Below, in pieces: positions 1 to 64,000 of a stretch of DNA of 64,000 nt; position 1 is the first letter of the stretch, and every line of letters starts with the position of its first letter. This stretch comes from Clostridia bacterium (GTDB lineage: Bacteria > Bacillota > Clostridia > UBA1381), in NCBI GenBank assembly GCA_017621875.1, contig JAGASE010000021.1, positions 1-64,000 of the forward strand, written 5' to 3'. The notes beneath the pieces were generated by a model. It ran no database searches. It was not told where the DNA came from and saw only the letters and a list, made by a program, of their open reading frames with translations. Both the position numbers and the translations under genes were made by a program.

Positions 1-138
1 TATGGAAAATGCAGTAAAACTCTGCTTTTTCTGTTTTAAAGCCCTACCGTACCCACGTACGCCTACGTGCTTTAAAACAAAAAATTCTGCTTCCTTTTTC
101 GGCATCTGCAAGCGTGCCGATAAGTTTATCGACACGCT
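1..138. other. Structured intergenic stretch at the window edge
   Basis: No gene is supported here. The stretch is rich in inverted repeats: an 11-bp perfect pair TGTTTTAAAGC / GCTTTAAAACA at about 32-42 and 69-79 encloses the smaller palindrome CACGTA-cgcc-TACGTG. A second hairpin, GCGTG..CGATAA / TTATCG..CACGC, lies at about 111-137. The upstream gene is outside the window, so it is unclear whether this is a 3' untranslated region or a dispersed palindromic repeat. Confidence 0.4.
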
Positions 139-162
139 CAAAGCACCAAAAGGTGCTTTTTT
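139..162 (+). terminator. Intrinsic terminator, rightward
   Basis: The stem AAAGCACC, loop AAAA and stem GGTGCTTT run into six T residues on the + strand. It should end a rightward transcript entering from outside the window and faces the 3' end of glmM. Read on the minus strand the same hairpin lacks a proper T-run. Confidence 0.7.
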
Positions 163-204
163 GTGTAGCAGAAAATTTTAGCCCTTCCTGCTATATTTAA
201 CTTA

Positions 205-1554
205 TTAGCTGAGTCTTGCCTCGATAATGGTTGCAAGATATTGAGCTTTTTGTGTAATAATATCCTGATTTTCGCCTTCTATCATAACACGAACGCAAGG
301 CTCTGTACCTGACGCACGAACGAGGATTCTGCCCTTACCGTCAAATTCACGCTCTAAGTTTTCGATTTCCTCCAAAATGACCTTATCCTTGCAGTAATCC
401 TTTTTCTTGGCATTGGAAACCTTGGCGTTGATAATGCACTGTGGCATGGTATCATAAATTTTTGCCAGCTCCGACATCTTTTTGCCGGACAGCTTCAGAA
501 TTTTAAGAATGTTGAGAGCGGAAACAAGACCGTCGCCCGTTGTGTTGTGGTTAAGGAAAATAATGTGTCCCGAAGCCTCTCCGCCCAAGCAGTAGCCGGA
601 CTTTAGCATTTCCTCAAGCACGTATCTGTCGCCTACGTCGGTCTGAACAGTATTTATTCCAAGCTCCTTTGCTTTAAGGACAAGTCCTAAGTTAGACATC
701 ACTGTTATAACCAAGGTGTCCTTTCTGAGCATACCCAGATTTTTTAAGTATTCGGCACATATAAGCATAATCTTATCGCCGTCAATTACATTGCCCTCCT
801 CGTCGATAACCATCAGTCGGTCCGCATCTCCGTCAAAGGCAAGACCTATGTCCACACCGGCATTTTTAACATAGCTGCATATATCCTTAAGATGTGTAGA
901 GCCGCAGTGCAAGTTAATATTTGTGCCATTCGGGTGGTTGTGTATCACAAAAGGCTCACCGCCGAGAGCTGCAATAACCTTTGCGGCGGTTTTATAGCTC
1001 GCACCGTTCGCACAGTCTATGGCGATACGCATACCGTCTAAATTGCAGTCAATAACGCTTTTTGCAAATTCTGTATAATCCTCAATGGCTGTTTCGCATT
1101 TGCGTACAGTTCCCACATCATCGCCTGTAGGCAGGTCGATTTTTTCTGCGTCATCAAGGACTATCGCCTCAATACGCTCCTCAATATCATCATTCAACTT
1201 ATAGCCGTTTGAATTGAAAATCTTAATTCCATTATATTCCGCGGAATTGTGCGATGCAGAAATCATAATTCCGGCTTCTGCGTCATATTTACGCGTAAGA
1301 TATGCAACGGCAGGGGTGGGGATAATGCCGAGCGTTACCACCTGAGCACCTACCGAGCAAAGACCTGCAGCTAAGGATGCCTCAAGCATATCACAGGAGA
1401 TACGCGTGTCCTTTCCGATTAAAATTTTAGGCTTTCTGTGACATTCTGCTGTTAGCACATATGCCGCCGCCTGACCTATTTTAAATGCGATTTCGCAAGT
1501 AAGCTCCTGATTTGCAACGCCTCTTGCACCGTCCGTACCAAACAATCTTCCCAT
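205..1554 (-). CDS. glmM: Phosphoglucosamine mutase GlmM
   Basis: Cytosolic enzyme that converts glucosamine-6-phosphate to glucosamine-1-phosphate, the second dedicated step toward UDP-GlcNAc for peptidoglycan. The 449-residue length is normal for the family. The phosphorylated catalytic serine lies in ISASHN (S101), the metal-binding loop is DGDADR (241-246), the sugar-binding loop is GEASGH, and the C-terminal phosphate-binding RASGTEP motif is present. The residue after SHN is Ser rather than the more usual Pro, probably a neutral change. AGGAGG lies about 11 bases upstream of the ATG. It sits 21 bp downstream of glmS on the same strand, so it is probably co-transcribed and indirectly under the glmS ribozyme. 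Confidence 0.97.
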   Translation of the reverse strand: MGRLFGTDGARGVANQELTCEIAFKIGQAAAYVLTAECHRKPKILIGKDTRISCDMLEASLAAGLCSVGAQVVTLGIIPTPAVAYLTRKYDAEAGIMISASHNSAEYNGIKIFNSNGYKLNDDIEERIEAIVLDDAEKIDLPTGDDVGTVRKCETAIEDYTEFAKSVIDCNLDGMRIAIDCANGASYKTAAKVIAALGGEPFVIHNHPNGTNINLHCGSTHLKDICSYVKNAGVDIGLAFDGDADRLMVIDEEGNVIDGDKIMLICAEYLKNLGMLRKDTLVITVMSNLGLVLKAKELGINTVQTDVGDRYVLEEMLKSGYCLGGEASGHIIFLNHNTTGDGLVSALNILKILKLSGKKMSELAKIYDTMPQCIINAKVSNAKKKDYCKDKVILEEIENLEREFDGKGRILVRASGTEPCVRVMIEGENQDIITQKAQYLATIIEARLS

Positions 1555-1575
1555 AATTCAAGTATCCTCCTACTA

Positions 1576-3384
1576 TTATTCAACCGTAACCGATTTTGCT
1601 AAATTTCTCGGCTTATCAACATCAAATCCCTTAGCTGTGCATACATGGTATGCCAAAAGCTGAAGCGGAATGATTGCCGGGAGTGGTGCCAAAAGCGGGT
1701 CAACCTGCGGAAGCTTGATTATTTCATTGTATGCCGCAGTGTCCGACAGACATGCCGTAAAGCCGATGGTTTTTGCTCCGCGAGCCGTAACCTCTTTTAC
1801 GTTGCTGTTCAACTTATTGCTGATTTCGGGGTTGGTGCAGATTGAAATTACAACAGTTCCGTTTTCGATAAGAGCAATAGGTCCGTGCTTTAATTCTCCG
1901 CTTGCGTAGGCGTCGGAGTGAATATATGAAATTTCCTTTAATTTAAGTGATGCTTCCATTGCGACAAAGTAGTCAAGACCTCGTCCGAGGAAGTAAATGT
2001 CACGCTCACCTGCGATATCCGCAGCGAGCTTTTTGATTTCATCATCTGATTTTAAGATATCCGAAACAACCTCGTCGAGATGGAGCAGCTCGTTTTTCAT
2101 ATCATCAAGCTCGGACTGGCGTACAGTATTTTTTAGCTCGGCAAGATGAATTGCGAAAAGATAAAATGCAACAAGCTGCGTTGTGTAAGCCTTTGTTGAT
2201 GCAACGGCAATTTCCGGTCCTGCATAGGTATAGAAGACGTAATCTGCCTCTCTTGCAACCGATGAGCCTACAACGTTTGTAATTGCGTAGACGGTGTTGC
2301 CCAGCTTTTTTGCCATACGAAGAACAGCCAGGGTATCAGCGGTTTCACCCGACTGGCTTACCACTAAAACAGCTGTGTTCTTGTTTATAAGCGGGTCTCC
2401 GTAACGAAATTCCGATGCAAGGCAAACCTCACACGGAAGCTTTGCAAGAGTTTCGATTGCCTTTTTGCCTACAAGACCTGCATGATATGCCGTTCCGCAG
2501 GCTACAATGTAAAGCTTTTCGATATCATCCGAGAATTTGAGGTTATCAAGATTCAGCTTTAAATCCTTGTCAAGACGTCCGCGAAGGGTGTTGCGGATTG
2601 CAACGGGCTGCTCATGGATTTCCTTCAGCATGAAATGGTCATAGCCCTCTTTTTGTGACGCCTGTGCGGAGAACTGCACCTTAAAGATTTCTTTTTCTAT
2701 CGGCTTTGCGTCTGCATCTGTGATAGCTACACCGCTTTTTGTAAGTGTTACAAATTCATTATCGTTTAAAAGATATACGTCCTTTGTTTCCGAAAGAATT
2801 GCAGGGATATCCGATGCAATAAAATTTCCGTCCTTTCCGAGTCCGACGATTAACGGGCTATCCTTTCTTACTGCAACAATTTTATCCGGCTCTTTTGAAG
2901 AAATTACGCCTATCGCGTAGCTTCCGTCAAGCTTCTCAGCAGCCTTTCGTACAGCTGATAAGAGGTCGCCGTCGTAATAATAGTCGATGAGGTGAGGTAT
3001 TACCTCGGTATCGGTTTCCGATTTGAAGGAATATCCCTTTTTTTGCAGATAATCCTTTAAAGCCTCATGATTTTCAATGATGCCGTTGTGAACAACGGCA
3101 ATAGTTCCGTCCGTGTTTGTGTGCGGGTGCGAGTTTTTGACAGACGGTACACCGTGGGTTGCCCAGCGGGTGTGACCGATTCCGATGTTTCCCGAAAGGG
3201 GAGATGTGTCAAGAACTTCTCTGAGTCCCGCAAGTCTGCCTTTTTCCTTGGCTACTGAAATTTTTTCGTTTTCCATAACTGCAATGCCTGCTGAATCATA
3301 GCCTCTGTACTCAAGGCTTTCAAGGCCGCTCAAAAGAAGCCCTGCTGCAGGCCGGGCACCTATATATCCAACTATTCCACACAT
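1576..3384 (-). CDS. glmS: Glutamine-fructose-6-phosphate aminotransferase GlmS
   Basis: Makes glucosamine-6-phosphate from fructose-6-phosphate and glutamine, the entry step of amino-sugar synthesis. The 602-residue length is typical. The protein starts MCGIVGYIG, which places the N-terminal nucleophile Cys2 of the class II glutamine amidotransferase domain. Two SIS sugar-isomerase domains follow (SQSGETADT in the first, the GELKHGP stretch in the second), and the family ending DKPRNLAKSVTVE is intact. It is the first gene of a leftward glmS-glmM operon. A glmS ribozyme and a consensus promoter precede it, so expression should fall when glucosamine-6-phosphate is plentiful. Confidence 0.98.
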   Translation of the reverse strand: MCGIVGYIGARPAAGLLLSGLESLEYRGYDSAGIAVMENEKISVAKEKGRLAGLREVLDTSPLSGNIGIGHTRWATHGVPSVKNSHPHTNTDGTIAVVHNGIIENHEALKDYLQKKGYSFKSETDTEVIPHLIDYYYDGDLLSAVRKAAEKLDGSYAIGVISSKEPDKIVAVRKDSPLIVGLGKDGNFIASDIPAILSETKDVYLLNDNEFVTLTKSGVAITDADAKPIEKEIFKVQFSAQASQKEGYDHFMLKEIHEQPVAIRNTLRGRLDKDLKLNLDNLKFSDDIEKLYIVACGTAYHAGLVGKKAIETLAKLPCEVCLASEFRYGDPLINKNTAVLVVSQSGETADTLAVLRMAKKLGNTVYAITNVVGSSVAREADYVFYTYAGPEIAVASTKAYTTQLVAFYLFAIHLAELKNTVRQSELDDMKNELLHLDEVVSDILKSDDEIKKLAADIAGERDIYFLGRGLDYFVAMEASLKLKEISYIHSDAYASGELKHGPIALIENGTVVISICTNPEISNKLNSNVKEVTARGAKTIGFTACLSDTAAYNEIIKLPQVDPLLAPLPAIIPLQLLAYHVCTAKGFDVDKPRNLAKSVTVE

Positions 3385-3427
3385 ATTAATAAATACTCCT
3401 TATAAAAGGGTACAAAAGTCCCTTTGT

Positions 3428-3581
3428 CCGACAAATTTTTATTTCATAGCAAAGGCGTTTGTTTACGGATTTCTCCGATGCTTTTCTTCCTGTGCTTTCG
3501 ACATGACTGCCGTGGGGCATCCGCCGATAATTCGATACTCCCCATCCTCGTCAACCGATGCCGTTTGTCGGTTCAGGCGCT
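3428..3581 (-). ncRNA. glmS ribozyme (glucosamine-6-phosphate-activated)
   Basis: On the minus strand the leader reads AGCGCCUGAACCG, then GUUGACGAGGAUGGGG, AUCGAAUUAUCGGCGGAUGCC and CCACGGC. These match the conserved core of the glmS ribozyme family: cleavage site plus GCGCC, GACGAGG, and UCGGCGGAUGCC pairing back to GGGG. Self-cleavage is expected between A at 3581 and G at 3580. The P3/P4 region follows, ending in a GUCGGACAAAGGGACUUUUG tail; the 3' boundary is approximate. It lies directly between the promoter and the glmS start. In the family, glucosamine-6-phosphate acts as cofactor for cleavage, which destabilises the mRNA. Confidence 0.95.
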
Positions 3582-3640
3582 TTTTTTATCTTCATATTGT
3601 CCGACTATATAAATTTTAACGGCAAAACAATACATATTAC

Positions 3641-3669
3641 ATTATACACAATTTTTTCTATATTGTCAA
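3641..3669 (-). promoter_or_regulatory. Sigma-A-type promoter of glmS-glmM
   Basis: On the minus strand a perfect TTGACA (3664-3669) and a perfect TATAAT (3641-3646) are separated by 17 bp. Transcription would start near 3634, about 50 nt before the ribozyme cleavage site. Confidence 0.9.
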
Positions 3670-3676
3670 TAGAAAG

Positions 3677-3709
3677 CAAAAAGCAGCCCGAAATGAGGAC
3701 TGCTTTTAG
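3677..3709 (-). terminator. Terminator of the symporter gene
   Basis: On the minus strand AAAAGCAGTCC and GGGCTGCTTTTT form a stem ending in a T-run, about 20 bases after the symporter stop codon. It separates that transcript from the glmS promoter. Confidence 0.85.
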
Positions 3710-3729
3710 TTTGTCTTTAATTGTGTAAA

Positions 3730-5163
3730 TTATTTCTTTATTTCTTCTTCCTTATTGCTTTTTGCGTTTTTCACAACAATCTTATGGAGAGCGAAAAGTG
3801 CGATAACGTTCGGGATAACCATAAGGTAGTTGAAGAAGTCGGTAAGCTCCCAAACGAGGTCGTTTGAAAGGAGTGAGCCGAGGAAAATAAATGCGATAGC
3901 GATAACCGAGTAGATAACTACAGCCACCTTGCTGTTCTTGAACAGATACTGAACATTTATTTTACCAAAGAAGTTCCAGCCGATGATTGTTGAATATGCG
4001 AAGAATAACAGGCATATTGCGACGAAGATATTACCGAAGTTTCCTAAAGGAATAGCCTTTGAGAAAGCCTGCTGCATTGCGTTTGTTTTTGAAACAATAG
4101 CGTCTGCACCGCTTGTTGCAGCAAGATATGCATCAGGTGACATATGTCCGAGACCGCCCTCGCCTGCATACAGGCAGGAGATTACAACTAAAGCTGTCAT
4201 TGTAAGAACTACAAATGTGTCGATAAATACGCCAATCATAGCAACTACGCCTTGTTCATGCGGCTTTTCAACGTTAGCCATTGCATGAGCGTGGGGAGTT
4301 GAACCCATACCTGCTTCGTTTGAGAAAAGACCTCTTTTTGCACCCTGGCTGATTGCTGTTTTGATAGCATAGCCGATGCCGCCGCCGATTAATGCAGACG
4401 GAGTGAAGGCATATTTGAATATCATTCCGATTGTTTCAGGCAGATACTGGATTCTGATAATTATAACGCCGAGTCCGCCGAGAAGGAATAATGCTGCCAT
4501 AATAGGAACAAGCTTTTCTGTTACAGATGCGATTCTCTGAATACCGCCAAGGAAAATGAAAGCGGATACAGCGGCAACGATAATACCGATAATCCAGCCG
4601 TCAATACCAAAGGCTGTGTTACATGATTCTGCAATTGAGTTTGACTGAACCATTGAGCCCATAAAGCCGAGTGCAAGAGTGATTGCTATTGCAAAGAAAA
4701 CTGAGAGGAAGGTTCCGAAAGCGTTCGGGAAAGCCTTCTTGATGTAGTAAACCGGTCCGCCGTGAATTTCACCGTTTTCATCGGTTATTCTTGTTTCCTG
4801 AGCAAGAACAGCTTCTGCGTAGATTGTAGCCATGCCCAAAAAGGCGATAATCCACATCCAGAAGATTGCACCCGGTCCGCCGATTAAGATTGCACCTGAC
4901 GCACCAACGATGTTACCTGTACCAACCTGTGCGGCAATCGCTGTAGCCAAAGCCTGGAATGGGCTTAAGCCGCTCTTGTTCTTTCCACCACGCAGAGAAA
5001 GATTGCCGAATACCTTTTTCATACCCTCGCCAAAGCAGCGAACCTGAACAAATCGTGTCTTTATTGAGTAGAAAAGACCGACTGCCACAAGCAGAACTAT
5101 AAGTATGTAGTCTGCTAAGTACGAGTTGATTTCTTTTACGATGTTAAGAATTGTGTCTTGCAT
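3730..5163 (-). CDS. Sodium:alanine/glycine symporter (AGCS family)
   Basis: Integral membrane transporter that imports alanine or glycine with Na+. It shows many hydrophobic segments and the family signature ATAIAAQVGTGNIVGA, followed by GGPGAIFWMW. From the start chosen here it has 477 residues, normal for the family. The reading frame extends upstream to an ATG at 5208, but that codon lies inside the riboswitch terminator stem and has no ribosome site. The ATG at 5163 (MQDTILNIVKE) has AGGAGG at the right distance. The gene is single, with its own promoter, glycine riboswitch and terminator. Riboswitch identity suggests glycine is a substrate or signal; exact substrate preference is inference. 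Confidence 0.93.
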   Translation of the reverse strand: MQDTILNIVKEINSYLADYILIVLLVAVGLFYSIKTRFVQVRCFGEGMKKVFGNLSLRGGKNKSGLSPFQALATAIAAQVGTGNIVGASGAILIGGPGAIFWMWIIAFLGMATIYAEAVLAQETRITDENGEIHGGPVYYIKKAFPNAFGTFLSVFFAIAITLALGFMGSMVQSNSIAESCNTAFGIDGWIIGIIVAAVSAFIFLGGIQRIASVTEKLVPIMAALFLLGGLGVIIIRIQYLPETIGMIFKYAFTPSALIGGGIGYAIKTAISQGAKRGLFSNEAGMGSTPHAHAMANVEKPHEQGVVAMIGVFIDTFVVLTMTALVVISCLYAGEGGLGHMSPDAYLAATSGADAIVSKTNAMQQAFSKAIPLGNFGNIFVAICLLFFAYSTIIGWNFFGKINVQYLFKNSKVAVVIYSVIAIAFIFLGSLLSNDLVWELTDFFNYLMVIPNVIALFALHKIVVKNAKSNKEEEIKK

Positions 5164-5185
5164 TTTTAAATACCTCCTGTAAATT

Positions 5186-5211
5186 AAAAAAACTATTGAT
5201 AAAATCAATAG
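5186..5211 (-). terminator. Riboswitch expression-platform terminator
   Basis: On the minus strand CTATTGAT, loop TTT and ATCAATAG form a perfect 8-bp stem followed by seven T residues. It lies between the glycine aptamer and the ribosome binding site of the symporter. This fits control by premature termination. Whether glycine turns the gene on or off cannot be read from the sequence alone. Confidence 0.85.
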
Positions 5212-5249
5212 CTCCGGAAATAGGCATACCTATATGAGGTAAAAAGCCT

Positions 5250-5325
5250 GCTCCATTCTTTTGCCTGAGAGATTAGCGTGACCGCCTTGCACCTTCGGCA
5301 CTCATTTAAGAGATTCTCCGGAGTT
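5250..5325 (-). ncRNA. Glycine riboswitch, single aptamer
   Basis: The minus strand contains the conserved elements of a glycine aptamer in order: GGAGAAUCUCUU, GUGCCGAAGGUGCAA, GGCGGUC, and CUCUCAGGCAAAAGAAUGGAGC. Only one complete aptamer is visible, rather than the common tandem pair. A CCGAAGG sequence just upstream (about 5330-5345) may be part of a degenerate partner. Single-aptamer members are known upstream of alanine/glycine symporters, which matches the gene downstream. Confidence 0.92.
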
Positions 5326-5402
5326 CCCTCCGCCTTCGGTTTTGCATGCAATTCTGAAGGTTTCAAAGGGAAATATTAAATTATCCTGTATATAATAACA
5401 TA

Positions 5403-5432
5403 TTATCATGGAAATTGCAATAGTTTTGTCAA
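5403..5432 (-). promoter_or_regulatory. Probable promoter of the symporter leader
   Basis: On the minus strand TTGACA (5427-5432) is followed after 18-19 bases by TGATAAT. An alternative pair TTGCAA/TATTAT overlaps it. The exact -10 element is uncertain, but a start here would place the riboswitch correctly in the leader. Confidence 0.55.
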
Positions 5433-5458
5433 AAAAAGTTGAAAAGGAAGGAATTTTG

Positions 5459-5491
5459 AAACAATATATAAACAATATATAAACAATATAT
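5459..5491. repeat. Three tandem copies of an 11-bp AT-rich unit
   Basis: The unit AAACAATATAT occurs three times head-to-tail and runs into a further AATATAT. It lies between the divergent symporter leader and the LRR-protein promoter. It could be a binding site for a regulator or simple AT-rich expansion; nothing decides this. Confidence 0.7.
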
Positions 5492-5532
5492 AATATATAG
5501 GGAATAACTTTAAAGAATTTATCGGAAAAATA

Positions 5533-5561
5533 TTGCAAAATTTTGGATTTTATATTATAAT
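5533..5561 (+). promoter_or_regulatory. Promoter of the LRR protein
   Basis: TTGCAA (5533-5538), 17-bp spacer and TATAAT (5556-5561), 42 bases before the start codon. Confidence 0.75.
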
Positions 5562-5603
5562 CATAATGGAAAATTATAGCTTACAAAAAAGGAAGGTAAA
5601 ATA

Positions 5604-7607
5604 ATGAAGAAACTAATATCAGTGTTATTTATTTTAACTGCAATTCTGAGCGTGTTCGGCGGAGGAGCCTCGGCGGCTACGTATGGTACGACAGAGAATG
5701 GACTCAGATGGGGTACAGAAGATGGTGAGGCTTATATAAGAGCTTACTGGGGTGATGACGGAGTAGCAGTTGTCATTCCATCGGAAATCGAGGGCTATCC
5801 TGTTACCTCTATCCTGGAACGTGCATTTTACGAAGAAGCGATAACAGGCATTACAATCCCGGACAGTGTTAAAAGTATTGGCGAATGGGCTTTCTATAAC
5901 TGTGACAGCCTGGAAAAGGTAACTCTCGGAGCGGGAATTGATTATATGGGGGCCGGTGTTTTTAATTGGTGCGATAACCTGCAGAGTGTGACATTTTCCG
6001 ATGGTATTACGTATATCGGTGATTATGCATTTAATCAGTGCAACAAATTGACAGGTGCGGTCAGTATTCCTGACAGCGTAACATACATAGGAAAGAAGGC
6101 ATTTGCCGATTGCCATGAGATAAGCTCTTTAAGGCTTTCTAAAAATGCCAATATATCGGACGATGCATTTTATTACTGCTACAATATAACAAGCTTAAAT
6201 ATTCCGGAGGGCGTTACAACTATCGGAGCAAGGGCGTTTCAGGATTGTGCAGGTATTCAAAGTGTAACATTCCCTGCGAGTCTTAAGTCTATCGGTGAAG
6301 ATGCATTCCGGTATGCTATAGGCGTGAAAACGGTAACGATTAAGGACTTGAATGCTTATATGAATATAGATTTTGCGAATTATAATTCGACCTGTAAGGG
6401 TACGAGATACTATAACAGTAAGGTTGTAACAAAGGTGACAATCCCGGAGGGTACTACCGAAATCAAGCCAACTGCATTTTGTCAATTTACTGATTTAAAA
6501 AGCATAGAAATCCCCGACAGCGTTACATCTATCGGAGATTATGCGTTTAGATACTGCAGCTCTCTTGAAGATATAGACATTCCTGACAGCGTTACGGAGC
6601 TGGGAGAGAGCGTATTCTATGGCTGTGACGGACTGACTGATATCGACTTTATGGAGGGATTTACAACGATACCGAAGGAGATGTTTATGTATTGCGACGG
6701 GCTGGTGAATATTAAAATCCCGGAGGGCATTACAACAATCGAACAATCTGCCTTTGAAAGGTGCTACGAGCTGACAGATGTACTGATTCCAAATAGTGTT
6801 ACCGCCATTAGAACGAATGCATTTTATCGGTGCGAAAAGCTGACAAACGCAGCAATCCCGGAGGGTGTGACGACTATCGATAACAATGCGTTTGAATACT
6901 GCTATTGCCTTGCCGATGTGACACTCCCGAAGAGTCTTACTACGATAGGAAATACTGTGTTTAAAGACTGCGACGGTATTACTCACGTATATATTCCCGA
7001 AAGTGTTACATCTATCGGACACAGTGTATTTAATGATTGCAATAATTTATTAAGCGTTGTTTGGGACAGCACTGCACCTATAGCTGCGTCGACTTTTGGC
7101 TCCTGCCATCTGGAGGAGGTAGTTATAGCCGAGGGCTGTGAATCTATTGGCAATCAGGCGTTCTACTGGCCATATCACTTAAAGGGTATAACGATTCCTA
7201 AGTCCGTTACCTCTATCGCAGCAAATGCATTTGACGGTATATATAATAATAACTATAAGTTTGTAATGTACGGAGTTAAGGATTCCTATGCAAACAGCTA
7301 TGCCGATACCAACGGTATTACCTTTGAGGCAATACCGGACACTGCCGCAGAAGTAGCGGAGGATAAGATAAATGTGACGATTACACCGCCGGAGTCGGTT
7401 GCGTCAAAGTATATGCCGGTTGCACTTTATGATATAAACGGCAAAATGCTTGATATTATCACAATCCCGACGGATGAGGCTGCGGACAGCTACAGCGGCG
7501 TGCTTGATAATGCTACAGGTGCAAAATATATAAAAGCGTTCATTTGGGATTCAAAAACAGGACTTGCTCCGCAGTCAAGAGCGGTAAAGGATTTCCTGGA
7601 TCGTTAG
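5604..7607 (+). CDS. Secreted BspA-type leucine-rich-repeat protein
   Basis: A 667-residue protein with an N-terminal signal peptide (cleavage near ASAAT, residues 22-26). It has a long array of roughly 20 LRR_5/BspA repeats of the form IPDSVTSIGDYAFRYC-SLE-I, spanning about residues 50-560. Such repeats form an elongated binding surface and are common on gut bacterial and Treponema surface proteins; the ligand cannot be predicted. No SLH or LPXTG anchor is visible. The last ~80 residues form a separate module ending AFIWDSKTGLAPQ, which resembles the ends of secreted proteins encoded at 50529-57339. AAGGAAGG lies just before the ATG. It appears monocistronic. Confidence 0.9.
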   Translation: MKKLISVLFILTAILSVFGGGASAATYGTTENGLRWGTEDGEAYIRAYWGDDGVAVVIPSEIEGYPVTSILERAFYEEAITGITIPDSVKSIGEWAFYNCDSLEKVTLGAGIDYMGAGVFNWCDNLQSVTFSDGITYIGDYAFNQCNKLTGAVSIPDSVTYIGKKAFADCHEISSLRLSKNANISDDAFYYCYNITSLNIPEGVTTIGARAFQDCAGIQSVTFPASLKSIGEDAFRYAIGVKTVTIKDLNAYMNIDFANYNSTCKGTRYYNSKVVTKVTIPEGTTEIKPTAFCQFTDLKSIEIPDSVTSIGDYAFRYCSSLEDIDIPDSVTELGESVFYGCDGLTDIDFMEGFTTIPKEMFMYCDGLVNIKIPEGITTIEQSAFERCYELTDVLIPNSVTAIRTNAFYRCEKLTNAAIPEGVTTIDNNAFEYCYCLADVTLPKSLTTIGNTVFKDCDGITHVYIPESVTSIGHSVFNDCNNLLSVVWDSTAPIAASTFGSCHLEEVVIAEGCESIGNQAFYWPYHLKGITIPKSVTSIAANAFDGIYNNNYKFVMYGVKDSYANSYADTNGITFEAIPDTAAEVAEDKINVTITPPESVASKYMPVALYDINGKMLDIITIPTDEAADSYSGVLDNATGAKYIKAFIWDSKTGLAPQSRAVKDFLDR

Positions 7608-7626
7608 GAAGGAAACATAAGTAAAT

Positions 7627-7770
7627 AAGCATATAAAAATGACCACTTCGGTAAATGCTGATTAATTCATAATATTGTAGCTGGCGTCCGCGACAGCCCG
7701 AAACACGGGACGTTCGGGAAACCGTCCCCTGCGATATAATCAGTATTTGCTAAACGGTGGTCATTTTGCT
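7627..7770. repeat. ~140-nt palindromic structured element
   Basis: An outer perfect 11-bp pair, AAAATGACCAC (7636-7646) / GTGGTCATTTT (7757-7767), continues after a small internal loop into a second stem GTAAATGCTGATTA / TAATCAGTATTTGC with one G-T pair. The apex (about 7665-7735) holds an inner hairpin GGGACG / CGTCCC. The whole folds on either strand. It follows the LRR gene, which has no other terminator, so it could act as one. It could also be a small non-coding RNA or a miniature inverted-repeat element. No coding sequence is present. Confidence 0.6.
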
Positions 7771-7807
7771 TGTGTAGTGAAAAAGAATAATATAGATGCA
7801 GCTGTTT

Positions 7808-7975
7808 TGAGCTAAATTTTGTACTTGCGTGCAAAGCGAAATTATCTCGCTCCGCTTAGTAGCTAAATTGTTTTTTCAAAACAACTAAATTAAATTCGCC
7901 GTTAGCTGATCGAAGGTCAATTTAGCAGCGAAGTAATTTAGCGTGCATAGCACATTTAGCTCGCCGTCAGGCGAA
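7808..7975. repeat. Cluster of GCTAAATT / AATTTAGC repeats
   Basis: The 8-mer GCTAAATT or its complement AATTTAGC, plus near copies such as CTAAATT and CATTTAGC, occurs repeatedly in both orientations within about 170 bp. A GAGCTAAAT at the left edge faces ATTTAGCTC at the right, and TTCGCC / GGCGAA pairs lie between. No open reading frame or promoter is convincing. It may be a decayed intergenic palindromic repeat. Confidence 0.5.
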
Positions 7976-7981
7976 TTTAGC

Positions 7982-8017
7982 AGAAAAAAAGACTTGTTGA
8001 AACAAGTCTTTTTTTCT
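7982..8017. terminator. Bidirectional terminator downstream of tRNA-Arg
   Basis: A near-perfect stem built of AGAAAAAAAGACTTGTT and AACAAGTCTTTTTTTCT with a 2-base loop has T-runs on both strands. It directly abuts the 3' end of the leftward tRNA gene. Confidence 0.9.
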
Positions 8018-8093
8018 GGTACACCCGACTGGATTTGAACCAGCGGCACATAGCGTCGGAGGCTATTGCTCTATCCAACTGAGCTACGGGTGC
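8017..8093 (-). tRNA. tRNA-Arg, anticodon CCG
   Basis: On the minus strand the 77-nt gene folds as a full cloverleaf. The acceptor arm is GCACCCG/CGGGTGT with discriminator A and encoded CCA. The D arm is GCTC..GAGC, and the anticodon arm is ATAGC-CTCCGAC-GCTAT with anticodon CCG. The T arm is GCTGG-TTCAAAT-CCAGT. It reads the arginine codon CGG. Confidence 0.95.
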
Positions 8094-8113
8094 AAATTTC
8101 AATAAACATGCTT

Positions 8114-8142
8114 ATTATAGCAAATCAAACGCATATTGTCAA
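8114..8142 (-). promoter_or_regulatory. Promoter of tRNA-Arg
   Basis: On the minus strand a perfect TTGACA (8137-8142), 17-bp spacer and perfect TATAAT (8114-8119), about 20 bases before the mature tRNA end. Confidence 0.9.
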
Positions 8143-8224
8143 ATATAAATGGGAAATTTTTAAAAATAAGTGCTCGTATAAAAAGCTGTAAAGTAAATGT
8201 AGCAAAAATGAAACATAATTCGTG

Positions 8225-8252
8225 TTGATTTTCGGGATATTTATTATATAAT
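8225..8252 (+). promoter_or_regulatory. Probable promoter of the U32-maf-mre operon
   Basis: TTGATT (8225-8230) and TATAAT (8247-8252) are 16 bp apart, 55 bases before the start of the U32 gene. A second TATAAT at 8258-8263 could be used instead. Confidence 0.6.
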
Positions 8253-8307
8253 AGGTATATAATGGATTTATTAGTCGAAAAAATAGTTATGAAAGGACTT
8301 GGCGATA

Positions 8308-10350
8308 ATGGAATTACTTGCACCTGCAGGCTCGTTTTCAGCACTTTGTGCGGCTGTTCAAAGCGGTGCGGACGCGGTCTATATAGGCGGAAGCGAGTTT
8401 TCCGCAAGACGCAGTGCCGCTAATTTCACGCTGGATGAAATAAAAAAGGCCGCGGATTATTGCCATGTTCGCGGCGTGACACTTCATGTGGCGGCAAATA
8501 TACTTATAAAAGAAAAGGAAAAAGAAAAATTTCTTGACTATATAGGAAAGCTAAACGAAATCGGCGTAGACGCTGTAATAATTCAGGATATCGGAATGGC
8601 GGCGGCGGTACACCGAATTTATCCCGACCTGCCCATTCATGCAAGCACACAGATGACTGCGGCAAGCGTTGATGCGGCGAAAAAACTTAAAGAAATTGGA
8701 TTTTCGCGTGTGGTTCTCGCACGTGAGCTTTCCTGCGAGGCGATAAGAAAAATCTGCAGTGAGGCAGGGGTGGAAACCGAGGTTTTTGCTCATGGTGCGA
8801 TTTGTATGTCCTATTCGGGACAGTGCCTGATGAGCAGCATTATTGGCGGTAGAAGCGGCAACCGCGGCATGTGTGCACAGCCCTGCAGACTACCGTATAA
8901 AATAGAGGAAAAAAGCGGATATCTTTTGAGCCCGAAGGATTTATGTATGATAGAGAGACTTTCGGAGCTTAAAGAAATCGGAGTTACCTCGCTTAAAATC
9001 GAGGGACGCTTGAAACGCAGCGAATATGTTGCGGCGGTAAGCGGAATTTACCGAAAATACATTGACGAGCCGAAAAAGGTATCAAGCAGCGATATGCAGG
9101 AGCTTTTTGACGCTTTTTCGAGAAGCGGCTTTACCTGCGGATATTTTGACGACCGCATGGGCAGCGGAATGATGAGCTATAAAAATCCCGCAAACGCCGC
9201 TGAAAATATTTTTTCAGATGAGGTTAAAAGGCGTTGCACAGAGGGTGCAAATTTCAGAAAGACCGAAATTTTTATGTCTGCAGCACTGAAAAAAGGCAAG
9301 CCATTGTCGATTTCGGTATGGGACGATAAGGGCAATTTTGCCGAATGTGTCAGCGATGCTGCGGCAGAGGCGGCAATAAATCGTCCGCTTGACAGGGAAC
9401 GGCTTTTAAAACAGCTTTTAAAGCTCGGTGATACGCCGTTTTTTGTAAAAGAGCCGGAGATAGAGCTTGATGAAGGCATAACAATCGCTATTTCCGAAAT
9501 AAACAGTGTGCGAAGGCGTGCTGTGGAAAAGCTGATACATGAAAAATGTAAGATACCAAAAAGGCGTGATTTATCAGCAGAGGAAAGAAAGACAAGGGAA
9601 AAAGCAAAGCAGGCTCAAGGCACGATTCTTACGGCTCAGGTTACAACCTATGAGCAGGCAAAGGCGTGCATTGATGCCGGAATTTGTGAAATTTATGCCG
9701 ATACGCCTTTGGCGAACAAGCTGCTTAGCGAATATAAGGGCGTGAATATAATTGCGAAGCTGCCGCCCGTTGCGAGAGACGACAGGGAGTATGAGATGCC
9801 GAAAACCGATGCTGTGCTGATTTCCAATATCGGTCAGCTTGACGAAAAAAAGCGTTGCTACGGGGATTTTCGGCTTAATATTTTCAACAGCGAGAGCGTG
9901 GAGTTTTATTCGGCTCTTGAAAGAGTGACGATGTCGCCGGAGCTGAATTTAAAGGAGCTTTCGGGAATTTCTGAAGGCTCGGAGGTTATCGCCTACGGCA
10001 GAATCCCGCTTATGGTAATGGAAAACTGCCCGCTAAAGGCACTCGGAAAATGTCAGTCGCATAAGCTTCGGCACAGCATAACCGACAGAAAAAACGAGGC
10101 TTTTCCGCTTAAATGCAATGAAGGCTGCGTGCTTGAAATTCTAAATTCCAAGCCGATTTTTATGGCGGATAAGCTTGAATTTGTGAACAAATTGAAAATT
10201 AGTGCACTAAGATTGATATTTACTGTTGAAAATTCTGCAGAATGTGATAAAATAGTAAATATATATAAAATGGCATTATTGGGACAAAAAGTAAATATGC
10301 CGGAAGAAAATACGTTTACACGCGGTCATTTTTATCGCGGTACAGAGTAA
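8308..10350 (+). CDS. U32-family protein (RlhA-like, with C-terminal DUF3656-type region)
   Basis: A 680-residue member of the peptidase U32 / collagenase-like family. It opens MELLAPAGSF and contains the TIM-barrel motifs ADAVYIGG and HASTQMTA. A conserved cysteine cluster (about C166, C173, C189, C193; SYSGQCLMSS and GMCAQPCR) is likely an iron-sulfur or metal site. In the family, E. coli RlhA hydroxylates 23S rRNA C2501 and related members modify tRNA or quinones, so an RNA-modification role is more likely than proteolysis. The ATG at 8308 has AAAGGA ten bases upstream, while an upstream in-frame TTG at 8299 lacks spacing. It leads the operon into maf and mreBCD; 34 bp separate it from maf. 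Confidence 0.88.
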   Translation: MELLAPAGSFSALCAAVQSGADAVYIGGSEFSARRSAANFTLDEIKKAADYCHVRGVTLHVAANILIKEKEKEKFLDYIGKLNEIGVDAVIIQDIGMAAAVHRIYPDLPIHASTQMTAASVDAAKKLKEIGFSRVVLARELSCEAIRKICSEAGVETEVFAHGAICMSYSGQCLMSSIIGGRSGNRGMCAQPCRLPYKIEEKSGYLLSPKDLCMIERLSELKEIGVTSLKIEGRLKRSEYVAAVSGIYRKYIDEPKKVSSSDMQELFDAFSRSGFTCGYFDDRMGSGMMSYKNPANAAENIFSDEVKRRCTEGANFRKTEIFMSAALKKGKPLSISVWDDKGNFAECVSDAAAEAAINRPLDRERLLKQLLKLGDTPFFVKEPEIELDEGITIAISEINSVRRRAVEKLIHEKCKIPKRRDLSAEERKTREKAKQAQGTILTAQVTTYEQAKACIDAGICEIYADTPLANKLLSEYKGVNIIAKLPPVARDDREYEMPKTDAVLISNIGQLDEKKRCYGDFRLNIFNSESVEFYSALERVTMSPELNLKELSGISEGSEVIAYGRIPLMVMENCPLKALGKCQSHKLRHSITDRKNEAFPLKCNEGCVLEILNSKPIFMADKLEFVNKLKISALRLIFTVENSAECDKIVNIYKMALLGQKVNMPEENTFTRGHFYRGTE

Positions 10351-10384
10351 TTTTTGCGAAGTTGTATATAATAAAGGTAAAATT

Positions 10385-10990
10385 ATGAAAAAGCTTATTT
10401 TGGCATCGGGTTCACCGAGAAGAAAAGAAATTCTTAATAATATGGGGCTGAATTTTGAGGTCATGGTATCAAGTGCGGACGAAGGCTCGGTGGATTCAGC
10501 AAAGCTGCCGGTCGGAGTGTATGTTCAGGAGCTGGCACTTTTAAAGGCAAGTGCCGTAGCAAAGTCGGTAGCCTGCCGCGACGCATTGATAATTTCGGCT
10601 GATACGGTTGTTGCCTGCGATGGAAAAATTCTCGGAAAGCCGAAGGATGCAGAGGACGCTTTTTCTATGCTGAAAAGTCTTTCGGGAAAATGTCACAGTG
10701 TTTTTACGGGAATCTGCGTGATGCGGACAAAGGACGCCTACAGCGTTTGTGCAGCAGAGGAAACAAAGGTATATTTTAAAGAGCTGTCCGATGAGCGGAT
10801 ACAGCACTATGTGGAAACGAAAGAACCTATGGATAAAGCCGGGGCGTACGGAATCCAGGGCAAGGGCTGCCTTTTGGTTAAAGGCATTGACGGCGACTAC
10901 TTAAATGTTGTGGGACTGCCTGCCGCCAGATTAGCGGAAATTTTGGAGAAGGACTTTAATTTTGATGTGTTTAAAGGAGAATGTAAATGA
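10385..10990 (+). CDS. maf: Maf-family nucleoside triphosphate pyrophosphatase
   Basis: A 201-residue cytosolic house-cleaning enzyme that hydrolyses non-canonical or modified nucleoside triphosphates and is linked to septum formation in Bacillus. It carries the N-terminal LASGSPRRKEIL motif, the catalytic region IISADTVVACDGKILGKP, and the C-terminal AGAYGIQGKG motif. Length and motifs are complete. Its end overlaps the mreB start by 4 bp (ATGA), indicating translational coupling. Its place before mreBCD matches many Firmicutes. Confidence 0.96.
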   Translation: MKKLILASGSPRRKEILNNMGLNFEVMVSSADEGSVDSAKLPVGVYVQELALLKASAVAKSVACRDALIISADTVVACDGKILGKPKDAEDAFSMLKSLSGKCHSVFTGICVMRTKDAYSVCAAEETKVYFKELSDERIQHYVETKEPMDKAGAYGIQGKGCLLVKGIDGDYLNVVGLPAARLAEILEKDFNFDVFKGECK

Positions 10991-12015
10991 GATTCAGGGC
11001 TTTTGATTTTGGCAGTGATGTGTGTATTGATTTAGGTACTGCCAATACCTTGGTGTATATAAAAGGAAAAGGAATTGTTATTCGTGAGCCGTCGGTGGTG
11101 GCTATTGATAAGTATAATCAAAAGGTGCTTGCAGTGGGAAACGACGCTGATGAAATGCTCGGAAGAACACCGGAAAATATTGTTGCAATCCGCCCTGTAA
11201 GGGACGGCGTTATTGCTGATTTTGAAATTACCGAGGCAATGATAAGGCGTCTTATGAGCCTTGCATTAGGTAAAATGGGCGGACTTTTTAAGCCGAAGGT
11301 TACTGTGTGCGTTCCGTCCGGCGTTACCGATGTCGAAAAACGTGCGGTAATACAGTCGCTTACTCTTGCAGGAGCAAAATCGGTTGCTATTATCGAGGAG
11401 CCGATGGCGGCGGCACTGGGAGCAGGACTTGAGGTTTTGAAGCCTGCGGGAAATATGATTGTGGATATCGGCGGTGGCACATGTGAGGTGGCGGTTGTGG
11501 CACTGGGAGGTGTTGTGTCGTCACGCTCAATGCGGAGTGCCGGCTGTGCCTTTGATAATGCGATAATTAATTATATAAAGCGGAATTATAATCTTACCAT
11601 AGGTGATAAAACCGCGGAGGAAATCAAGCTTGAGCTTGGCTCTGCACAGCCGTATGCCGATGAGGGGTATTACGAGGTCCGCGGAAGAGACGTTGTGACG
11701 GGACTTCCGAAAAATATACGTATTTCCGCCGGTGAGGTCCGCGAGGCTATGGCAGAAAATATCATGTGCATAATAGAGGAAATTCGCGACACGCTTGAAA
11801 TAACGCCTCCTGAGCTTACCGCAGATATTCTGCAGAACGGAATCACCATAACCGGCGGCGGTGCTCTTATCAGAAACATTGACAAGGCGATTGAAGCAGC
11901 AATAGGTGTTCCTGTTCGTATTGCGGACGAGCCGCTGGACTGTGTGATTCTGGGGACGGGCATGGCGATAGAAAACAATGATATACTTCTGCGTTCATCG
12001 GTTGCACGCAGATAG
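10987..12015 (+). CDS. mreB: Rod-shape-determining actin homologue MreB
   Basis: Bacterial actin of 342 residues that polymerises beneath the membrane and guides the elongation machinery. The nucleotide-binding signatures are intact: phosphate-1 DLGTANTLVY near residue 16, phosphate-2 VDIGGGTCEVAVV near 160, and the adenosine loop ITGGGALI near 287. The membrane-associated N terminus MRFRAFDFGSD is slightly longer than usual. It overlaps maf by 4 bp and precedes mreC by 25 bp. It could be the Mbl or MreBH paralogue, but its linkage to mreCD favours MreB. Confidence 0.96.
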   Translation: MRFRAFDFGSDVCIDLGTANTLVYIKGKGIVIREPSVVAIDKYNQKVLAVGNDADEMLGRTPENIVAIRPVRDGVIADFEITEAMIRRLMSLALGKMGGLFKPKVTVCVPSGVTDVEKRAVIQSLTLAGAKSVAIIEEPMAAALGAGLEVLKPAGNMIVDIGGGTCEVAVVALGGVVSSRSMRSAGCAFDNAIINYIKRNYNLTIGDKTAEEIKLELGSAQPYADEGYYEVRGRDVVTGLPKNIRISAGEVREAMAENIMCIIEEIRDTLEITPPELTADILQNGITITGGGALIRNIDKAIEAAIGVPVRIADEPLDCVILGTGMAIENNDILLRSSVARR

Positions 12016-12040
12016 ATAGCTTTTTTGTGAGGTTGTTGTA

Positions 12041-12973
12041 ATGCCATTTCTGAAGAAAAAATATGTAAAAATTATCTTATCACTGCTTGTGATAACCTTT
12101 ATATTGTCGCTTGCGGCACATTTCGGAAATAATCCTGTGCAGCGTGCTTTGTATACAGTTATGTCACCTGTTTTTGACGCGGCGTACACTGTCATCACGC
12201 CTGTGAGAAAATTTTTCGGATATGCCGTAAAGGCTCCCAAGTACGAGGCGGAAATTGAAGCCTTAAAGACCGAACTTAATACATTAAAGGCGGAAAATAA
12301 GAGCAAAGAGGATTTCATCAAGGAAAACCGCCGCTTAAAAGAGCTGCTTGATTTAAAGGACGGAAGCATGGCAGGATATGAAACTGTCACCGCACGAGTT
12401 GTGTCCTATGAGCCGAACAGCTGGTATGATACTGTTATGCTGAATAAAGGTGCAAATGCAGGAATAAGCGTTGACGATATAGTTATAACCAATCCGGGAG
12501 TTGTCGGAAGGGTAATTGCCGTAGGTGCAAACTGGGCGAGGGTTTCAACTGTGATAAACGCGTCAAGCTCGGTGGGCGTAAAGCTGTCCCGAACAGGCGA
12601 TGTCGGCGTGGTAAGCGGAGACGCAAATCTTGCACAGGATAAAAACTGCCGCCTTGAATATCTTTCAAACGACAAAAATCTGATTAAGGGCGATATCCTT
12701 GTAACATCGGGACTGGGCGGCGTTTTTCCGGCTGATTTGAGCGTCGGAAAGGTGACCGATATAAGGTCGGACAGTGCAGGAAACTTAGACTATGCGGTTG
12801 TAGAGCCGAGCGTGGATTTTTCGTCGCTTTACGAGGTGCTGGTCATTACCGATGTTTCTGCAGCTGTAAGCACAGTGCATGAGGAGCAGGCAGAGCCGAT
12901 AGAAAATATTAATGAAAATATTAATGAAAACGTTGAGGTAAATATGCAGGAGCAGGGAGCAATAGAAGAATGA
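12041..12973 (+). CDS. mreC: Rod-shape-determining protein MreC
   Basis: A 310-residue bitopic protein with a basic cytoplasmic N terminus and one TM helix (about residues 9-27). A coiled coil (KYEAEIEALKTELNTLKAENK, then LKELLDLK) leads into the extracellular beta-barrel domain with VVGRVIAVG and ILVTSGLGGVFPADL. It links MreB to the PBP2/RodA synthase. The C-terminal tail is acidic, with an imperfect ENIN repeat (near residues 288-298). Its stop overlaps the mreD start by 4 bp. Confidence 0.95.
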   Translation: MPFLKKKYVKIILSLLVITFILSLAAHFGNNPVQRALYTVMSPVFDAAYTVITPVRKFFGYAVKAPKYEAEIEALKTELNTLKAENKSKEDFIKENRRLKELLDLKDGSMAGYETVTARVVSYEPNSWYDTVMLNKGANAGISVDDIVITNPGVVGRVIAVGANWARVSTVINASSSVGVKLSRTGDVGVVSGDANLAQDKNCRLEYLSNDKNLIKGDILVTSGLGGVFPADLSVGKVTDIRSDSAGNLDYAVVEPSVDFSSLYEVLVITDVSAAVSTVHEEQAEPIENINENINENVEVNMQEQGAIEE

Positions 12974-13461
12974 GAGTTTTAAAAAATGTAAAATATGCAC
13001 TTATATGCTTTCTTATTCTTGTCTGCGAAATGACGTTTGCGAAATATCTTGAAATAGGCGGAGTTGTGCCGATGCTTTCGTTTTGTGCATGTCTTGCAGC
13101 GGCACTTATCGAAGATAATTTCAGCTATATTATTGCTGTGCCTGCAATTTTGGGTGTGGCTTTGGATATATGCTCGGGACACGGCTTTGGTACATATACA
13201 ATAGCATTTACTCTTGCATCGGTTGCAAGCTTTGAGATAAGGGACAAGCTGTTTTCGTCCAAGGTGATTCTTCTTATCTGCAACGCATTTGTTATGACGG
13301 TGCTTTTGAACATGATGTATTACCTGTTTCATATAAATGATATCGGCGGAGGATTTGGTGCTCTGTTTTTGGGGTTTATGCTTCCTTCGGCGTTATACAA
13401 TATTGCAGTGTCGCTGATTTTTTATCCGATATTGAAGAAAATTCTGGCAAAAAGGAGGTAA
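12970..13461 (+). CDS. mreD: Rod-shape-determining protein MreD
   Basis: A 163-residue polytopic membrane protein with about five hydrophobic helices, which is the usual MreD size and topology. It overlaps mreC by 4 bp and is followed 4 bp later by the PBP2 gene. Sequence similarity in this family is weak, so position and hydrophobicity carry the call. Confidence 0.93.
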   Translation: MRVLKNVKYALICFLILVCEMTFAKYLEIGGVVPMLSFCACLAAALIEDNFSYIIAVPAILGVALDICSGHGFGTYTIAFTLASVASFEIRDKLFSSKVILLICNAFVMTVLLNMMYYLFHINDIGGGFGALFLGFMLPSALYNIAVSLIFYPILKKILAKRR

Positions 13462-13465
13462 TTTT

Positions 13466-15544
13466 GTGTCAAAGGGCAGATTACTTTTTATTAAGATAGT
13501 TCTTGTTCTGATGATAGGTGCGATTATATGGCGGTTGTACGACATGCAGGTTATTAACGGCGAAGGCTATAAAAATCTGTCGGATCAGCGTATTTCGGCG
13601 AATATAACCCAAAAAGCACCCAGAGGCGAAATTACCGACCGAAACGGAAAGGTTTTGGTCACAAACAGAAAAGGCTATTCGATAAAGCTTCAAAAAACAA
13701 GCATTTCAGATGAAGACTTTAATGCGATGCTTTTGAAGCTTTTTAACATTTTAGACGAGGACGGGTATGTTATATCCGATTCTCTGCCGATTACTGCCGA
13801 GCCGCCGTATGCGTACACCTTTGCGAGTGATGAGCAAAAGGCAGAGTGGTTTGAAGACCTTGCGGCACTTGATGCATCTATGACGGCGGACGAGCTTTTG
13901 GAGTATTACCGAAAAGCGTACAAAATTTCCTCCGAGCTTGGCACAAGGCTTATACGGCGGCTTTCAGGACTCAGGTATGAAATTAAAAAGTCGGGCTTTT
14001 CGATAAATTCTCCGTTTGTTATTGCCGATGATGTTTCGGCAACGGTGGTTTCAAAAATCAAGGAGCGTCAGAATGAATTTGAGGGCGTAACGGTAACACA
14101 GGAATATTTCAGGCAATATACCCAGGGGCAGCTTGCGGCACATATTTTGGGACGTATCGGAAAGATATACAAGGAGGAATATGACGAGCTGAAGGATAAG
14201 GGCTATGCAATGAGCGACCTCGTCGGAAAGCAGGGAATAGAAAAGGTGTGCGAGGATTATCTGCGTGGAACGGACGGAAGTAAAAATGTTTATTACGGCG
14301 AGGACTCCGAGCTTTTGGGAGATGAAACGGATATTCCTGCAGTTCCGGGAAATTACGTGGTGCTTACGATTGACAGTAATCTCCAGCGTGCTGCCGAGGA
14401 ATCGCTTGAGCGTAATATAAAGCAGATAGCGGAATCGGGAAAGGATAAGGATAAAAAAGGCGGGGACGCGGATTCGGGAGCGGCGGTTGTGATTGATGTA
14501 AAAACAGGCGATATTTTAGCCCTTGCAACCTATCCCACCTATGACCCTGCGAAGTTTAGTGAAAGCTATAACGACCTTCTTTCAGATCCTGCAAAGCCGC
14601 TTTGGAACAGAGCTATAAGCGGAACATATACGCCGGGCTCTACCTTTAAGCCGCTAACGGCGATTGCGGCACTTTCAACAGGGGCGATATCCGTTAATGA
14701 GCAGATAAGCTGTGACGGTGTTTATACTTTTTTTGAGGACTATCAGCCCAAATGCTGGATATGGACAGAGCAGCATAAAACTCATGGAATGCTGGACGTT
14801 ACAAAGGCGATTGAAAATTCCTGCAACTGCTTCTTCTATGAAACCGGCAGACGCGTGGGAATTGACGCAATAGATCAGTATGCAAAAAAGCTTGGCTTGG
14901 GAGAACGGACAGGCATTGAGCTTGCCGAGGAAGCAAGCGGAAATGTTGCAAGCCCTGACTATAAGAAAACGCTGTATGAGGACGCTGCCGACCGAAAGTG
15001 GGTGGGCGGCGATACGATACAAACAGCTATCGGTCAGTCATATTCGGCATTTACGCCGATTGGTCTTGCAAATTATGCCGCGACTATTGCAAACGGCGGC
15101 ACGCGATATCGTACGCATATAATTAAGAGCGTTCATTCCTCAACCGACGGAAGTCTGGTGTATGAAAGCGAGCCGGTTGTTATGAGTAATGTGGAGATTT
15201 CCGAGGATAACCTAAATGCGGTCTTGAAGGGAATGTTAGGCGTTGCCGATGAAGGCTCGGCAAAGCAGATTTTTAACGGCTATCCGATAAGCGTCGGAGG
15301 AAAAACGGGTACTGCTCAGATAAGTAAAAAAGCGTCAAATAATGCACTTTTTATATCCTTTGCACCGTTTGAGGCCCCTGAAATAGCGGTTTGCGTGGTT
15401 ATAGAGCATGGCTACCGCGGAGCAAATGCAGCGTATGTGGCACGGGATATTTATAACGAATATTTCGGACTTACAGGCAATGAAAATGCCGAAAATGCCG
15501 AAGAAAGCAACAATATGACGATTGTTAGTGAATTATTGCCATAA
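13466..15544 (+). CDS. mrdA: Penicillin-binding protein 2 (elongasome transpeptidase)
   Basis: A 692-residue class B PBP that cross-links peptidoglycan during cell elongation. It has an N-terminal TM anchor (about residues 7-24), a pedestal region beginning at the APRGEITDRNG motif, and a transpeptidase domain. The three active-site motifs are S392-TFK, S452-CN and K613-TG. GTG is the start, with AGGAGG eight bases upstream at the end of mreD. A lysine/aspartate-rich insert (about residues 325-337) lies in the early transpeptidase domain. rodA is not adjacent. A short TA-rich hairpin with a T-run follows the stop. Confidence 0.95.
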   Translation: MSKGRLLFIKIVLVLMIGAIIWRLYDMQVINGEGYKNLSDQRISANITQKAPRGEITDRNGKVLVTNRKGYSIKLQKTSISDEDFNAMLLKLFNILDEDGYVISDSLPITAEPPYAYTFASDEQKAEWFEDLAALDASMTADELLEYYRKAYKISSELGTRLIRRLSGLRYEIKKSGFSINSPFVIADDVSATVVSKIKERQNEFEGVTVTQEYFRQYTQGQLAAHILGRIGKIYKEEYDELKDKGYAMSDLVGKQGIEKVCEDYLRGTDGSKNVYYGEDSELLGDETDIPAVPGNYVVLTIDSNLQRAAEESLERNIKQIAESGKDKDKKGGDADSGAAVVIDVKTGDILALATYPTYDPAKFSESYNDLLSDPAKPLWNRAISGTYTPGSTFKPLTAIAALSTGAISVNEQISCDGVYTFFEDYQPKCWIWTEQHKTHGMLDVTKAIENSCNCFFYETGRRVGIDAIDQYAKKLGLGERTGIELAEEASGNVASPDYKKTLYEDAADRKWVGGDTIQTAIGQSYSAFTPIGLANYAATIANGGTRYRTHIIKSVHSSTDGSLVYESEPVVMSNVEISEDNLNAVLKGMLGVADEGSAKQIFNGYPISVGGKTGTAQISKKASNNALFISFAPFEAPEIAVCVVIEHGYRGANAAYVARDIYNEYFGLTGNENAENAEESNNMTIVSELLP

Positions 15545-15550
15545 ATTTTA

Positions 15551-15580
15551 AATTTTGTATTTACAAAATTGTATTTTTTT
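15551..15580 (+). terminator. Weak terminator after the mre-PBP2 operon
   Basis: AATTTTGTA, TT loop and TACAAAATT form a stem followed by GTATTTTTTT. It is all A/T-rich, so it may be leaky. It overlaps the -35 element of the next promoter. Confidence 0.55.
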
Positions 15581-15588
15581 GATATAAT
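15560..15588 (+). promoter_or_regulatory. Promoter of the methylglyoxal synthase gene
   Basis: TTTACA (15560-15565), 17-bp spacer and TATAAT (15583-15588), about 32 bases before the chosen start. Confidence 0.75.
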
Positions 15589-15620
15589 AGTAACATATTT
15601 TGGTATTGGAGGTAATGAAT

Positions 15621-16028
15621 TTGAATATAGCATGTATTGCACACGACAAGAAAAAAGAACTGATGATTCAGTTTTGCATCGCCTATAAGGGTATACTCGA
15701 GAAGCATTCCCTTTTCGCAACTGATAATACAGGTAAAATGATAACTGAAAATACCGGAATGAGCGTATATAGGTTTTTATCGGGCTCTCAGGGAGGAGAT
15801 CAGCAGATTGGTGCACGTGTCGCTTATAATGAGATCGACCTTGTACTTTTTTTCCGAGACCCAATAACGCCGGAGTCCTATGAGCCTGATATATCAAATC
15901 TTTTAAAGCTTTGTGATATGCATAATATCCCCATTGCAACAAATTTGGCAACGGCGGAGGTACTTATCCATGGTCTTGAAAGAGGAGATATGGACTGGAG
16001 AGATATTGTAAATCCAAAGCATAAATAA
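15621..16028 (+). CDS. mgsA: Methylglyoxal synthase
   Basis: A 135-residue cytosolic lyase that converts dihydroxyacetone phosphate to methylglyoxal and phosphate, a bypass of lower glycolysis when phosphate is scarce. It has the family's IAHDKKK start, the catalytic GGDQQ aspartate, FFRDP, and [11 protein letters not shown]. The TTG at 15621 is preferred because GGAGG lies eight bases upstream. An ATG at 15615 is too close to it, and this choice gives the family N terminus. Oddities: the usual ATGTTG phosphate loop is ATDNTG, and the histidine of the usual PHDPD/PHEPD segment is replaced (ESYEPD). Activity is therefore probable but not certain. Confidence 0.88.
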
Positions 16029-16053
16029 GCAAAACATAAAATTAATAAATATT

Positions 16054-16079
16054 AAAAAGCAGCCCGGAGGCTGCTTTTT
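16054..16079. terminator. Bidirectional terminator between convergent genes
   Basis: AAAAAGCAGCC, loop CGGA and GGCTGCTTTTT form a stem with A/T tails on both sides. It serves mgsA (rightward) and the RyR/RCK membrane protein (leftward). Confidence 0.9.
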
Positions 16080-16088
16080 ATGTACCTG

Positions 16089-17864
16089 TCAGCAGGTTGT
16101 GTTCACAATTCGCTCGTCAATTCTTATTGTTGCATCATCCAAAAGCTGAGATTTGTGAAGATTGTGATGCATTTTTGCTCTGTCGTTTCTTGAAGACTTG
16201 TCCCTTGAGCCGGAAAAGATATATCCTTCGGTTCGCATATAAGCACACCATCTCATATGCTCGGTTATTGAGGCTGTTTCTCCCGACAAATGCTCTGCTT
16301 TCCTGTATTTGTCATGAATGGCAGTTGCCATTGAGGAATTTCTGCAGTACTCGGATTTTTCAAATTCCTTGATTGCTTTTTCTTTTTTTACTTCCCATTT
16401 TTCGGGCGTGTCATCGGGCGATTTTGCCCAGCTTAAATGGCAATTAAGTGCAAGCTCCTCCAGTTCTTCATTTATAATAGAGTTATATGAAAAACGGCTG
16501 CTTATATTTCCTATTATTTCTATATCATAGCTGTCGCCGGTATAATTAACAAGATTTCTGGTTTCTAAAATTTTGTATTTAATATCGCTGTAAACTATTG
16601 CTCTTATTACAGGATAAAGTCCGATACGCTCAAAAAGAATACGCAGGTTGATTGCTGTTTCAATATTAAGCTCATCGTTTCCGAGGGACACATAAACCAC
16701 CGAGGTGTTGGTAAGCGTGGAAACGATTTCGTGAAGCCTGTAGGTTTTGATATCAACTTCGTTGAAAAATTTGAGGTTATATCTTGCCTCTCCGAACTGC
16801 TCGTTTCCGTTAAGCGATATTATTTCGGGACATTCACTCTGAAAGCGTGCTTCGGCATTTTCCTTGTCAATAACATTTATTTCAAGATCATAGCCGGGTA
16901 GTTGTCCGCACCAAAGCAGAGCTTTTGCAATTTCCGTGCCGTAGCCGCCGAAGCCGACTATCAGGGTAGAAATGATTTTTTTGTCCTTGCGGACGGTTAC
17001 ATGCTCTGTTATCAGGCTGTTATAAATTATGGAATGAGCAAGCGAACGGTCCTCATTAATTCTGCGTACCTTCATAACGCCATGCTCAACCGAGTCAAGC
17101 AGCAGCTCGCCCTCTTTTGATGTGGAGAAGGTGTATACCTCGGTTTTCGGGCGGCTGTTGAATTTGTCTATTATATTAAGCGACGCCTCAAGATTGACCG
17201 ATTCATTCTCGCTTAAAGTAAAGAAGACTGTTCTTGTATCGGAGCCGCGGAGCTTAAGTCCTGCCTCAGTTATGTCCTTTTTAAAAAATATCGCTTTTAT
17301 TTCCTTTGCGTCTTCAATCAGGTCGTATGCGGCCTCATCCGATTCGGAAAAAACATTCATAAATGCAATGGCGGCAGTTGGGAATTTTTCTCGTATTGAC
17401 TTTGCCAGGGCAAGAGATTTTTCCGAAAGCTCGGACAGTACAAAGATGTCATTTTTGCGTGTTGTAAAGTATCTGAAATATGAGGTTATGCTTTCAAAAA
17501 AGGATAATACAAAGCTGAAGGTACAAATCGGAGCGGCAAACAAAAGAAAGGATAAATAGAAAAAGGTAATCCATGTATGCGTTCCGACAAGCCTAAAGGC
17601 TTCGCCGAGATTTCCGAAGTCATAGCCTGTTAGCATGACCTGTATTGTATGAAAAAGTGCAAGAAAAATTGCAGCGAGTTTACCATATGCAGCTCTATAA
17701 TCGGCAAAAAGCATTACGGAAAAGACTGACAAAAATGCACCTGCAACCAATATGTAGGATAATTTGATGCTTTTGTATTTTTTTTGAAGCTTTGATGTGG
17801 AAAATGCCAGATAAGCCGTAGCAATAAAAAAGCCTATCGATAAAATAAGACATAAATAACTCAT
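16089..17864 (-). CDS. Membrane protein with two RCK/TrkA-N-like domains and RyR-like tail
   Basis: A 591-residue protein with four N-terminal hydrophobic segments (about 2-21, 35-57, 63-85 and 94-130). A first Rossmann-like domain follows (RKNDIFVLSELSEKSLALAK), and then a second with the dinucleotide loop VGFGGYGTEIAKAL. The C terminus (EHMRWCAYMRTEGYIFSGSRD..MHHNL) matches the RyR-domain pattern of EHxRW, GxxxG-RD and H-P/N-L. The layout suggests a ligand-gated ion channel or a membrane sensor of a nucleotide-like signal. The start at 17864 (MSYLCLIL) has AAGGAG seven bases upstream; a 20-residue upstream extension has none. It is divergent from the CARF-nuclease gene. Ion selectivity and ligand are unknown. 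Confidence 0.75.
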   Translation of the reverse strand: MSYLCLILSIGFFIATAYLAFSTSKLQKKYKSIKLSYILVAGAFLSVFSVMLFADYRAAYGKLAAIFLALFHTIQVMLTGYDFGNLGEAFRLVGTHTWITFFYLSFLLFAAPICTFSFVLSFFESITSYFRYFTTRKNDIFVLSELSEKSLALAKSIREKFPTAAIAFMNVFSESDEAAYDLIEDAKEIKAIFFKKDITEAGLKLRGSDTRTVFFTLSENESVNLEASLNIIDKFNSRPKTEVYTFSTSKEGELLLDSVEHGVMKVRRINEDRSLAHSIIYNSLITEHVTVRKDKKIISTLIVGFGGYGTEIAKALLWCGQLPGYDLEINVIDKENAEARFQSECPEIISLNGNEQFGEARYNLKFFNEVDIKTYRLHEIVSTLTNTSVVYVSLGNDELNIETAINLRILFERIGLYPVIRAIVYSDIKYKILETRNLVNYTGDSYDIEIIGNISSRFSYNSIINEELEELALNCHLSWAKSPDDTPEKWEVKKEKAIKEFEKSEYCRNSSMATAIHDKYRKAEHLSGETASITEHMRWCAYMRTEGYIFSGSRDKSSRNDRAKMHHNLHKSQLLDDATIRIDERIVNTTC

Positions 17865-17933
17865 AGTACGCTCCTTGTTTTTGTAACTTTGTAATTTTTC
17901 TGCCATGCCGGGCAGAGGTGTCAATGTGATAAA

Positions 17934-17962
17934 ATTATACCATATTAATGAAGGAAAAGCAA
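17934..17962 (-). promoter_or_regulatory. Promoter of the RyR/RCK membrane protein
   Basis: On the minus strand TTGCTT (17957-17962), 17-bp spacer and TATAAT (17934-17939). It is about 30 bp from the divergent promoter of the CARF-nuclease gene, so one regulator could affect both. Confidence 0.65.
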
Positions 17963-17989
17963 CAACAAGTAAAAAAAACTCATATAATG

Positions 17990-18018
17990 TTGAATTTTAA
18001 GAGGGGGTATGATATAAT
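17990..18018 (+). promoter_or_regulatory. Promoter of the CARF-nuclease/AAA/ClpP transcript
   Basis: TTGAAT (17990-17995), 17-bp spacer and perfect TATAAT (18013-18018). The predicted start near 18025 leaves a leader of only about 8 nt before the GTG codon at 18033. Confidence 0.75.
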
Positions 18019-18032
18019 AATTAGAACTGGGG

Positions 18033-19259
18033 GTGCTTGAAATTAAAACTCTAATTGAATTATTTGACAGCTGTCAGATTGAAAATGTCATTGCGGGACT
18101 GAGGTTTAAGCCCGAAAAGATTATATTTGTCGGCTTTAAAGAGGTAATGACCAGAAAGAGGACGGAGGACCTCAAGCGTTTTTTTGAATTACGCGGCGTG
18201 AATATTGCCACAGAATATGAGGTTGTGGGCAGATATGATTTTGATTTTATTGTAAATAAGCTTAATGAGATACTTGATAACAACGAGGACTGCTGCTTTG
18301 ACCTGACCGGCGGCAAAGAGCTTGTGCTGGCGGCTATGGGCATGGTGTCTGCACTAAGGGATATTCCCATGCTGCAGTTTAACGTGAGGTCGGGGAACCT
18401 TATCAGAGTTAAAAACTGCGATGATATTGAGGATACGCAGAAATCTTCAATGCTGATAAGCGAGAGCGTTGTGTTAAACGGCGGAGTGATTGTTTACAAT
18501 GATAACGAGGATTTTAAATGGGAGCTGACCGCGGATTTTAAGCGTGATATTGATACAATATGGAGAATGTGCAAAAGAAATTGCGGACTTTGGAACAGGC
18601 AGTCAAATGTCTTTGAAAGCTTTGAGCGGTTCGGAAGAATTGACGACACTCTTACTGTAAGCGTAAGCTTAAAGCATATGCGTGACGGCAAGCACGATAC
18701 AATGCTTAATTCGAGAATTATTAATGAGCTGATTAAAAACGAGCTGATTATGGATTTTGTCTGCGAGGAGGACTATCTGACCTTCAGATATAAAAACGTA
18801 CAGGTTCGCCAATGCCTCATAAAGGCAGGGAATATTTTAGAGCTTTATGCTTACATGACCGCAAGGGAGATTGCAAAGGAAGAGCCTGATTATTACGATG
18901 ATATTGATATCGGAGTCTTCGTGGACTGGGACGGAATAATTCATGACGGCACTACACAGGAAAGGGACACCAGAAACGAAATTGACATTATTCTTATGCG
19001 TGATTTAATTCCGATTTTTATATCCTGTAAGAACGGTGAGGTACATAAGGAGGCTTTGTATGAGCTGTCTGCAGTTGCGGAGAGATTCGGCGGAGAGTAT
19101 GCCAAAAAAATTCTTTTAACAACGTATGTAAGTCAGGACGCAGAAAGCCGCAAATATCTTCTTCAGCGGGCAAGGGATATGCAGATTGACGTTATTGAGG
19201 GCGTTGACAGAATGGACAAGGACGAATTTTTTGCAACACTCAGAAAGAGAGCTAAATAA
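18033..19259 (+). CDS. Card1/Can2-like protein: CARF domain plus PD-(D/E)XK nuclease (DUF1887)
   Basis: A 408-residue protein. The N-terminal half is CARF-like, with the motif DLTGGKE at residues 90-96, where this family binds cyclic oligoadenylate. The C-terminal half carries nuclease motifs: NILELYAY (E270), NEIDIIL (D318) and FISCKNG (K333). Relatives (Card1, Can2, DUF1887) are type III CRISPR ancillary nucleases activated by cyclic oligonucleotides. No CRISPR array, Cas10 or cas gene is visible within 64 kb. The activator may come from elsewhere, or the CARF domain may sense another nucleotide. In the E-x-K motif the acid position is Ser331. GTG start with an almost leaderless mRNA. The AAA+ gene follows after 31 bp. 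Confidence 0.82.
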   Translation: MLEIKTLIELFDSCQIENVIAGLRFKPEKIIFVGFKEVMTRKRTEDLKRFFELRGVNIATEYEVVGRYDFDFIVNKLNEILDNNEDCCFDLTGGKELVLAAMGMVSALRDIPMLQFNVRSGNLIRVKNCDDIEDTQKSSMLISESVVLNGGVIVYNDNEDFKWELTADFKRDIDTIWRMCKRNCGLWNRQSNVFESFERFGRIDDTLTVSVSLKHMRDGKHDTMLNSRIINELIKNELIMDFVCEEDYLTFRYKNVQVRQCLIKAGNILELYAYMTAREIAKEEPDYYDDIDIGVFVDWDGIIHDGTTQERDTRNEIDIILMRDLIPIFISCKNGEVHKEALYELSAVAERFGGEYAKKILLTTYVSQDAESRKYLLQRARDMQIDVIEGVDRMDKDEFFATLRKRAK

Positions 19260-19290
19260 TAAAAACTATTAATGAAGGTAGGTAAAAATA

Positions 19291-21375
19291 ATGAAAGCCG
19301 GAATATTGGTTATAAAATTTGAGCAGGAATGGATTTCACAGAATGAGGATAGATATTCTGTTATAGATGATGTTCTGCGTGCGATAAGACCGCATTACAA
19401 TGACGGTATGCTTGTGGTAGTAGACAAGGACGAAAATCAGTGCCGAGTGGTTGTGGCGGGAGATAAGCTCCTCGACGAAAGTGAGGTTATCGGTCTTGTT
19501 AAAAGCGATGTTTTAGATGAGGGCGAAGAGGTAAAATGCGATGTAAGCCTTGAGGATGCGGACAGTGAGAAGCTTAAAAGCGTTTTAGAGCCGATAAGGG
19601 ACGAGCTTTTGGGACGGTACATACGGATTTTGAAGGAAGAATTTGCAGTCGATTTTCCGCCCAATAAAGTGGCAGCGGTAAAGGAAGAAATGCATAAGGA
19701 GAGTCAGAATAAGGATAAGGAAGAAGCTGAGCTTATAGGAATTGAGCCGATTAAGGCATGGGCAAATGAGCTTGAAGTAATCTCCAAAAGATTCAAGGAC
19801 TTTACGCTTGATTCGGAGGTTATTAATAACCAGACATTTATTTTATCTATAAACAAGGGCAACGGTCTTACAACGGTTTTGAAGCTTATGACAAGGGCAT
19901 TGGAGCAGTCGGGACTTATGCGATTCCGCGGAACAAAGGAATTTGTTGAATGGAAACTGGAATATAACGACAGCCCGAATGAATTTCCAAGCTTTGAGGG
20001 ACTTTTAAAGGCGATAAACAGGTGTGAGGACGGCGAGAATTACAGAGGTCTTGTATGCATAAACATGGAGGAATGGCTGGACCATCTTTCGGATAAAAGA
20101 ATAGACCAGCTGCTGCGGTTTGTATGGGGTTTCAGAAATCAGATAATCTTTGTTTTCACAATTCCGTATGCAGAGGATTCCGTTATTGAAAAGCTGTACG
20201 ACAGAATTGACGACATAATAAGCGTACGAACAATGAAGTTTGTGCCGCCGTCAGACGAGCAGTATTTTGTCTTTTTCAAAGGCTTTTTTGAAAAATATAA
20301 TATTTCCGTTTCGGATAATGTGAAGGCAGCCTTTATTTCCAAGATGACAGAGGAGAAAAATGACGGTAAATTTTACGGATTTAACACTGTGAATAAAATC
20401 GCCAACGAGCTTTTGTATAACGCCATTGTAAATGCTGCAAAAAATGACACTGAAATTTCTAAAGAGATAACAGCGGAGGATTTTGCAAAGCTGTACGGAA
20501 TAGAGGAAACGCAGGATATAAGCGGAGTTGAGCAGCTTAATGGAATGGTAGCTTTGGAGGACGTTAAAAACAAGGTACGCGAAATATTGTCAATGGTTAA
20601 GCTTCAAAAGGAGCTGTATGCTAAGGGAAATTCCGAAATAAAGCCATGCTTCCATATGATGTTTTTGGGAAATCCGGGAACGGGTAAAACTGTCGTAGCA
20701 AGAATAATCGGCAGAATCTTTAAGGAGGAGGGACTTCTTGAGATAGGTAATTTCTTCGAGGTATCAAGAAAGGATTTTATCGGTAAATTTGTCGGTCATA
20801 CCGCTCCTAAAACTATGGAAATCTGCAGAAATGCATACGGCTCGGTGCTTTTTATCGACGAGGCGTATACGCTTGCGGATGAAAGAGACGGCTACAGCAA
20901 AGAGGCAATAGGAACGCTGATTGCCGAAATGGAAAATAACCGCGATAAAATGGTTGTGATTTTTGCCGGATACGAAAAAGAGCTTGAGGAGCTGTTTGAC
21001 ATGAATCCCGGACTTCGCGACAGAATACCGCATAAGATTAATTTCCCTAACTATAACCGCGAGGAGCTTAAACAAATATTCTTCATGCACCTTAAAAATA
21101 AAATCAGCTGCGATGAAAGCTTTGAAAAAGAGGCAGACGTATTTTTCAGAGATTTCCCTGAGGAGATTATGCAGGAAAGAGATTTCAGTAACGGCAGATT
21201 TGTAAGAAATCTGGCGGAGCGAATTATTTCCAAGGCGGCAATGCGGTTTGAAATGTCGGGTACGGCAATAGAGGAATTTGCACTTACTGCAAATGATTTC
21301 AGCGTTGCTGTTGCAGATAATGATTTCAGTAAATTATTCAAGAAGGTGAAGCACGTAAAGACAATCGGATTTTAA
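19291..21375 (+). CDS. CbbX-like AAA+ ATPase ending in an IGF tail
   Basis: A 694-residue cytosolic protein. Residues 1-150 are acidic and of unknown fold. Residues about 180-330 look like a degenerate AAA module with a corrupted P-loop (SINKGNGLTT). Residues about 415-650 form an intact CbbX/SpoVK-type AAA+ domain with Walker A GNPGTGKT (460-467), Walker B VLFIDEA (519-525), a sensor-1 region MVVIFAGYEKE, and an arginine-finger region GLRDRIP. These ATPases remodel protein complexes. The protein ends ...KTIGF. The tripeptide IGF matches the ClpP-docking loop of ClpX-type unfoldases, and a ClpP gene is next. ATG start with AAGGTAGG upstream. It lies between the CARF nuclease and ClpP, probably in one operon. 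Confidence 0.85.
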   Translation: MKAGILVIKFEQEWISQNEDRYSVIDDVLRAIRPHYNDGMLVVVDKDENQCRVVVAGDKLLDESEVIGLVKSDVLDEGEEVKCDVSLEDADSEKLKSVLEPIRDELLGRYIRILKEEFAVDFPPNKVAAVKEEMHKESQNKDKEEAELIGIEPIKAWANELEVISKRFKDFTLDSEVINNQTFILSINKGNGLTTVLKLMTRALEQSGLMRFRGTKEFVEWKLEYNDSPNEFPSFEGLLKAINRCEDGENYRGLVCINMEEWLDHLSDKRIDQLLRFVWGFRNQIIFVFTIPYAEDSVIEKLYDRIDDIISVRTMKFVPPSDEQYFVFFKGFFEKYNISVSDNVKAAFISKMTEEKNDGKFYGFNTVNKIANELLYNAIVNAAKNDTEISKEITAEDFAKLYGIEETQDISGVEQLNGMVALEDVKNKVREILSMVKLQKELYAKGNSEIKPCFHMMFLGNPGTGKTVVARIIGRIFKEEGLLEIGNFFEVSRKDFIGKFVGHTAPKTMEICRNAYGSVLFIDEAYTLADERDGYSKEAIGTLIAEMENNRDKMVVIFAGYEKELEELFDMNPGLRDRIPHKINFPNYNREELKQIFFMHLKNKISCDESFEKEADVFFRDFPEEIMQERDFSNGRFVRNLAERIISKAAMRFEMSGTAIEEFALTANDFSVAVADNDFSKLFKKVKHVKTIGF

Positions 21376-21492
21376 TAAATCTGAGAGAACTTGCAGCTTG
21401 TTAAAAATATTAAAGCCGGGCGTGGCGGGCAGAAATTTCTTCTGCACGTGGTTTGCCGGAAAAGAGGATATATCAAAGGAGGATAAAGAACA
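21376..21492 (+). other. 117-bp leader between AAA+ and ClpP genes
   Basis: This gap contains GCAGAAATTTCTTCTGC and outer CCGG repeats that could fold into a hairpin, but no T-run and no clear promoter. Co-transcription with the AAA+ gene is therefore likely. AAAGGAGG at the end is the ClpP ribosome site. Confidence 0.4.
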
Positions 21493-22077
21493 ATGATTTT
21501 AATGCCTAATTTTTTTGAGAAGGAAAATGGAATGGAACGCGGATACGACCTTGCGTCACGTCTTTTAAAGGACAGAATTATTTTAATGTTCAGCGAGGTT
21601 AATGATGATTTGGCGTGCAGCATTATCGCACAGATGCTGTACTTAGAGTCGGTTGACCCCGATAAGGATATATATTTGTACATAAATTCGCCGGGCGGAT
21701 CGGTAAGTGCAGGTCTTGGCATATATGATACGATGCGTCACTTAAAGTGCGACGTTTCAACAATCTGCGTGGGACTTGCCGCAAGCATGGGAGCATTTTT
21801 ACTTTCTTCGGGAACGAAGGGAAAAAGGACATCACTTGAAAACAGTCAGATTATGATACATCAGCCTTTAGGCGGTGCACGCGGACAGGCAACCGATATA
21901 GAAATTACTGCAAGAAATATCATAAGAATAAAGGAACGCCTTAACACTATTTTAGCAAAAAATACAGGTCAGACGCTTGAGAAAATACAAAATGATACAG
22001 AGCGTGATAACTGGATGTTCCCGGAGGAAGCGTTAGAGTACGGCTTAATTGACCAAATTATCTCCGAGGACGAGTAA
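21493..22077 (+). CDS. clpP: ATP-dependent protease proteolytic subunit, ClpP family
   Basis: A 194-residue ClpP with the complete catalytic triad: S98 (GLAASMGAF), H123 (MIHQPLGG) and D172 (ERDNWM). [11 protein letters not shown] and the [11 protein letters not shown] region are also conserved. ClpP forms a barrel that needs an AAA+ unfoldase to feed it. No clpX or tig lies beside it, as would be usual for the housekeeping copy. Instead the neighbour is the IGF-ended AAA+ protein, suggesting a dedicated paralogue. Without the rest of the genome it could still be the only ClpP. ATG start, AAAGGAGG eleven bases upstream. A terminator follows. Confidence 0.92.
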
Positions 22078-22098
22078 AAATTGATTTTATGCTGACTT

Positions 22099-22127
22099 CC
22101 TCCGATAGAAATATCGGGGGATTTTTT
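22099..22127 (+). terminator. Terminator after ClpP
   Basis: CCTCCGATA, loop GAAA and TATCGGGGG form a 9-bp stem followed by a T6 run. It closes the CARF-AAA-ClpP transcript. Confidence 0.88.
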
Positions 22128-22219
22128 GTTATTAGGAAAATGCGTGTGAAATCTTACATAAAATTACAGGAATTTTACACAAACAATACAATCATGTGAC
22201 ATAAAAATGGCAGAATTTG

Positions 22220-22248
22220 TTGACACATGTGGAATTATGTAGTAAAAT
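22220..22248 (+). promoter_or_regulatory. Promoter of the vWA-tubulin operon
   Basis: Perfect TTGACA (22220-22225), 17-bp spacer and TAAAAT (22243-22248). ACATGTG-like sequences around 22193-22232 occur twice and could be operator half-sites. Confidence 0.82.
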
Positions 22249-22305
22249 TTATAATGTATATTTGTATCGTTTACAAAATTTATTGCAATAAAGGGGAAGG
22301 AAAGA

Positions 22306-24447
22306 ATGAAAAAAAGTATAAAGCATATGGCAATATGCATGCTTTTGATTGTGCTGAGTGTGTTTCAGCTTGACTGTGGAACGGTTTTGGAGGCGGCAAC
22401 AGTAACCAAAAACAGCAAAACCTATGAGATTGCGGTTGTGTTTGACAATTCCGGCTCGATGTATAAGAATCAGGCATGGTGCAGAGCCAAGTATGCAATG
22501 GAAATTTTTGCGTCAATGATGAACTACGAAAACGGAGATGTATTAAAAATATTTCCTATGTGGCCCGTAACGACCGACGGTACTAAGCCTGCTTCGGGCG
22601 GAAGCTATGAAGGAATTGAAATAAGAAGCAGCAGTGATATTAATAAAATAAGCAATTTATATACGGTAGTGGCGTCCAATACGCCGTTTGCTCCTGTTAC
22701 CGAGGCGTATAACGCACTTTTAGGCTCAGGTGCGAGCGAAAAATGGCTTATAGTTTTAACCGATGGTGAATTTAACGAGGAGGCTCGCGGACAAAAGGCG
22801 ACAATAAAGCTGCAGAGCAGGCTTTCGGAGCTGGCGTCGGAAAATATCAAGGTGCAGTATCTGGGAATGGGAGCGGCTACGGCGTTAAAATCCGATGAAT
22901 CTCGGTGCTTTTATGCAAAAAAATCCTCCGAAACAAGCCTTAAAGAGGATTTGGTGAGCATATGCAATACTATTTTTCAGCGTTCTGCCCTGCCGAATAA
23001 TTATTTGTCAGGCTCTGCGTTGACGCTTGATATGTCCATGAAAAATCTCATTGTATTTGTCCAGGGAGCGGACGCCAAAATCGGCTCGCTGCTTGCTGCG
23101 GACAATACCCCTGTAAAGGAAATCTTAAACAGCGGGCAGAGAAGGTACAGTGAAATTAAGGCGGGCGGATATGAGAACGCACCTGTTGATACAACCTTGG
23201 CAGGTCAGGTTGTTACCTTCGGACCGTGTCCCAAGGGCAGCTACACGCTGGAATATTCAAACGCTGCGTCGATTCAGGTCTTCTATGAGCCTGATGTTGA
23301 TATAAGCCTGTCGCTGACAAACAGTGACGGACAGCCGGTTGATTATAAAACAGGGCAGATAAGTGCCGGAAATTATACCGCAAATTACGGAATTATTGAC
23401 GCTGTTACAGGCGAGGACGTGACAAAATCGCCGCTTATGGGCAGCGATGTTGTTATGTCAGGAAAGCTCGTGGCATCAGACGGCACCGAAACGGAAATAA
23501 CAAGCGGCGGAACGGTCGCTATTAACCCCGATGATGCAACCAAGATTATAATTAAGGGTACATATCTTAAGGATTATACAATATCTACCGAAGACGATCC
23601 GGCTTCATTTCCGGCAATAAAGGTGGATTTTCCGGAGCTTAAAGGGCTGGGACTTAAGGCATCTACCGAACAGCCAAGCTCGTGGTTTCAGACAGGTAAG
23701 GAAAGCGGCTGGAAGCCCATCAGGGTTTCGGCAACGCTTGCAGGTGAGCCTCTTACAGATGAGCAGCTGTCGGCACTTATACCGAGTCTGACATTCTCAA
23801 AGGATATTACCTATTCATATAAAATCCTGCCGGGAGAGTCGGCGTTTGAAATTAATATAGGATATGATGAAAACGGCAGCTATACCAAGCCGGAGAGCGG
23901 AAAATATAAGCTAACAGCATCGGCAGCACTGACAGATGAATACGGACGTGATATGCAGGACGAGACCTCCATGGAATTTGAGGTACACGGCTACAGTGCA
24001 ATATGGCGGTGGCTGAAATGGCTGATAATTATTTTAATACTTCTATTAATTACGGCGTTTATCCTTACAAGAAAGGCATGGCCTAAGGAAATGTATTTTG
24101 TATGCGGAAAACGCAGAGGAAAAATCAATATCAGCAAAAATATGAATATTGTATCAAACGCCTATCCAAACGTACTGTCGTGTGCGGCGGAGAAATCCTC
24201 CAAGCTGTATCAGAAGTTCGGCAAAAGTGCGGGAGTTAGAATCACAAAGGTTACGCCGATGTTCAATGTGGTGTCCTTCAAAATCGGAAGCAGTCCCACA
24301 TACACTAAGGACGGCAAGGATTACGTGGACTCAAGCGGAAAGACGTTTAAGGGAGTAAACCTTAAGAACAACACGAGAATAATCGTGGAGTTTAAGGGAA
24401 ATAAGCCGCCTATAGACGGCAAAATAAGCATGAATGGTAAGAAATAA
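22306..24447 (+). CDS. Membrane-anchored extracellular vWA-domain protein
   Basis: A 713-residue protein with an N-terminal signal peptide and then a von Willebrand A domain (about 40-230). Its intact metal-binding motif is DNSGS (D47, S49, S51), and LTDGEF is also present. The middle is beta-rich and of unknown fold. One TM helix lies near residues 568-590 (WLKWLIIILILLLI), followed by a ~120-residue basic, positively ended cytoplasmic tail. Most of the protein therefore faces outside while the tail can contact cytosolic partners, plausibly the tubulin-like protein encoded 20 bp downstream. vWA domains bind proteins through Mg2+; the partner is unknown. AAAGGGGAAGG precedes the ATG. Confidence 0.82.
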   Translation: MKKSIKHMAICMLLIVLSVFQLDCGTVLEAATVTKNSKTYEIAVVFDNSGSMYKNQAWCRAKYAMEIFASMMNYENGDVLKIFPMWPVTTDGTKPASGGSYEGIEIRSSSDINKISNLYTVVASNTPFAPVTEAYNALLGSGASEKWLIVLTDGEFNEEARGQKATIKLQSRLSELASENIKVQYLGMGAATALKSDESRCFYAKKSSETSLKEDLVSICNTIFQRSALPNNYLSGSALTLDMSMKNLIVFVQGADAKIGSLLAADNTPVKEILNSGQRRYSEIKAGGYENAPVDTTLAGQVVTFGPCPKGSYTLEYSNAASIQVFYEPDVDISLSLTNSDGQPVDYKTGQISAGNYTANYGIIDAVTGEDVTKSPLMGSDVVMSGKLVASDGTETEITSGGTVAINPDDATKIIIKGTYLKDYTISTEDDPASFPAIKVDFPELKGLGLKASTEQPSSWFQTGKESGWKPIRVSATLAGEPLTDEQLSALIPSLTFSKDITYSYKILPGESAFEINIGYDENGSYTKPESGKYKLTASAALTDEYGRDMQDETSMEFEVHGYSAIWRWLKWLIIILILLLITAFILTRKAWPKEMYFVCGKRRGKINISKNMNIVSNAYPNVLSCAAEKSSKLYQKFGKSAGVRITKVTPMFNVVSFKIGSSPTYTKDGKDYVDSSGKTFKGVNLKNNTRIIVEFKGNKPPIDGKISMNGKK

Positions 24448-24467
24448 AAAGAAAAGGGGTAAAAACA

Positions 24468-27400
24468 ATGTACGAGAAGGAAAAAATTCAGCCAAATAAG
24501 GTAAATGCACCGGTACTTTTCATCGGAGTGGGCGGTATTGGCTCAAAAATAATTAAGGGCGTTGCGGACAGATGTATAGGCGATGATACAAGCAATATCC
24601 GCTTTGTTGTGATGGATACCGACGTAAATGATTTGATTAATGTCGATAAAGGAGCAAATATTACTGCGGTGCAGACCTCGTCGACAAGCACAGTCGAGGA
24701 CTATCTCAAAAACGACCATGACGCGAAAAACGGCTGGTTCCCGGAGAATAAGATGCTTGACCCGAAGGCAGTTTCTGAGGGTGCAGGTCAGGTGCGTGCA
24801 ATTTCAAGGCTTGCATTAAACGCTACAATTAAGCAGGGAAATATACATCATTTATATAAGGCGATTGACGATTTGTTCTTAAAGGACGGCGGCGGACTCA
24901 AGCAGGCTATCCGCGTGGTTATCGCTTCAACAGCTGCCGGCGGAACAGGCTCCGGTATCGCAATGGAAACAGGTATGCTTGTGCGGCATTATGTTAAAAA
25001 GAACTATCCTGAGGCTGCGGTAATGATTCGCGGATTTCTTATCATGCCGGGAGTTATGGATACAGTAATCAAAACTCAGAGCGAAAAGGACAGCCTGCGT
25101 TGTAACGGCTATGCAACAATTAAGGAAATTAATGCGTTTATGATGAAAGGCAGCGGATTTTTTGATACTGTCCCTGAGCTTCATCGTTACAAGGACTTGC
25201 ATATAATGATTCCAAGCACCTCAAACGGCGACGAAAAGCTTAGCAATCTGCCGTTCGATTTCTGCTTCCTGCTCGACAGAACCGACTCAAATGCAGGCAA
25301 TATGACAACGCTGGGACAATATATAAACTATGCCGCACAGTCGATTTATGAGCAGAACATCGGTCCTATGAGAAGCAAGGCGGCAAGTATGGAGGATAAC
25401 GTTTTAAAGCTTTGCATAAGCCCGGAAAAGCTCGGCAGATGCCGCTTCGGCGGAACAGGTGCGTCGGTGCTTAAATATCCGTATGAGGACGTAAGAGATT
25501 ATATTGCACTTAACTGGACTCGTGCCTCAATCATAGGCTCTTCCGCGGACGATAAGCTTACCGAGGAGGAAAGAAAGGCACTGCTTAAAAGCTCCTGGCT
25601 GCAGTTTGACGCGAAGTTTATTGAGGAAAGAAAGAAGTGGGACGACAACCCGAACAGAAGTGCCAAGAATGAGCCTACGCTTGCCGGCGTTTACACTGCC
25701 TCGATGGAGGGCGGAAAGGACAGCTCTGCAGGAAATGAGTTCACCTCAATGCTTTGGGATAAATACATAACTCCGAAGATTGACGCTTTATCAGGCGGTG
25801 CAAGGACTACCGAAAGACTTGCCAAAAGCTATATAAAGCTGATTGTTGATGAAGCAATCAAGCACAGACTTTCACTGGATTTCCCTGAAATGCTTGACGA
25901 TATTATGACAGGACAAAAGCCGGTTTCGGAAAGAGGCGGCTTTGAGGCGAAATATCAGAGCATTTATCGACTTGAGAGCATGAGCCGTGATGAAAGCATG
26001 CCTGAAATTACCAAGAACTTTGCAAGAGAGGTTTTCGGAAGCAAGGCACCTATTGAAAAAGAGGATTTGGGCGAGTATATGCTCGAAAAATATCTGTCGA
26101 TAAACGGCAAGGCAATCCACCCGAACGCTGCAAGACACCTGCTGTATGAGCTGAAAAAGGCACTTGAAAGTGAATGGATAGACGCACAGAAAGGCTCTGA
26201 TGAGGCGGCGTTTAGTGAAGAGGTAAGAACAATCTGCTACGGTCAGGACAGCGGCAACGGAAAACGCGACACCTCTGAATTTGACGTAAAGGGTAGCCTT
26301 ATCAACAAGGAAAAGGACCTTCTTACTATGTGTCAGTCCTGCGATGAAAAGGGCAACTCAAACGACATGGAGGAATGCGAGGGTAAGCTTTCGGTTTACT
26401 TTGAGCGTGTTGAAAAGTTCTACACCTGTATTATCAAGAATGAAATCTGTGCCGTTGCAATTCCTGCGGTAAGCAGACTTATAAAGGCATATGAGGCGTT
26501 CTATGCAACCTTTGAGAGCAAGGTGCCGAGCATTGAACGCAAAAAAGAGGATATCGTAACCAAGCTGCAGTTTAAAAACGGTGACTGCGTGAAATACGTT
26601 CTTGGTGAGAAAAAATATCTCGATAAGCTCACAGCAAGCGTCGGACGTCCTGCCGATACGGGAGACGAGGCTTCCAAGCTGTACGCGAAAATATTTGAGT
26701 CGGTAAGAGACAATGCTTATATTGAGGAGCGTAAGAGCGTTAATCCGTTTGCATATGAGGCAAAGAAGGATATTTTTGACGATATAATCATTGAATATTA
26801 TAAGGACAGAGTTGAGGAATGCTGCGACATAATCAATGTAAAGGGCATTCTGCAGGCAATTAAGCTGGAATATGACGTGAAAAGCTCAATCGAGCTTGAT
26901 GAGGTAAGCGAGGAGCTGAAGGACACAAGGGCTGCGGAAATTCACAGTCCGAGCAGACTTAATAAGTATATTACATCTATGATAAATAAGTGTAATAACC
27001 TTGCAAGCCCGGGAATTAAGAAGAAGGACAATGATGAGCCGAGAGAGGTAAGTGCTATTGCTTGCAACGACGGTATTGCAGACGGCGAGGGCATAAGAGT
27101 GAACGATTTTGTGCCGGAGGCTGTTCGTACCGATACAGTTTCAAAATACGAGCTGCATTTCTTCCGTTCGGTTTACAACATTATGCCGACGCAGCTTGCG
27201 AAGCTCAGTGCACCTTCTTATGATGACGAAACAGATGAGTTTTCACTCAGCGGCGAAAACGCATATGATCAGCTTTCAGCCGGCGATTATTTCCGTATTT
27301 ATCAGAAGTACATGGATAGAATCGGACCTGACTGCAAAACAAGTGCTATTATCACTCCGCACGTTGATATGCGTTGGAATGCAATAGTAACAATGCCTGA

Positions 27401-28133
27401 GCTTGACCTTGATTATCAGAAGAGACTGATGAGAAAAATTCATAAGTCAATGATTTACGGCTTTATCTATGACAGAATCCATCTGTTTGCAACCTTGGAT
27501 GAAGGCTCTGACGAAAAGAACTACAAATACTTAAATTCGGAAAATGACCCGTGTGATTTGATTGTATCAAACAAAACAAAATGCGACGTGCTTTATGAGG
27601 TTTTAGACTCTTTGTATAACGACCGTCTTGCGGTATCGGTTATCCGTGAATACGTAAATAAGCTACGCGATAAGAGCAGGTCTGCAGGATTCCAGTCATA
27701 TGAGGACATTGAATTCTTTAAAATGTTAAAGAGCTTCAGATATAAGAAATTCATCAATGAGCCGGCTCTTAAGGGACTTGACGAGCAGGTTTCACTGTTT
27801 ACCGTTGTGCTTATGTACTGTAACTCACTTCCTGCACAGAACAAGGATATGGCGGAAATGAAGACAATGGTAGAGTCAATTATAGAAATGATTTACTCTG
27901 AGATGAACCTCTGTACGTCAAACAAGGACAGCATTTGTGCAAAGGTTGCGGATATTCTTATTGAACAGTTTAACTGCCTGATTGACAACTATAATGCACA
28001 TTCAAACGTATTAAAGTGCGGTAACTTCTCGGATCAGGTTATCGGTGCAATCCGCAGAACGCTCTGCAGCTTTATGGATAAGAGAGATTTGGAAAGCTAT
28101 AAGGATAGGCTGACAGTTTTTGAAGAGGATTAA
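24468..28133 (+). CDS. Tubulin/FtsZ-like GTPase-domain protein (Tubulin_2 type)
   Basis: A very large cytosolic protein of 1221 residues. The N-terminal ~400 residues carry tubulin-superfamily features. These are a glycine-rich first loop FIGVGGIGSK (18-27) and the tubulin signature loop STAAGGTGSG (154-163; compare GGGTGSG of FtsZ). A later PFDFCFLLDRTDSN segment is typical of the prokaryotic Tubulin-like family. The remaining ~800 residues are helical and unassigned, much larger than FtsZ or TubZ. Such proteins are suspected to form membrane-linked filaments or scaffolds; GTP binding is inferred. It is flanked by membrane proteins on both sides. The RBS AAAAGGGG lies before the ATG. Confidence 0.85.
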   Translation: MYEKEKIQPNKVNAPVLFIGVGGIGSKIIKGVADRCIGDDTSNIRFVVMDTDVNDLINVDKGANITAVQTSSTSTVEDYLKNDHDAKNGWFPENKMLDPKAVSEGAGQVRAISRLALNATIKQGNIHHLYKAIDDLFLKDGGGLKQAIRVVIASTAAGGTGSGIAMETGMLVRHYVKKNYPEAAVMIRGFLIMPGVMDTVIKTQSEKDSLRCNGYATIKEINAFMMKGSGFFDTVPELHRYKDLHIMIPSTSNGDEKLSNLPFDFCFLLDRTDSNAGNMTTLGQYINYAAQSIYEQNIGPMRSKAASMEDNVLKLCISPEKLGRCRFGGTGASVLKYPYEDVRDYIALNWTRASIIGSSADDKLTEEERKALLKSSWLQFDAKFIEERKKWDDNPNRSAKNEPTLAGVYTASMEGGKDSSAGNEFTSMLWDKYITPKIDALSGGARTTERLAKSYIKLIVDEAIKHRLSLDFPEMLDDIMTGQKPVSERGGFEAKYQSIYRLESMSRDESMPEITKNFAREVFGSKAPIEKEDLGEYMLEKYLSINGKAIHPNAARHLLYELKKALESEWIDAQKGSDEAAFSEEVRTICYGQDSGNGKRDTSEFDVKGSLINKEKDLLTMCQSCDEKGNSNDMEECEGKLSVYFERVEKFYTCIIKNEICAVAIPAVSRLIKAYEAFYATFESKVPSIERKKEDIVTKLQFKNGDCVKYVLGEKKYLDKLTASVGRPADTGDEASKLYAKIFESVRDNAYIEERKSVNPFAYEAKKDIFDDIIIEYYKDRVEECCDIINVKGILQAIKLEYDVKSSIELDEVSEELKDTRAAEIHSPSRLNKYITSMINKCNNLASPGIKKKDNDEPREVSAIACNDGIADGEGIRVNDFVPEAVRTDTVSKYELHFFRSVYNIMPTQLAKLSAPSYDDETDEFSLSGENAYDQLSAGDYFRIYQKYMDRIGPDCKTSAIITPHVDMRWNAIVTMPELDLDYQKRLMRKIHKSMIYGFIYDRIHLFATLDEGSDEKNYKYLNSENDPCDLIVSNKTKCDVLYEVLDSLYNDRLAVSVIREYVNKLRDKSRSAGFQSYEDIEFFKMLKSFRYKKFINEPALKGLDEQVSLFTVVLMYCNSLPAQNKDMAEMKTMVESIIEMIYSEMNLCTSNKDSICAKVADILIEQFNCLIDNYNAHSNVLKCGNFSDQVIGAIRRTLCSFMDKRDLESYKDRLTVFEED

Positions 28134-28159
28134 TTTGTTTGAATTTTAAATTTTACAGC

Positions 28160-28178
28160 CCTCCGCTTTTGGCGGAGG
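28160..28178 (+). promoter_or_regulatory. Hairpin over a candidate ribosome site
   Basis: CCTCCGC, loop TTTTG and GCGGAGG form a 7-bp GC-rich stem just after the tubulin-like gene. The 3' arm contains GGAGG, so folding would hide a Shine-Dalgarno sequence for the next gene. Ribosomes finishing the upstream gene could open it (translational coupling). No T-run follows, so it is not a terminator. Confidence 0.5.
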
Positions 28179-28198
28179 ACTGCAAGGCGGTGAGAAAG

Positions 28199-30241
28199 AT
28201 GTTTACAGTTTTAATTTGTGACAAGCATATTATAAATGATTGTCATAATAAATATTACATATATTTTAAGCCCTTTCTTGACGATAAGAATTTTGCATTT
28301 TGCTCATGGAATACACAGGCTTCAAGCTTAGACGAGGCTGTTCCCGAATTAAAGAGTATTATAAGAGGTAAAAAGGAATGGCGTGCGATTGTTGTAAACG
28401 ACAGCTCAACATGGGATTTTAATTCAGTCAATAAAAGAAATCCTTTCAATTTTGTTGACAGCCAAAACGCCGTACCGGAGTTTTCTGATTTTTCTGTGGT
28501 GGAAAGCTTTAGGGCAGATGAGCAAAGAATGCTGTCAAAAGCTCTGTCAAATCCTCTTGTTAAGCTGTCGGTATGGCTGTGCGGCTCGCCTATCAAGGTA
28601 AAGCCGGAGGTATGCTATTCAGGCTATGAGGAGGCTATAAATAATCCGAAGGATTCAGCTGCATATTTTGCAAAGCTTAAAGAATTGGGACTTTCGGCAA
28701 AGGATGCCGAGGCTGACAGAAGCCGTGCGATAAAATTTGAACGCCTTTCGGAAATGTTTGATTTCGGCGGAGAGCTGTTCAATCCTCCACAGTCGTTTTT
28801 GGCGGTTAGCGAAAGAGCAAAGGATATTGAGCGTGAGCTTGCAGATGATGCATGGAAAACCCATACCGAGTTTGATTACTCGCATTTTTATACCGAAAAC
28901 CTGTACCCTGATAAGCTGAGATATCTGATATGTGATGTGTCGTATGTAAAAGGCGAGAGAAATGAAGGCTTGTATTTTAATTTCCTTACTCTTATGCTGC
29001 TTTTGGCATTAAATGAATGTCCGAGCGGCGTGCTTCGCCCAAATCGTGTATATACTTTGGGTGTGGAGATTGACTCGGACTGTGTGAGGGAGCTGTGCTA
29101 TAGGTATAATGCAAAGCTTACGGCAACTCTCGGCAAAATCAGCAGTATGTCAAGAAAGCTGTCCGAAAAGGAAAAGGAGCCGATAGACAGGGATACTGCA
29201 CGTATGTGCTTTGAAACCGATGTGGAAATTCCTGTTGAGGTTGATGGCGAGTTTGATAAAAAAAGACTGATGGCAGAATATGATAAAATCGGTCTTTCAA
29301 AGGATTGTCCAGAGGAGGAGTATAAGTATTGGAATGAGCAGTATCATTCAATCAGCAAGCTGTTTATACGCTACCTGCGTGAGCCGAGGCGTGCAGTTAA
29401 AACCGCCGCAAAGGTGGGACTTCGCAGCTCAAATAAGATATCGGATGAGCGTGCCCTGCAGCTGAATGAGTTTCAGCGTGAGGATATTGAGGACCATCTT
29501 TTGGAGGAAGAGCTCAACATGGTTTCAACAGTGACAACACAGCTTTACAATACCGAGGAATACAGAGCGGAAATAGATAAGGCTGATAAGCTGCTGCGGC
29601 GTGAAATCGGGCAGCGTATGACAAAGCGTAAAACGGTGTTTGCAGGACTTATTGCACTCGTTGCGTATTTTCTGGGATTTCTGCCTCTGTTTATAAGCAA
29701 CTTAAATACAACTAAGTCCTTCCTATTCTCGATGGGAGTTACGGGAGTCACGCTTTTAGTGTTCATGGTAATCGGATTTGTTTTTCTGTTTATTTTGAGA
29801 AAGAGGCTTGTGAAACGGTTTAAGGACTTTAATGACGCAATGAATGAAATTCTTGCGGAAATTGAAGCGGGGCTTGGAAAATTTTCAAAATATTTAAGTC
29901 ATGCATGTAATGTGATGCGTGGATTTTCGGTGCTTTCTTATACCGAAAATTCCTTTGAAAAAAGGCAGAATATTCTAAATCATCATAAAAATGTTATTCT
30001 AAATAAAATAAAAGAGGTAAACGAGTTGTTTTCTGATTACCTTACATCGGAAAACAGCGAGGCGGAGTGTAATATTCAGCCGTATGATTTTGATTTTGCA
30101 AAGTTAGTCGAATACAACTATGAAATGCCGTACAGCGGTGCAGCAAAGAGCATTGAGTTTATGCAGACGGGAAATCAGATACAAATACCGATTGATTACG
30201 TTAAATCGGTCAGCGTAAAAAGGGAGGAGTTATATGATTGA
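28199..30241 (+). CDS. Protein of unknown function with two TM helices
   Basis: A 680-residue protein I do not recognise. About 475 N-terminal residues are soluble, followed by two close TM helices (about 480-502 and 509-536). A short helical C-terminal region then ends in VKREELYD. The two helices with a short turn predict both large parts on the cytoplasmic side. The frame extends upstream to a TTG at 28139, but that region holds a hairpin. ATG 28199 (MFTVLICDK) or GTG 28190 are better starts. Its end overlaps the next gene by 8 bp, indicating tight coupling. Context suggests a membrane tether for the tubulin-like protein; this is inference. Confidence 0.7.
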   Translation: MFTVLICDKHIINDCHNKYYIYFKPFLDDKNFAFCSWNTQASSLDEAVPELKSIIRGKKEWRAIVVNDSSTWDFNSVNKRNPFNFVDSQNAVPEFSDFSVVESFRADEQRMLSKALSNPLVKLSVWLCGSPIKVKPEVCYSGYEEAINNPKDSAAYFAKLKELGLSAKDAEADRSRAIKFERLSEMFDFGGELFNPPQSFLAVSERAKDIERELADDAWKTHTEFDYSHFYTENLYPDKLRYLICDVSYVKGERNEGLYFNFLTLMLLLALNECPSGVLRPNRVYTLGVEIDSDCVRELCYRYNAKLTATLGKISSMSRKLSEKEKEPIDRDTARMCFETDVEIPVEVDGEFDKKRLMAEYDKIGLSKDCPEEEYKYWNEQYHSISKLFIRYLREPRRAVKTAAKVGLRSSNKISDERALQLNEFQREDIEDHLLEEELNMVSTVTTQLYNTEEYRAEIDKADKLLRREIGQRMTKRKTVFAGLIALVAYFLGFLPLFISNLNTTKSFLFSMGVTGVTLLVFMVIGFVFLFILRKRLVKRFKDFNDAMNEILAEIEAGLGKFSKYLSHACNVMRGFSVLSYTENSFEKRQNILNHHKNVILNKIKEVNELFSDYLTSENSEAECNIQPYDFDFAKLVEYNYEMPYSGAAKSIEFMQTGNQIQIPIDYVKSVSVKREELYD

Positions 30242-33200
30242 TAAAATATTGTTTATTGCAAAAATGGTCATGGCTGTTCTTCCTTTTGTTGTGCTTTGCT
30301 TTGCAAGCAGCGGGATAAACTTTGAAAAGCCGGAGCGGAGCAGGCAGTATCCAATGCCTGTGCTTTCACTGATATACCTCATAGTGCTGATGTTTGCGGT
30401 GGATTCGATAAATAATTGGATTTTGCATTTTATAAGAAATCTTCCTGTGTGGATTACAGAGCTTGGCAGTTCTTTTCCGGCAGAGCTTAGCGAAATGTTT
30501 GCGATGGCGGGTGAAAAGGTTAATGCTTTTATTGAAGGGCTTAATCTCAATTTCTGGATATTCTTTATATCCAACACCGTTATAATGCTGCTTTATTTGA
30601 CGGTAAAAAAGCTGTGTCTTGCAATAATAGACCGAGTTGTTCAGGAAGGCTCGGACATACATACCTTTGTTGCGGAGAATTTTTATGAATACTTTGCGGA
30701 AAAGGGAAAATGGTGTCTTCTGGAAAGCTATGTTCAGGCGAGAAGTCTTTTTAAGGTTTTCTATTACAGTGCAGTAATTTTGTCGGCTATGCTGATGCTT
30801 TTAAGCCGCCACTTTTATAACCAAGGCTTACTTGAAACAATTTACTATCCGGTATTCGGAGTTTTAATTGTGGGAGAGCTGTATTTTTATTTAGACGGTG
30901 CTACAAAGCGTGAATATTCGGTGGATATTCTCGGCGAGGACGAGGACGCGTACAGGGTAGTTAATTATTCGCTCCTGCGTAAGTTTCTGCGGAATCTGTT
31001 CGGCGATAAGCTGCTGGCGGAAAATACAAGCGTGAACAACACAATTTTTAATGACACTACCAATGACGAGGTTATAAGCAAGCTTGAAAAAAGCGAGGAT
31101 TTAAAGGTCACAGCCTTTGGTACGTATATGAGAACGCTCAATGATACCGGCTTTGACCTGGACCATAACTATATTGCCTCAGCCCTTGACCTTTTGTGCG
31201 GAAAAAGTATATTGTTTAACAATCCGTTCTATAACGACCTTATTCCGTATGCGTTTTATCCCATGAACCGCATGCTGCTTGAGCATAAAAAGGTGCTTGT
31301 AATTTTGGGAAGGCACGCAATCGAGGACGATATTAAGACGTGGCTTGAGGACGGAATTAACGCTGTTACAAATATTCCGTTTTTATGGAATATCGGCATT
31401 TTGGATTCGCAGAAAAACGGGGATATGGATATAGGCATTTTAACCCGTTCGGACGTTTTGGATATAAAGCTGCATAATGCAAATGCGGAGTTTCTTGAAA
31501 AGGTGGGTTACGTGGTAATTATTGAGCCTTCAAAGCTCATTTCTACCGCACAAATCGGACTTAATCTTATTATAAAGAAATGCCGCGGCGAGGAGGACAG
31601 AAGTATCACATACTGTCTTTGCGATAAAAACTGTGACGGCTTGGTTGACGCGATGTCGCATATTCTTATGACGAGCCTTACCGAGGTTTCGGCAACAAAT
31701 AAGCATAAGGGTACTTCGTCATACATGTGCTGGGAGGCGGATAATGAATATCTGCATCACAGAATTGTGCCGAATATATCAAGATATCTCGGATTGGGAA
31801 CAGAGCTTTCCTTTGCGGCACTTAAAAATCAGGTATCAAAAACGCAGTGGTTCGGCGGCGAGGCTTTTCCTGTTACCGACGCACGCTGGATAGATAAGCA
31901 ATATTATTATGACCTTATGAAATATTCAGGTCTGCCGACAAACCAGGAGGCAATGGACGAGAGGTTTTTGACCTCCGCGAATTTCTGGAGTGCAAAAACG
32001 GATAAGCATAATTACTTTACGGTTGAGGACGAGGCATTTAACATGTTTGAAATTCTAAGGAATTTCTCAACACGCTCAAAGGAGCAGGGCTTTATAAATG
32101 TTATTTCATCGGAATATCTGCTGAAGGACTATATGGCGGATAATGCGTCGATATTTGAAAGTGACGCAAAGGCAATCCCGTATGTTGTGGCAGATTATGT
32201 ACGCTCTGTACGGAATACGGTTTTGCGTCTTGTTCTGATGATGAGTACCTTCCCGGTAAATGCCGAGGTTTTAAAAAGAGAGCTGTCCTTAATCGGAATA
32301 AAGGTTTACGATATTAAAAAGCAGCTTTGGTATGAAATTTTTCGCTGCTATGCGGATACCAAAACCTTAAAGGAACTTCCCGAGGAGTACAGAGCAGCGG
32401 TTGAGGCGGCATCACAGCTGTCGCTGACCGATTTTGATAATGGTGAATGTAAGACGGATATAAGTCTTCTTTTAGAGGCAGACGAGTTTAACGCAAAATA
32501 CGGAAGAATGGAGCATACCTTCGCGATTAAGGATAGCTCTTTCCTTGACAGGTTTGTATCCGAGCTTAAATCCGCAGGATATGTCGCAGAGGACGAAAAG
32601 GGCGATAAATATTACCTGGGTGCAGAGCTGTGCGGTCATATTTATCAGAAGTATCTTCCGGGGCAATTCTTCACCTTCGGCGGTAAATATTATGAGATGC
32701 GTTATCTTACCGCGGACGGTCACGTGCTGGTAAGGCGTGCCGCAGACCATATTACCGACCGTGCGTCCTATCGGCAGATGCGTGAGTATACCATATGCGG
32801 AACAAAGCCAGCCGAGAGAATCGGCTCGTGCCGCGATATATCGGGAATGAAGGTTATACATGAGTATGCCGATATCAGGGTGGACACTCCGGGATATTAC
32901 ATCATGCAGAAGTATAACGATTTCGGAACTTCAAAGGCGGTATTGTTTGAGGGCGAAAAAAGCGGAATACCAAAAAGAGTTTATCGCAATAAGGAAATTT
33001 TAAGAATTGAGCTTCCGGATGGTGACGGAAAGCTTACCGATAGCGTGAGATATACCGTTGCTACGCTGTTTAATGAAATATTCAGGACGATGTTTGCCGA
33101 AAATCATGCATATATAGCAGCTGTTACCGATGACAGCTTCATCGCGGACAGCTCGGAGACTAAGCCGCTTACATATTCAATAAAAGCGGAGAACTGTGAG

Positions 33201-34607
33201 CTTTGCAGCGGCAGCATATATATCATTGAGGACAGTCAGCTTGATTTGGGGCTTACATCAGCTGTGGAGCGAAATCTTGAAAGGATTTTGGGAATTATAA
33301 CCGATTATCTTGACTGGCATCTTTCGGCGGTGGAGAAAAGTCTGAATCCTCCGCCTGAGCCGCAGCCTCCTGTAAGCTTTACAGAGGCTCCGGCAGAGCC
33401 GAAAAAGGAGAAGAAAACCGGCTTTGTTGCAGATATTAGACAGCGTGCCGAGAAAATCAAGGAAAAAATCAAAGGTGTATTTAAGCCTAAGGATAAGACA
33501 AAGCCGGAGGGTGACGGCGTACAGCCGCCTGTGGCAGAAAAGCCTGAACAGGCTGCTGCAGAGCCGCAAAGCGATACGGCGGCGGTCGGTGAAGAAAGCA
33601 AAGCAGATGAGGTGATGACGCTTAAAAATGTGGCCGCACCTTCTGCAGAAGATAAATCTGCCGAAAAGAAAAAAATTGAGTTTAAGCGTAAGCCGTATCA
33701 TAGCACATATTACCTTTTGTACGGCGGCAGCTCTGAGCCGTCCTGCCTTGATACAGCAGGTACGCACAGCTATCTTGGCACAATAGGCTTAGCGAAAAAT
33801 CCGCTTAAGCAGGCTCGTGACGGCAAGGAAATCGCTAAGCTTGTCGAGGCGACCTTTAAGCCCGGAAAGTCCGACGTCCGCTATTGCGATTTCTGCGGCA
33901 CAGAGATATACGGCGTGGAATACGAAACCCTGTCTGACGGACGTGACCGCTGCATAAGCTGCGGAAGAACAGCGATTAAGACGGGTGCGGAATTTAGAAA
34001 GATTTTCGAGGACGTAAAGCGAAATATGGAATCCTTCTTCGGAATTAAGATAAACACGGGAATCCGTGTGGAGATGGTTAATTCCAAGAAGCTTAATAAA
34101 AAGCTGGGTTACGCCTTTGTACCTACGCCCGAAATGGACGGACGCGTGCTGGGAGTTGCGATAAAGGATAAGAATGGCTATACTCTGATGATAGAAAACG
34201 GCTCTCCGCGTATGGCGTCCATGCTGACGATGGCACATGAGCTGACTCATATCTGGCAGTATCTGAACTGGAGCGACAGAGCTATCTGCAGCAGATACGG
34301 CAGAGATATGCGGCTTGAAATTTATGAGGGTATGGCAAAGTGGGTTGAAATTCAGTATGCATATCTTATAAATGAGCCTGCGGTTGCAAAGCGTGAGGAG
34401 CTTATCACATTAAGTCGAAACGATGAATACGGCAGAGGATTTTTAAGATATCTTGCAGCTTATCCGTTCTCACAGGGAACTGTTATAACAAAGCCTACTC
34501 CGTTTATGAATTTGGAAGAGCCTTTGGACCCGGAGTTTTGCGGACCTATTTCGTATCAGCCGGTAGAGGCCGATACTTCGGAAGCTGACAGTGACAACGG
34601 AGTATAG
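30234..34607 (+). CDS. Giant membrane protein with C-terminal zinc ribbon and HELTH peptidase (DA1-like)
   Basis: A 1457-residue protein. About five TM helices occupy residues 1-230. A large region (about 230-1030) is of unknown fold, with no P-loop seen. A Pro/Ala/Glu/Lys-rich linker spans about 1040-1155. The C-terminal part has a treble-clef or LIM-like zinc site, C1218-x2-C1221 and C1240-x2-C1243. A metallopeptidase motif follows: H1335-ELT-H1339 with a likely third ligand E1365 (YEGMAKWVE). Zinc ribbon followed by HExxH and EGxA is the layout of DA1-type peptidases, which in plants cleave ubiquitin-pathway proteins. The substrate here is unknown. The ATG overlaps the previous gene by 8 bp, with GGGAGGAG upstream. 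Confidence 0.72.
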   Translation: MIDKILFIAKMVMAVLPFVVLCFASSGINFEKPERSRQYPMPVLSLIYLIVLMFAVDSINNWILHFIRNLPVWITELGSSFPAELSEMFAMAGEKVNAFIEGLNLNFWIFFISNTVIMLLYLTVKKLCLAIIDRVVQEGSDIHTFVAENFYEYFAEKGKWCLLESYVQARSLFKVFYYSAVILSAMLMLLSRHFYNQGLLETIYYPVFGVLIVGELYFYLDGATKREYSVDILGEDEDAYRVVNYSLLRKFLRNLFGDKLLAENTSVNNTIFNDTTNDEVISKLEKSEDLKVTAFGTYMRTLNDTGFDLDHNYIASALDLLCGKSILFNNPFYNDLIPYAFYPMNRMLLEHKKVLVILGRHAIEDDIKTWLEDGINAVTNIPFLWNIGILDSQKNGDMDIGILTRSDVLDIKLHNANAEFLEKVGYVVIIEPSKLISTAQIGLNLIIKKCRGEEDRSITYCLCDKNCDGLVDAMSHILMTSLTEVSATNKHKGTSSYMCWEADNEYLHHRIVPNISRYLGLGTELSFAALKNQVSKTQWFGGEAFPVTDARWIDKQYYYDLMKYSGLPTNQEAMDERFLTSANFWSAKTDKHNYFTVEDEAFNMFEILRNFSTRSKEQGFINVISSEYLLKDYMADNASIFESDAKAIPYVVADYVRSVRNTVLRLVLMMSTFPVNAEVLKRELSLIGIKVYDIKKQLWYEIFRCYADTKTLKELPEEYRAAVEAASQLSLTDFDNGECKTDISLLLEADEFNAKYGRMEHTFAIKDSSFLDRFVSELKSAGYVAEDEKGDKYYLGAELCGHIYQKYLPGQFFTFGGKYYEMRYLTADGHVLVRRAADHITDRASYRQMREYTICGTKPAERIGSCRDISGMKVIHEYADIRVDTPGYYIMQKYNDFGTSKAVLFEGEKSGIPKRVYRNKEILRIELPDGDGKLTDSVRYTVATLFNEIFRTMFAENHAYIAAVTDDSFIADSSETKPLTYSIKAENCELCSGSIYIIEDSQLDLGLTSAVERNLERILGIITDYLDWHLSAVEKSLNPPPEPQPPVSFTEAPAEPKKEKKTGFVADIRQRAEKIKEKIKGVFKPKDKTKPEGDGVQPPVAEKPEQAAAEPQSDTAAVGEESKADEVMTLKNVAAPSAEDKSAEKKKIEFKRKPYHSTYYLLYGGSSEPSCLDTAGTHSYLGTIGLAKNPLKQARDGKEIAKLVEATFKPGKSDVRYCDFCGTEIYGVEYETLSDGRDRCISCGRTAIKTGAEFRKIFEDVKRNMESFFGIKINTGIRVEMVNSKKLNKKLGYAFVPTPEMDGRVLGVAIKDKNGYTLMIENGSPRMASMLTMAHELTHIWQYLNWSDRAICSRYGRDMRLEIYEGMAKWVEIQYAYLINEPAVAKREELITLSRNDEYGRGFLRYLAAYPFSQGTVITKPTPFMNLEEPLDPEFCGPISYQPVEADTSEADSDNGV

Positions 34608-34642
34608 AACTCACAAAATCTGACGCGGCGGAATAGTATAGA

Positions 34643-34685
34643 ATATAAATTTCATCGTCCCTATCCGGGACGATGAAATTTATAT
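34643..34685. promoter_or_regulatory. Perfect 19-bp inverted repeat upstream of the RyR gene
   Basis: Arms 34643-34661 and 34667-34685 are exact reverse complements around a 5-base loop (TATCC). The GC core is TCGTCCC/GGGACGA and the outer ends are AT-rich. It could end the upstream operon, although only AT-rich sequence and no T-run follows. It could also be an operator or an RNA control element for the RyR gene, whose ATG is 36 bases downstream. Confidence 0.8.
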
Positions 34686-34721
34686 ATGGGTAAATTAAAA
34701 AACACCAAAAGGAGAATGAAA

Positions 34722-35006
34722 ATGTATATACCGAATCCTGTTGATACAAAAGATGTGGTGCTTGATGAAGAAATTCTGGAGCTGTCCGAATATCTTGCAA
34801 AAAATACGCATGAGGTGTGGGCAAAGGGTCGCATTGACGACGGCTGGTCATACGGAGCGGTGCGAAACGATGAAAAAAAGCTGCATCCCTGTCTTATTGA
34901 ATACGAGCTTTTGTCCGAGGCGGAAAAGGAATATGACAGACGTACCGCAATGGAAACCTTAAAGCTAATTATAAAGCTCGGCTATAAAATCAGCCGCGAA
35001 GACTAA
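34722..35006 (+). CDS. Single-domain RyR protein
   Basis: A 94-residue protein that is essentially one RyR domain: PNPVDTKDVVL, a helix LSEYLAKNTHEVWAKGRI, DDGWSYGAVRNDEKKLHPCL, and ELLSEAEKEYDRRTAMETLK. These match the ryanodine-receptor repeat pattern of HExWA, GWxYG, RD/RN and HPxL. In prokaryotes such domains occur with TIR, SLOG and CARF components and are proposed to bind nucleotide-like ligands. The ATG at 34722 has AAAAGGAG eight bases upstream; the frame extends 12 codons further without support. The TIR gene follows from its own promoter. A second RyR-like domain is in the 16089-17864 protein. Confidence 0.88.
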   Translation: MYIPNPVDTKDVVLDEEILELSEYLAKNTHEVWAKGRIDDGWSYGAVRNDEKKLHPCLIEYELLSEAEKEYDRRTAMETLKLIIKLGYKISRED

Positions 35007-35024
35007 GCTTAATGCAATAATATG

Positions 35025-35053
35025 TTGAAAAATATCAAACCTTATGATATAAT
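35025..35053 (+). promoter_or_regulatory. Promoter of the TIR-kinase-TerY transcript
   Basis: TTGAAA (35025-35030), 17-bp spacer and perfect TATAAT (35048-35053), about 50 bases before the TIR start codon. Confidence 0.8.
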
Positions 35054-35103
35054 GAATATATCTATGCCGAATGAAGCATTAATATGAGGAAAGGTACATA
35101 ATT

Positions 35104-36117
35104 ATGGAGTTAATAAATCGGAATAATCCCAATCATCCGTATATTTTTGTGAGTTACTCCAGTGCAGACAGTATTCAGGTTTACTCGGATATTATGCGTT
35201 TGCAGGAGTACGGGGTTAATATATGGATAGATACCGAGCTGGATTTCCACGTAGGGGAGCGTTGGCAAAGCAGAGTGCATGCGGCAATGAAAAGTGCAAA
35301 CTGCAAGGCGGTACTGTTTTTTGTCAGCGAGGCGTCGCTCACGAGCAGCAACGTATATGACGAGCTGGCGTTTTCGGTATCGGACGCGGTTAAAAACACG
35401 CATTACGGTAACGGTCTCGCGTTTTTGCCGATTGAGGTTACTCCGATTAGTGATATTACATCGTATTGCTTTCAGCTCGCATCGGAATACAGTATTTTAG
35501 AGCAGAATGCATCGGAAGACAGCAGAAGCCTGTCCGACAATATAAGTCTGATAAGAAACAGCTTTTTCCCGAATAATGATATAAAGCGTTTCAGGATATT
35601 TGACCGCAAGGATATTTCGCCTTTAATAGAACTGATGAGGGACATGCAGGTTTTGTCGGGAGAAAAAACACAGACAAAGCTTCCTGGCGGTCAGGCGTTT
35701 TACGATGAGGCGATGGAGCTGCAGGAGAAAAATAATTACAAGGATTCGATAGAGAGTCTTGTGCTCTCTGCGATACAGGGATACTATAAGGCATATCTTT
35801 CGCTTGGTCAGATTTACGCCATGGGAAAGTATGGAGAGCAAAGAAATGTGCGAAGAGCCGAGGGCTGCTTTTTAAGAGCTTTTGACCTCGGCAGTCCGGC
35901 AGGACTTTATAATATTGCTCAAATAAAAAAGGGACAGAAAAACTATGCAAAGGCTGCAGAACTTCTTATAAAGGCGGCAAGTCTGCCTGACGCAACCGTA
36001 AAGCTTAGGACAAACTGCAAAAACGGGCTTATAAGTATAGGCGAGCTGCAGAGAGAAGAGGGACATATAACTGAAGCGAACACAGCAATCGCCGCAGCTG
36101 AAACCATTATAATTTAA
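35104..36117 (+). CDS. TIR-domain protein with Sel1/TPR-like repeats
   Basis: A 337-residue cytosolic protein. Residues about 11-150 form a TIR domain: YIFVSYSSAD (box 1), VNIWIDTELDFHVGERW, and a likely catalytic glutamate E87 in SSNVYDELAF. Bacterial TIR domains often cleave NAD+ or make cyclic ADP-ribose-like signals. Residues about 195-320 hold Sel1/TPR-like helical repeats (AYLSLGQIYAMGKYG, AGLYNIAQIKKGQKNYAKAAEL) for protein binding. It starts a new transcript with its own promoter and is followed 14 bp later by the kinase-like gene. NADase or cyclase activity is inferred. Confidence 0.88.
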   Translation: MELINRNNPNHPYIFVSYSSADSIQVYSDIMRLQEYGVNIWIDTELDFHVGERWQSRVHAAMKSANCKAVLFFVSEASLTSSNVYDELAFSVSDAVKNTHYGNGLAFLPIEVTPISDITSYCFQLASEYSILEQNASEDSRSLSDNISLIRNSFFPNNDIKRFRIFDRKDISPLIELMRDMQVLSGEKTQTKLPGGQAFYDEAMELQEKNNYKDSIESLVLSAIQGYYKAYLSLGQIYAMGKYGEQRNVRRAEGCFLRAFDLGSPAGLYNIAQIKKGQKNYAKAAELLIKAASLPDATVKLRTNCKNGLISIGELQREEGHITEANTAIAAAETIII

Positions 36118-36131
36118 AAGGGGTGTGTATT

Positions 36132-38138
36132 TTGGAAAATAGAGAGGCTCAATATTTAAAAACAGTCGTTGATGATTTTTGGATTTTGATGGACGTATCA
36201 GCTGTTATGTGCCCTCATTTTGATTCGTTTATGGAGAATATTACTCCGGAGCTTAAAGAGCAGAACAAATTTGTGTGCATGACAGGCTTTGAGCTGGGAG
36301 AGCTGAAGCTGATGTCAGCCGAAAATTCGGAACGCGGAGCTGCAGCAAAAAGCGTGTTTGAAAAGCTGAAAAAGCTCAATAGCGAGCGTCTTTTCAGTAT
36401 TCTCACAAAGTTTGACAGCTATGAAGCACTTTTTGCTGATTTGGATAAACGCAGTAGAATTTGTTTTGTAACGCAGAAGTGCAAAAATGTAGAAAAGATA
36501 ACTTCAATCGAGGCGACAAAGGACTTTGCACAGTTTGTAACGCGTCAGCAGATAAACGGAGGATTTCTCGGAATCATAAATGCAAGACCGCAGGGCGGCG
36601 AGCATAAAATGACTGCAAAACCAAAGAGAAGACCGGACCTGCCGCAAAAGGACGAGGCTGTTGATTTTAACGTAGATGAACAGAATAAATTTCAAGTAAA
36701 ACAGTCGGTTGTTCAGCTTAAAAATAAGCCGCTGAAAATTCATGTGCTGCCTAAAGCATCGGACAGCGTGTTTGATGAGGATAAAAGAAGCTATCGTCTG
36801 GTACAGGCTGTCGAAACACTTTCCGACAGCGTTGTTTACAAAACCGACAGCGGAATGTATGCAAAAATATATAAGGCGGAGGCACTGGATACATACCATT
36901 TTGAAAAATGTAAACTGATGGTATCAAAGCAGGTTACATATGCCGGAATTTGCTGGCCGCAAAAGCTTTTGTATAATTCAAAGGGTGAATTTGCAGGCTA
37001 TCTTGCCGGCTCATATGAGGGACAACCACTGCAGCTTTCTGTCTTTAAAAAGGCAGGACTTGACACTCATTTTGCGAATTGGCAGAAGCAGGACCTTGTT
37101 CAGCTTGCAATAACAATTCTGCAAAAGATCATTATTTTAAATAAGCATAATGTACTTATCGGCTGCCCGGACCCTGCGTCAATAATGGTAAAGGACCCGC
37201 AGACGGTATATTTTACAAATACCGATAAGTATCAGGTGGAGGACTACCCGTGCCTTTTGAGAAATATTCTTTTCATTGCACCTGAGCTGCTTGGAGATAT
37301 CGGCAAAATGTTTTTGTTTGATTCAAAAACCGAAAATTATGCAACAGCGGTAATGTTGTTTATGCTTATGATGCCGGGTAAACCACCATATGCACACCGC
37401 GGCAGAAAAAATATAAAGACAAGCATTTCGGAAATGCAGTTTCCGTATGCCTTTGGCGAAAATCATTCAAAGGGCGTACCGCCGGGCTTCTGGAGATTTG
37501 TATGGAGTCATTTGTACTATGATTTAAAGAGAATGTTCTATCAGACCTTCCAAAAGGACGAGGCATTAAATGCTCCCGATAAAAGACTTAGTGCGGAAAA
37601 ATGGCTGTGGGTGCTCAAGCGGTTTTACGGCGAGCTTTCTTCGGGAGAATACTGCAAGAACGATAAATATTCGGCACTTATGTTCCCTGAAACCTTCAGA
37701 AAGGCAAAGGGTGTTGAGTATAAGCCATGCTCCTGCTGCGGCAGAGAGTTTCCTGTTTGGTTTATGGACGAATTTGATATTTGCAGAAGCTGTCAGCATA
37801 AGATGTCAAGCTCATATTTTGACTGCGTAGACTGCGGCAGACGCTTTTATTATACAATCCGAGAGGAACGCCTTCATATGCAAAGGGACTGGCATAAACA
37901 GAAGCATTGCGAGGAATGTAAGCGTCCTACGGTGTGTGCTGTCTGCGGACAGACATATCCGGCATATCAGCTTCGCGGCGGAAGATGCAGAGAATGTAAT
38001 AACCGCCCTGTAATGACTGCTGTTTGTAAGGTGTGCGGAAGAACCTTTGATATCACATACGGAGAAAAATTGTTCTATGAAAAACGGGGCATGAATTATC
38101 CGCGTACATGTAAGAGTTGTAAGCAAAATAGGCGATAA
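36132..38138 (+). CDS. PIN-like, kinase-like and zinc-ribbon fusion protein
   Basis: A 668-residue protein with three parts. Residues about 10-145 resemble a PIN nuclease fold (ILMDVSAVM, then FELGELK, then RICFVTQ). Residues about 215-500 resemble the TerY-associated protein kinases: VVYKTDSGMYAKIYK, GYLAGSYEGQPL, LIGCPDPASIMV, TNTDKYQVEDYPC and APELL. The glycine-rich loop and the HxD-type catalytic loop look degenerate, so it may be a pseudokinase. The last ~135 residues contain eight CxxC pairs, enough for four zinc ribbons. TTG 36132 is chosen because GGGG lies about nine bases upstream; a GTG at 36123 is too close. The TerY-like vWA gene follows after 20 bp. Confidence 0.72.
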   Translation: MENREAQYLKTVVDDFWILMDVSAVMCPHFDSFMENITPELKEQNKFVCMTGFELGELKLMSAENSERGAAAKSVFEKLKKLNSERLFSILTKFDSYEALFADLDKRSRICFVTQKCKNVEKITSIEATKDFAQFVTRQQINGGFLGIINARPQGGEHKMTAKPKRRPDLPQKDEAVDFNVDEQNKFQVKQSVVQLKNKPLKIHVLPKASDSVFDEDKRSYRLVQAVETLSDSVVYKTDSGMYAKIYKAEALDTYHFEKCKLMVSKQVTYAGICWPQKLLYNSKGEFAGYLAGSYEGQPLQLSVFKKAGLDTHFANWQKQDLVQLAITILQKIIILNKHNVLIGCPDPASIMVKDPQTVYFTNTDKYQVEDYPCLLRNILFIAPELLGDIGKMFLFDSKTENYATAVMLFMLMMPGKPPYAHRGRKNIKTSISEMQFPYAFGENHSKGVPPGFWRFVWSHLYYDLKRMFYQTFQKDEALNAPDKRLSAEKWLWVLKRFYGELSSGEYCKNDKYSALMFPETFRKAKGVEYKPCSCCGREFPVWFMDEFDICRSCQHKMSSSYFDCVDCGRRFYYTIREERLHMQRDWHKQKHCEECKRPTVCAVCGQTYPAYQLRGGRCRECNNRPVMTAVCKVCGRTFDITYGEKLFYEKRGMNYPRTCKSCKQNRR

Positions 38139-38158
38139 GCGAAGGGGAGTGAATAGTA

Positions 38159-39016
38159 ATGGCACAAACAAGAGAAAGCTTTTTGCAGGTGCAGGGCTTT
38201 GAAAATGACGGAAGTGAGCGTTTACCGATATGTTTTTGCTTAGATACAAGCACATCAATGACAAGGGTTGACGGCGGTGTTCCGACGGGAGAAACTTTTT
38301 GGAGAGACGGCAGAAAATGGACAGTGGTAAGAGGCGGAGAAAATTCACCGCTTGTTGAGCTGAAGGAGGGTATAAACCTTTTCCTGAGAAAAATCCGAAA
38401 CGACGCGATTGCCAGCAAGGCGGCGGAGCTTTCTATTGTAACCTTTGACAGCTATGCAAAGTCGATACTGGATTTCTGTCCGCTTTCCGAGCTTGATGAA
38501 AATATCACAAGCAGTATATCAGCCGACGGTGAAACCTATATGGGTGAGGGTCTTAATATGGCACTTGATAAGCTGGAGAGCTGTGTTGAAAAATACAAAA
38601 GCTTCGGTATAGGCTGTTATTCACCGTGGCTTATTGTTATGAGCGATGGTCAGCCGAACGGCAGCTCCTACGAGCTTAGTGCCGCGAAGGAAAAAATTCA
38701 GAGAATGCGTAGAGAAAACGGACTCGTTGTTATTCCGATAGGCATAGGAAAAGAGGCGGACATGAAGGCGTTGTCTTCGCTTTCGCCGAACAGAAATGCC
38801 GTAAGCATACATAATATTGATTTTGCAAATCTGTTCAATAATATGGCACTGTATATCCGTGGAATAGCAAAAACAACTATCGGTGCAAGGGTTAATATAG
38901 ATATTGAAAAAATCTCAAGCAAGCAGATAAACGAAACCGAGATTGACCAAAGCGATACTGTTGAAATTCCTTTCGGATTTATGAGTGACGCATTTGACTT
39001 TATGGATGATGATTAA
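38159..39016 (+). CDS. TerY-like von Willebrand A protein
   Basis: A 285-residue cytosolic vWA protein with no signal peptide or TM helix. It has the intact metal site DTSTS (D29, S31, S33), the second-site threonine region DGETYMGEGL, and the third-site aspartate in MSDGQPNG. The family (TerY of tellurite/stress systems) commonly sits in a triad with a kinase and a PP2C phosphatase. Here the kinase-like partner is directly upstream, but no phosphatase is seen. The C-terminal tail is acidic. It ends the island and is followed by a terminator. Confidence 0.88.
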   Translation: MAQTRESFLQVQGFENDGSERLPICFCLDTSTSMTRVDGGVPTGETFWRDGRKWTVVRGGENSPLVELKEGINLFLRKIRNDAIASKAAELSIVTFDSYAKSILDFCPLSELDENITSSISADGETYMGEGLNMALDKLESCVEKYKSFGIGCYSPWLIVMSDGQPNGSSYELSAAKEKIQRMRRENGLVVIPIGIGKEADMKALSSLSPNRNAVSIHNIDFANLFNNMALYIRGIAKTTIGARVNIDIEKISSKQINETEIDQSDTVEIPFGFMSDAFDFMDDD

Positions 39017-39034
39017 TTGTCCGAAATTAAAAAT

Positions 39035-39076
39035 CGCAGGGAGACTGTCAGGTGACCGGCAGCCTTGCGGTTTTTT
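39035..39076 (+). terminator. Terminator at the end of the conflict island
   Basis: CGCAGGG...CTGTC pairs with GGCAG...CCTTGCG around a loop and runs into TTTTTT at 39071-39076. Confidence 0.82.
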
Positions 39077-39184
39077 CATTTGCCAAATTTGTGTTTTGAA
39101 AAAAGTGACTTAAATAAATATGGAAGACCGGCTAAAAAATAGAAGATTTGATACAAATATACAAATTTTTTGTACTTTTTTTCG

Positions 39185-39213
39185 TTCACAGTGATTAATT
39201 TTTATGATAAAAT
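39185..39213 (+). promoter_or_regulatory. Promoter of the two-component genes
   Basis: TTCACA (39185-39190), 17-bp spacer and TAAAAT (39208-39213), about 50 bases before the histidine kinase start. Confidence 0.65.
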
Positions 39214-39262
39214 ATACATGTATTATTTCTTGAGGTATGTTGATATGAGGAGCATATGGAAA

Positions 39263-41047
39263 ATGAAAAAGTTAATAAAAGGCTTTTATAAGCATAGTCT
39301 TACAAGAAAAACAGCCATTGTTTCTATAATTGTCAGTGTTGTAACGGTGGGACTTGCCTGCAATTTTACATATCAAAGCATAAGGGAATCATCGGTTGAG
39401 AATGCCGCAAAGCAGGTGTCGCAGACGATTAATCAGCTGTCCGACAAGCTGAATGACAACGTTCTTTACATATATGATTTGTATGCAAAGCTGGAAATTG
39501 ACCGTGACTTTGTTAATATATCCTCAAAGCAGAACGGAAAATTCGATTTAGAGGACTTTTCGCTGCTGTCGCAGCTGTTTAATGATACCCATGTTCTCAA
39601 TTCGGAGATAATAGACAGCATAGTGTTCGTTCGATATGACGGACAGATTTTCTATGAATACAGAAATGGCATTAACGAAAGTGTGGACTACCGCGAGCTT
39701 GACTGGTTTAAAAAGGCTTCATCAAATAACGGCTTTGCAATCTGGTATCCGCCGTACCGAAATGAATTGTTTTTCAATGTACGTAAGGATGCGGTTGGAT
39801 TTATGAAGGCGATTACCAACAGTATCTATAAGCAGACTGGTGTTCTTGTTATGAATATCAATACCTCGTATTTCAGAAACGAGCTTGCAAAGCTCAATAT
39901 TGGCAGCGAAACCGAGCTTTTTATTGTGGATGCAGAAAATAATATAATAGCATCTGCAAAGGATAGCACCGAGGGCTGCAAGGAGATACTGAAGCTTTTG
40001 GAGGAGGATGATATTCCCGACACCCTTTATTACAAAAACCGTAAAACGCACCTTATAAGCTCAGAAATAGGCAATATGGGCTGGAGGGTTATGGAGGTGA
40101 TCCCGGAAAGCGAGCTTACAGTTGACGTAGACGCTTTAAAGCTGTGGATATTTACGGCGATATTCACAGGAGTGATTATTACTCTCACCCTGATGCTGTT
40201 TGTTCTCAAAAAAATCACCATTCCGCTCAATAAGCTGACAAACGTTATGCAGATGACGGACGGAAAAACCGGAAAGCGAATCCGCTATACCGGCAAAGAG
40301 AATGAACGCAGGGACGAAATCGGATATCTTGCTCAAAGCTATAATATAATGATTGACAATATTGACGAGCTTATGGAGCAGATAAAGAAGAAAAACGAAG
40401 AGGAATCAAAGGCACAGCTCAGAGCACTTCAGCAGCAGATCAATTCGCATTTTTTATATAATACGCTCGATACCATATACTGGAAGGTTATGGATGGGGA
40501 TAAAACTGCGAGTGCGGATATGATAAAGCGGCTTTCAACATATTTTAGGCTGGCTCTTAATAAGGGTGATGACGTAACAACGGTATATAAGGAAATACAG
40601 CATATAGAAAACTATGTTGCAATAGAAAAATACCGATATAAAAATAAAATCGAGTATCGCATTGAGGTTGACGAGGAAATATATGAATTTAAGCTTCCGA
40701 AGCTTTTGATACAGCCTTTGGTGGAAAATGCAATAGTGCACGGCGTATTTACCAGAAGGGAAAATTCTCTTGTAACCGTTACCGGAAGGCAGTTGGGTGA
40801 AAATATTGTATTCACTGTAGAAGACAACGGCGTGGGAATGGACATTGACGTTGTGGAAAAATATGTTAAGAGCAACGAGAAGAGCGAGAAACTCAAAAAC
40901 AGCTTTGCACTGCGGAATATTTATACCAGAATTAAGCTTTACTATAAGGAAAGCGGAGATATGGAATTTTATATAAATGAGTATGGCGGTGCCGGAATCA
41001 GAGTTATTCTGCCTGCAAATCTTCCCGATGATACCGAGGAACTATGA
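39263..41047 (+). CDS. YesM-type sensor histidine kinase
   Basis: A 594-residue membrane kinase that senses extracellular carbohydrate-related signals. The first TM is near residues 19-38, followed by a ~250-residue extracellular Cache-like sensor. The second TM is LWIFTAIFTGVIITLTLMLF, then a HAMP linker. The His_kinase box QQINSHFLYNTL carries phospho-acceptor H396. The HATPase domain has LIQPLVENAIVHG and VEDNGVGMD. Here the H-box has Ser where most members have Pro (INPHFLYN). ATG 39263 follows GAGGAG by ten bases; an in-frame ATG at 39245 is an alternative. It is paired with the downstream regulator, 15 bp away. Confidence 0.93.
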   Translation: MKKLIKGFYKHSLTRKTAIVSIIVSVVTVGLACNFTYQSIRESSVENAAKQVSQTINQLSDKLNDNVLYIYDLYAKLEIDRDFVNISSKQNGKFDLEDFSLLSQLFNDTHVLNSEIIDSIVFVRYDGQIFYEYRNGINESVDYRELDWFKKASSNNGFAIWYPPYRNELFFNVRKDAVGFMKAITNSIYKQTGVLVMNINTSYFRNELAKLNIGSETELFIVDAENNIIASAKDSTEGCKEILKLLEEDDIPDTLYYKNRKTHLISSEIGNMGWRVMEVIPESELTVDVDALKLWIFTAIFTGVIITLTLMLFVLKKITIPLNKLTNVMQMTDGKTGKRIRYTGKENERRDEIGYLAQSYNIMIDNIDELMEQIKKKNEEESKAQLRALQQQINSHFLYNTLDTIYWKVMDGDKTASADMIKRLSTYFRLALNKGDDVTTVYKEIQHIENYVAIEKYRYKNKIEYRIEVDEEIYEFKLPKLLIQPLVENAIVHGVFTRRENSLVTVTGRQLGENIVFTVEDNGVGMDIDVVEKYVKSNEKSEKLKNSFALRNIYTRIKLYYKESGDMEFYINEYGGAGIRVILPANLPDDTEEL

Positions 41048-41062
41048 TAGGAGTAAATGCAT

Positions 41063-42646
41063 ATGAAAATGATTATTGTTGATGATGAAATAGGTATTGC
41101 AAATTCAATAAAAGGCATTTTTGAGCATAACGAGCTGGGCATTGATGAGATATGTGTATTTGATTCGGGAGCGGACGCACTGGATAGAATAAAAAGGGGC
41201 GATATTGACATTCTTATGACCGATATAAGAATGCCGGAGATGGACGGGCTTGAGCTTTCACGCTATGCCATTGGGATAACGCCGGAAATAAAAATTATCA
41301 TGTGCAGCGGATATGATGATTTTGAGTATGCACAGGCAGCTATGCGGATTGGCGTGATGGAATATCTTTTAAAGCCGGTAACTATCGAGGAGGTCACAGA
41401 GGCTGTGGAGCGTGCCGCCGATATGCTGCGAAAGGAAAGCCTAAAAAACAAGATTAAGGCAGAATACGAGAGCAGCCTGGATATGTATATTCAAAACACA
41501 AAAAACATGCTTTCGGCAAAGCTGATTCAAAAAAACGGAGTGCTAAAAAGTGAGGAGCTTAAAAAATACTTTGAGCTTATCAAGCTTAAAGACACGCCTC
41601 GTGCCGGCTGTGTGGCATGCATCGGAATTATGCCGCAGGGCGGAAGCGGGCTTTGGGATATTTCTAAGGATATTTCACTTTTGAGGTTCGGCGTGGACAA
41701 TATCCTGAACGAAATGCTTGAGGGCATAGGCAGCTCGTTTTACGACGGTTCAAACTGCAATGTGGTATTCCTCTTCGGTGACTCGGAGAGCGAATATACC
41801 AAAACCGTGAAAAACTGCATGGAATCGCTCTGCGATACGCTCGGTGTTGAGTTTTCGGTTGGGATAGGCAGCACTTTGGAGGACGTCAGCAATATGTATC
41901 ACTCATACTGTGAGGCACTTACGGCGTGCCGACATGGAGCGTTTTATAAAAAGAGCGGCATCTGCAATATAAAGGAACTGAAAACTTCATATAGATATCC
42001 CGAAGAGCTGGAAAGACGCCTTTTGGAAAGAGTAAGCTTCGCATCGGCAGAAAATGAGGAAACTGTCGAGAATGTTATAGACAAATACATTGATGACGTT
42101 GCTTCAAAAGGTAATATCCCGATAAGCGACATAAAAACAATATGCAGCAATATTTTAATAGCATGTGTAAAAAAGCTGCAGTCCTTAAATTCCTCCGGGC
42201 AGGAGCCTGTAATTTCAAAATGGCTTGAAGGGAACAGTGCTGCAGAAACAATAGATGAGCTGCGGCAGAACCTTATCAGCTCAATGAAGCAGGCACAGGA
42301 GCTTTTGGAAAGCAGCTCCGGCGACAAAAACAGGCTTTTGGTGGAAAACGCCAAGAAATATATTGAGGAGCATATGTCCGAGGATCTCTCGCTGGAAAAT
42401 GTGTCACGAATATTTTTCTTTTCGAGCAGATATTTCGCACGTCTGTTTAAGGAATATACCGGCAAGAGCTATTCCGATTACGTCAACGATACAAAGATGG
42501 AAATTGCGAAGCAGTATCTTGCAAATACCGATTTTAACATAGGCGAAATCGCACGGAGAATAGGATATGACGACCAAGGACATTTCGGCAGGAATTTTAA
42601 AAAGTATACCGGAATGAAACCGTCGGAATTTAGAAAAAGGAAATAA
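41063..42646 (+). CDS. YesN-type AraC-family response regulator
   Basis: A 527-residue cytosolic regulator. The receiver domain is N-terminal (IIVDDE, phospho-acceptor D54 in MTDIRMPEMDG, and KPVTIEE). A middle region of ~280 residues follows, then an AraC HTH domain (about 425-527; LSLENVSRIFFFSSRYFARLFKEYTG and IARRIGYDDQGHFGRNFKKYTG). ATG 41063 is preferred, since AGGAG lies nine bases upstream. It probably activates the adjacent ABC transporter and secreted-protein genes in response to its kinase. Confidence 0.95.
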   Translation: MKMIIVDDEIGIANSIKGIFEHNELGIDEICVFDSGADALDRIKRGDIDILMTDIRMPEMDGLELSRYAIGITPEIKIIMCSGYDDFEYAQAAMRIGVMEYLLKPVTIEEVTEAVERAADMLRKESLKNKIKAEYESSLDMYIQNTKNMLSAKLIQKNGVLKSEELKKYFELIKLKDTPRAGCVACIGIMPQGGSGLWDISKDISLLRFGVDNILNEMLEGIGSSFYDGSNCNVVFLFGDSESEYTKTVKNCMESLCDTLGVEFSVGIGSTLEDVSNMYHSYCEALTACRHGAFYKKSGICNIKELKTSYRYPEELERRLLERVSFASAENEETVENVIDKYIDDVASKGNIPISDIKTICSNILIACVKKLQSLNSSGQEPVISKWLEGNSAAETIDELRQNLISSMKQAQELLESSSGDKNRLLVENAKKYIEEHMSEDLSLENVSRIFFFSSRYFARLFKEYTGKSYSDYVNDTKMEIAKQYLANTDFNIGEIARRIGYDDQGHFGRNFKKYTGMKPSEFRKRK

Positions 42647-42649
42647 ATC

Positions 42650-42682
42650 AAAATCGACCGCAATTATATTGCGGTCGATTTT
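42650..42682 (+). terminator. Terminator after the response regulator
   Basis: A perfect 14-bp stem, AAAATCGACCGCAA / TTGCGGTCGATTTT, with loop TTATA. The 3' arm ends in TTTT. It separates the two-component genes from the transporter operon. Confidence 0.85.
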
Positions 42683-42828
42683 CGTAATGGAGGCAGGTGG
42701 AAAATTTTGTAACAGCCCCACATACCAAAAGCTACAAATGTTCAAATTTTGTGTACTCAAATCCATATAATTGTAACAAAAATTGTGGTAATATTTTTGT
42801 ATAAATATACAAGGAGAGTGGTTTGGGA
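42683..42828 (+). other. Upstream region of the sugar-transport operon
   Basis: An AT-rich region with no clear -35/-10 pair. It contains TATAAT-like (42770-42775) and TATAAA (42799-42804) sequences without good partners, which is expected for an activator-dependent promoter such as one driven by the adjacent YesN regulator. AAGGAG at 42811 is the ribosome site. Confidence 0.4.
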
Positions 42829-43770
42829 ATGGATATTACCCTACAGGAAAAAACCAAAAGAAAAAGAAAGCTGACACCGGGAGAATGGTTTGAGGAGTAT
42901 GGAAGCACATTATTGTTCATAGTGCCGACATTTATAATGTTTCTGCTTCTTACAGTGTATCCGATACTTTGGGTGTATAAGTACATGTTCTATGACTACG
43001 ACGGCATTACAAAGGCAACCTTTACAGGCTTTGATAACCTTGTGAGAGCCTTCACAAGAGACCCGGACTGGTGGCAGTCGGTATTGGTAACCTTCAAAAT
43101 AGCATTTTTGAAGCTGATAATAGAAATACCGCTTGCGACATTAACCGCGGTAATTATCAATGAGCCGAGAATTAAGGGAAAAGGACTTTTCCGCGGTGTT
43201 TATTTTCTTCCCACCGTTACAAGTGCGGCAGTTATGAGCGTTGTGTTCTCGTTTATATTCTCGCCGTATAACGGAATTTTAAATTCGATTCTTATGAATT
43301 TAGGAATTATAAACAGCAGCATAGATTTTCTGGGAAATCCCACATCGGCACTGGTATGCTGCACTGTAATTTCAGTCTGGCAGATTTTCGGACAGAATAC
43401 GCTTTTGATTCTGTCGGCACTTCAGGGAATTTCGCAGGACGTTTACGAAAGTGCCGAGATTGACGGAGCGGGACGCTTCAAGTGCTTTTTACATATTTCG
43501 GTACCCCTTATGATGCCGACCTTCAGAATTATCCTGATGCTGGCTATAATCGGAAGCCTCGGAGTATTCGACAGTGTTTATGTTTTAACGGCAGGCGGTC
43601 CGCAGGGAGCTACAACAACCATGGCGGTTGCGATGTATATGCGTCTGTTCGGCGAGGGTATTCCGGAATACGGCTATACAGCGGCATTGTCTGCTATATA
43701 TTCCGTAATATCGGGTCTTCTCACGATAATATATCTGACTATTTCTAAAAAAACGTCTGAAATTTATTGA
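42829..43770 (+). CDS. ABC sugar transporter permease (MalF/LplB type)
   Basis: A 313-residue integral membrane subunit of a CUT1-type carbohydrate importer with six TM helices. It has the EAA-type motif ESAEIDGAGRFKCFLHISVPLM that contacts the ATPase. An in-frame TTG at 42823 has better spacing to AAGGAG and is an alternative start. It forms an operon with the second permease and the binding protein. No ATPase gene is present, so a shared MsmX/UgpC-like ATPase elsewhere is expected. Confidence 0.94.
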   Translation: MDITLQEKTKRKRKLTPGEWFEEYGSTLLFIVPTFIMFLLLTVYPILWVYKYMFYDYDGITKATFTGFDNLVRAFTRDPDWWQSVLVTFKIAFLKLIIEIPLATLTAVIINEPRIKGKGLFRGVYFLPTVTSAAVMSVVFSFIFSPYNGILNSILMNLGIINSSIDFLGNPTSALVCCTVISVWQIFGQNTLLILSALQGISQDVYESAEIDGAGRFKCFLHISVPLMMPTFRIILMLAIIGSLGVFDSVYVLTAGGPQGATTTMAVAMYMRLFGEGIPEYGYTAALSAIYSVISGLLTIIYLTISKKTSEIY

Positions 43771-43785
43771 TAGGAGGGGATTTAG

Positions 43786-44658
43786 ATGGCGAAAATAATA
43801 ACAAATAATAAAAGAATAAATATCCCTGAGCTGTTAATAAGAGGAGTAATGTACGCAATACTATTGGCAATAGCGGCAGTAACTCTGTTTCCTGTTGTTT
43901 ACAGTCTTTTGGGAGGCTTCAAAACAACACAGGAGCTTATGACGTCAAGCAGTCTTATACCGAAAAGCTTTTCATTTGAAAACTATGTTTATGTCTGGGA
44001 CAGAGTAAATTTCGGAAGATATACCTTCAACAGCCTGGTTGTAACGGTTGCGGTGGTTTTAGTACAAATGCTTATGTCAACAATGACGGCGTACGCATTT
44101 TCAAGACGTGACTTCAGGTTCAAAAAGATTATCAGGATGATGTATATTTCGGTACTGTTCATTCATGCCGGAACAGCAACGTTGTATCCTAAATATCAGT
44201 TGATTGTGGATATGGGAATAAACAAAAACTTCCTTGGCTTGATTTTTGCGGAATCTGCCGCACCGATTACGGCTATCCTGCTGGTGGAAGGATATCTTGC
44301 AGGAATTTCAAAGAGCTTTGACGAGGCAGCTAAGATTGACGGCTGCTCGTTTGTAAAGACCTTTACGCATATCATATTCCCGATGATGCTTCCGGTTATA
44401 TGCGTAAATGCACTGCTTGCTTTCAGAAGCGTATGGAATGCATATCTTATGCCGATGATTATAACCGCAGGCAACGATAAGCTGCAGCTTTTGTCGGTAG
44501 CGATTGTTGAGCTTAAATCGGGCGGTGCAGGTATGGCGACAAACTGGGCGGCAATTTTGGCGGCGGTTAATATTTCAATAGTTCCTGTTGTACTCGTTTA
44601 TATCATATGTAATAAGCAGTTTATAAGCGGAGTTTCGGCAGGTGGAGTTAAGGGTTAA
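43786..44658 (+). CDS. ABC sugar transporter permease (MalG/YtcP type)
   Basis: A 290-residue second permease of the CUT1 importer, with six TM helices and the EAA motif DEAAKIDGCSFVKTFTHIIFPMM. It follows the first permease by 15 bp, with AGGAGGGG before the ATG. Confidence 0.95.
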   Translation: MAKIITNNKRINIPELLIRGVMYAILLAIAAVTLFPVVYSLLGGFKTTQELMTSSSLIPKSFSFENYVYVWDRVNFGRYTFNSLVVTVAVVLVQMLMSTMTAYAFSRRDFRFKKIIRMMYISVLFIHAGTATLYPKYQLIVDMGINKNFLGLIFAESAAPITAILLVEGYLAGISKSFDEAAKIDGCSFVKTFTHIIFPMMLPVICVNALLAFRSVWNAYLMPMIITAGNDKLQLLSVAIVELKSGGAGMATNWAAILAAVNISIVPVVLVYIICNKQFISGVSAGGVKG

Positions 44659-44708
44659 AATTTACGGCAAATGCCGTGAAATATATATTAAAAAAAGGAG
44701 AGGTAAAA

Positions 44709-46091
44709 ATGAAAGGTATATTAAAGAAAACAGCAATGCTGCTCGCTTTGGCTTTGTCGGCATCAATGATGACAGCCTGCGGCTCAAGCGGCAGCCAAAA
44801 CGGTGAAAAGGTAGAAATCAGAATTGTAACGAGCGAACGCTCCAAGATGGATTTGTATCAGTCGGCGGCTGATAAGTTCAATGAGGAGAACGACAAAAAC
44901 ATTCAGGTAGTATTTGACTTTAAGGCGGATAACATAGGCGAGCTTATCAAAACAGGCTACACTTCAAACAACGCTCCTGACATACATGGAGGTATGGGCT
45001 CTGCAATGGATAACCTTGCAAAAAAGAGCGGCTGGTACAGAGAGGTTCCGGAGGAAACTGTAGCGGCATGGAAGGAGCAGCACGGTGCAAACTCCGTAAC
45101 ATTCACAGGCGACAAGATTTATTCGCTAAAGACCGTTTCAACAATGGAGGGAAATAACGGATATAAGTTCCTTTGGAATAAGACGCTTTTTGCCGAGGCA
45201 GGACTTGACCCGGAAACTCCGCCTAAAACATGGGCAGAGGTAAGGGAATTTGCCAAGAAGATTACCGAGGTAGGAGCAGGCAAAAAATACGGATATGTTA
45301 TGCCTTTTAAGGACGCTATCTTCACAAGATATTACATAATAATTCCGGGTGCTACATCAGGCATATATAATGCAGACGGCTTTGAGCCTACACAGGGCAA
45401 GTATGATTTCAGCATATATGCTCCGATGATTGAGGTTTACCGCCAGATGATTGCAGATGGCTCTGTATTCCCGTCACCGTACACTATTGATAATGATACT
45501 GCAAGAGCACAGTTTGCAGAAGGAAACATTGGTATGATTTGTGCAGCAGGCTGGGACGTAGACGTATTTAACGACCAGTTCCCTGTAAAGGACGAATGGG
45601 GCATTACGGAATATCCTGTAATTGAAGAGTTTGCCGGCGGATATCCTTACGGCGTAGGCTCGGGAACATCGTATTATATGAGTAACCAGTCGGCTCATCC
45701 TGAAGAGCAGCTTGAGGTATATACATGGTTTATGACATTGATTGAGGACGAGGAAATAAGAGCGGCTAAGAAGGGACATGAGGAGTTCTCAACCTTTAAA
45801 TATCCGATTGCAAAGAGTGACGGTGCAAAGACACCTACGGGAATTTTGAAGATTGAGGGTGAGGATTCATGGACAATGCTCAAGAACCTTATTTTAAGCG
45901 ACGGGGATATCAAGGAAGGTCTGCAGGCTATTTCAGACTCATATAATGCTGCACTTGAAAGAGCAAGACAGGACGGAGAAAATGTAGATTCCTACATACA
46001 CCCTGATTACAGCTTCTACGCAGACAGTGAGGAGGAGCTTGCTGCTCAGGCCGAACAGCTCGCAAAGGAAGAAGCTGCAAGTGCAGAATAG
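44709..46091 (+). CDS. ABC transporter sugar-binding lipoprotein
   Basis: A 460-residue extracellular solute-binding protein. The signal peptide ends in the lipobox MTAC with lipidation at C24, followed by a Ser/Gly linker and a binding domain of the SBP_bac_1 type (IRIVTSERSKMDLYQSAADKFNEE, NAPDIHGGMGSAMDNL). ATG 44709 follows AGGAG; 11 codons of upstream frame have no ribosome site. The ligand is probably an oligosaccharide released by the hydrolases encoded downstream. Confidence 0.93.
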   Translation: MKGILKKTAMLLALALSASMMTACGSSGSQNGEKVEIRIVTSERSKMDLYQSAADKFNEENDKNIQVVFDFKADNIGELIKTGYTSNNAPDIHGGMGSAMDNLAKKSGWYREVPEETVAAWKEQHGANSVTFTGDKIYSLKTVSTMEGNNGYKFLWNKTLFAEAGLDPETPPKTWAEVREFAKKITEVGAGKKYGYVMPFKDAIFTRYYIIIPGATSGIYNADGFEPTQGKYDFSIYAPMIEVYRQMIADGSVFPSPYTIDNDTARAQFAEGNIGMICAAGWDVDVFNDQFPVKDEWGITEYPVIEEFAGGYPYGVGSGTSYYMSNQSAHPEEQLEVYTWFMTLIEDEEIRAAKKGHEEFSTFKYPIAKSDGAKTPTGILKIEGEDSWTMLKNLILSDGDIKEGLQAISDSYNAALERARQDGENVDSYIHPDYSFYADSEEELAAQAEQLAKEEAASAE

Positions 46092-46118
46092 CAAGAACTC
46101 GAGAAAGGGAATAAAAAT

Positions 46119-47840
46119 ATGTTAAAAAGAACAAAAATAATTTCTCTTGCAGGAGCGGCGTTAATGTCAATATGTACTGTCTTCGGCGTAGCTGCCGAGG
46201 ACAGCGGCATTACAGTTACTCCCGACTACACAAGCTATGTAATTACTTTAAGCGGATTTGCAGGAGAAGAATACAGCGGAAAATTAGTAAATATTCAGAT
46301 TTTTAATCCTATAGGAGAAGATGTGACGGAGCTGCCTGAGGTAACTACGGAAAATATTGATACTGTGTTAACACTTTTCTCAAATACCGGGGTAAAGACA
46401 GACGGCAGCTTTGAGTATAAATTTAAGCTATCCCAAAGTGCAGCTGCGGAAAATCCGTTCTGGGCAAGAGTGGACGTTGACGCTGCCGGAGCGGAAAATC
46501 CTGCACTTATGTTTACCGACAGCTTTTCATACACCTCAAAGCAGCAAATAGACGCAAAGCTTGAGGAGCTTAAAACCGAGATTGATATTGAAACCTTTGA
46601 GGCTGATGCGGAGCTTTTGGGTATAACGCTGCCTGCTGTGTGGTCAGAGCTTGACTCTGCACAACGCAGCTATGCAGCGGGCATAATATCCGCAAAAATA
46701 GCTGCGGCGGAGGACAGCTTTACAACAGAAAAGCTTGCCGAATACACAACCGATGCTGTTATGATGACAGCTGCAAAGGACGCAAACACTGCCGAGCAGC
46801 TAAAAGCGTTCTTGACTGCTGAGGTACAGAAGAGCTATTTCGGAATTGACCTTGAAAATACATATTATACCGAAATGACTCCGGCAAAGCAGACGGAGGT
46901 GTTTGCAAGAATGTTTGAAAGCATTTCGGCTGAAAGCACAAAAGAGGATATTGCGGTAATCTTCCGCGAGAGCCTGCTTTTGGAGAGTGTTCAGAATGCG
47001 TCATATAAAAATACTATAGGCAGCATAATCGAAGAATTTGCCGATGTTATTTCGAGCGAAAATATGGAGGATTATAACAGCATTTCCGGCTCAACACGCC
47101 TTAATAACATCTATTCCGATGTTATAGGAGCAAGCGATAAGGAGCTTGCGACGATGGATGCGTTTAATGAAATGTTTGCCGAGGCTATTAAAAATTCGGG
47201 CAAAAAAAGCTCAAGTTCAAGCTCAGGTTCCGGCTCAAGCTCCGGTTTCGGCTCGGGCGGTCTTGTTATGCCGGAGCTGCCCAATTCAGCAATAGAGGGC
47301 ACTGTTATTTCTGAAAAATTTGCAGACATATCAGGTCACGAGTGGGCAAGAGAGGCAATCGAGTCACTTTATGATAAGGGTGTTATCAGCGGTAAGGGAG
47401 AAGGACTGTTCTGTCCGGACGATCATATAACACGTGAGGAAATCGTAAAAATGATATGCGATGCAGTGGGAATTGCAAAAAATACAGAAGCAAATTATTT
47501 TAAAGACGCAGAAGGAAAATGGTTTGAAGGATATGTGAATGCTGCATATGAAAAGGGTATTGTAAGCGGTATTGATGCAGAAAGCTTTGGTGCAGGACTT
47601 AAGGCTACAAGAGAGGATATCATGGTAATCATGGCAAGAGCTGTCGGCACCGATGAAACAGGAGCTGCTGTTTTTGCCGATGATGATGAAATCAGCGGCT
47701 ATGCTAAGAACGCAGTTTGGGTGATGAGCCAAAAAGGTATTGTGTCAGGCTACCCGGACGGAAGCTTCAGACCGAAAAATGCAATGACTCGTGCGGAGGC
47801 AGCTGTTGTAATTTATAATCTTCTTAAGTCTAATGCGTAA
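46119..47840 (+). CDS. Secreted protein with three C-terminal SLH domains
   Basis: A 573-residue protein with a signal peptide (cleavage near GVAAED). About 350 residues of unknown helical and beta content follow. Next is a Ser/Gly linker (about 362-382), then three S-layer-homology repeats (about 395-573) with motifs such as FADISGHEWAREAIESLYDKGVI and MTRAEAAVVIYNLL. SLH domains bind pyruvylated secondary cell-wall polymer, so it is attached to the cell surface. It is 27 bp after the binding-protein gene and may hold or present substrate near the transporter. Confidence 0.9.
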   Translation: MLKRTKIISLAGAALMSICTVFGVAAEDSGITVTPDYTSYVITLSGFAGEEYSGKLVNIQIFNPIGEDVTELPEVTTENIDTVLTLFSNTGVKTDGSFEYKFKLSQSAAAENPFWARVDVDAAGAENPALMFTDSFSYTSKQQIDAKLEELKTEIDIETFEADAELLGITLPAVWSELDSAQRSYAAGIISAKIAAAEDSFTTEKLAEYTTDAVMMTAAKDANTAEQLKAFLTAEVQKSYFGIDLENTYYTEMTPAKQTEVFARMFESISAESTKEDIAVIFRESLLLESVQNASYKNTIGSIIEEFADVISSENMEDYNSISGSTRLNNIYSDVIGASDKELATMDAFNEMFAEAIKNSGKKSSSSSSGSGSSSGFGSGGLVMPELPNSAIEGTVISEKFADISGHEWAREAIESLYDKGVISGKGEGLFCPDDHITREEIVKMICDAVGIAKNTEANYFKDAEGKWFEGYVNAAYEKGIVSGIDAESFGAGLKATREDIMVIMARAVGTDETGAAVFADDDEISGYAKNAVWVMSQKGIVSGYPDGSFRPKNAMTRAEAAVVIYNLLKSNA

Positions 47841-47852
47841 AGGGGTGACAAA

Positions 47853-50471
47853 ATGATAAAAATACTAAAAAAGTTTTCTGCATTGCTTGTGACTGCAGGT
47901 ATTCTGGTAGGCAGCACTTGCGTGGTGCAGGCAAAGTTCATAGATAATTTCGAGGATTTTGCACTTTTAAAGGGACTGGGCATTGTGGCAGAGGAGACCG
48001 ATTATGAGATGCCGGCAACGCGTGCGGACCTTGCACGTGTAGGTTTGGGACTTACCAATCGTCTCGGTCAATATGATGGTCAGCTTGCAGCAACTGTGTA
48101 TACTGATGTGACAGACGAAGAGGTGGCATCAGATATTTACGGTGCGTATGCAACAGGAATTATGGTAGGCGACGGCAGCGGTTATTTTAAGCCTGATGAA
48201 ATAATCAGTAAGGAAATGGTTACCGCTGTTATGGGCAGAGTGTGCGGCTACGGAGCTTTAGACAGGGAGCTTTGGGCAAGCTTTGGCATTAACGACTTAG
48301 AGCTTTATAAAAGAGTTTCCCTTTCAAGCCCGATAACACTCGGTGAGCTGTATAAGGTTGCACAAAACTGCCTTGATGCACAAATGCTTTCGGTAAAGCC
48401 GTCAAAGGACGCTTACGGAAACTATGTAAAGGCATATGAAAAAAGCGGCGAGTCGGTGTTGGAGTACTACTTCGATGTATATGAAGGCTCAGGAATCGTG
48501 AGTGCAAACAGTGTGTCGGGACTTATCTCGGCGGCAATGAACAGCCGCGTAAATACGGTTGTTATTAACGATATTGTGTATGATGTCGGAAACACCGACG
48601 CATATGAGCTTTTCGGACTGAATTGTGATTTCTATTATATGGAACGCGATAATGACGACCCTGTTCTTGTCTGCATAACAATGTCCAAAAAGGCGGAAAT
48701 GATAACGATTGATTCAGGCGATATCTTAAGCTATGAGAATAACCGATATACCTATAATGATAACGGAAGAGCAAAAACGCTGAAAAGCCCGATATCGGAA
48801 ACAGCGGACATTATCTATAACGGAAAGACGCTTGAAAGCCCTGATGATACAAGCTTTAATGCACCCGACTGGTACGGCGAGGTAACGCTGATAGATAACT
48901 TTGGTGCGGGCAGCTACGATGTAGTATTTATTTACAGCTATAAAAACTATGTTGTGGGAACACTGGACGCAAGAAACAATGTTATATATGATACGGCACA
49001 TGATACCTCGATAAAGCTCGGATATTCTGAGGGAGAGGATTTTGACGTATACATAAACGGTGAAAAGGGTAAGCTTTCAGACATTGCCGTTGACGCGGTA
49101 GCATCTGTATTTGAAGCTAAGGACGGCTACAAGCTTGTATATGCAAGCAAGAATGTTTTATCGGGAAAAATTGAGTCTGTATCGGAGGAAGACCGCGAGA
49201 TTACTGCGGACAGCATTGTATACAGCGTTTGGGACACCAAAGCACTTTCGGAGGCGAAAAACCACTACGGCGATACAGTAAAGCTTTACTTGGACGGAGC
49301 AATGCGTATTGCATATATTGATTTCACAAATAAAAGTGCAGATGAGAAATATGCAATCCTGCTTTTGGTTAAGCTCGCCGAAGATGAGGATATGCTGCGT
49401 GTGAAGCTGTTTACGCAGGACGGCGAGGTTATAACCTGCTACACAGGCGATAAATTCAAGCTGAACGGCGATACCGTAAAGCTTAAAAACGGTGCTGCGG
49501 GCTGGGAGGACCTTTGGAAGGACGGAGTAAGTGATAACAGAAAGCTTATTAAATACTCTCTTTCGGCAGACGGCATTTTGAAGGAAGTGGAAACAGCCGT
49601 TGATACAGCCTACAACGATGTTTATAACGGCAGTGTATATACCGGCTTCAGACGCGTACATAAGGTTAATACCTCATCAAACCAGGTCAGATACAAAACA
49701 GCCGGTACACACCTTGTAAATATGGATATGTCGGTAAACCCTGTTCCTACAAGCTTTGAAACAAGTGCGGCAACCCTGGTATTCGTAATGCCTGATGGTG
49801 CCGATTCTGACACAAGCTATTATGCTATCGGCTCTATGAGCCAGTTCGGTAATGACGAGCTTGTTCCGGCAGATATCTACCGCAGCTCCGATTCAAAGGC
49901 TGTAGACGCGATTGTATATAAGGGTACCGAAAGCCGTCAGGCAGGTGTGTATAACATAATTGTTCTTGATAAGGTTAAGGATATCTTAAATGCGGACGAT
50001 GAGGTTGTTGTTGCAATGACGGGTACGATAAACGGAAAGGCTAATCAGACCTTAACCATCAAAGCAAACGACAGCTACACGTATTCAGACGGAAAAACTC
50101 TTGAGGAATTTGCAAAAAGCTTAAACAGGGGTGATTTCCTGCTGTATCAGGATAATACGAAGGGAGAAATCACCTATCTTGAAAGAAAATACGATGCTAA
50201 AACCAAAACGGCAGTTATGCCGGATACGATATACATAAACACCGGAAGAATTGTTTATGGAAATATCAAGGGATATAAGGACGGCATCGTAACGGTAGTT
50301 GAAGATGCAAACAATGTAGAACAGTCATATAAATACAGCGGAAGTGTCATTGTGCATGATACTACGGAGGAGATTCAGAGAGTGGGAACAAATGAGGAGC
50401 TCATTTACGGAAAGAAGCTTGCTCTGTATCTCTATGAGTCACGTGCGTACAGTGCGATTATATATGAGTAA
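47853..50471 (+). CDS. Secreted protein with N-terminal SLH-like repeats
   Basis: An 872-residue protein with a signal peptide (cleavage near VVQAKF). Two SLH-like repeats follow (about 30-150; FEDFALLKGLGIV and YTDVTDEEVASDIYGAYATGIMVGDGSGYFKP). A long beta-rich region (about 200-872) of unknown function has no recognised catalytic motif. It lies 12 bp after the previous SLH gene, so it is probably co-expressed. A surface scaffold or carbohydrate-binding role is inferred from context only. Confidence 0.85.
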   Translation: MIKILKKFSALLVTAGILVGSTCVVQAKFIDNFEDFALLKGLGIVAEETDYEMPATRADLARVGLGLTNRLGQYDGQLAATVYTDVTDEEVASDIYGAYATGIMVGDGSGYFKPDEIISKEMVTAVMGRVCGYGALDRELWASFGINDLELYKRVSLSSPITLGELYKVAQNCLDAQMLSVKPSKDAYGNYVKAYEKSGESVLEYYFDVYEGSGIVSANSVSGLISAAMNSRVNTVVINDIVYDVGNTDAYELFGLNCDFYYMERDNDDPVLVCITMSKKAEMITIDSGDILSYENNRYTYNDNGRAKTLKSPISETADIIYNGKTLESPDDTSFNAPDWYGEVTLIDNFGAGSYDVVFIYSYKNYVVGTLDARNNVIYDTAHDTSIKLGYSEGEDFDVYINGEKGKLSDIAVDAVASVFEAKDGYKLVYASKNVLSGKIESVSEEDREITADSIVYSVWDTKALSEAKNHYGDTVKLYLDGAMRIAYIDFTNKSADEKYAILLLVKLAEDEDMLRVKLFTQDGEVITCYTGDKFKLNGDTVKLKNGAAGWEDLWKDGVSDNRKLIKYSLSADGILKEVETAVDTAYNDVYNGSVYTGFRRVHKVNTSSNQVRYKTAGTHLVNMDMSVNPVPTSFETSAATLVFVMPDGADSDTSYYAIGSMSQFGNDELVPADIYRSSDSKAVDAIVYKGTESRQAGVYNIIVLDKVKDILNADDEVVVAMTGTINGKANQTLTIKANDSYTYSDGKTLEEFAKSLNRGDFLLYQDNTKGEITYLERKYDAKTKTAVMPDTIYINTGRIVYGNIKGYKDGIVTVVEDANNVEQSYKYSGSVIVHDTTEEIQRVGTNEELIYGKKLALYLYESRAYSAIIYE

Positions 50472-50528
50472 AAATAAAAGAAGGCGGAGGCCTTAAAAAT
50501 ATTTGTGTTTTACAAGGAGGAATTTAAA

Positions 50529-52583
50529 ATGAAGGTAAAAAAATTATGTGCGATGATCGTAGCATTTGCGGTAGCATGCTCGCAGGCAGTTATTCCTGCA
50601 TTTGCAGAAACTGACACACCAAACGGTGACTGGACCGATGTAAGCGGTCTTACACCTGTGTATACAGCGGAAAGCACAACACTTGGAGCAGGTGGCACAA
50701 TAACCACCGAGGAGGCTTACGGAGATTTCATAATTGAATTTGAGGCAACTTTAGCAGCTGACGACCGTTTCCAGTTCAGAAAGGACGCTGACGGAACGAC
50801 TAAGCCTTTGGCATATGTTCAGCAGAGCTGGGTGAGTGCAAATCAGGCAAACAGCAAGCATATTCAGTATTTGCTTTCGGTAAACGGTGCTAACAAAAAT
50901 GGTTGGTTCGCGGGCTATGCCAACGCGGACAGCGATTTCCCAAGCTACACTGTTGGTCAGAACATAAGATTTCGTCTTCAAACCAAGGGAACAACAATGA
51001 GCTACTGGGCAGCAGATTTGGGTACAGACGTATCTCCTGTAGCAAATCCTGTATACAAGTACGGCGGCTATCATACACAAAATGAGGTACGTATGCTATA
51101 TCCTGTGCAGCTTTATACAAAGAATGCGGCTACTATAAATAACCTTAAGGTTTACAGCCTTGGCGGAACTGCAGAGCTTGCGGCAAAATCTGCAAATGCA
51201 GCAGTCCTGACGCTTTCCGATGCACCCTCTTCAGAGCTTGCGGCAGACGCTGTTACTCTTACCGATTCATACGGCAATAAGATAACCTCTTCTGCGGCAG
51301 AAAAGGTTTCAGATAAGGTGTATAACATCACCTTTGCAGGAGGAATTGTAAGCGGCGTAAGCTATGAGGTAGCTGTTGCTGCTACAAACTCACTCGGCGG
51401 AGAATATGCAGCCAATGATATCAAGTATCTTGCCCCATCGGCAGATGTTGACTTTGATGATGATTCATGGAAGGACGAGTTTACTCTCCGTACAAGCGGA
51501 AATCTTGAAACAGGCTCAAATGCACAGGCACAGGTTACAGGCGGAGTTGCAAATGTAATGAACTCCGACAAGCTCATCTCGCTTAAGGATTATGCATCAA
51601 ATCTTATTCTTGAATTTGACGGAACAATTCCGACTACTAACACATCAGAGAATAAAGCATATATGCAGATAGAAACAAGTTCTTCAAATTATACAAACGG
51701 TGTTGCATATGACATGAACAGACTGTGGATTTATGCAAGTACTGACAGCTCAACTGCTGCTAAGGTTCAAAGACTTACTTATACAAATAACAGTGCAAAT
51801 AACAGTTCAGGAAACAGTACGCATCACGGTATAGCGGCAGTCAGTGGCGGAGTGATTATAAATAAAGGCGATAATAACAGCTACAGATATGTAATTAACG
51901 AGGATGAGGTATCGCTTTATATAAAGGCAGAAAACGGTGAATACACACTGATTGCGACCGAAGTACCAACAACAGCTTACCCTGTAAAAACAAATTCGGG
52001 ACGTATACAGCTTGGTGCAAATTATGCAGGCAGTGCTGTAGCTGCAGTGTATGATAATATCAAAATATATGAATTAAATTCTTCTGCAAAGGCAACAGTT
52101 AATGCAAATACCGTAACGGTTGAATATTCAATAGAGCCGACAGGCACACTTACTGCAAACGACTTTATCGTTACAGATGAAAACGGAAATACTGTAACAG
52201 ACTTTACTGTAGAGAGAACAGGAGTAAAGACATATACATTTACTTTCGGAACGCTTGATGAGGGTACAGAGTATACAATAGCTACTGCTTCTGAAAATAT
52301 CTATTCAGGCAGCACAGCTGCAGCAAGCTTTACTGCAGTAGGCTATGATGTGGCGGCTGAAACTGATTCTACAATCGTAACTATCACAAATCCGGAGGCT
52401 GCGGCAAATGCGGCGGTAATATTTGCAGTATACAGCGATGACGGTCTTGAAGATGTAGCCGTTAAGACCATGAGCGAAAAGGACGAAAATAATGCGTTTA
52501 CATTCTCCGGCGTTGCTGACGGGCAGAGCTATAAGGTGCTTATCTGGGATTCTGTTACAGGTATGAATCCTTTAGTGAAATAA
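50529..52583 (+). CDS. Secreted multi-domain beta-sandwich protein, copy 1
   Basis: A 684-residue protein with a signal peptide (cleavage near AFAETD). The first LamG/DUF1080-like jelly-roll domain (about 22-200) contains GDFIIEFEATLAADDRFQFRK and GTTMSYWAADLG. An Ig-like domain follows, then a second jelly-roll (about 300-510), another Ig-like domain and a C-terminal module ending KVLIWDSVTGMNPLVK. It is likely a non-catalytic glycan-binding protein. ATG 50529 has AAGGAGG. The first ~200 residues are closely repeated in the next gene. Confidence 0.85.
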   Translation: MKVKKLCAMIVAFAVACSQAVIPAFAETDTPNGDWTDVSGLTPVYTAESTTLGAGGTITTEEAYGDFIIEFEATLAADDRFQFRKDADGTTKPLAYVQQSWVSANQANSKHIQYLLSVNGANKNGWFAGYANADSDFPSYTVGQNIRFRLQTKGTTMSYWAADLGTDVSPVANPVYKYGGYHTQNEVRMLYPVQLYTKNAATINNLKVYSLGGTAELAAKSANAAVLTLSDAPSSELAADAVTLTDSYGNKITSSAAEKVSDKVYNITFAGGIVSGVSYEVAVAATNSLGGEYAANDIKYLAPSADVDFDDDSWKDEFTLRTSGNLETGSNAQAQVTGGVANVMNSDKLISLKDYASNLILEFDGTIPTTNTSENKAYMQIETSSSNYTNGVAYDMNRLWIYASTDSSTAAKVQRLTYTNNSANNSSGNSTHHGIAAVSGGVIINKGDNNSYRYVINEDEVSLYIKAENGEYTLIATEVPTTAYPVKTNSGRIQLGANYAGSAVAAVYDNIKIYELNSSAKATVNANTVTVEYSIEPTGTLTANDFIVTDENGNTVTDFTVERTGVKTYTFTFGTLDEGTEYTIATASENIYSGSTAAASFTAVGYDVAAETDSTIVTITNPEAAANAAVIFAVYSDDGLEDVAVKTMSEKDENNAFTFSGVADGQSYKVLIWDSVTGMNPLVK

Positions 52584-52609
52584 TATTTTGCAAAGTTGAG
52601 GAAAAGACA

Positions 52610-53821
52610 ATGAAACTAAAAAGATTTAACGGAATGCTGGCAGCCCTGGCTGTTATCTGTACACAGATAACAGCTCCTGCCCTTGCAGCTCCAAACGGCG
52701 ATTGGACCGATACAAGCGAGTTGTCTCCGGTGTATGAGGCTGCGAGTACAACGCTTTCGGCAGGAGGGTTAATTACTACCGATAATGCCTACGGAGATTT
52801 TATAATTGAATTTGAGGTAAATTTTGCAGCGGGTGACCGTTTTCAGTTCAGAAAGGTAGTTGACGAAAGTGTTAAAACACTTGCGTATATGCAGCAAAAC
52901 TGGGTAAGTGCAAATCAGGCAGCCGGCAAGCATATTCAGTATTTGCTTTCGGTAAACGGTGCTACCAAAAACGGCTGGTTTGCAAAATATACCGATTCTG
53001 ATAGTGATTTCCCGGACTACACAGCAGGACACAATGTTCTACTTCGTTTTCAGACAAAGGGAACAACCATGAGCTATTGGGCAGCAGATTTGGGAACAGC
53101 CGAAGAACCTGTAGAAAATCCCGTATACAAATACGGCGGAAGTCATACTCAGGACGAGGTCGCAATGGTCGGACAGCCACAGATTTACAGCATGCAGGCT
53201 CAGACAGTAAAAAATTTAAAGGTTTACAGCTTAGAGGGAGCAATAGAGGTTACTTCAAGCGAGATTTCAGTAAAGCCCGGATGTTCATTTGATATTGAAT
53301 TTTCACTTGAGCCGCAAAGAGCGTTAACAGCCGCTGATTTTGTGTTAAAGGATAAAGAAGGAAATACTGTTGACGCAATCGGCGAGGCTTCGGGAAGCGG
53401 AAAGGAATACACGGTTACTCTGGACGACTGGCTCTTGTATGATACGGCATATACTTTGGAAGTAGCCGCAGGAGTTAAAACCGTTCAGGGCTATGCAATT
53501 TCAGGCTGTGATTTTGTGACCGCAAAAACTCCTGAGTATAAGCTAAAAATAAGCGATGTCAGCGTTTCGGAGGGAGCGGCGACGGTTATTGTTGAAAGAA
53601 ACGTAAATGAAAAAATCAGCACAACTGTTATTCTTGCTGTTTACAATGTGACGGACGGAGCTGAGGAATGTGTTGACCTTATTGCACAGGTTGTTTTGGA
53701 AAAAGAGGATAACAGCTTTACGCTTACCTTTACAGATGTAGCTGACGGACAAATTGTAAGGGCATATGCTCTTGACGGTCTTGATACAATTTCTTCCATG
53801 GCAGTGCCATGTGAAAATTAA
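52610..53821 (+). CDS. Secreted beta-sandwich protein, copy 2
   Basis: A 403-residue protein with a signal peptide (near PALAAPNG). Its jelly-roll domain is closely similar to the N-terminal domain of the preceding gene (NGDWTD, YGDFIIEFE, FQFRK, NWVSANQA, KHIQYLLSVNGA, KGTTMSYWAADLG). One Ig-like domain and a C-terminal module follow. It looks like a shortened tandem duplicate lacking the second jelly-roll. It probably binds the same kind of ligand. Confidence 0.85.
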   Translation: MKLKRFNGMLAALAVICTQITAPALAAPNGDWTDTSELSPVYEAASTTLSAGGLITTDNAYGDFIIEFEVNFAAGDRFQFRKVVDESVKTLAYMQQNWVSANQAAGKHIQYLLSVNGATKNGWFAKYTDSDSDFPDYTAGHNVLLRFQTKGTTMSYWAADLGTAEEPVENPVYKYGGSHTQDEVAMVGQPQIYSMQAQTVKNLKVYSLEGAIEVTSSEISVKPGCSFDIEFSLEPQRALTAADFVLKDKEGNTVDAIGEASGSGKEYTVTLDDWLLYDTAYTLEVAAGVKTVQGYAISGCDFVTAKTPEYKLKISDVSVSEGAATVIVERNVNEKISTTVILAVYNVTDGAEECVDLIAQVVLEKEDNSFTLTFTDVADGQIVRAYALDGLDTISSMAVPCEN

Positions 53822-53895
53822 TTTGAAGCAGGCGGCGGACTTTGCAAAAGGGCATAGTCCCTCTGCCTGATTTGTAAAAAAAGGAGGTAGGAAGA
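53822..53895 (+). promoter_or_regulatory. Intergenic hairpin before the first GH gene
   Basis: Nested stems CAGGC..GCCTG and GGACT..AGTCC (about 53827-53870) lie between the genes. No T-run follows on the + strand, so a processing or stability element is more likely than a terminator. The TTG start follows AAGGAGG. Confidence 0.45.
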
Positions 53896-56800
53896 TTGAA
53901 AAAGCTACTTGCAGCAATGCTAAGCATGACGCTTTGTATTCAATCCCTTTCTTTATTAATATGCCCGTCTGTTGCTGCACAAGAGAGCGGCGTTTTGCAA
54001 TTCTCTGACGATTTTTCCGGCGGACTTGCCGGCTGGAGCATAAGCAAAAAGCAATTTGTTACCATCGGAGATGAGGCGGCACTTTATAACGATAATTTAT
54101 CAACCTGTACAGCTCATGTTGCAGGAGAAACCACAAAATGGGGTGCTGCTACCGTAACCTTCGGCGTGAATTTTTCAGAATCAAACGGGGGAGCCCTTCA
54201 GCTGAGGTTAAGAAATTGTCTGACAGAATATTTTACCTTGCTGATACGCCCCGGAAATAATAAAAGCTTCAGATATAATTACAAAAACAGCGAAGGCTCA
54301 AAAAGCGAGACTGTCTTTTCGGGAGGCTACAGTCTTGCGGTCGGCGTGGATTATGACATAAAGGTGATTCATTCCGATACCAAAACCGAGGTGTATTTCA
54401 AGGAGGCAGCGGACAGCGATTACGTTTTGGCAGGAAGTGTAGATATAAGCTTTACACAAAAAGGCTCTGTATATGTAGCTTCCTCCAACGTGATGTGCCG
54501 GCTTACCGATTTTAAGCTTTATAATGACGCACCCGGCAGCTTTTACTTTGAGAATAAGCTTCAAAAGGCGAAAGCCGGCAGTGCGATAACTGTGCAGCCT
54601 GTGAACAATACAGGGCTTAGCATGGATATTACATATTCTTCAAGCAATCCCGATGCGGTATCGGTTGATGAGAATGGAAAACTAACCTTTATAAGCAGCG
54701 GAAATGCAGTTATAACGGCGAGCGGCGTGGCAGACGGCGTCACATATTCTGACAGCTTTGACGCGGTTTCCACGGGTGTTATAACGACCTTTGGCTTTAA
54801 TGGTACTTCGGCGGAGCTGTTTGTCGGCGATACCTACAACGTATGTGCGGTGATAAGGCCGGATAACGTGGAAAATAAGCGTATAACATGGGAAAGCTCG
54901 GACAGCGATATCCTTGAAATCGTCGGAAAAATGGACGATGAAAAATCAATTATCGCAAAGGCCGCAGGAACGGCGTATATTACTATTCGTGCTGCCGATA
55001 CCGACTATAAGGGACGCTATCGGGAGGGTACGCTGGAGGTTACCGTAAAGCCGCTGCCCGATACGCTTGATGTGACATTTTCGGAGGACGGCTATGTACG
55101 AGAGATACCGCATGACTATTACGGAATGCATCAAAATCCTCTCGCTTACACCGCTTCAAACTCTGATAAAGCCGCGGTGATTGAAAATGAAGAAAAATAT
55201 GCGGATTATTACACCGATTTAAAGCTTGATTTTATACGCTTTATGCTGAGTGAATTTGATTGGGAGGCAGGAAAATTCCCGGCTGCATCAAGCGATATGC
55301 CGTCCTATTCGATGTCGGACATATATACAGCATCAAGAAGGGCGGATATCCCTTACGTCATTGCGGTGGGCGACAATGATTCGGCAGATAAGGTTGTGGC
55401 AATGATTGAGGAAATCAAAAATGTTACAAATCAGCCGATTTATATTGAAATGGGAAATGAAAGCTGGGACATAGATCACGCCAAGCATTTTGAAACGGTT
55501 GAGGACTTTGCCGAGCGAACAAAAGAGGTTTATACGCAGGTTAAGCAGCTTGATGAGAATATAAAAATTTCCGTTCCCGTTTATGAGTGGGCGGTTTGCG
55601 AAAATACAAAAACCATGGATAATCCGAGTGAGCAGCAAAAGCGTTTTGCAACGTGGAATGACGGACTTTTGGAAATAAAGGACTATTATGACGCAGTTGT
55701 AATTCATCGCTACAGTGAAACAGTATCATGGGCAAAGAAAAGCACAACCGATATAATGGATAGCTTTTACAATATGATGATTTCGGACACTGCAGATTTT
55801 GCGGATATTGAGGAGCATTTTGACGGTAAGGAAATCTGGGTGACGGAATTTGGTGACCTGCCGAAGATTTTCAATTTCCCTGCAAGCTATGGCTATTATT
55901 ACACGAATGACAGCAAATATTTTGCAGTACAGAGCGAAAGCGAGCGTGCAAGGCTGCAGTATGGAAAATCTGTAGGAAACGCCGTAGGATATGCGGCAAG
56001 ACTTTTAAATTTCCTGAATACAAAGAACGTAACAATGGCGTCATATCATTATTTTAGTGACCCGCAGTGCTTTGGCGTAATTCAGGACGATACAAAGCTG
56101 CCGAGCTGGTATATGTTTGATAAAATGGGCGATATTTTGGACGAGAACACGCATTATTATAAGCTTAATGCTGCCTCCGAGGATAAGGTCACAGCCTACG
56201 GCTTTGGAGACAGCAGGGAAATGAAAACGGTTGTGTTTTCAAATCTGTCAAATGCCGACGCTTTAGCAGGGCTTTCGGGATATAAAATCAAAAAGCTTTG
56301 GTCATACGGCAGCAGCGACCCATTGCCTGATTTCGGAACATATGCAATGGAAAAATACACCTCGCTCCCGTCAGTAATACCGCAGCCTTTGGAGCATGAC
56401 GAGAAAACGGCGGAGACGATTTCGCTTTCACCGTACAGCATAACTGTTGCACAGGTTTACTGTGACGAGCTTGGAATAATAGCAGATACCGAGGTTGATT
56501 TTCAAACAGGCGAAACCGAATTTGACGGAGTTACCACAAGCGGAACTTATGCAGACGGCGTTTTCAGTCTTGGAGGCTACAAAACTATTGAAACCGAGAA
56601 TACATATTCCGATGCAATAATTGAGCTTGATTTTAAATTTGTAAACGGAGAGCGTCTTGATATCAAGTTTAATTATGAGAAAGACGCGGAGAATACATAT
56701 TACAATCAGGTATTCTTCTTTGCAAACGGGAGCACGCTTTACGAAAAGGGAAGAACTATTGCAATAAGCCGCAGCGGTAAAATGGGAGACACAAGAATCC

Positions 56801-57339
56801 AAAGTGATATTGCACTTTCAAAGGACGTGAATTACAGGTTCAGGATTGTGAAAAAACAGAAAACGATTTCATATTACCTTATGAATCTGGACGCGGAAAA
56901 TCCCGAATATGAATTTATTGAAACTTTGACAAACAATAATGTCAATACCGAAAGTGGTAAGGTTGTTATAACTGCAGCAACGAGCGGCAGCGGACAGATG
57001 GTTGTACCGCTTGCCCTGAGGGTTTATGATATTGCCGAAACCGACAATGTGCTGATAAGAAATGTTTCGGCAGAGGAAAGCACTTTGGAAAATGCAAATA
57101 CGGTTTCGGTAAGCTGTGATGTATATTCCTTTGGTGCAATGCAGAATGCTTTAGCTTTTGTAGCGCTTTATGACGAAGAACAGCTTATAGGTGCAGCTGT
57201 CAAAAAGGTTGACTATACCGATTACAAAACATCGGTTACCTTTGATGACATACAAGCAGACTCGGAAAATTTTAACCTAAAGATATTCGTCTGGACCGAG
57301 TCGGGCTTCATGCCGCTTGCAGGCTGTGTTGAGTATTAA
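53896..57339 (+). CDS. Secreted clan GH-A-like glycoside hydrolase with Ig-like repeats, copy 1
   Basis: An 1147-residue secreted protein. After the signal peptide come a jelly-roll domain (about 35-215) and BIG2-type Ig-like repeats (about 220-395; VSVDENGKLTFISSGNAVITASG). A (beta/alpha)8 domain follows (about 400-850), with probable acid/base E522 in YIEMGNESW and nucleophile E651 in IWVTEFGD. The NE...TEFG pair is typical of retaining clan GH-A enzymes (GH39, GH51, GH79 and GH86 relatives); the family and substrate are not certain. Residues about 890-1060 form another jelly-roll, and the C-terminal module ends IFVWTESGFMPL. TTG start with AAGGAGG. A paralogue follows. Confidence 0.82.
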   Translation: MKKLLAAMLSMTLCIQSLSLLICPSVAAQESGVLQFSDDFSGGLAGWSISKKQFVTIGDEAALYNDNLSTCTAHVAGETTKWGAATVTFGVNFSESNGGALQLRLRNCLTEYFTLLIRPGNNKSFRYNYKNSEGSKSETVFSGGYSLAVGVDYDIKVIHSDTKTEVYFKEAADSDYVLAGSVDISFTQKGSVYVASSNVMCRLTDFKLYNDAPGSFYFENKLQKAKAGSAITVQPVNNTGLSMDITYSSSNPDAVSVDENGKLTFISSGNAVITASGVADGVTYSDSFDAVSTGVITTFGFNGTSAELFVGDTYNVCAVIRPDNVENKRITWESSDSDILEIVGKMDDEKSIIAKAAGTAYITIRAADTDYKGRYREGTLEVTVKPLPDTLDVTFSEDGYVREIPHDYYGMHQNPLAYTASNSDKAAVIENEEKYADYYTDLKLDFIRFMLSEFDWEAGKFPAASSDMPSYSMSDIYTASRRADIPYVIAVGDNDSADKVVAMIEEIKNVTNQPIYIEMGNESWDIDHAKHFETVEDFAERTKEVYTQVKQLDENIKISVPVYEWAVCENTKTMDNPSEQQKRFATWNDGLLEIKDYYDAVVIHRYSETVSWAKKSTTDIMDSFYNMMISDTADFADIEEHFDGKEIWVTEFGDLPKIFNFPASYGYYYTNDSKYFAVQSESERARLQYGKSVGNAVGYAARLLNFLNTKNVTMASYHYFSDPQCFGVIQDDTKLPSWYMFDKMGDILDENTHYYKLNAASEDKVTAYGFGDSREMKTVVFSNLSNADALAGLSGYKIKKLWSYGSSDPLPDFGTYAMEKYTSLPSVIPQPLEHDEKTAETISLSPYSITVAQVYCDELGIIADTEVDFQTGETEFDGVTTSGTYADGVFSLGGYKTIETENTYSDAIIELDFKFVNGERLDIKFNYEKDAENTYYNQVFFFANGSTLYEKGRTIAISRSGKMGDTRIQSDIALSKDVNYRFRIVKKQKTISYYLMNLDAENPEYEFIETLTNNNVNTESGKVVITAATSGSGQMVVPLALRVYDIAETDNVLIRNVSAEESTLENANTVSVSCDVYSFGAMQNALAFVALYDEEQLIGAAVKKVDYTDYKTSVTFDDIQADSENFNLKIFVWTESGFMPLAGCVEY

Positions 57340-57376
57340 CAGAATTAAATCATTTGCGAAAGGGAGGAATTGGCGA

Positions 57377-60300
57377 ATGTTAAAACGTATTATTTGCGGT
57401 ATAACAGTTGTTTCGATGCTGTTTTTAAGCACTATCACAAGTTATGCCGTGCTGCCGCAGAATATGAGCGGCGATATTGAGTCGGGAGGAGCGGTACTGG
57501 TTTTTCATGACGATTTTACTCATGGGTCGGGAATGTGGACGGTCAGCAACATGACTGTATCAAACGGCAAGGTTACAAGTCCTGACAGTACCTCATCGAA
57601 TATCAAATTTTATGATACCGAAATAGAGCTTACCGATGCAGACTATTACATAAAATTTTCGCCGGTTAACTGGAACGAGGGACTGGCAATTATAGATGTA
57701 GGAGATACTCCCAAATACAGAGTTATTATCCGCGAAAGCGGAATTTCGCTTGCACCTGTCGGAATGACCGAGCAGCCAAAGGTTGCGTATCCTTTGAATG
57801 TAGGTACGAACTATGAGATTAGGATAAGCGAGGCAGGCGGTTCGGCAAGTATTTCAGTTAGGCAGGAGGGGTTTGAGGAATATACCTCAATCGGAATGGT
57901 AAGCGGAACAGATGCTGCAAGCGGCTTTCTGACTATCAGCGGAAACAAGTATGCAGTGGATTTTAAGGAGGTAACGGTATACGATACCTCATCAAAGAGC
58001 GTTGCATTTACCGAGAGATACCGCTTTGTCAACATCAATGAGCCGACACAGCTTGGGCTTATAAATAAAACCGAAAAGGAAATTATTTATACGTCATCTG
58101 ATACCGAAATCGCCGAGATTGATGAAAACGGCATTGTTACGGCGAAGACGAACGGTAAGGTTACAATAACCGCAGCTACTGCGGATGGAAATACCACAGA
58201 TACCTGTAATTTGATTGTGTATGTGCCGGTTACTGCAATAGCAGTTAAGCCGGAGGATTTGGACCTTTACGTAGGTCAATCGGAGGTGGTGAACGGTCAG
58301 TTCCTTCCGAAAAATGCAACCAATACTGCTTTTATGTATGAATCTTCAAATCCTGAGGTTTTGGTGCTAAACGGCGGAAATAACCAATATCAGTCGGTAA
58401 CTGCTTTAGCTCCGGGAGAGGCAACTATTAAGATGATTTCGCCGGACGGCATTGAAGCTGAGCTTAAGGTTGTGGTTCTTCCCAAAGAGGAGCCACGGAC
58501 GAATAATGCAGTATTCTCGTTAAACGGATTTTCAAGGGAAATCCCCGAAAGATATTTCGGCGTACATCATGCAAGGCTGATGAACGACTACCCTATGAAT
58601 AAGAAAGAGCTTGACCCTGAATATATTGCGAAAAGCGAAAGGCTTGCGTCGGAGCTTATAAAGGACGTAGGTTTCGGCTCGGTACGAAGCTACTGGACCT
58701 GGTGGAACTGGCAAAAAGCCGGAAAATGGAATAATGATAATTCATGGACGGACCTTCCGAACAGGACAACTATAGAACAAATTTATCAGGTTACTCGTGA
58801 CGGCGGTGCAAAGCATGTTCTGGCGTTCTCGGTATTCTCAACCGTTGATGAAATGGTGGAGGAATTTTTGGAAATCAAGCGTGTTGAGCCGAATTATGAA
58901 ATTTACATTGAATACGGCAACGAAACCTATGCAATTAACGAAAAGAACAGAATGCCGACCGTTGAAGAGTACATAAAGCGTCTTGGTGAGCTTCGCACCC
59001 GCATAAAGGAAATTGACCCGACGGCAAAGATTGCAGTGCCGATTCTGGACTACAGACTTGAGCGTGCTATTTTCAACGACCCGAACAACTATCCGGACGG
59101 AGAGGCTAACTGGGAGTATACGCAGGGTATACGTGCACTGACTTGGAATGCGGCACTTTCCGAAAACAGTGATTTGTTTGACGCAGTTATTCCGCATATG
59201 TATGTATCGGCAGATAAGCTTAGGACAAATCAGCAGAATTATCTGAAGAACGTCCTTAAAAACATGCAGGGCAAGGTACGCGGAACACTTCGCCAGGAGC
59301 ATCAGTTCCCGGGCAAGGAGGTTTGGGTTACGGAATACGGCTTCTTCCCGCAGGCACTTAATATCGGAGCCTCCGGCGGAAAATACAGGGATATGGAGCA
59401 GGACGGAAAGAGCCTGGGTGCGGCTATTGTTTCCGCGACAAGTGCTTTAATGCTTTTGGATACCAATACTACGGTAACCTCGCTGCATTATATGATTGAC
59501 CCGCAGGGCTTCGGAATTGCTCAGTTTGCAGATGCGGAGAGAACAGGGCTTTCATACCTTCCGCATTATTATCTCTATAAGGAGCTTGGAAAGCTGTTTA
59601 ATGGAAACTCGCATTATTACGGACTTACTCTTGAAGAGGGCGTGCATGAAAACGCACAGGTTAACTATAATCAGGAGAAGCAGTATGTTGACCAGCCTGA
59701 CCTTTATGTATACGGCTTCGGAAACAAAAACGGCGTACAGAAGATTGCGATTGTAAACCTTGCAGAAAATCCTGCAAATGTAAAAATTGAGGGAACGCAC
59801 CTGAAGCCTGTAATGCAGTATTGGAGCGATAATCCATGGCCCGACCTTCACACTTGGGAGGAATCCTACACAGCTATGCCGAAAGAGATACCGCTTCCTG
59901 AGCAGATTACCGATGCGGAATTTGCTGATAGTGTAGAAATAAAGCCGTTCTCGGTTACGGTTGTTGAAGTTTCAGGGGGCGAAAAGTCACGAATAGCCCA
60001 AACCGTTTCGGAAAAGCTTGGCGAATATGTCGTATACAAAAAGGACAGTGCAAGAGCATATGAGGGTATTTCAAGACGCGATTTAGACCCGTATCAGCAG
60101 GGCATGGGAGTAAAGACCGTTAACGGAAAAACCTATGTTCCGATGCGTAGCCTTGAAAAGCTTGCAGACCAGTTTGTGACATATACCCAAGACGAAAACG
60201 GACTTGCAACCTTCAGCATCATGGAATACAGGCATCTTAAAGAAGAAAAGGAAATTGAGGCAGACGTTTCAAAGGTAACATCTGTTGAAACCGGTCTTGA

Positions 60301-60580
60301 AATGGTGAACGGCTTCTACTGGAACACCACAATAAGCCTTGATAAAGCAAGCGGAAATATTGTGGGAGAATCGGTAGTACGCGACAATAAGGTGACTATT
60401 GATGCAGAAAATGCACCGATTATGCTTGACGGTACTACATATATTACGATGGAGCTTGCAGCTGATATTCTCGGATACAGCGTAAACTACTATGACAACG
60501 GTCTTGTGGTACTTTCACAGAATAGTGAACAGCTTACAGCCGATGAGTTGCAGTCAATTACAGATGAATACGCAAGATAA
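57377..60580 (+). CDS. Secreted clan GH-A-like glycoside hydrolase with Ig-like repeats, copy 2
   Basis: A 1067-residue protein with the same plan as its upstream neighbour. It has a signal peptide, a jelly-roll (about 30-210) and two BIG2-type repeats (about 220-375; AEIDENGIVTAKTNGKVTITAA). The GH-A-like barrel has probable acid/base E516 (YIEYGNETY) and nucleophile E653 (VWVTEYGFF). The C-terminus differs: two stretches (TVNGKTYVPMRSLEKLA and LDGTTYITMELAADILGY) resemble the copper-amine-oxidase N-terminal stalk repeat seen in Clostridia surface proteins. ATG 57377 has GGAGG nine bases upstream; the longer frame overlapping the previous gene is not supported. Confidence 0.83.
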   Translation: MLKRIICGITVVSMLFLSTITSYAVLPQNMSGDIESGGAVLVFHDDFTHGSGMWTVSNMTVSNGKVTSPDSTSSNIKFYDTEIELTDADYYIKFSPVNWNEGLAIIDVGDTPKYRVIIRESGISLAPVGMTEQPKVAYPLNVGTNYEIRISEAGGSASISVRQEGFEEYTSIGMVSGTDAASGFLTISGNKYAVDFKEVTVYDTSSKSVAFTERYRFVNINEPTQLGLINKTEKEIIYTSSDTEIAEIDENGIVTAKTNGKVTITAATADGNTTDTCNLIVYVPVTAIAVKPEDLDLYVGQSEVVNGQFLPKNATNTAFMYESSNPEVLVLNGGNNQYQSVTALAPGEATIKMISPDGIEAELKVVVLPKEEPRTNNAVFSLNGFSREIPERYFGVHHARLMNDYPMNKKELDPEYIAKSERLASELIKDVGFGSVRSYWTWWNWQKAGKWNNDNSWTDLPNRTTIEQIYQVTRDGGAKHVLAFSVFSTVDEMVEEFLEIKRVEPNYEIYIEYGNETYAINEKNRMPTVEEYIKRLGELRTRIKEIDPTAKIAVPILDYRLERAIFNDPNNYPDGEANWEYTQGIRALTWNAALSENSDLFDAVIPHMYVSADKLRTNQQNYLKNVLKNMQGKVRGTLRQEHQFPGKEVWVTEYGFFPQALNIGASGGKYRDMEQDGKSLGAAIVSATSALMLLDTNTTVTSLHYMIDPQGFGIAQFADAERTGLSYLPHYYLYKELGKLFNGNSHYYGLTLEEGVHENAQVNYNQEKQYVDQPDLYVYGFGNKNGVQKIAIVNLAENPANVKIEGTHLKPVMQYWSDNPWPDLHTWEESYTAMPKEIPLPEQITDAEFADSVEIKPFSVTVVEVSGGEKSRIAQTVSEKLGEYVVYKKDSARAYEGISRRDLDPYQQGMGVKTVNGKTYVPMRSLEKLADQFVTYTQDENGLATFSIMEYRHLKEEKEIEADVSKVTSVETGLEMVNGFYWNTTISLDKASGNIVGESVVRDNKVTIDAENAPIMLDGTTYITMELAADILGYSVNYYDNGLVVLSQNSEQLTADELQSITDEYAR

Positions 60581-60587
60581 TTTTCAA

Positions 60588-60616
60588 GGGCGGCGGCTTT
60601 AACCGCCGTCCTTTTT
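60588..60616 (+). terminator. Terminator after the secreted hydrolases
   Basis: GGGCGGCGG, loop CTTTAA and CCGCCGTCC form a 9-bp GC-rich stem followed by TTTTT. Only about 27 bases separate it from the GH65 gene, so that gene depends on read-through or an unrecognised promoter. Confidence 0.88.
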
Positions 60617-60643
60617 CAAAACAGAAATAAAGGTGATAATGAA

Positions 60644-62842
60644 ATGAAAAATGCAAAAATTACAGAATCGGAATATATAATGTCTAAGGAGGCACTCTAC
60701 GGTGCATTGTTCACTACCTCCAACGGATATATGGGAATCCGCGGAAGCTTTGAGGAAAATGCGACGCTTTCTGTTCAGGGAGGCTTTGTGCGTGGTCTTA
60801 TTGATGAAATCCCGTTTAACCAGCCTCTCAGCATTGAGAACGAATACATGCGTAAATTCTATGTCAATGAGGACGCGGCTAAGGACGCCGAAGTGCAGGA
60901 GGGAGTTATCAATTTCTGCGATATTCTGCTTGTGAGGATTTCTATAGACGGCGAAACCTTTTACCCATGGGAGGGCAGGATTTTAAGCTGGGAAAGAACG
61001 CTTGATATCGAAAATAACTGTCTTGTAAGAACTGTTCTTTGGGAAAGCGGCAAGGGCGATGTTACCGAGCTTTGCTTTGAACGCTTTGCAAGCTTTGCAA
61101 ACGACCACATATATGCCCAAAGGGTAAAAGTTACCCCTAAAAACCATGAAAAAGAGATAGAAATAACCTCCGGCGTGGATTTGAGAACAAAATCGGGCGG
61201 CTTTAAAATGTGCGAGCTTAAAAGTGCTGATTTTACCGATAATTCTGTCAGCTTTAAGCTCAGGACAAAGGGTAAGTATAATCATGAATTTAATATTTTT
61301 GTTCAAAACAGCTTTGAAACAGATAAAAATACAAATGACGGAAAATTTTTGACGCAGAGCGTGAAATATAAGTCGGAAAAGGATAAAAGCTATGTGCTGG
61401 AAAAGAAAACCTTTATAGTGACTTCGCGTGATACGGACGGTGCGACTTGTGAAAGAGAAATGCATTTGTCAAAGAGCTATAATGAGCTTTTTTCAGAGCA
61501 TAAAGCTGCGTGGAGCGAATTTTTTGCGAAAATAAATATCAATATCGAGGGCGATGACAGAGCAGACACTGCACTTCGTTTCTGCAGCTATCACACCGCG
61601 GTATCAATTCCGAGAAATGACAGCGTTCACAGCTTGGCGGCAAAAAATCTTACCGGTGAGGGCTATAACGATTATGTATGGTGGGATTGCGAGATTTATC
61701 AGTGCCCTGTGTTTGTGTATGCAGGAATTGACAGCGTAAAAAATGTGCTGATGTACCGCTATGACAGACTTTCGGCGGCAAAGGAAATTGCAAAGGCGGA
61801 GGGAAGATGCGGTGCGAGATATCCGTTTATTTCATCGGTAACGGGCGAGGAGAAGGTGTGGAAGCATGTACGTCACCCATATATGCAGTATCACGTTGTT
61901 GCAGACGTTGCGTGGAGCGTGCTGAATTATTATGCCGCAGCTTCGGACGATGAATTTATGGAGAAATACGGAATTGAGATACTTTCGGAAATCTGCGATT
62001 ACTGGGTGAGCCGTGTTGAAGAAGTGAACGGCAGGTATGAAATAAGCGGCGTTACCGGGTGTGACGAGCATCATCCGTATGTAAATAACGATGCGTACAC
62101 AAACTATCTTGTTCATTACGTTTTGGAAAATACCGCAAGACTTTGCAAAAAATTAAAAAAAACTGAAAACAGCGAGTGGAAAAAAGTTGCGGATAAGCTG
62201 TATCTTCCGATGGGAAGGGGCGGACTTATTCCGCAGTTTGACGGATATTTTGATTTAAGCAAAAGCCTTCAAAGCGAGGGTGGAGGCACAGGAAGCTTCC
62301 AGATGAAGACAGCAGGCGGAATGTATCACAAGAGTCAGGTGATAAAGCAGCCGGACGTTATGGTGTTGTTTTCTCATTTGCCTATTAGCTTTGATAAGTC
62401 GGTTTATGAGCGGAACTGGGACTATTATGAGGCTATGTGCGAGGCGTCCTCATCGCTTACCTTTCCTGTGCATGCAATATGTGCCTTTGACAATAATCAG
62501 CTTTATAAAGGCTATAAGTATTTTATGGAATGTGCCGAGATGGACCTTTGTGACCTTCACGGCTGTGCAAAGGACGGTGTTCATGCCGGCTGCTCGGCAG
62601 GTGCGTGGTACGCTGTTGTGCGTGGTCTTGCAGGAATTGAGATGCAGGAGGAATATGTAAAAATTGACACTAAAATGCTGCCGTGGTGGGAAAGCGTGAG
62701 CTTTAATCTGAAATGGCAGGGCAGTGAGTTCGGAGTGAAAATTGATAACGAAAAGGTAATAATTTCTCCAAAGGCTCCGATTACGGTTAATCACCGCGGA
62801 AAAATTTTTGCTGTACAGGATGAAACAGAGCTTAGCTTATAG
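60644..62842 (+). CDS. Glycoside hydrolase family 65 protein (disaccharide phosphorylase-like)
   Basis: A 732-residue cytosolic enzyme, near the family length. The N-terminal beta-sandwich (about 1-270; TTSNGYMGIRGSFEEN) is followed by an (alpha/alpha)6 barrel with VWWDCEIYQCP and the catalytic-acid segment TGCDEHHPYVNNDAYTN (E475). C-terminal phosphate-site-like features follow. GH65 includes maltose, trehalose, kojibiose and nigerose phosphorylases and some hydrolases. Motif changes (GCDEHH instead of GPDEYH, and WDCEIY instead of WDTEIF) suggest a divergent specificity. No beta-phosphoglucomutase gene is adjacent. It probably processes the disaccharide imported by the ABC system. Confidence 0.87.
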   Translation: MKNAKITESEYIMSKEALYGALFTTSNGYMGIRGSFEENATLSVQGGFVRGLIDEIPFNQPLSIENEYMRKFYVNEDAAKDAEVQEGVINFCDILLVRISIDGETFYPWEGRILSWERTLDIENNCLVRTVLWESGKGDVTELCFERFASFANDHIYAQRVKVTPKNHEKEIEITSGVDLRTKSGGFKMCELKSADFTDNSVSFKLRTKGKYNHEFNIFVQNSFETDKNTNDGKFLTQSVKYKSEKDKSYVLEKKTFIVTSRDTDGATCEREMHLSKSYNELFSEHKAAWSEFFAKININIEGDDRADTALRFCSYHTAVSIPRNDSVHSLAAKNLTGEGYNDYVWWDCEIYQCPVFVYAGIDSVKNVLMYRYDRLSAAKEIAKAEGRCGARYPFISSVTGEEKVWKHVRHPYMQYHVVADVAWSVLNYYAAASDDEFMEKYGIEILSEICDYWVSRVEEVNGRYEISGVTGCDEHHPYVNNDAYTNYLVHYVLENTARLCKKLKKTENSEWKKVADKLYLPMGRGGLIPQFDGYFDLSKSLQSEGGGTGSFQMKTAGGMYHKSQVIKQPDVMVLFSHLPISFDKSVYERNWDYYEAMCEASSSLTFPVHAICAFDNNQLYKGYKYFMECAEMDLCDLHGCAKDGVHAGCSAGAWYAVVRGLAGIEMQEEYVKIDTKMLPWWESVSFNLKWQGSEFGVKIDNEKVIISPKAPITVNHRGKIFAVQDETELSL

Positions 62843-62854
62843 AAAAAACTTAAG

Positions 62855-62889
62855 AGCATATCGGAATATTTTTTTCGATATGCTTTTTT
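62855..62889 (+). terminator. Terminator after the GH65 gene
   Basis: AGCATATCG (62855-62863) and CGATATGCT (62876-62884) form a 9-bp stem followed by TTTTT. Confidence 0.85.
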
Positions 62890-62902
62890 GCTGTGTAAAA
62901 TA

Positions 62903-62932
62903 TTGACTAAATAATGTAAATTGTGGTATAAT
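62903..62932 (+). promoter_or_regulatory. Promoter of the RNase J gene
   Basis: TTGACT (62903-62908), 18-bp spacer and TATAAT (62927-62932), about 44 bases before the GTG start. Confidence 0.8.
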
Positions 62933-62975
62933 AAAAATAATTGTTGTGTTCGGAAATAATAATGGAGGTAAAATA

Positions 62976-64000
62976 GTGACAAAAAAAAGTAAATTAAAGA
63001 TAATACCATTAGGCGGTCTTGATGAAATCGGAAAAAATATGACCGTCATCGAGTTCGGAAGCGAGATGATAATGGTAGACTGCGGAATGGCATTCCCGGA
63101 CGATGATATGCCGGGCGTTGACCTTGTGATTAATGACATTTCGTATGTAGAGAAGAACAGGCATAAGCTGAAGGGAATTTTTCTGACCCACGGGCACGAG
63201 GACCATATCGGCGGACTGCCGTATTTTCTTCGTCAGATAAATGTACCTGTTTACGGGACAAGGCTTACCTTGGGGCTTGTGGAGCATAAGCTTAAGGAGC
63301 ATAATCTTTTGTCTAAGGTGAAGCTTGTGCGTGCAAAGGCAGGCGACGTTGTACGCGTGGGAAATGCATTCTCGGTAGAGTTTATACGAACCAACCACTC
63401 TATTGCGGATTCTGCGGCACTTGCCATAAAAACACCTGTGGGAACAGTTATCCACATGGGTGATTTCAAAATTGACACCACTCCGATTGTGGGAGAAATG
63501 ATAGATATTGCAAGGCTCGGAGAGCTTGGAAACGAGGGTGTGCTTGCACTTATGTCGGACAGCACCAACGTAGAGCGTCCCGGATATGCGATGAGCGAGA
63601 GAACTGTAGGCAATAAGTTTGACGAGATTTTCAAAAACTGTAAAAAGAGAATTATTGTTGCAACCTTTGCGTCGAATGTGCATAGGGTGCAGCAGATTAT
63701 AAATGCGGCGGTTGAAAACGGCAGAAAGGTTGCCGTTTCCGGCAGAAGCATGGAGAATATTGTGGAGATTTCGATACTTCTCGGATACATGAAAATACCT
63801 GAGGGAGTACTAATCAATCTTGACCATATAAATAAATATCCGCCCGAAAAGATAGTTATAATCACAACAGGCTCACAGGGCGAGCCAATGAGCGCACTTA
63901 CAAGAATGGCATTTTCCGACCATAGAAAGGTAGAGGTTACCAAGGACGATCTTATAATAATTTCCGCAACACCAATTCCGGGTAACGAGAAAACCGTTTC
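62976..64000 (+). CDS. rnj: Ribonuclease J, 5' part (runs off the window)
   Basis: 341 codons of a beta-CASP metallo-beta-lactamase ribonuclease are visible; the 3' end lies outside the window. It starts GTG with GGAGG seven bases upstream. It opens with IIPLGGLDEIGKNM and MIMVDCGMAFPD. The zinc-binding motif HGHEDHIGG (H72, H74, D76, H77) and later HMGDFKID follow, then the beta-CASP region with ALMSDSTN and ITTGSQGEPMSALTRMA. RNase J degrades and matures RNA with 5'-exo and endonuclease activity in Firmicutes. Paralogue J1 versus J2 cannot be decided from this part. Confidence 0.95.
   Translation, partial: MTKKSKLKIIPLGGLDEIGKNMTVIEFGSEMIMVDCGMAFPDDDMPGVDLVINDISYVEKNRHKLKGIFLTHGHEDHIGGLPYFLRQINVPVYGTRLTLGLVEHKLKEHNLLSKVKLVRAKAGDVVRVGNAFSVEFIRTNHSIADSAALAIKTPVGTVIHMGDFKIDTTPIVGEMIDIARLGELGNEGVLALMSDSTNVERPGYAMSERTVGNKFDEIFKNCKKRIIVATFASNVHRVQQIINAAVENGRKVAVSGRSMENIVEISILLGYMKIPEGVLINLDHINKYPPEKIVIITTGSQGEPMSALTRMAFSDHRKVEVTKDDLIIISATPIPGNEKTV

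Follow-up and report, generated by a model that had tools for sequence, protein, structure and literature searches.

What does a CARF nuclease sense when no CRISPR system accompanies it? CARF domains are commonly read as sensors of cyclic oligoadenylates. A sequence-only reading of the 64,000-nucleotide stretch of DNA analyzed here (the window) had pointed to a Card1-like CARF nuclease without CRISPR context and had suggested that it may answer to a messenger from a different source. The window corresponds to contig 14 in a 24-contig genome of about 1.99 Mb (92.6% complete), the close relatives of which are gut Clostridia. Our analysis places the gene (Table 1) in a divergent clade of CARF nucleases with a pocket unlike that of cA4 receptors, in a recurrent context of RyR channels and proteases. 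There is a reasonable chance that it represents a new signaling module.

Table 1. Features of the window around the CARF nuclease gene
Feature	Position	Strand	Remarks
Membrane protein with tandem RCK/TrkA-like gating-ring domains and C-terminal RyR-like domain (HMRW...H)	16089–17924	−	divergent from CARF gene
Promoter-like site before CARF gene	17990–18018	+	TTGAAT-17-TATAAT, extended −10; consensus match only
CARF–PD-(D/E)XK (DUF1887/Crf4-type) predicted nuclease	18033–19259	+	408 codons, GTG start; acidic CARF pocket D12, E96; nuclease motifs E270, E316, D318, S331-x-K333
SpoVK/CbbX-type AAA+ ATPase (AAA_X)	19291–21375	+	Pfam AAA and AAA_lid_6
Second ClpP paralogue	21493–22077	+	other genome copy (G000:C18) 64% identical
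Intrinsic terminator closing CARF–AAA+–ClpP operon	22098–22121	+	strong, 3′ of clpP
vWA–FtsZl1–U700–U1457 operon (Tubulin_2 system)	22306–34607	+	follows CARF operon
Stand-alone RyR domain	34686–35006	+	PF02026, E = 5e-35
TIR domain and Sel1 protein	35104–36117	+	candidate maker of NAD-derived signal; directly after RyR

The CARF Nuclease and Its Operon

With a profile search, the CARF protein could be matched to the Pfam family PF09002 (Card1_endonuc) above the gathering score (E = 2.8e-6), and the PADLOC family CARF4--CARF_PDDEXK covers residues 5–397 (E = 6.5e-39). A phmmer search of PDB sequences with the single protein gave no match; a profile was required to reach its relatives. An AlphaFold2 model built from 58 homologues (mean pLDDT 95.4) contains an N-terminal CARF and a C-terminal PD-(D/E)XK domain in the DUF1887 fold, as in the Can2/Card1 class. 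The closest PDB structures are VC1899 (Z 32.8, 3.0 Å over 354 residues), Can2 (Z 29.3), and the DUF1887 protein 8bao (Z 27.2), followed by Cdn1 (Z 26.8) and Card1 (Z 24.9). These matches confirm the proposed identity as a Card1-like CARF–DUF1887 nuclease. Since the homologues begin at residue 4 or 5 of the window protein, the true start may lie a few codons after the GTG at 18033, which has a run of G very close to it (18033–18045).

The operon with AAA+ and ClpP that had been described earlier was also found: all three genes lie on one strand, separated by 31 and 118 bp, and a terminator follows clpP. An orthologue of AAA_X (665 aa, 34%) is located between the CARF and channel genes of locus L064, and a 90% identical ClpP occurs in genome G020 (L165) in a cluster that reads RyR (70%)–ClpP–metallophosphoesterase–AAA/M41. 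Because of these two cases, the AAA+ and ClpP neighbors look meaningful. ClpP genes beside CARF in L072 and L098 were set aside as support, since they encode different ClpPs (38–40% identical) and adjoin conjugation-type genes. We also rejected AAA_X as an orthologue of the AAA partner that is common among the relatives. The common partner, AAA/M41, combines Clp-like AAA_2, FtsH-like AAA, and peptidase M41 in one chain and shares with AAA_X only AAA-domain similarity. At L070:6551-10024 and in its relatives, this unusual fusion is a chain of 1160 aa.

Ligand Pocket and Active Site

The motif DLTGGK had been taken as the CARF signature of this protein. The letters are indeed present, but they mislead: K95 is variable (14/58), and where Can2, 8bao, and Cdn1 read T-K after TGG, the profile alignment places Glu96 of the window protein. 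The lysine of TGGK is thus ruled out as the canonical cA4-binding residue, represented in Can2 by Lys99, which touches a cA4 phosphate (PMC7969007). The contacts common to Can1 and Can2 are Ser19, Thr42, Lys99, and Tyr118 in Can2 numbering (PMC7969007). In a profile alignment with no superposed ligand complex, these residues correspond to D12, F35, E96, and Q115 of the window protein, so that all four are changed, two of them to acids. The charge inversion extends to the relatives: the Lys99 site is acidic (Glu or Asp) in 57 of 58, and the Ser19 site is Asp or Glu in 56 of 58. Since the cA4 contacts are replaced and the charge at the Lys99 site is inverted, canonical cA4 sensing by this CARF domain appears unlikely from sequence. 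For the same reason, the earlier suggestion of a messenger other than that of type III CRISPR is now a likely one.

The active site is also altered. From the E..D..E-x-K set of Can2/Card1, the window protein has E316, D318, and K333, with Ser331 in the E-x-K slot. This serine had been regarded as unusual. It turned out to be the rule of the family and no oddity of the window protein: Ser331 is invariant in 58/58 aligned relatives, including distant ones and members from CRISPR loci, although ascertainment contributes to this count, as one of the search patterns included SCK. E270, N315, E316, D318, and K333 are invariant among the same 58 sequences.

CRISPR and Messenger Makers

The window itself contains no CRISPR array according to a simple repeat scan. 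Cas10 (palm), Cas1, SMODS CD-NTase, and mCpol gave no match in the 92.6%-complete genome, from which about 7% may be missing. The genome thus offers neither the Cas10 of a type III system, as expected for Can2/Card1, nor the CD-NTase of CBASS. The sequence-only reading had named a type III locus elsewhere in the genome as the observation that would count against it; the search for Cas10 and Cas1 returned none.

To place the gene among its relatives, 84,980 species genomes were scanned, which yielded 195 relatives of the CARF protein, and 80 of their loci were read. The family is not free of CRISPR throughout. At least four relatives (L038, L072, L095, and L098) are located in type III-B/CorA loci: all four have CorA, three have Cmr genes in view, and arrays are present in the relatives' type III loci. 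These members are scattered on the CARF tree (four changes, at least three of them forced). A strong Cas10 match was found in only 6 of 60 CARF-bearing genomes and in 9 of 150 relatives' genomes, two of the latter with a full-length CARF relative. Judged from the whole set, the CARF gene mostly lives without Cas10, although single absences are weak because many genomes are incomplete. We did not count weak matches to PF22335 (E values no better than 1e-10) as Cas10, since their neighborhoods do not match Cmr genes. A CRISPR-like array lies near one weak palm-domain match (L131:933-2269, genome G196).

The company of the CRISPR-linked relatives offers a clue to the ligand. CorA is an effector of SAM-AMP (PMC10600005). 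The Cas10 proteins of CARF-bearing genomes are short (about 500–620 aa), contain GGDD, and in 7/7 cases have Asp at the position of D70 from B. fragilis, the aspartate of SAM-AMP synthase. This position was taken from the 9lq5 alignment, the numbering of which agrees with D70 and D328/D329. CorA is present at each complete Cas10 locus of the genomes with CARF (4/4) and gave no match at those of relatives that lack CARF (0/7; Fisher p = 0.003, small numbers; p = 0.008 without two short contigs). On account of these seven CARF-less loci, we rejected the idea that CorA generally accompanies Cas10 in Clostridia. In L124, a DEDD-like exonuclease (weak Pfam RNase_T match) lies between cmr6 and corA, an arrangement also known from other SAM-AMP loci. 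A 212-aa protein adjoining CARF and CorA (L098:8185-8820) has a weak match to the Card1 CARF (E = 0.013) and is possibly a stand-alone CARF.

Effectors in one locus usually have a common activator (PMC11229360), and the pocket of SAM-AMP lyase is electronegative (PMC12255297). Together with the company of CorA and D70-type Cas10, these observations make SAM-AMP or a like molecule our best guess for the ligand of the acidic CARF pocket. No CARF receptor for SAM-AMP is described in PMC10600005, PMC12255297, or PMC12669027. D70-type Cas10 and CorA accompany the CRISPR-linked relatives and are absent from the window genome; because this genome has no Cas10, a SAM-AMP ligand would have no source in the window.

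Recurrent Neighbors

Outside CRISPR, a different set of genes recurs. Of the 80 loci read, 30 (or 31 if the window is added) have RyR, an RCK-RyR channel, or AAA/M41 no more than seven genes from CARF. By homology, a RyR domain lies near CARF in 18 of the 80 loci and the AAA/M41 protease in 18. The partners nearly always share the strand of CARF (RyR 16/18, channel of either type 25/26, AAA/M41 17/18), many within 200 bp. RyR is otherwise rare: of 150 genomes of relatives, 10 gave any match. In the nearest relative (L026, 65%), RyR is located 34 bp upstream of CARF. The cultured isolate Peptoclostridium acidaminophilum has a distant relative (WP_025436982.1, 25%, S-x-K) on a plasmid, 40 bp after a potassium-channel gene (L180:4990-6966). 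A search of plasmids for CARF relatives gave one distant match, and a search of phages gave none. The context is patchy: in 46 of 80 loci, both the RyR set and CRISPR are missing from the vicinity of CARF, and 14 changes of context are required on the CARF tree. The RyR–CARF neighborhood may possibly have been noticed in earlier literature.

Three further observations concern these loci. A protein of 1432 aa that includes a nuclease stretch resembling DUF1887 (29%), encoded at L164:1993-6288 (G066) and 3 kb from a RyR gene, suggests a second, larger design of the pairing. In L059, L064, L045, L049, L090, and L104, CARF is accompanied by a sigma-factor-like gene (c6, 270–330 aa, no Pfam match), a small gene of anti-sigma-like type that is rich in Cys (c10), and genes for YbjN; the arrangement recalls the protease/anti-sigma design of Calp. 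Cluster c8 was disregarded as a partner because it consists of antisense-type ORFs.

The window has a version of each recurring partner: an RCK-RyR channel, a stand-alone RyR, and an AAA+ protease. The first two had been missed by the sequence-only reading. A structure model of the channel (16092–17864, pLDDT 80.9, lower in the membrane part) consists of N-terminal helices and two Rossmann units, and matches the gating rings of CASTOR/DMI1 (Z 18.7–18.1), KtrA (17.4), TrkA (16.9), GsuK (16.8), and Slo1 (15.1). Transmembrane helices with a tandem RCK ring are the hallmark of RCK-gated channels such as CASTOR, TrkA, GsuK, and Slo1, and the window protein shares them at the level of fold; no selectivity filter of the TVGYG type was noticed in its sequence. 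The C-terminal 55 residues match RyR domains (profile, 1.7e-11). Channel-like genes adjoin CARF in several relatives.

Relatives of the FtsZl1, vWA, and U1457 genes that follow the CARF operon recur near CARF in L073, L082, and L101. An FtsZl1 with 72% identity is found together with vWA in G213, and the four-gene set occurs in G128 (L158); CARF is in view in neither case. An mgsA-like gene (15600–16028) lies upstream of the island; since a 72% identical copy opens L026, the two loci may share an insertion hotspot.

Proposed Module and Alternatives

We favor the view, with a probability of about 0.5, that the CARF gene encodes the effector nuclease of a patchily inherited and mostly CRISPR-independent module with a role in defense or stress, gated by a messenger other than a cyclic oligoadenylate. 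A soluble messenger would bind to the dimeric CARF domain and close the dimer, which would switch on the PD-(D/E)XK domain for cutting of nucleic acid. Catalysis is assumed here, since Ser replaces the Glu of E-x-K in all relatives. The messenger may be SAM-AMP-like, ADPR-like, or another adenosine conjugate with lower negative charge than cA4; a SAM-AMP-like molecule or adenosine conjugate would fit best. The RCK-RyR membrane channel may act as a parallel effector that responds either to this messenger or to a linked nucleotide, and the stand-alone RyR protein may bind or remove the signal. The AAA+ protease would be a switch at the protein level, with a regulator or toxic effectors as its target; this arm would consist of the SpoVK-like AAA+ and its dedicated ClpP in the window, and of the fused Clp/FtsH-M41 in most relatives. 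TIR is one candidate signal maker for the RyR arm. Against such a module count the distance of the window RyR (15 kb), the divergent orientation of the channel gene, and the lack of orthology between AAA_X and AAA/M41.

An alternative is that the TIR protein drives the system, making an ADPR-type signal for RyR, the RCK-RyR channel, and possibly CARF, in the manner of Thoeris with channel and nuclease effectors. TIR starts 98 bp after RyR, and the channel ends in RyR too. The phage RyR enzyme RyDEP binds and cleaves 2'/3'cADPR by way of H75, W78, H100, and D117 (PMC13232231). The window RyR has H42, W45, H67, and D84 with exactly this spacing (the R12/ligand-residue set); in most relatives' RyR genes, the third ligand residue is Thr. 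The ThsB profile matches the TIR protein (E = 4e-4), and no ThsA was found among the scanned neighbors. However, a TIR gene was matched close to CARF at just one of the 80 loci, and weakly (L097), which leaves it unsupported as a conserved partner. In addition, the window TIR gene comes with a separate promoter-like site, the roles of TIR proteins are many, and the literature examined describes no CARF domain that binds ADPR-type ligands. We consider TIR-driven signaling unlikely.

A detached type III ancillary nuclease, that is, an ordinary Can2/Card1 protein for which the cA4-producing Cas10 was lost or is absent from the bin, would explain the shared fold and the relatives in type III loci with arrays, and the missing 7% of the genome could hold the locus. 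The replaced cA4 contacts with the inverted charge at the Lys99 site, the genome without Cas10 and Cas1, and the rarity of strong Cas10 matches across the family make this quite improbable, as does the finding that the CRISPR-linked members go with CorA and SAM-AMP-type systems and not with known cA4 systems.

It is very doubtful that the S-x-K nuclease is weakened or dead and that CARF is a nucleotide or RNA sensor regulating AAA+–ClpP or transcription. The family-wide loss of the E-x-K glutamate, the operon with AAA+ and ClpP, and the recurrence of genes that we read as sigma-like and anti-sigma-like would suit such a role, and the CARF domain of RtcR does work outside CRISPR (PMC9650030). 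Yet the five other invariant positions, E270 to K333, point to an active site that has been kept. The glutamate of E-x-K is also the position at which other PD-(D/E)XK families vary. Finally, that the CARF nuclease, AAA+/ClpP, channel, and RyR are independent cargo of one defense hotspot is highly improbable in view of the tight same-strand spacing and the rarity of RyR elsewhere, even though most loci lack the RyR set, the context changed often on the tree, and in G020 CARF lies on a different contig from RyR–ClpP–AAA/M41.

Returning to a module gated by a non-cyclic-oligoadenylate messenger, we tentatively extend it, at less than even odds, to the proposal that the S-x-K, acidic-pocket clade senses such a messenger, SAM-AMP or a close relative, and would be the first CARF family to do so. 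Outside CRISPR, the clade might then act together with a RyR-gated RCK channel and an AAA+ protease in an immune module that is so far undescribed, and a yet-unrecognized synthase would make the signal. With acidic residues at the site of the phosphate-binding lysine, a mostly Cas10-free distribution, and yet members in SAM-AMP-type loci, this clade makes two questions directly testable: which other sensors use SAM-AMP, and what CRISPR-free CARF proteins sense. Through the recurring RCK channel that terminates in a RyR domain, nucleotide-based immunity in bacteria would be linked to the ligand domain of the ryanodine receptors of animals.

Comparison with Known Systems

With the FtsZl1–vWA systems (Makarova & Koonin 2010, PMC2875224), the window shares the pair of vWA and Tubulin_2 genes after the CARF operon, whereas the parts of that description examined mention none of CARF, RyR, and ClpP. 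Like Thoeris and phage RyDEP, the window has a TIR gene adjoining a RyR domain in which all four ligand residues are present; it differs by having no ThsA among the scanned neighbors and by a chromosomal RyR in a CARF-nuclease island, where a second gene joins RyR to an RCK channel.

VC1899, a DUF1887 protein from Vibrio cholerae (PDB 1XMX), is the best structural match and also lacks the cA4 contacts of Can2, with Asp at the Ser19 site (PMC7969007). In contrast to the window protein, to which it is 18% identical, VC1899 retains E-x-K and has Arg at the Lys99 site; it was inactive in vitro in PMC7969007. Can2 and Card1 share the two-domain architecture, the whole-chain fold (Z 24.9–29.3), and the N-E-[IL]-D and K of the nuclease motif. 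The window protein differs from them by S-x-K in place of E-x-K, by replaced cA4 contacts and an acidic pocket, by the absence of Cas10 from the genome, and by its partners AAA+/ClpP, RCK-RyR channel, and RyR. From the SAM-AMP type III-B pathway (Cas10 D70, CorA, and NrN, DEDD, or lyase), the window genome differs in lacking Cas10, whereas the CRISPR-linked relatives adjoin Cmr–CorA genes and the layout of a channel with a soluble effector is the same.

Follow-up and report, generated by a model that had tools for sequence, protein, structure and literature searches.

Tubulin-like proteins of the FtsZl1 family were described in 2010 by Makarova and Koonin (PMC2875224). Members normally comprise about 1000-1250 residues and are encoded beside vWA genes, and in that description T6-H7 and the C-terminal tubulin domain are absent or unrecognisable. 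A role in membrane remodelling was proposed in the same paper. FtsZl1 has been without an established function since 2010, and in the literature searched no experimental paper was found except one expression study. In that study a vWA/tubulin-like operon was annotated as CetZ. The closest solved tubulin-fold structures to FtsZl1 are those of TubZ and CetZ (4ei7, 4b45, 3zid), with only 10-16% identity and nothing like its giant helical region; TubZ is encoded by plasmids or phages and CetZ by archaea, unlike the FtsZl1 considered here. Searches of PDB sequences with FtsZl1, TM2 and MP profiles gave nothing useful, and no solved relative of FtsZl1 was found by sequence.

In the window, that is the whole 64-kb stretch of DNA analysed, four open reading frames on the plus strand form an operon: vWA1, FtsZl1, TM2 and MP. 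The original prediction had described three genes, and open reading frames at 22306-24447 (713 aa), 24468-28133 (1221 aa) and 28139-30241 (700 aa) do exist, but a fourth gene was missed. It lies at 30234-34607 (1457 aa), shares 8 nt with the end of the third gene and belongs to the operon. The features of the locus, with topologies as predicted, are as follows.

16089..17924, minus strand: TrkA-RyR membrane protein (accessory), of a family that recurs beside the cassette
22098..22121, plus strand: terminator-like hairpin 3' of clpP, upstream operon border; 10-bp stem, then TTTTTTG; RNA fold z -3.75
22220..22248, plus strand: sigma-70-like promoter match TTGACA-17-TAAAAT (11/12), 57 nt 5' of the vWA start; a consensus match only
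22306..24447, plus strand: vWA1; a signal peptide precedes an extracellular vWA domain that carries MIDAS and a beta-rich middle, also extracellular, followed by one transmembrane segment and a cytoplasmic tail
24468..28133, plus strand: FtsZl1/Tubulin_2 protein, 1221 aa (Pfam PF13809, AF2, Foldseek)
24504..25535, plus strand: tubulin-like GTPase region (residues 13-356) with conserved T1, T3 and T4 loops; E309 and D310 are candidates for the T7/H8 acids
28199..30241, plus strand: TM2, with cytoplasmic N-part (about 480 aa), transmembrane hairpin and cytoplasmic C-part (hydropathy, alignment)
30234..34607, plus strand: MP; N-terminal transmembrane segments are followed by an SF2/DUF1998-helicase fold that lacks both Walker A and DExH, a disordered linker, a Zn-ribbon and a HELTH metallopeptidase
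30951..33353, plus strand: part of MP that forms the pseudo-helicase (approximately residues 240-1040); best Foldseek match MrfA 6znp
33816..34493, plus strand: part of MP (approximately residues 1195-1420) with the Zn-ribbon (CxxC...CxxC) and the gluzincin-like metallopeptidase (HELTHIWQ...YEGMAKW)
34643..34685, plus strand: strong hairpin 3' of MP, likely downstream operon border; 19-bp stem, -27.3 kcal/mol, z -6.36
34686..35006, plus strand: stand-alone RyR-domain protein (accessory; PF02026, E 5e-35)

The locus shares with the FtsZl1/vWA operons published before (PMC2875224) an N-terminal FtsZ-like domain with a long coiled-coil or helical rest, a vWA gene in the operon, membrane-protein partners and separateness from the division FtsZ. 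It differs from them in its conserved cassette, where P-loop GTPase, OmpA and classical Ser/Thr kinase are all lacking and TM2 and a membrane pseudo-helicase/metallopeptidase are present instead. The combination, at first thought unfamiliar, has therefore in part been in print since 2010, and the fourth gene is its unusual part. Two genomes of the same bacterial family as the window (G048 and G051) have another kind of Tubulin_2 operon, which includes a P-loop protein; its 632- and 882-aa proteins gave no convincing match to TM2, and kinship of TM2 with partner proteins of other Tubulin_2 operons was set aside, as the comparison was not convincing.

The tubulin fold that the original prediction proposed is borne out by sequence profile and structure prediction alike. 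The PF13809 Tubulin_2 profile matches residues 17-353 (E 9.1e-51, 173.6 bits against a curated cut-off of 27), and the AF2 model of the 1221-aa protein (pLDDT 86.8) retrieved TubZ, CetZ, tubulin and FtsZ in Foldseek with prob 1.00, so that the outcome named beforehand as refuting the idea, a structure prediction without the tubulin fold, did not arise. The predicted AAGGTGSG signature was located at residues 156-163, and GGTGSG is kept in 68 of 74 relatives. The size of the protein had also been regarded as unusual, but about 1200 residues is normal for FtsZl1 (65 full-length relatives at 1150-1300 aa, a range that was itself the selection filter applied in this analysis); both the "giant" size and the pairing of vWA with tubulin are already known. 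The AF2 model has an extended helical middle (helices at 366-845, including 631-680) and a helical C-terminus. The order of its secondary structure, S6-H7-H8-S7-H9-(insert)-strands-helix-strands, resembles a tubulin C-domain split by about 500 residues. If the C-domain is truly interrupted in this way, it would explain why T6-H7 was missed in 2010; such a helical insertion could also be a block to polymerisation.

The FtsZl1 of the cassette is not the division FtsZ, since each of the eight other genomes tested that carry Tubulin_2 or MP has a separate ftsZ. That the window's genome has lost ftsZ was considered and rejected: no ftsZ match was found there, but 40/40 relatives carry the gene. The genes flanking ftsZ in a relative were sought in the window's genome, where one could not be found and every match to the other was ambiguous (41-45%); the missing ftsZ is most likely an assembly gap in this 92.6% complete genome.

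For vWA1, the predicted signal peptide and cytoplasmic tail were recovered by hydropathy (transmembrane segment at 570-588, tail of about 125 residues). The MIDAS motif is DNSGS, the Pfam VWA match is 13.8 bits, below cut-off, and the family is present in 80 of 82 sources tested. Of the notion of an outside sensor coupled to a filament, the fold of the tubulin relative and the placing of its partners in the membrane are supported, but the vWA tail, the predicted cytoplasmic contact, is the least conserved part of the protein (mean pairwise identity 19%, against 39% for the vWA domain). A receptor variable outside and constant inside was rejected, because conservation runs the opposite way.

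TM2 has the two transmembrane segments (501-519 and 534-552 in the 700-aa numbering) and the large parts, predicted to be cytoplasmic, that had been expected of it. Its true start is probably the ATG at 28199 and not the TTG at 28139, because 37 of 64 aligned sequences begin at window residue 21. TM2 has no recognisable fold; in the window copy every Pfam family stayed below cut-off, and no match in the PDB was convincing.

MP looks like a helicase-like membrane protein in which the motor parts have been lost. Its predicted fold is common to MrfA and the DUF1998 SF2 helicases (6znp, 6znq, 6zns) over about 800 residues. The best Foldseek match of the pseudo-helicase is MrfA 6znp (E 4.7e-23, prob 1.00, TMt 0.52-0.60); four MrfA chains come first (E 4.7e-23 to 8.7e-14), followed by the next helicase families at 7e-8. 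Unlike MrfA, MP carries neither Walker A nor DExH/DEAD motifs (0/79 copies) and is fused to N-terminal transmembrane segments and a C-terminal metallopeptidase. Motifs peculiar to it are NNPFYYDLIPY, IEPSKL and DKNCDGLVDALSH. The Zn-ribbon and HELTH metallopeptidase are present in most copies, and HExxH was recorded for about 60 copies, those listed having HELTHIWQ...YEGMAKW with its downstream Glu; no Pfam peptidase family scored above cut-off for this putative peptidase, which in several species is encoded as a separate gene.

The vWA, FtsZl1, two-transmembrane and membrane-anchored SF2-helicase-fold proteins form a fixed cassette. Gene order and strand are unchanged in 56/56 loci where all four genes could be called, far beyond chance, and the TM2 and MP genes overlap in 98% of complete loci. 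The divergent locus L116 keeps vWA, TUB, TM2 and the pseudo-helicase and has no peptidase. At 46 loci the pairwise identities of the four proteins are correlated (Mantel r 0.43-0.83, p 0.001), so that the four can be said to travel together; plain co-inheritance would also give this correlation. With about 1% of the sampled Clostridia carrying it, the cassette is rare; its distribution is patchy and includes some gut Clostridia. One carrier, Pseudoflavonifractor sp. An44 (L061), is cultured, to judge by its record title. A phage origin was rejected, as relatives are absent from the viral contigs searched; the sole match in a phage collection, MT836542, is an unannotated "UNVERIFIED" 9.8-kb contig which also encodes a PurC-like protein (by eye) and is most likely bacterial sequence. 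Plasmid carriage was looked for and none was found.

The genes around the operon in the window encode CARF-nuclease, TIR, RyR, ClpP, AAA, kinase and TerY-like proteins. A larger system of 11-12 genes, from CARF to the TerY vWA (18033-39016), which lie close together on one strand, was considered, but it is highly improbable and was rejected. The run is divided by the hairpins at 22098-22121 and 34643-34685 and by promoter matches at 22220 and, 3' of MP, at 35025, and it is not conserved: among 80 related loci CARF and ClpP each occur once beside the cassette and AAA, kinase and TerY never. The same surroundings, the patchy and rare distribution and the pseudo-helicase fold of MP would fit an anti-phage or stress-response system, in which vWA or RyR senses and the peptidase, TIR or a channel is the effector. 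DUF1998 helicases occur in defence systems. This explanation is nevertheless judged unlikely, because CARF, AAA, ClpP, kinase and TerY are not kept, sampled neighbours are mostly housekeeping genes, the CARF of locus L024 lies close to a type III CRISPR RAMP gene, and PADLOC gave no match for the four core proteins. Location in a defence island was rejected in view of those housekeeping neighbours. Type III CRISPR as the reason for CARF in the window was rejected, as no RAMP was found in its genome.

Two other families recur. An RCK-channel-like protein is found at 14 of 80 cassette loci against 4 of 245 genomes anywhere, and the TrkA-RyR protein at 20 of 80 against 21 of 245 by a lenient count, where the background is a sample from the window's class with no matched control and the loci lie on MAG contigs of related species and are not fully independent. 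At about 60% of loci no channel-like neighbour is in view, some contigs ending early. The RCK-channel-like protein resembles CASTOR/POLLUX: its transmembrane segments precede two RCK-like halves, a stretch resembling a filter can be made out by eye, and weak Pfam scores lie below cut-off (Slo-like_RCK 16.2 bits against 24; Castor_Poll_mid 13.4 against 26.7); it differs in being a distinct family of about 700 aa, of which the window has no copy. These neighbours also bear on the membrane-remodelling proposal (PMC2875224), according to which a GTPase filament deforms the cytoplasmic membrane by bending or pinching it, perhaps forming vesicles. The family and its vWA partner are the same as in that work and the cassette has three membrane partners, yet the proposal was treated as uncertain by its own authors and a reviewer, the recurrent neighbours point to channels and signalling more than to membrane shaping, and no dynamin-, ESCRT- or lipid-related family was seen to recur in the neighbour clusters; it is considered rather unlikely here.

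The best explanation, held tentatively and at slightly less than an even chance, is a four-part inner-membrane vWA/FtsZl1 machine, in which a membrane-bound GTPase scaffold would be coupled to an outside vWA sensor, with a probable link to ion flux or envelope signalling. It builds on the gene order, folds, hydropathy topology (three of the four core proteins are membrane proteins), loss of helicase motifs and neighbour enrichment observed at these loci. The extracellular vWA domain, with its metal-dependent MIDAS, would bind a ligand, which may be a wall polymer, another cell or a host surface. The cytoplasmic GTP-binding tubulin relative would undergo GTP-dependent assembly, and TM2 together with the multi-pass MP would hold this assembly at the membrane. 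The helicase fold of MP, its motor residues gone, would act as a binding scaffold, while the peptidase may be an optional output or reset module. The assembly might control, or be controlled by, ion flux or a nucleotide ligand, a link suggested by the RCK-channel-like and TrkA-RyR membrane proteins being frequent neighbours. A bolder version, decidedly improbable, is an integrin-like device with an extracellular MIDAS receptor, a split tubulin polymer, a dead-helicase membrane scaffold and gating of an RCK-type channel, the C-domain of FtsZl1 being complete but interrupted by the helical insertion of about 500 residues.

Neither the four-part cassette nor the frequent presence of ion-channel-like proteins beside it appears to have been described before. 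For FtsZl1 a compact and conserved group of partners is defined, and its function becomes addressable with four genes. Three claims can be put to the test: that a dead SF2 helicase serves as membrane scaffold, that the tubulin domain may be split, and that the system is linked to RCK/RyR membrane proteins.

The three open reading frames from which an operon had originally been predicted were found at their coordinates, but the unit is longer, as a fourth frame had been left out. Its features, the borders being consensus matches and predicted folds rather than measured transcripts, are as follows:

22098-22121, terminator-like hairpin (predicted fold), upstream border
22220-22248, promoter match (consensus match), upstream border
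22306-24447, vWA protein
24468-28133, tubulin protein (1221 aa)
28139-30241, TM2 (700 aa)
30234-34607, MP, the fourth frame (1457 aa), starting 8 nt ahead of the end of the third
34643-34685, strong hairpin (predicted fold), downstream border

The true start of TM2 is most likely the ATG at 28199. Between it and the tubulin gene a short hairpin (CCTCCGC-TTTT-GGCGGAGG, 28157-28178) is located, possibly a translational or transcript-processing element.

The cassette of four genes is real and conserved. One scan of genome contigs gave 101 relatives, and the 80 loci retained all belong to Clostridia or other Bacillota, so far as their records state. Gene order and strand are kept in all 56 loci where the four genes could be called, TM2 and MP overlapping in 98%, and across 46 loci the identity matrices of the four proteins are correlated (Mantel r 0.43-0.83, p 0.001). 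With the window counted, MP is present in 5/391 genomes of the class and 2/300 of the phylum; one genome, G158, carries a divergent yet complete cassette. In other Tubulin_2 operons of the same bacterial family the partners differ. Near one of them (L010:1-5848) lie a protein of 1528 aa and three small ones that look EssC- and WXG100-like by eye, and another type of FtsZl1, the tubulin-like family with this Pfam domain, is possibly linked to type VII secretion. The vWA and tubulin genes also lie behind a PurC-like gene in MT836542.1, titled 'Bacteriophage sp.' and probably a mislabelled bacterial contig.

The tubulin fold proposed in the original prediction was borne out, since the AlphaFold2 model (65 relatives; pLDDT 86.8, pTM 0.77) has TubZ, CetZ, tubulins and FtsZ as its top Foldseek matches (probability 1.00); Tubulin_2 itself matches residues 17-353 (E 9e-51). 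Elements T1, T3 and T4 are nearly invariant among relatives, E309, D310 and N311 are invariant in the helix following predicted H7, and the predicted GTP site is intact-looking. In the model S7 (327-336) and H9 (339-356) are followed by about 500 helical residues, then by strands 859-867 and 895-905, helix 981-1000 and strands 1004-1030. Mean pairwise identity is 62% in the N-domain, 27-35% in the insert and 49% over residues 861-1040. This order of secondary structure, together with the regional conservation, suggests the hypothesis that a helical insertion interrupts the C-terminal domain of the tubulin fold. No ftsZ match was found in the whole genome of the window; the gene is present in 40/40 relatives, and an assembly gap is the most likely explanation.

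By hydropathy MP has four N-terminal transmembrane segments, mostly 4-7 in relatives. Residues 220-1400, modelled by AlphaFold2 (pLDDT 79), match in the PDB the DUF1998 helicase MrfA best (6znp, E 4.7e-23), followed by the Hel308, Brr2 and DNA polymerase theta helicases. A Walker A or DExH motif was found in the helicase lobe of none of the 79 members, other conserved motifs standing at these positions instead, and MP is here called a pseudo-helicase scaffold. Its C-terminus carries a CxxC...CxxC ribbon and the peptidase motif HELTHIWQ...YEGMAKW. The peptidase part is encoded by a separate gene in several species and is missing from MP of G158, and versions of about 1900 aa gain a transglutaminase-like domain. 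A small lipoprotein-like gene (~155 aa) recurs near MP in loci L043, L055, L057 and L063 and, by eye, L117.

Two families are enriched beside the cassette, with p-values that are rough because loci are compared with genomes and relatedness is ignored: a TM/RCK-channel-like family (~700 aa) adjoins 14/80 cassettes, mostly within 600 bp, against any match anywhere in 4/245 class genomes (Fisher p 1.5e-6), and a TrkA-RyR family adjoins 20/80, against 21/245 by a lenient count (p 3e-4) or about 6/245 by a strict one (p 6e-9). In the window the TrkA-RyR gene lies 4.4 kb upstream on the opposite strand, and a stand-alone RyR-domain gene is directly downstream of MP (PF02026, E 5e-35). In the window the cassette is also surrounded by genes for a CARF nuclease, AAA, ClpP, a kinase-like protein and a TerY-like protein, none of them a conserved neighbour of the cassette at other loci; TIR is seen again in a few of those loci. 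Among these surroundings are:

18033-19259, + strand, CARF-PDDEXK nuclease, Card1/Can2-like
35104-39016, + strand, consecutive genes for a TIR-Sel1 protein, a zinc-ribbon protein whose middle looks kinase-like by eye, and a vWA protein that looks TerY-like by eye

The genes of the latter row may form a TerY-P-like unit, for which a separate promoter match lies at 35025. Despite the CARF-PDDEXK nuclease, a search of the window's genome for RAMP genes of type III CRISPR found none. Surface proteins with S-layer-homology and Ig-like (Big_2, Big_5) domains occupy 46119-60580, downstream of an ABC sugar-uptake set.

FtsZl1, its members of about 1050 residues and the vWA partner were described by Makarova and Koonin in 2010 (PMC2875224), who raised a role in membrane remodelling; a reviewer of that paper proposed transport or signalling instead. 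Its main text makes no mention of a helicase, peptidase or ion channel, and its unnamed FtsZl1-associated families could include TM2 or MP. The Pfam family appears as a side branch in PMC9871819. In a methanogen, mechanical motion is reported to up-regulate a vWA operon whose tubulin-like gene carries the annotation CetZ (PMC12008871); this is not evidence for the four-gene cassette but a lead to an adhesion or shear response.

Conservation of the cassette, the tubulin fold, the motor-less helicase fold, hydropathy topology and the enrichment of RCK/RyR membrane neighbours form the observed basis for reading the cassette as a membrane scaffold, which is plausible, at slightly less than an even chance. 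The vWA domain would sense or bind outside the cell, TM2 and MP would form the membrane platform on which the tubulin relative assembles in a GTP-dependent manner, the MP peptidase would be an optional output, and the linked signal may be ion flux or a nucleotide ligand.
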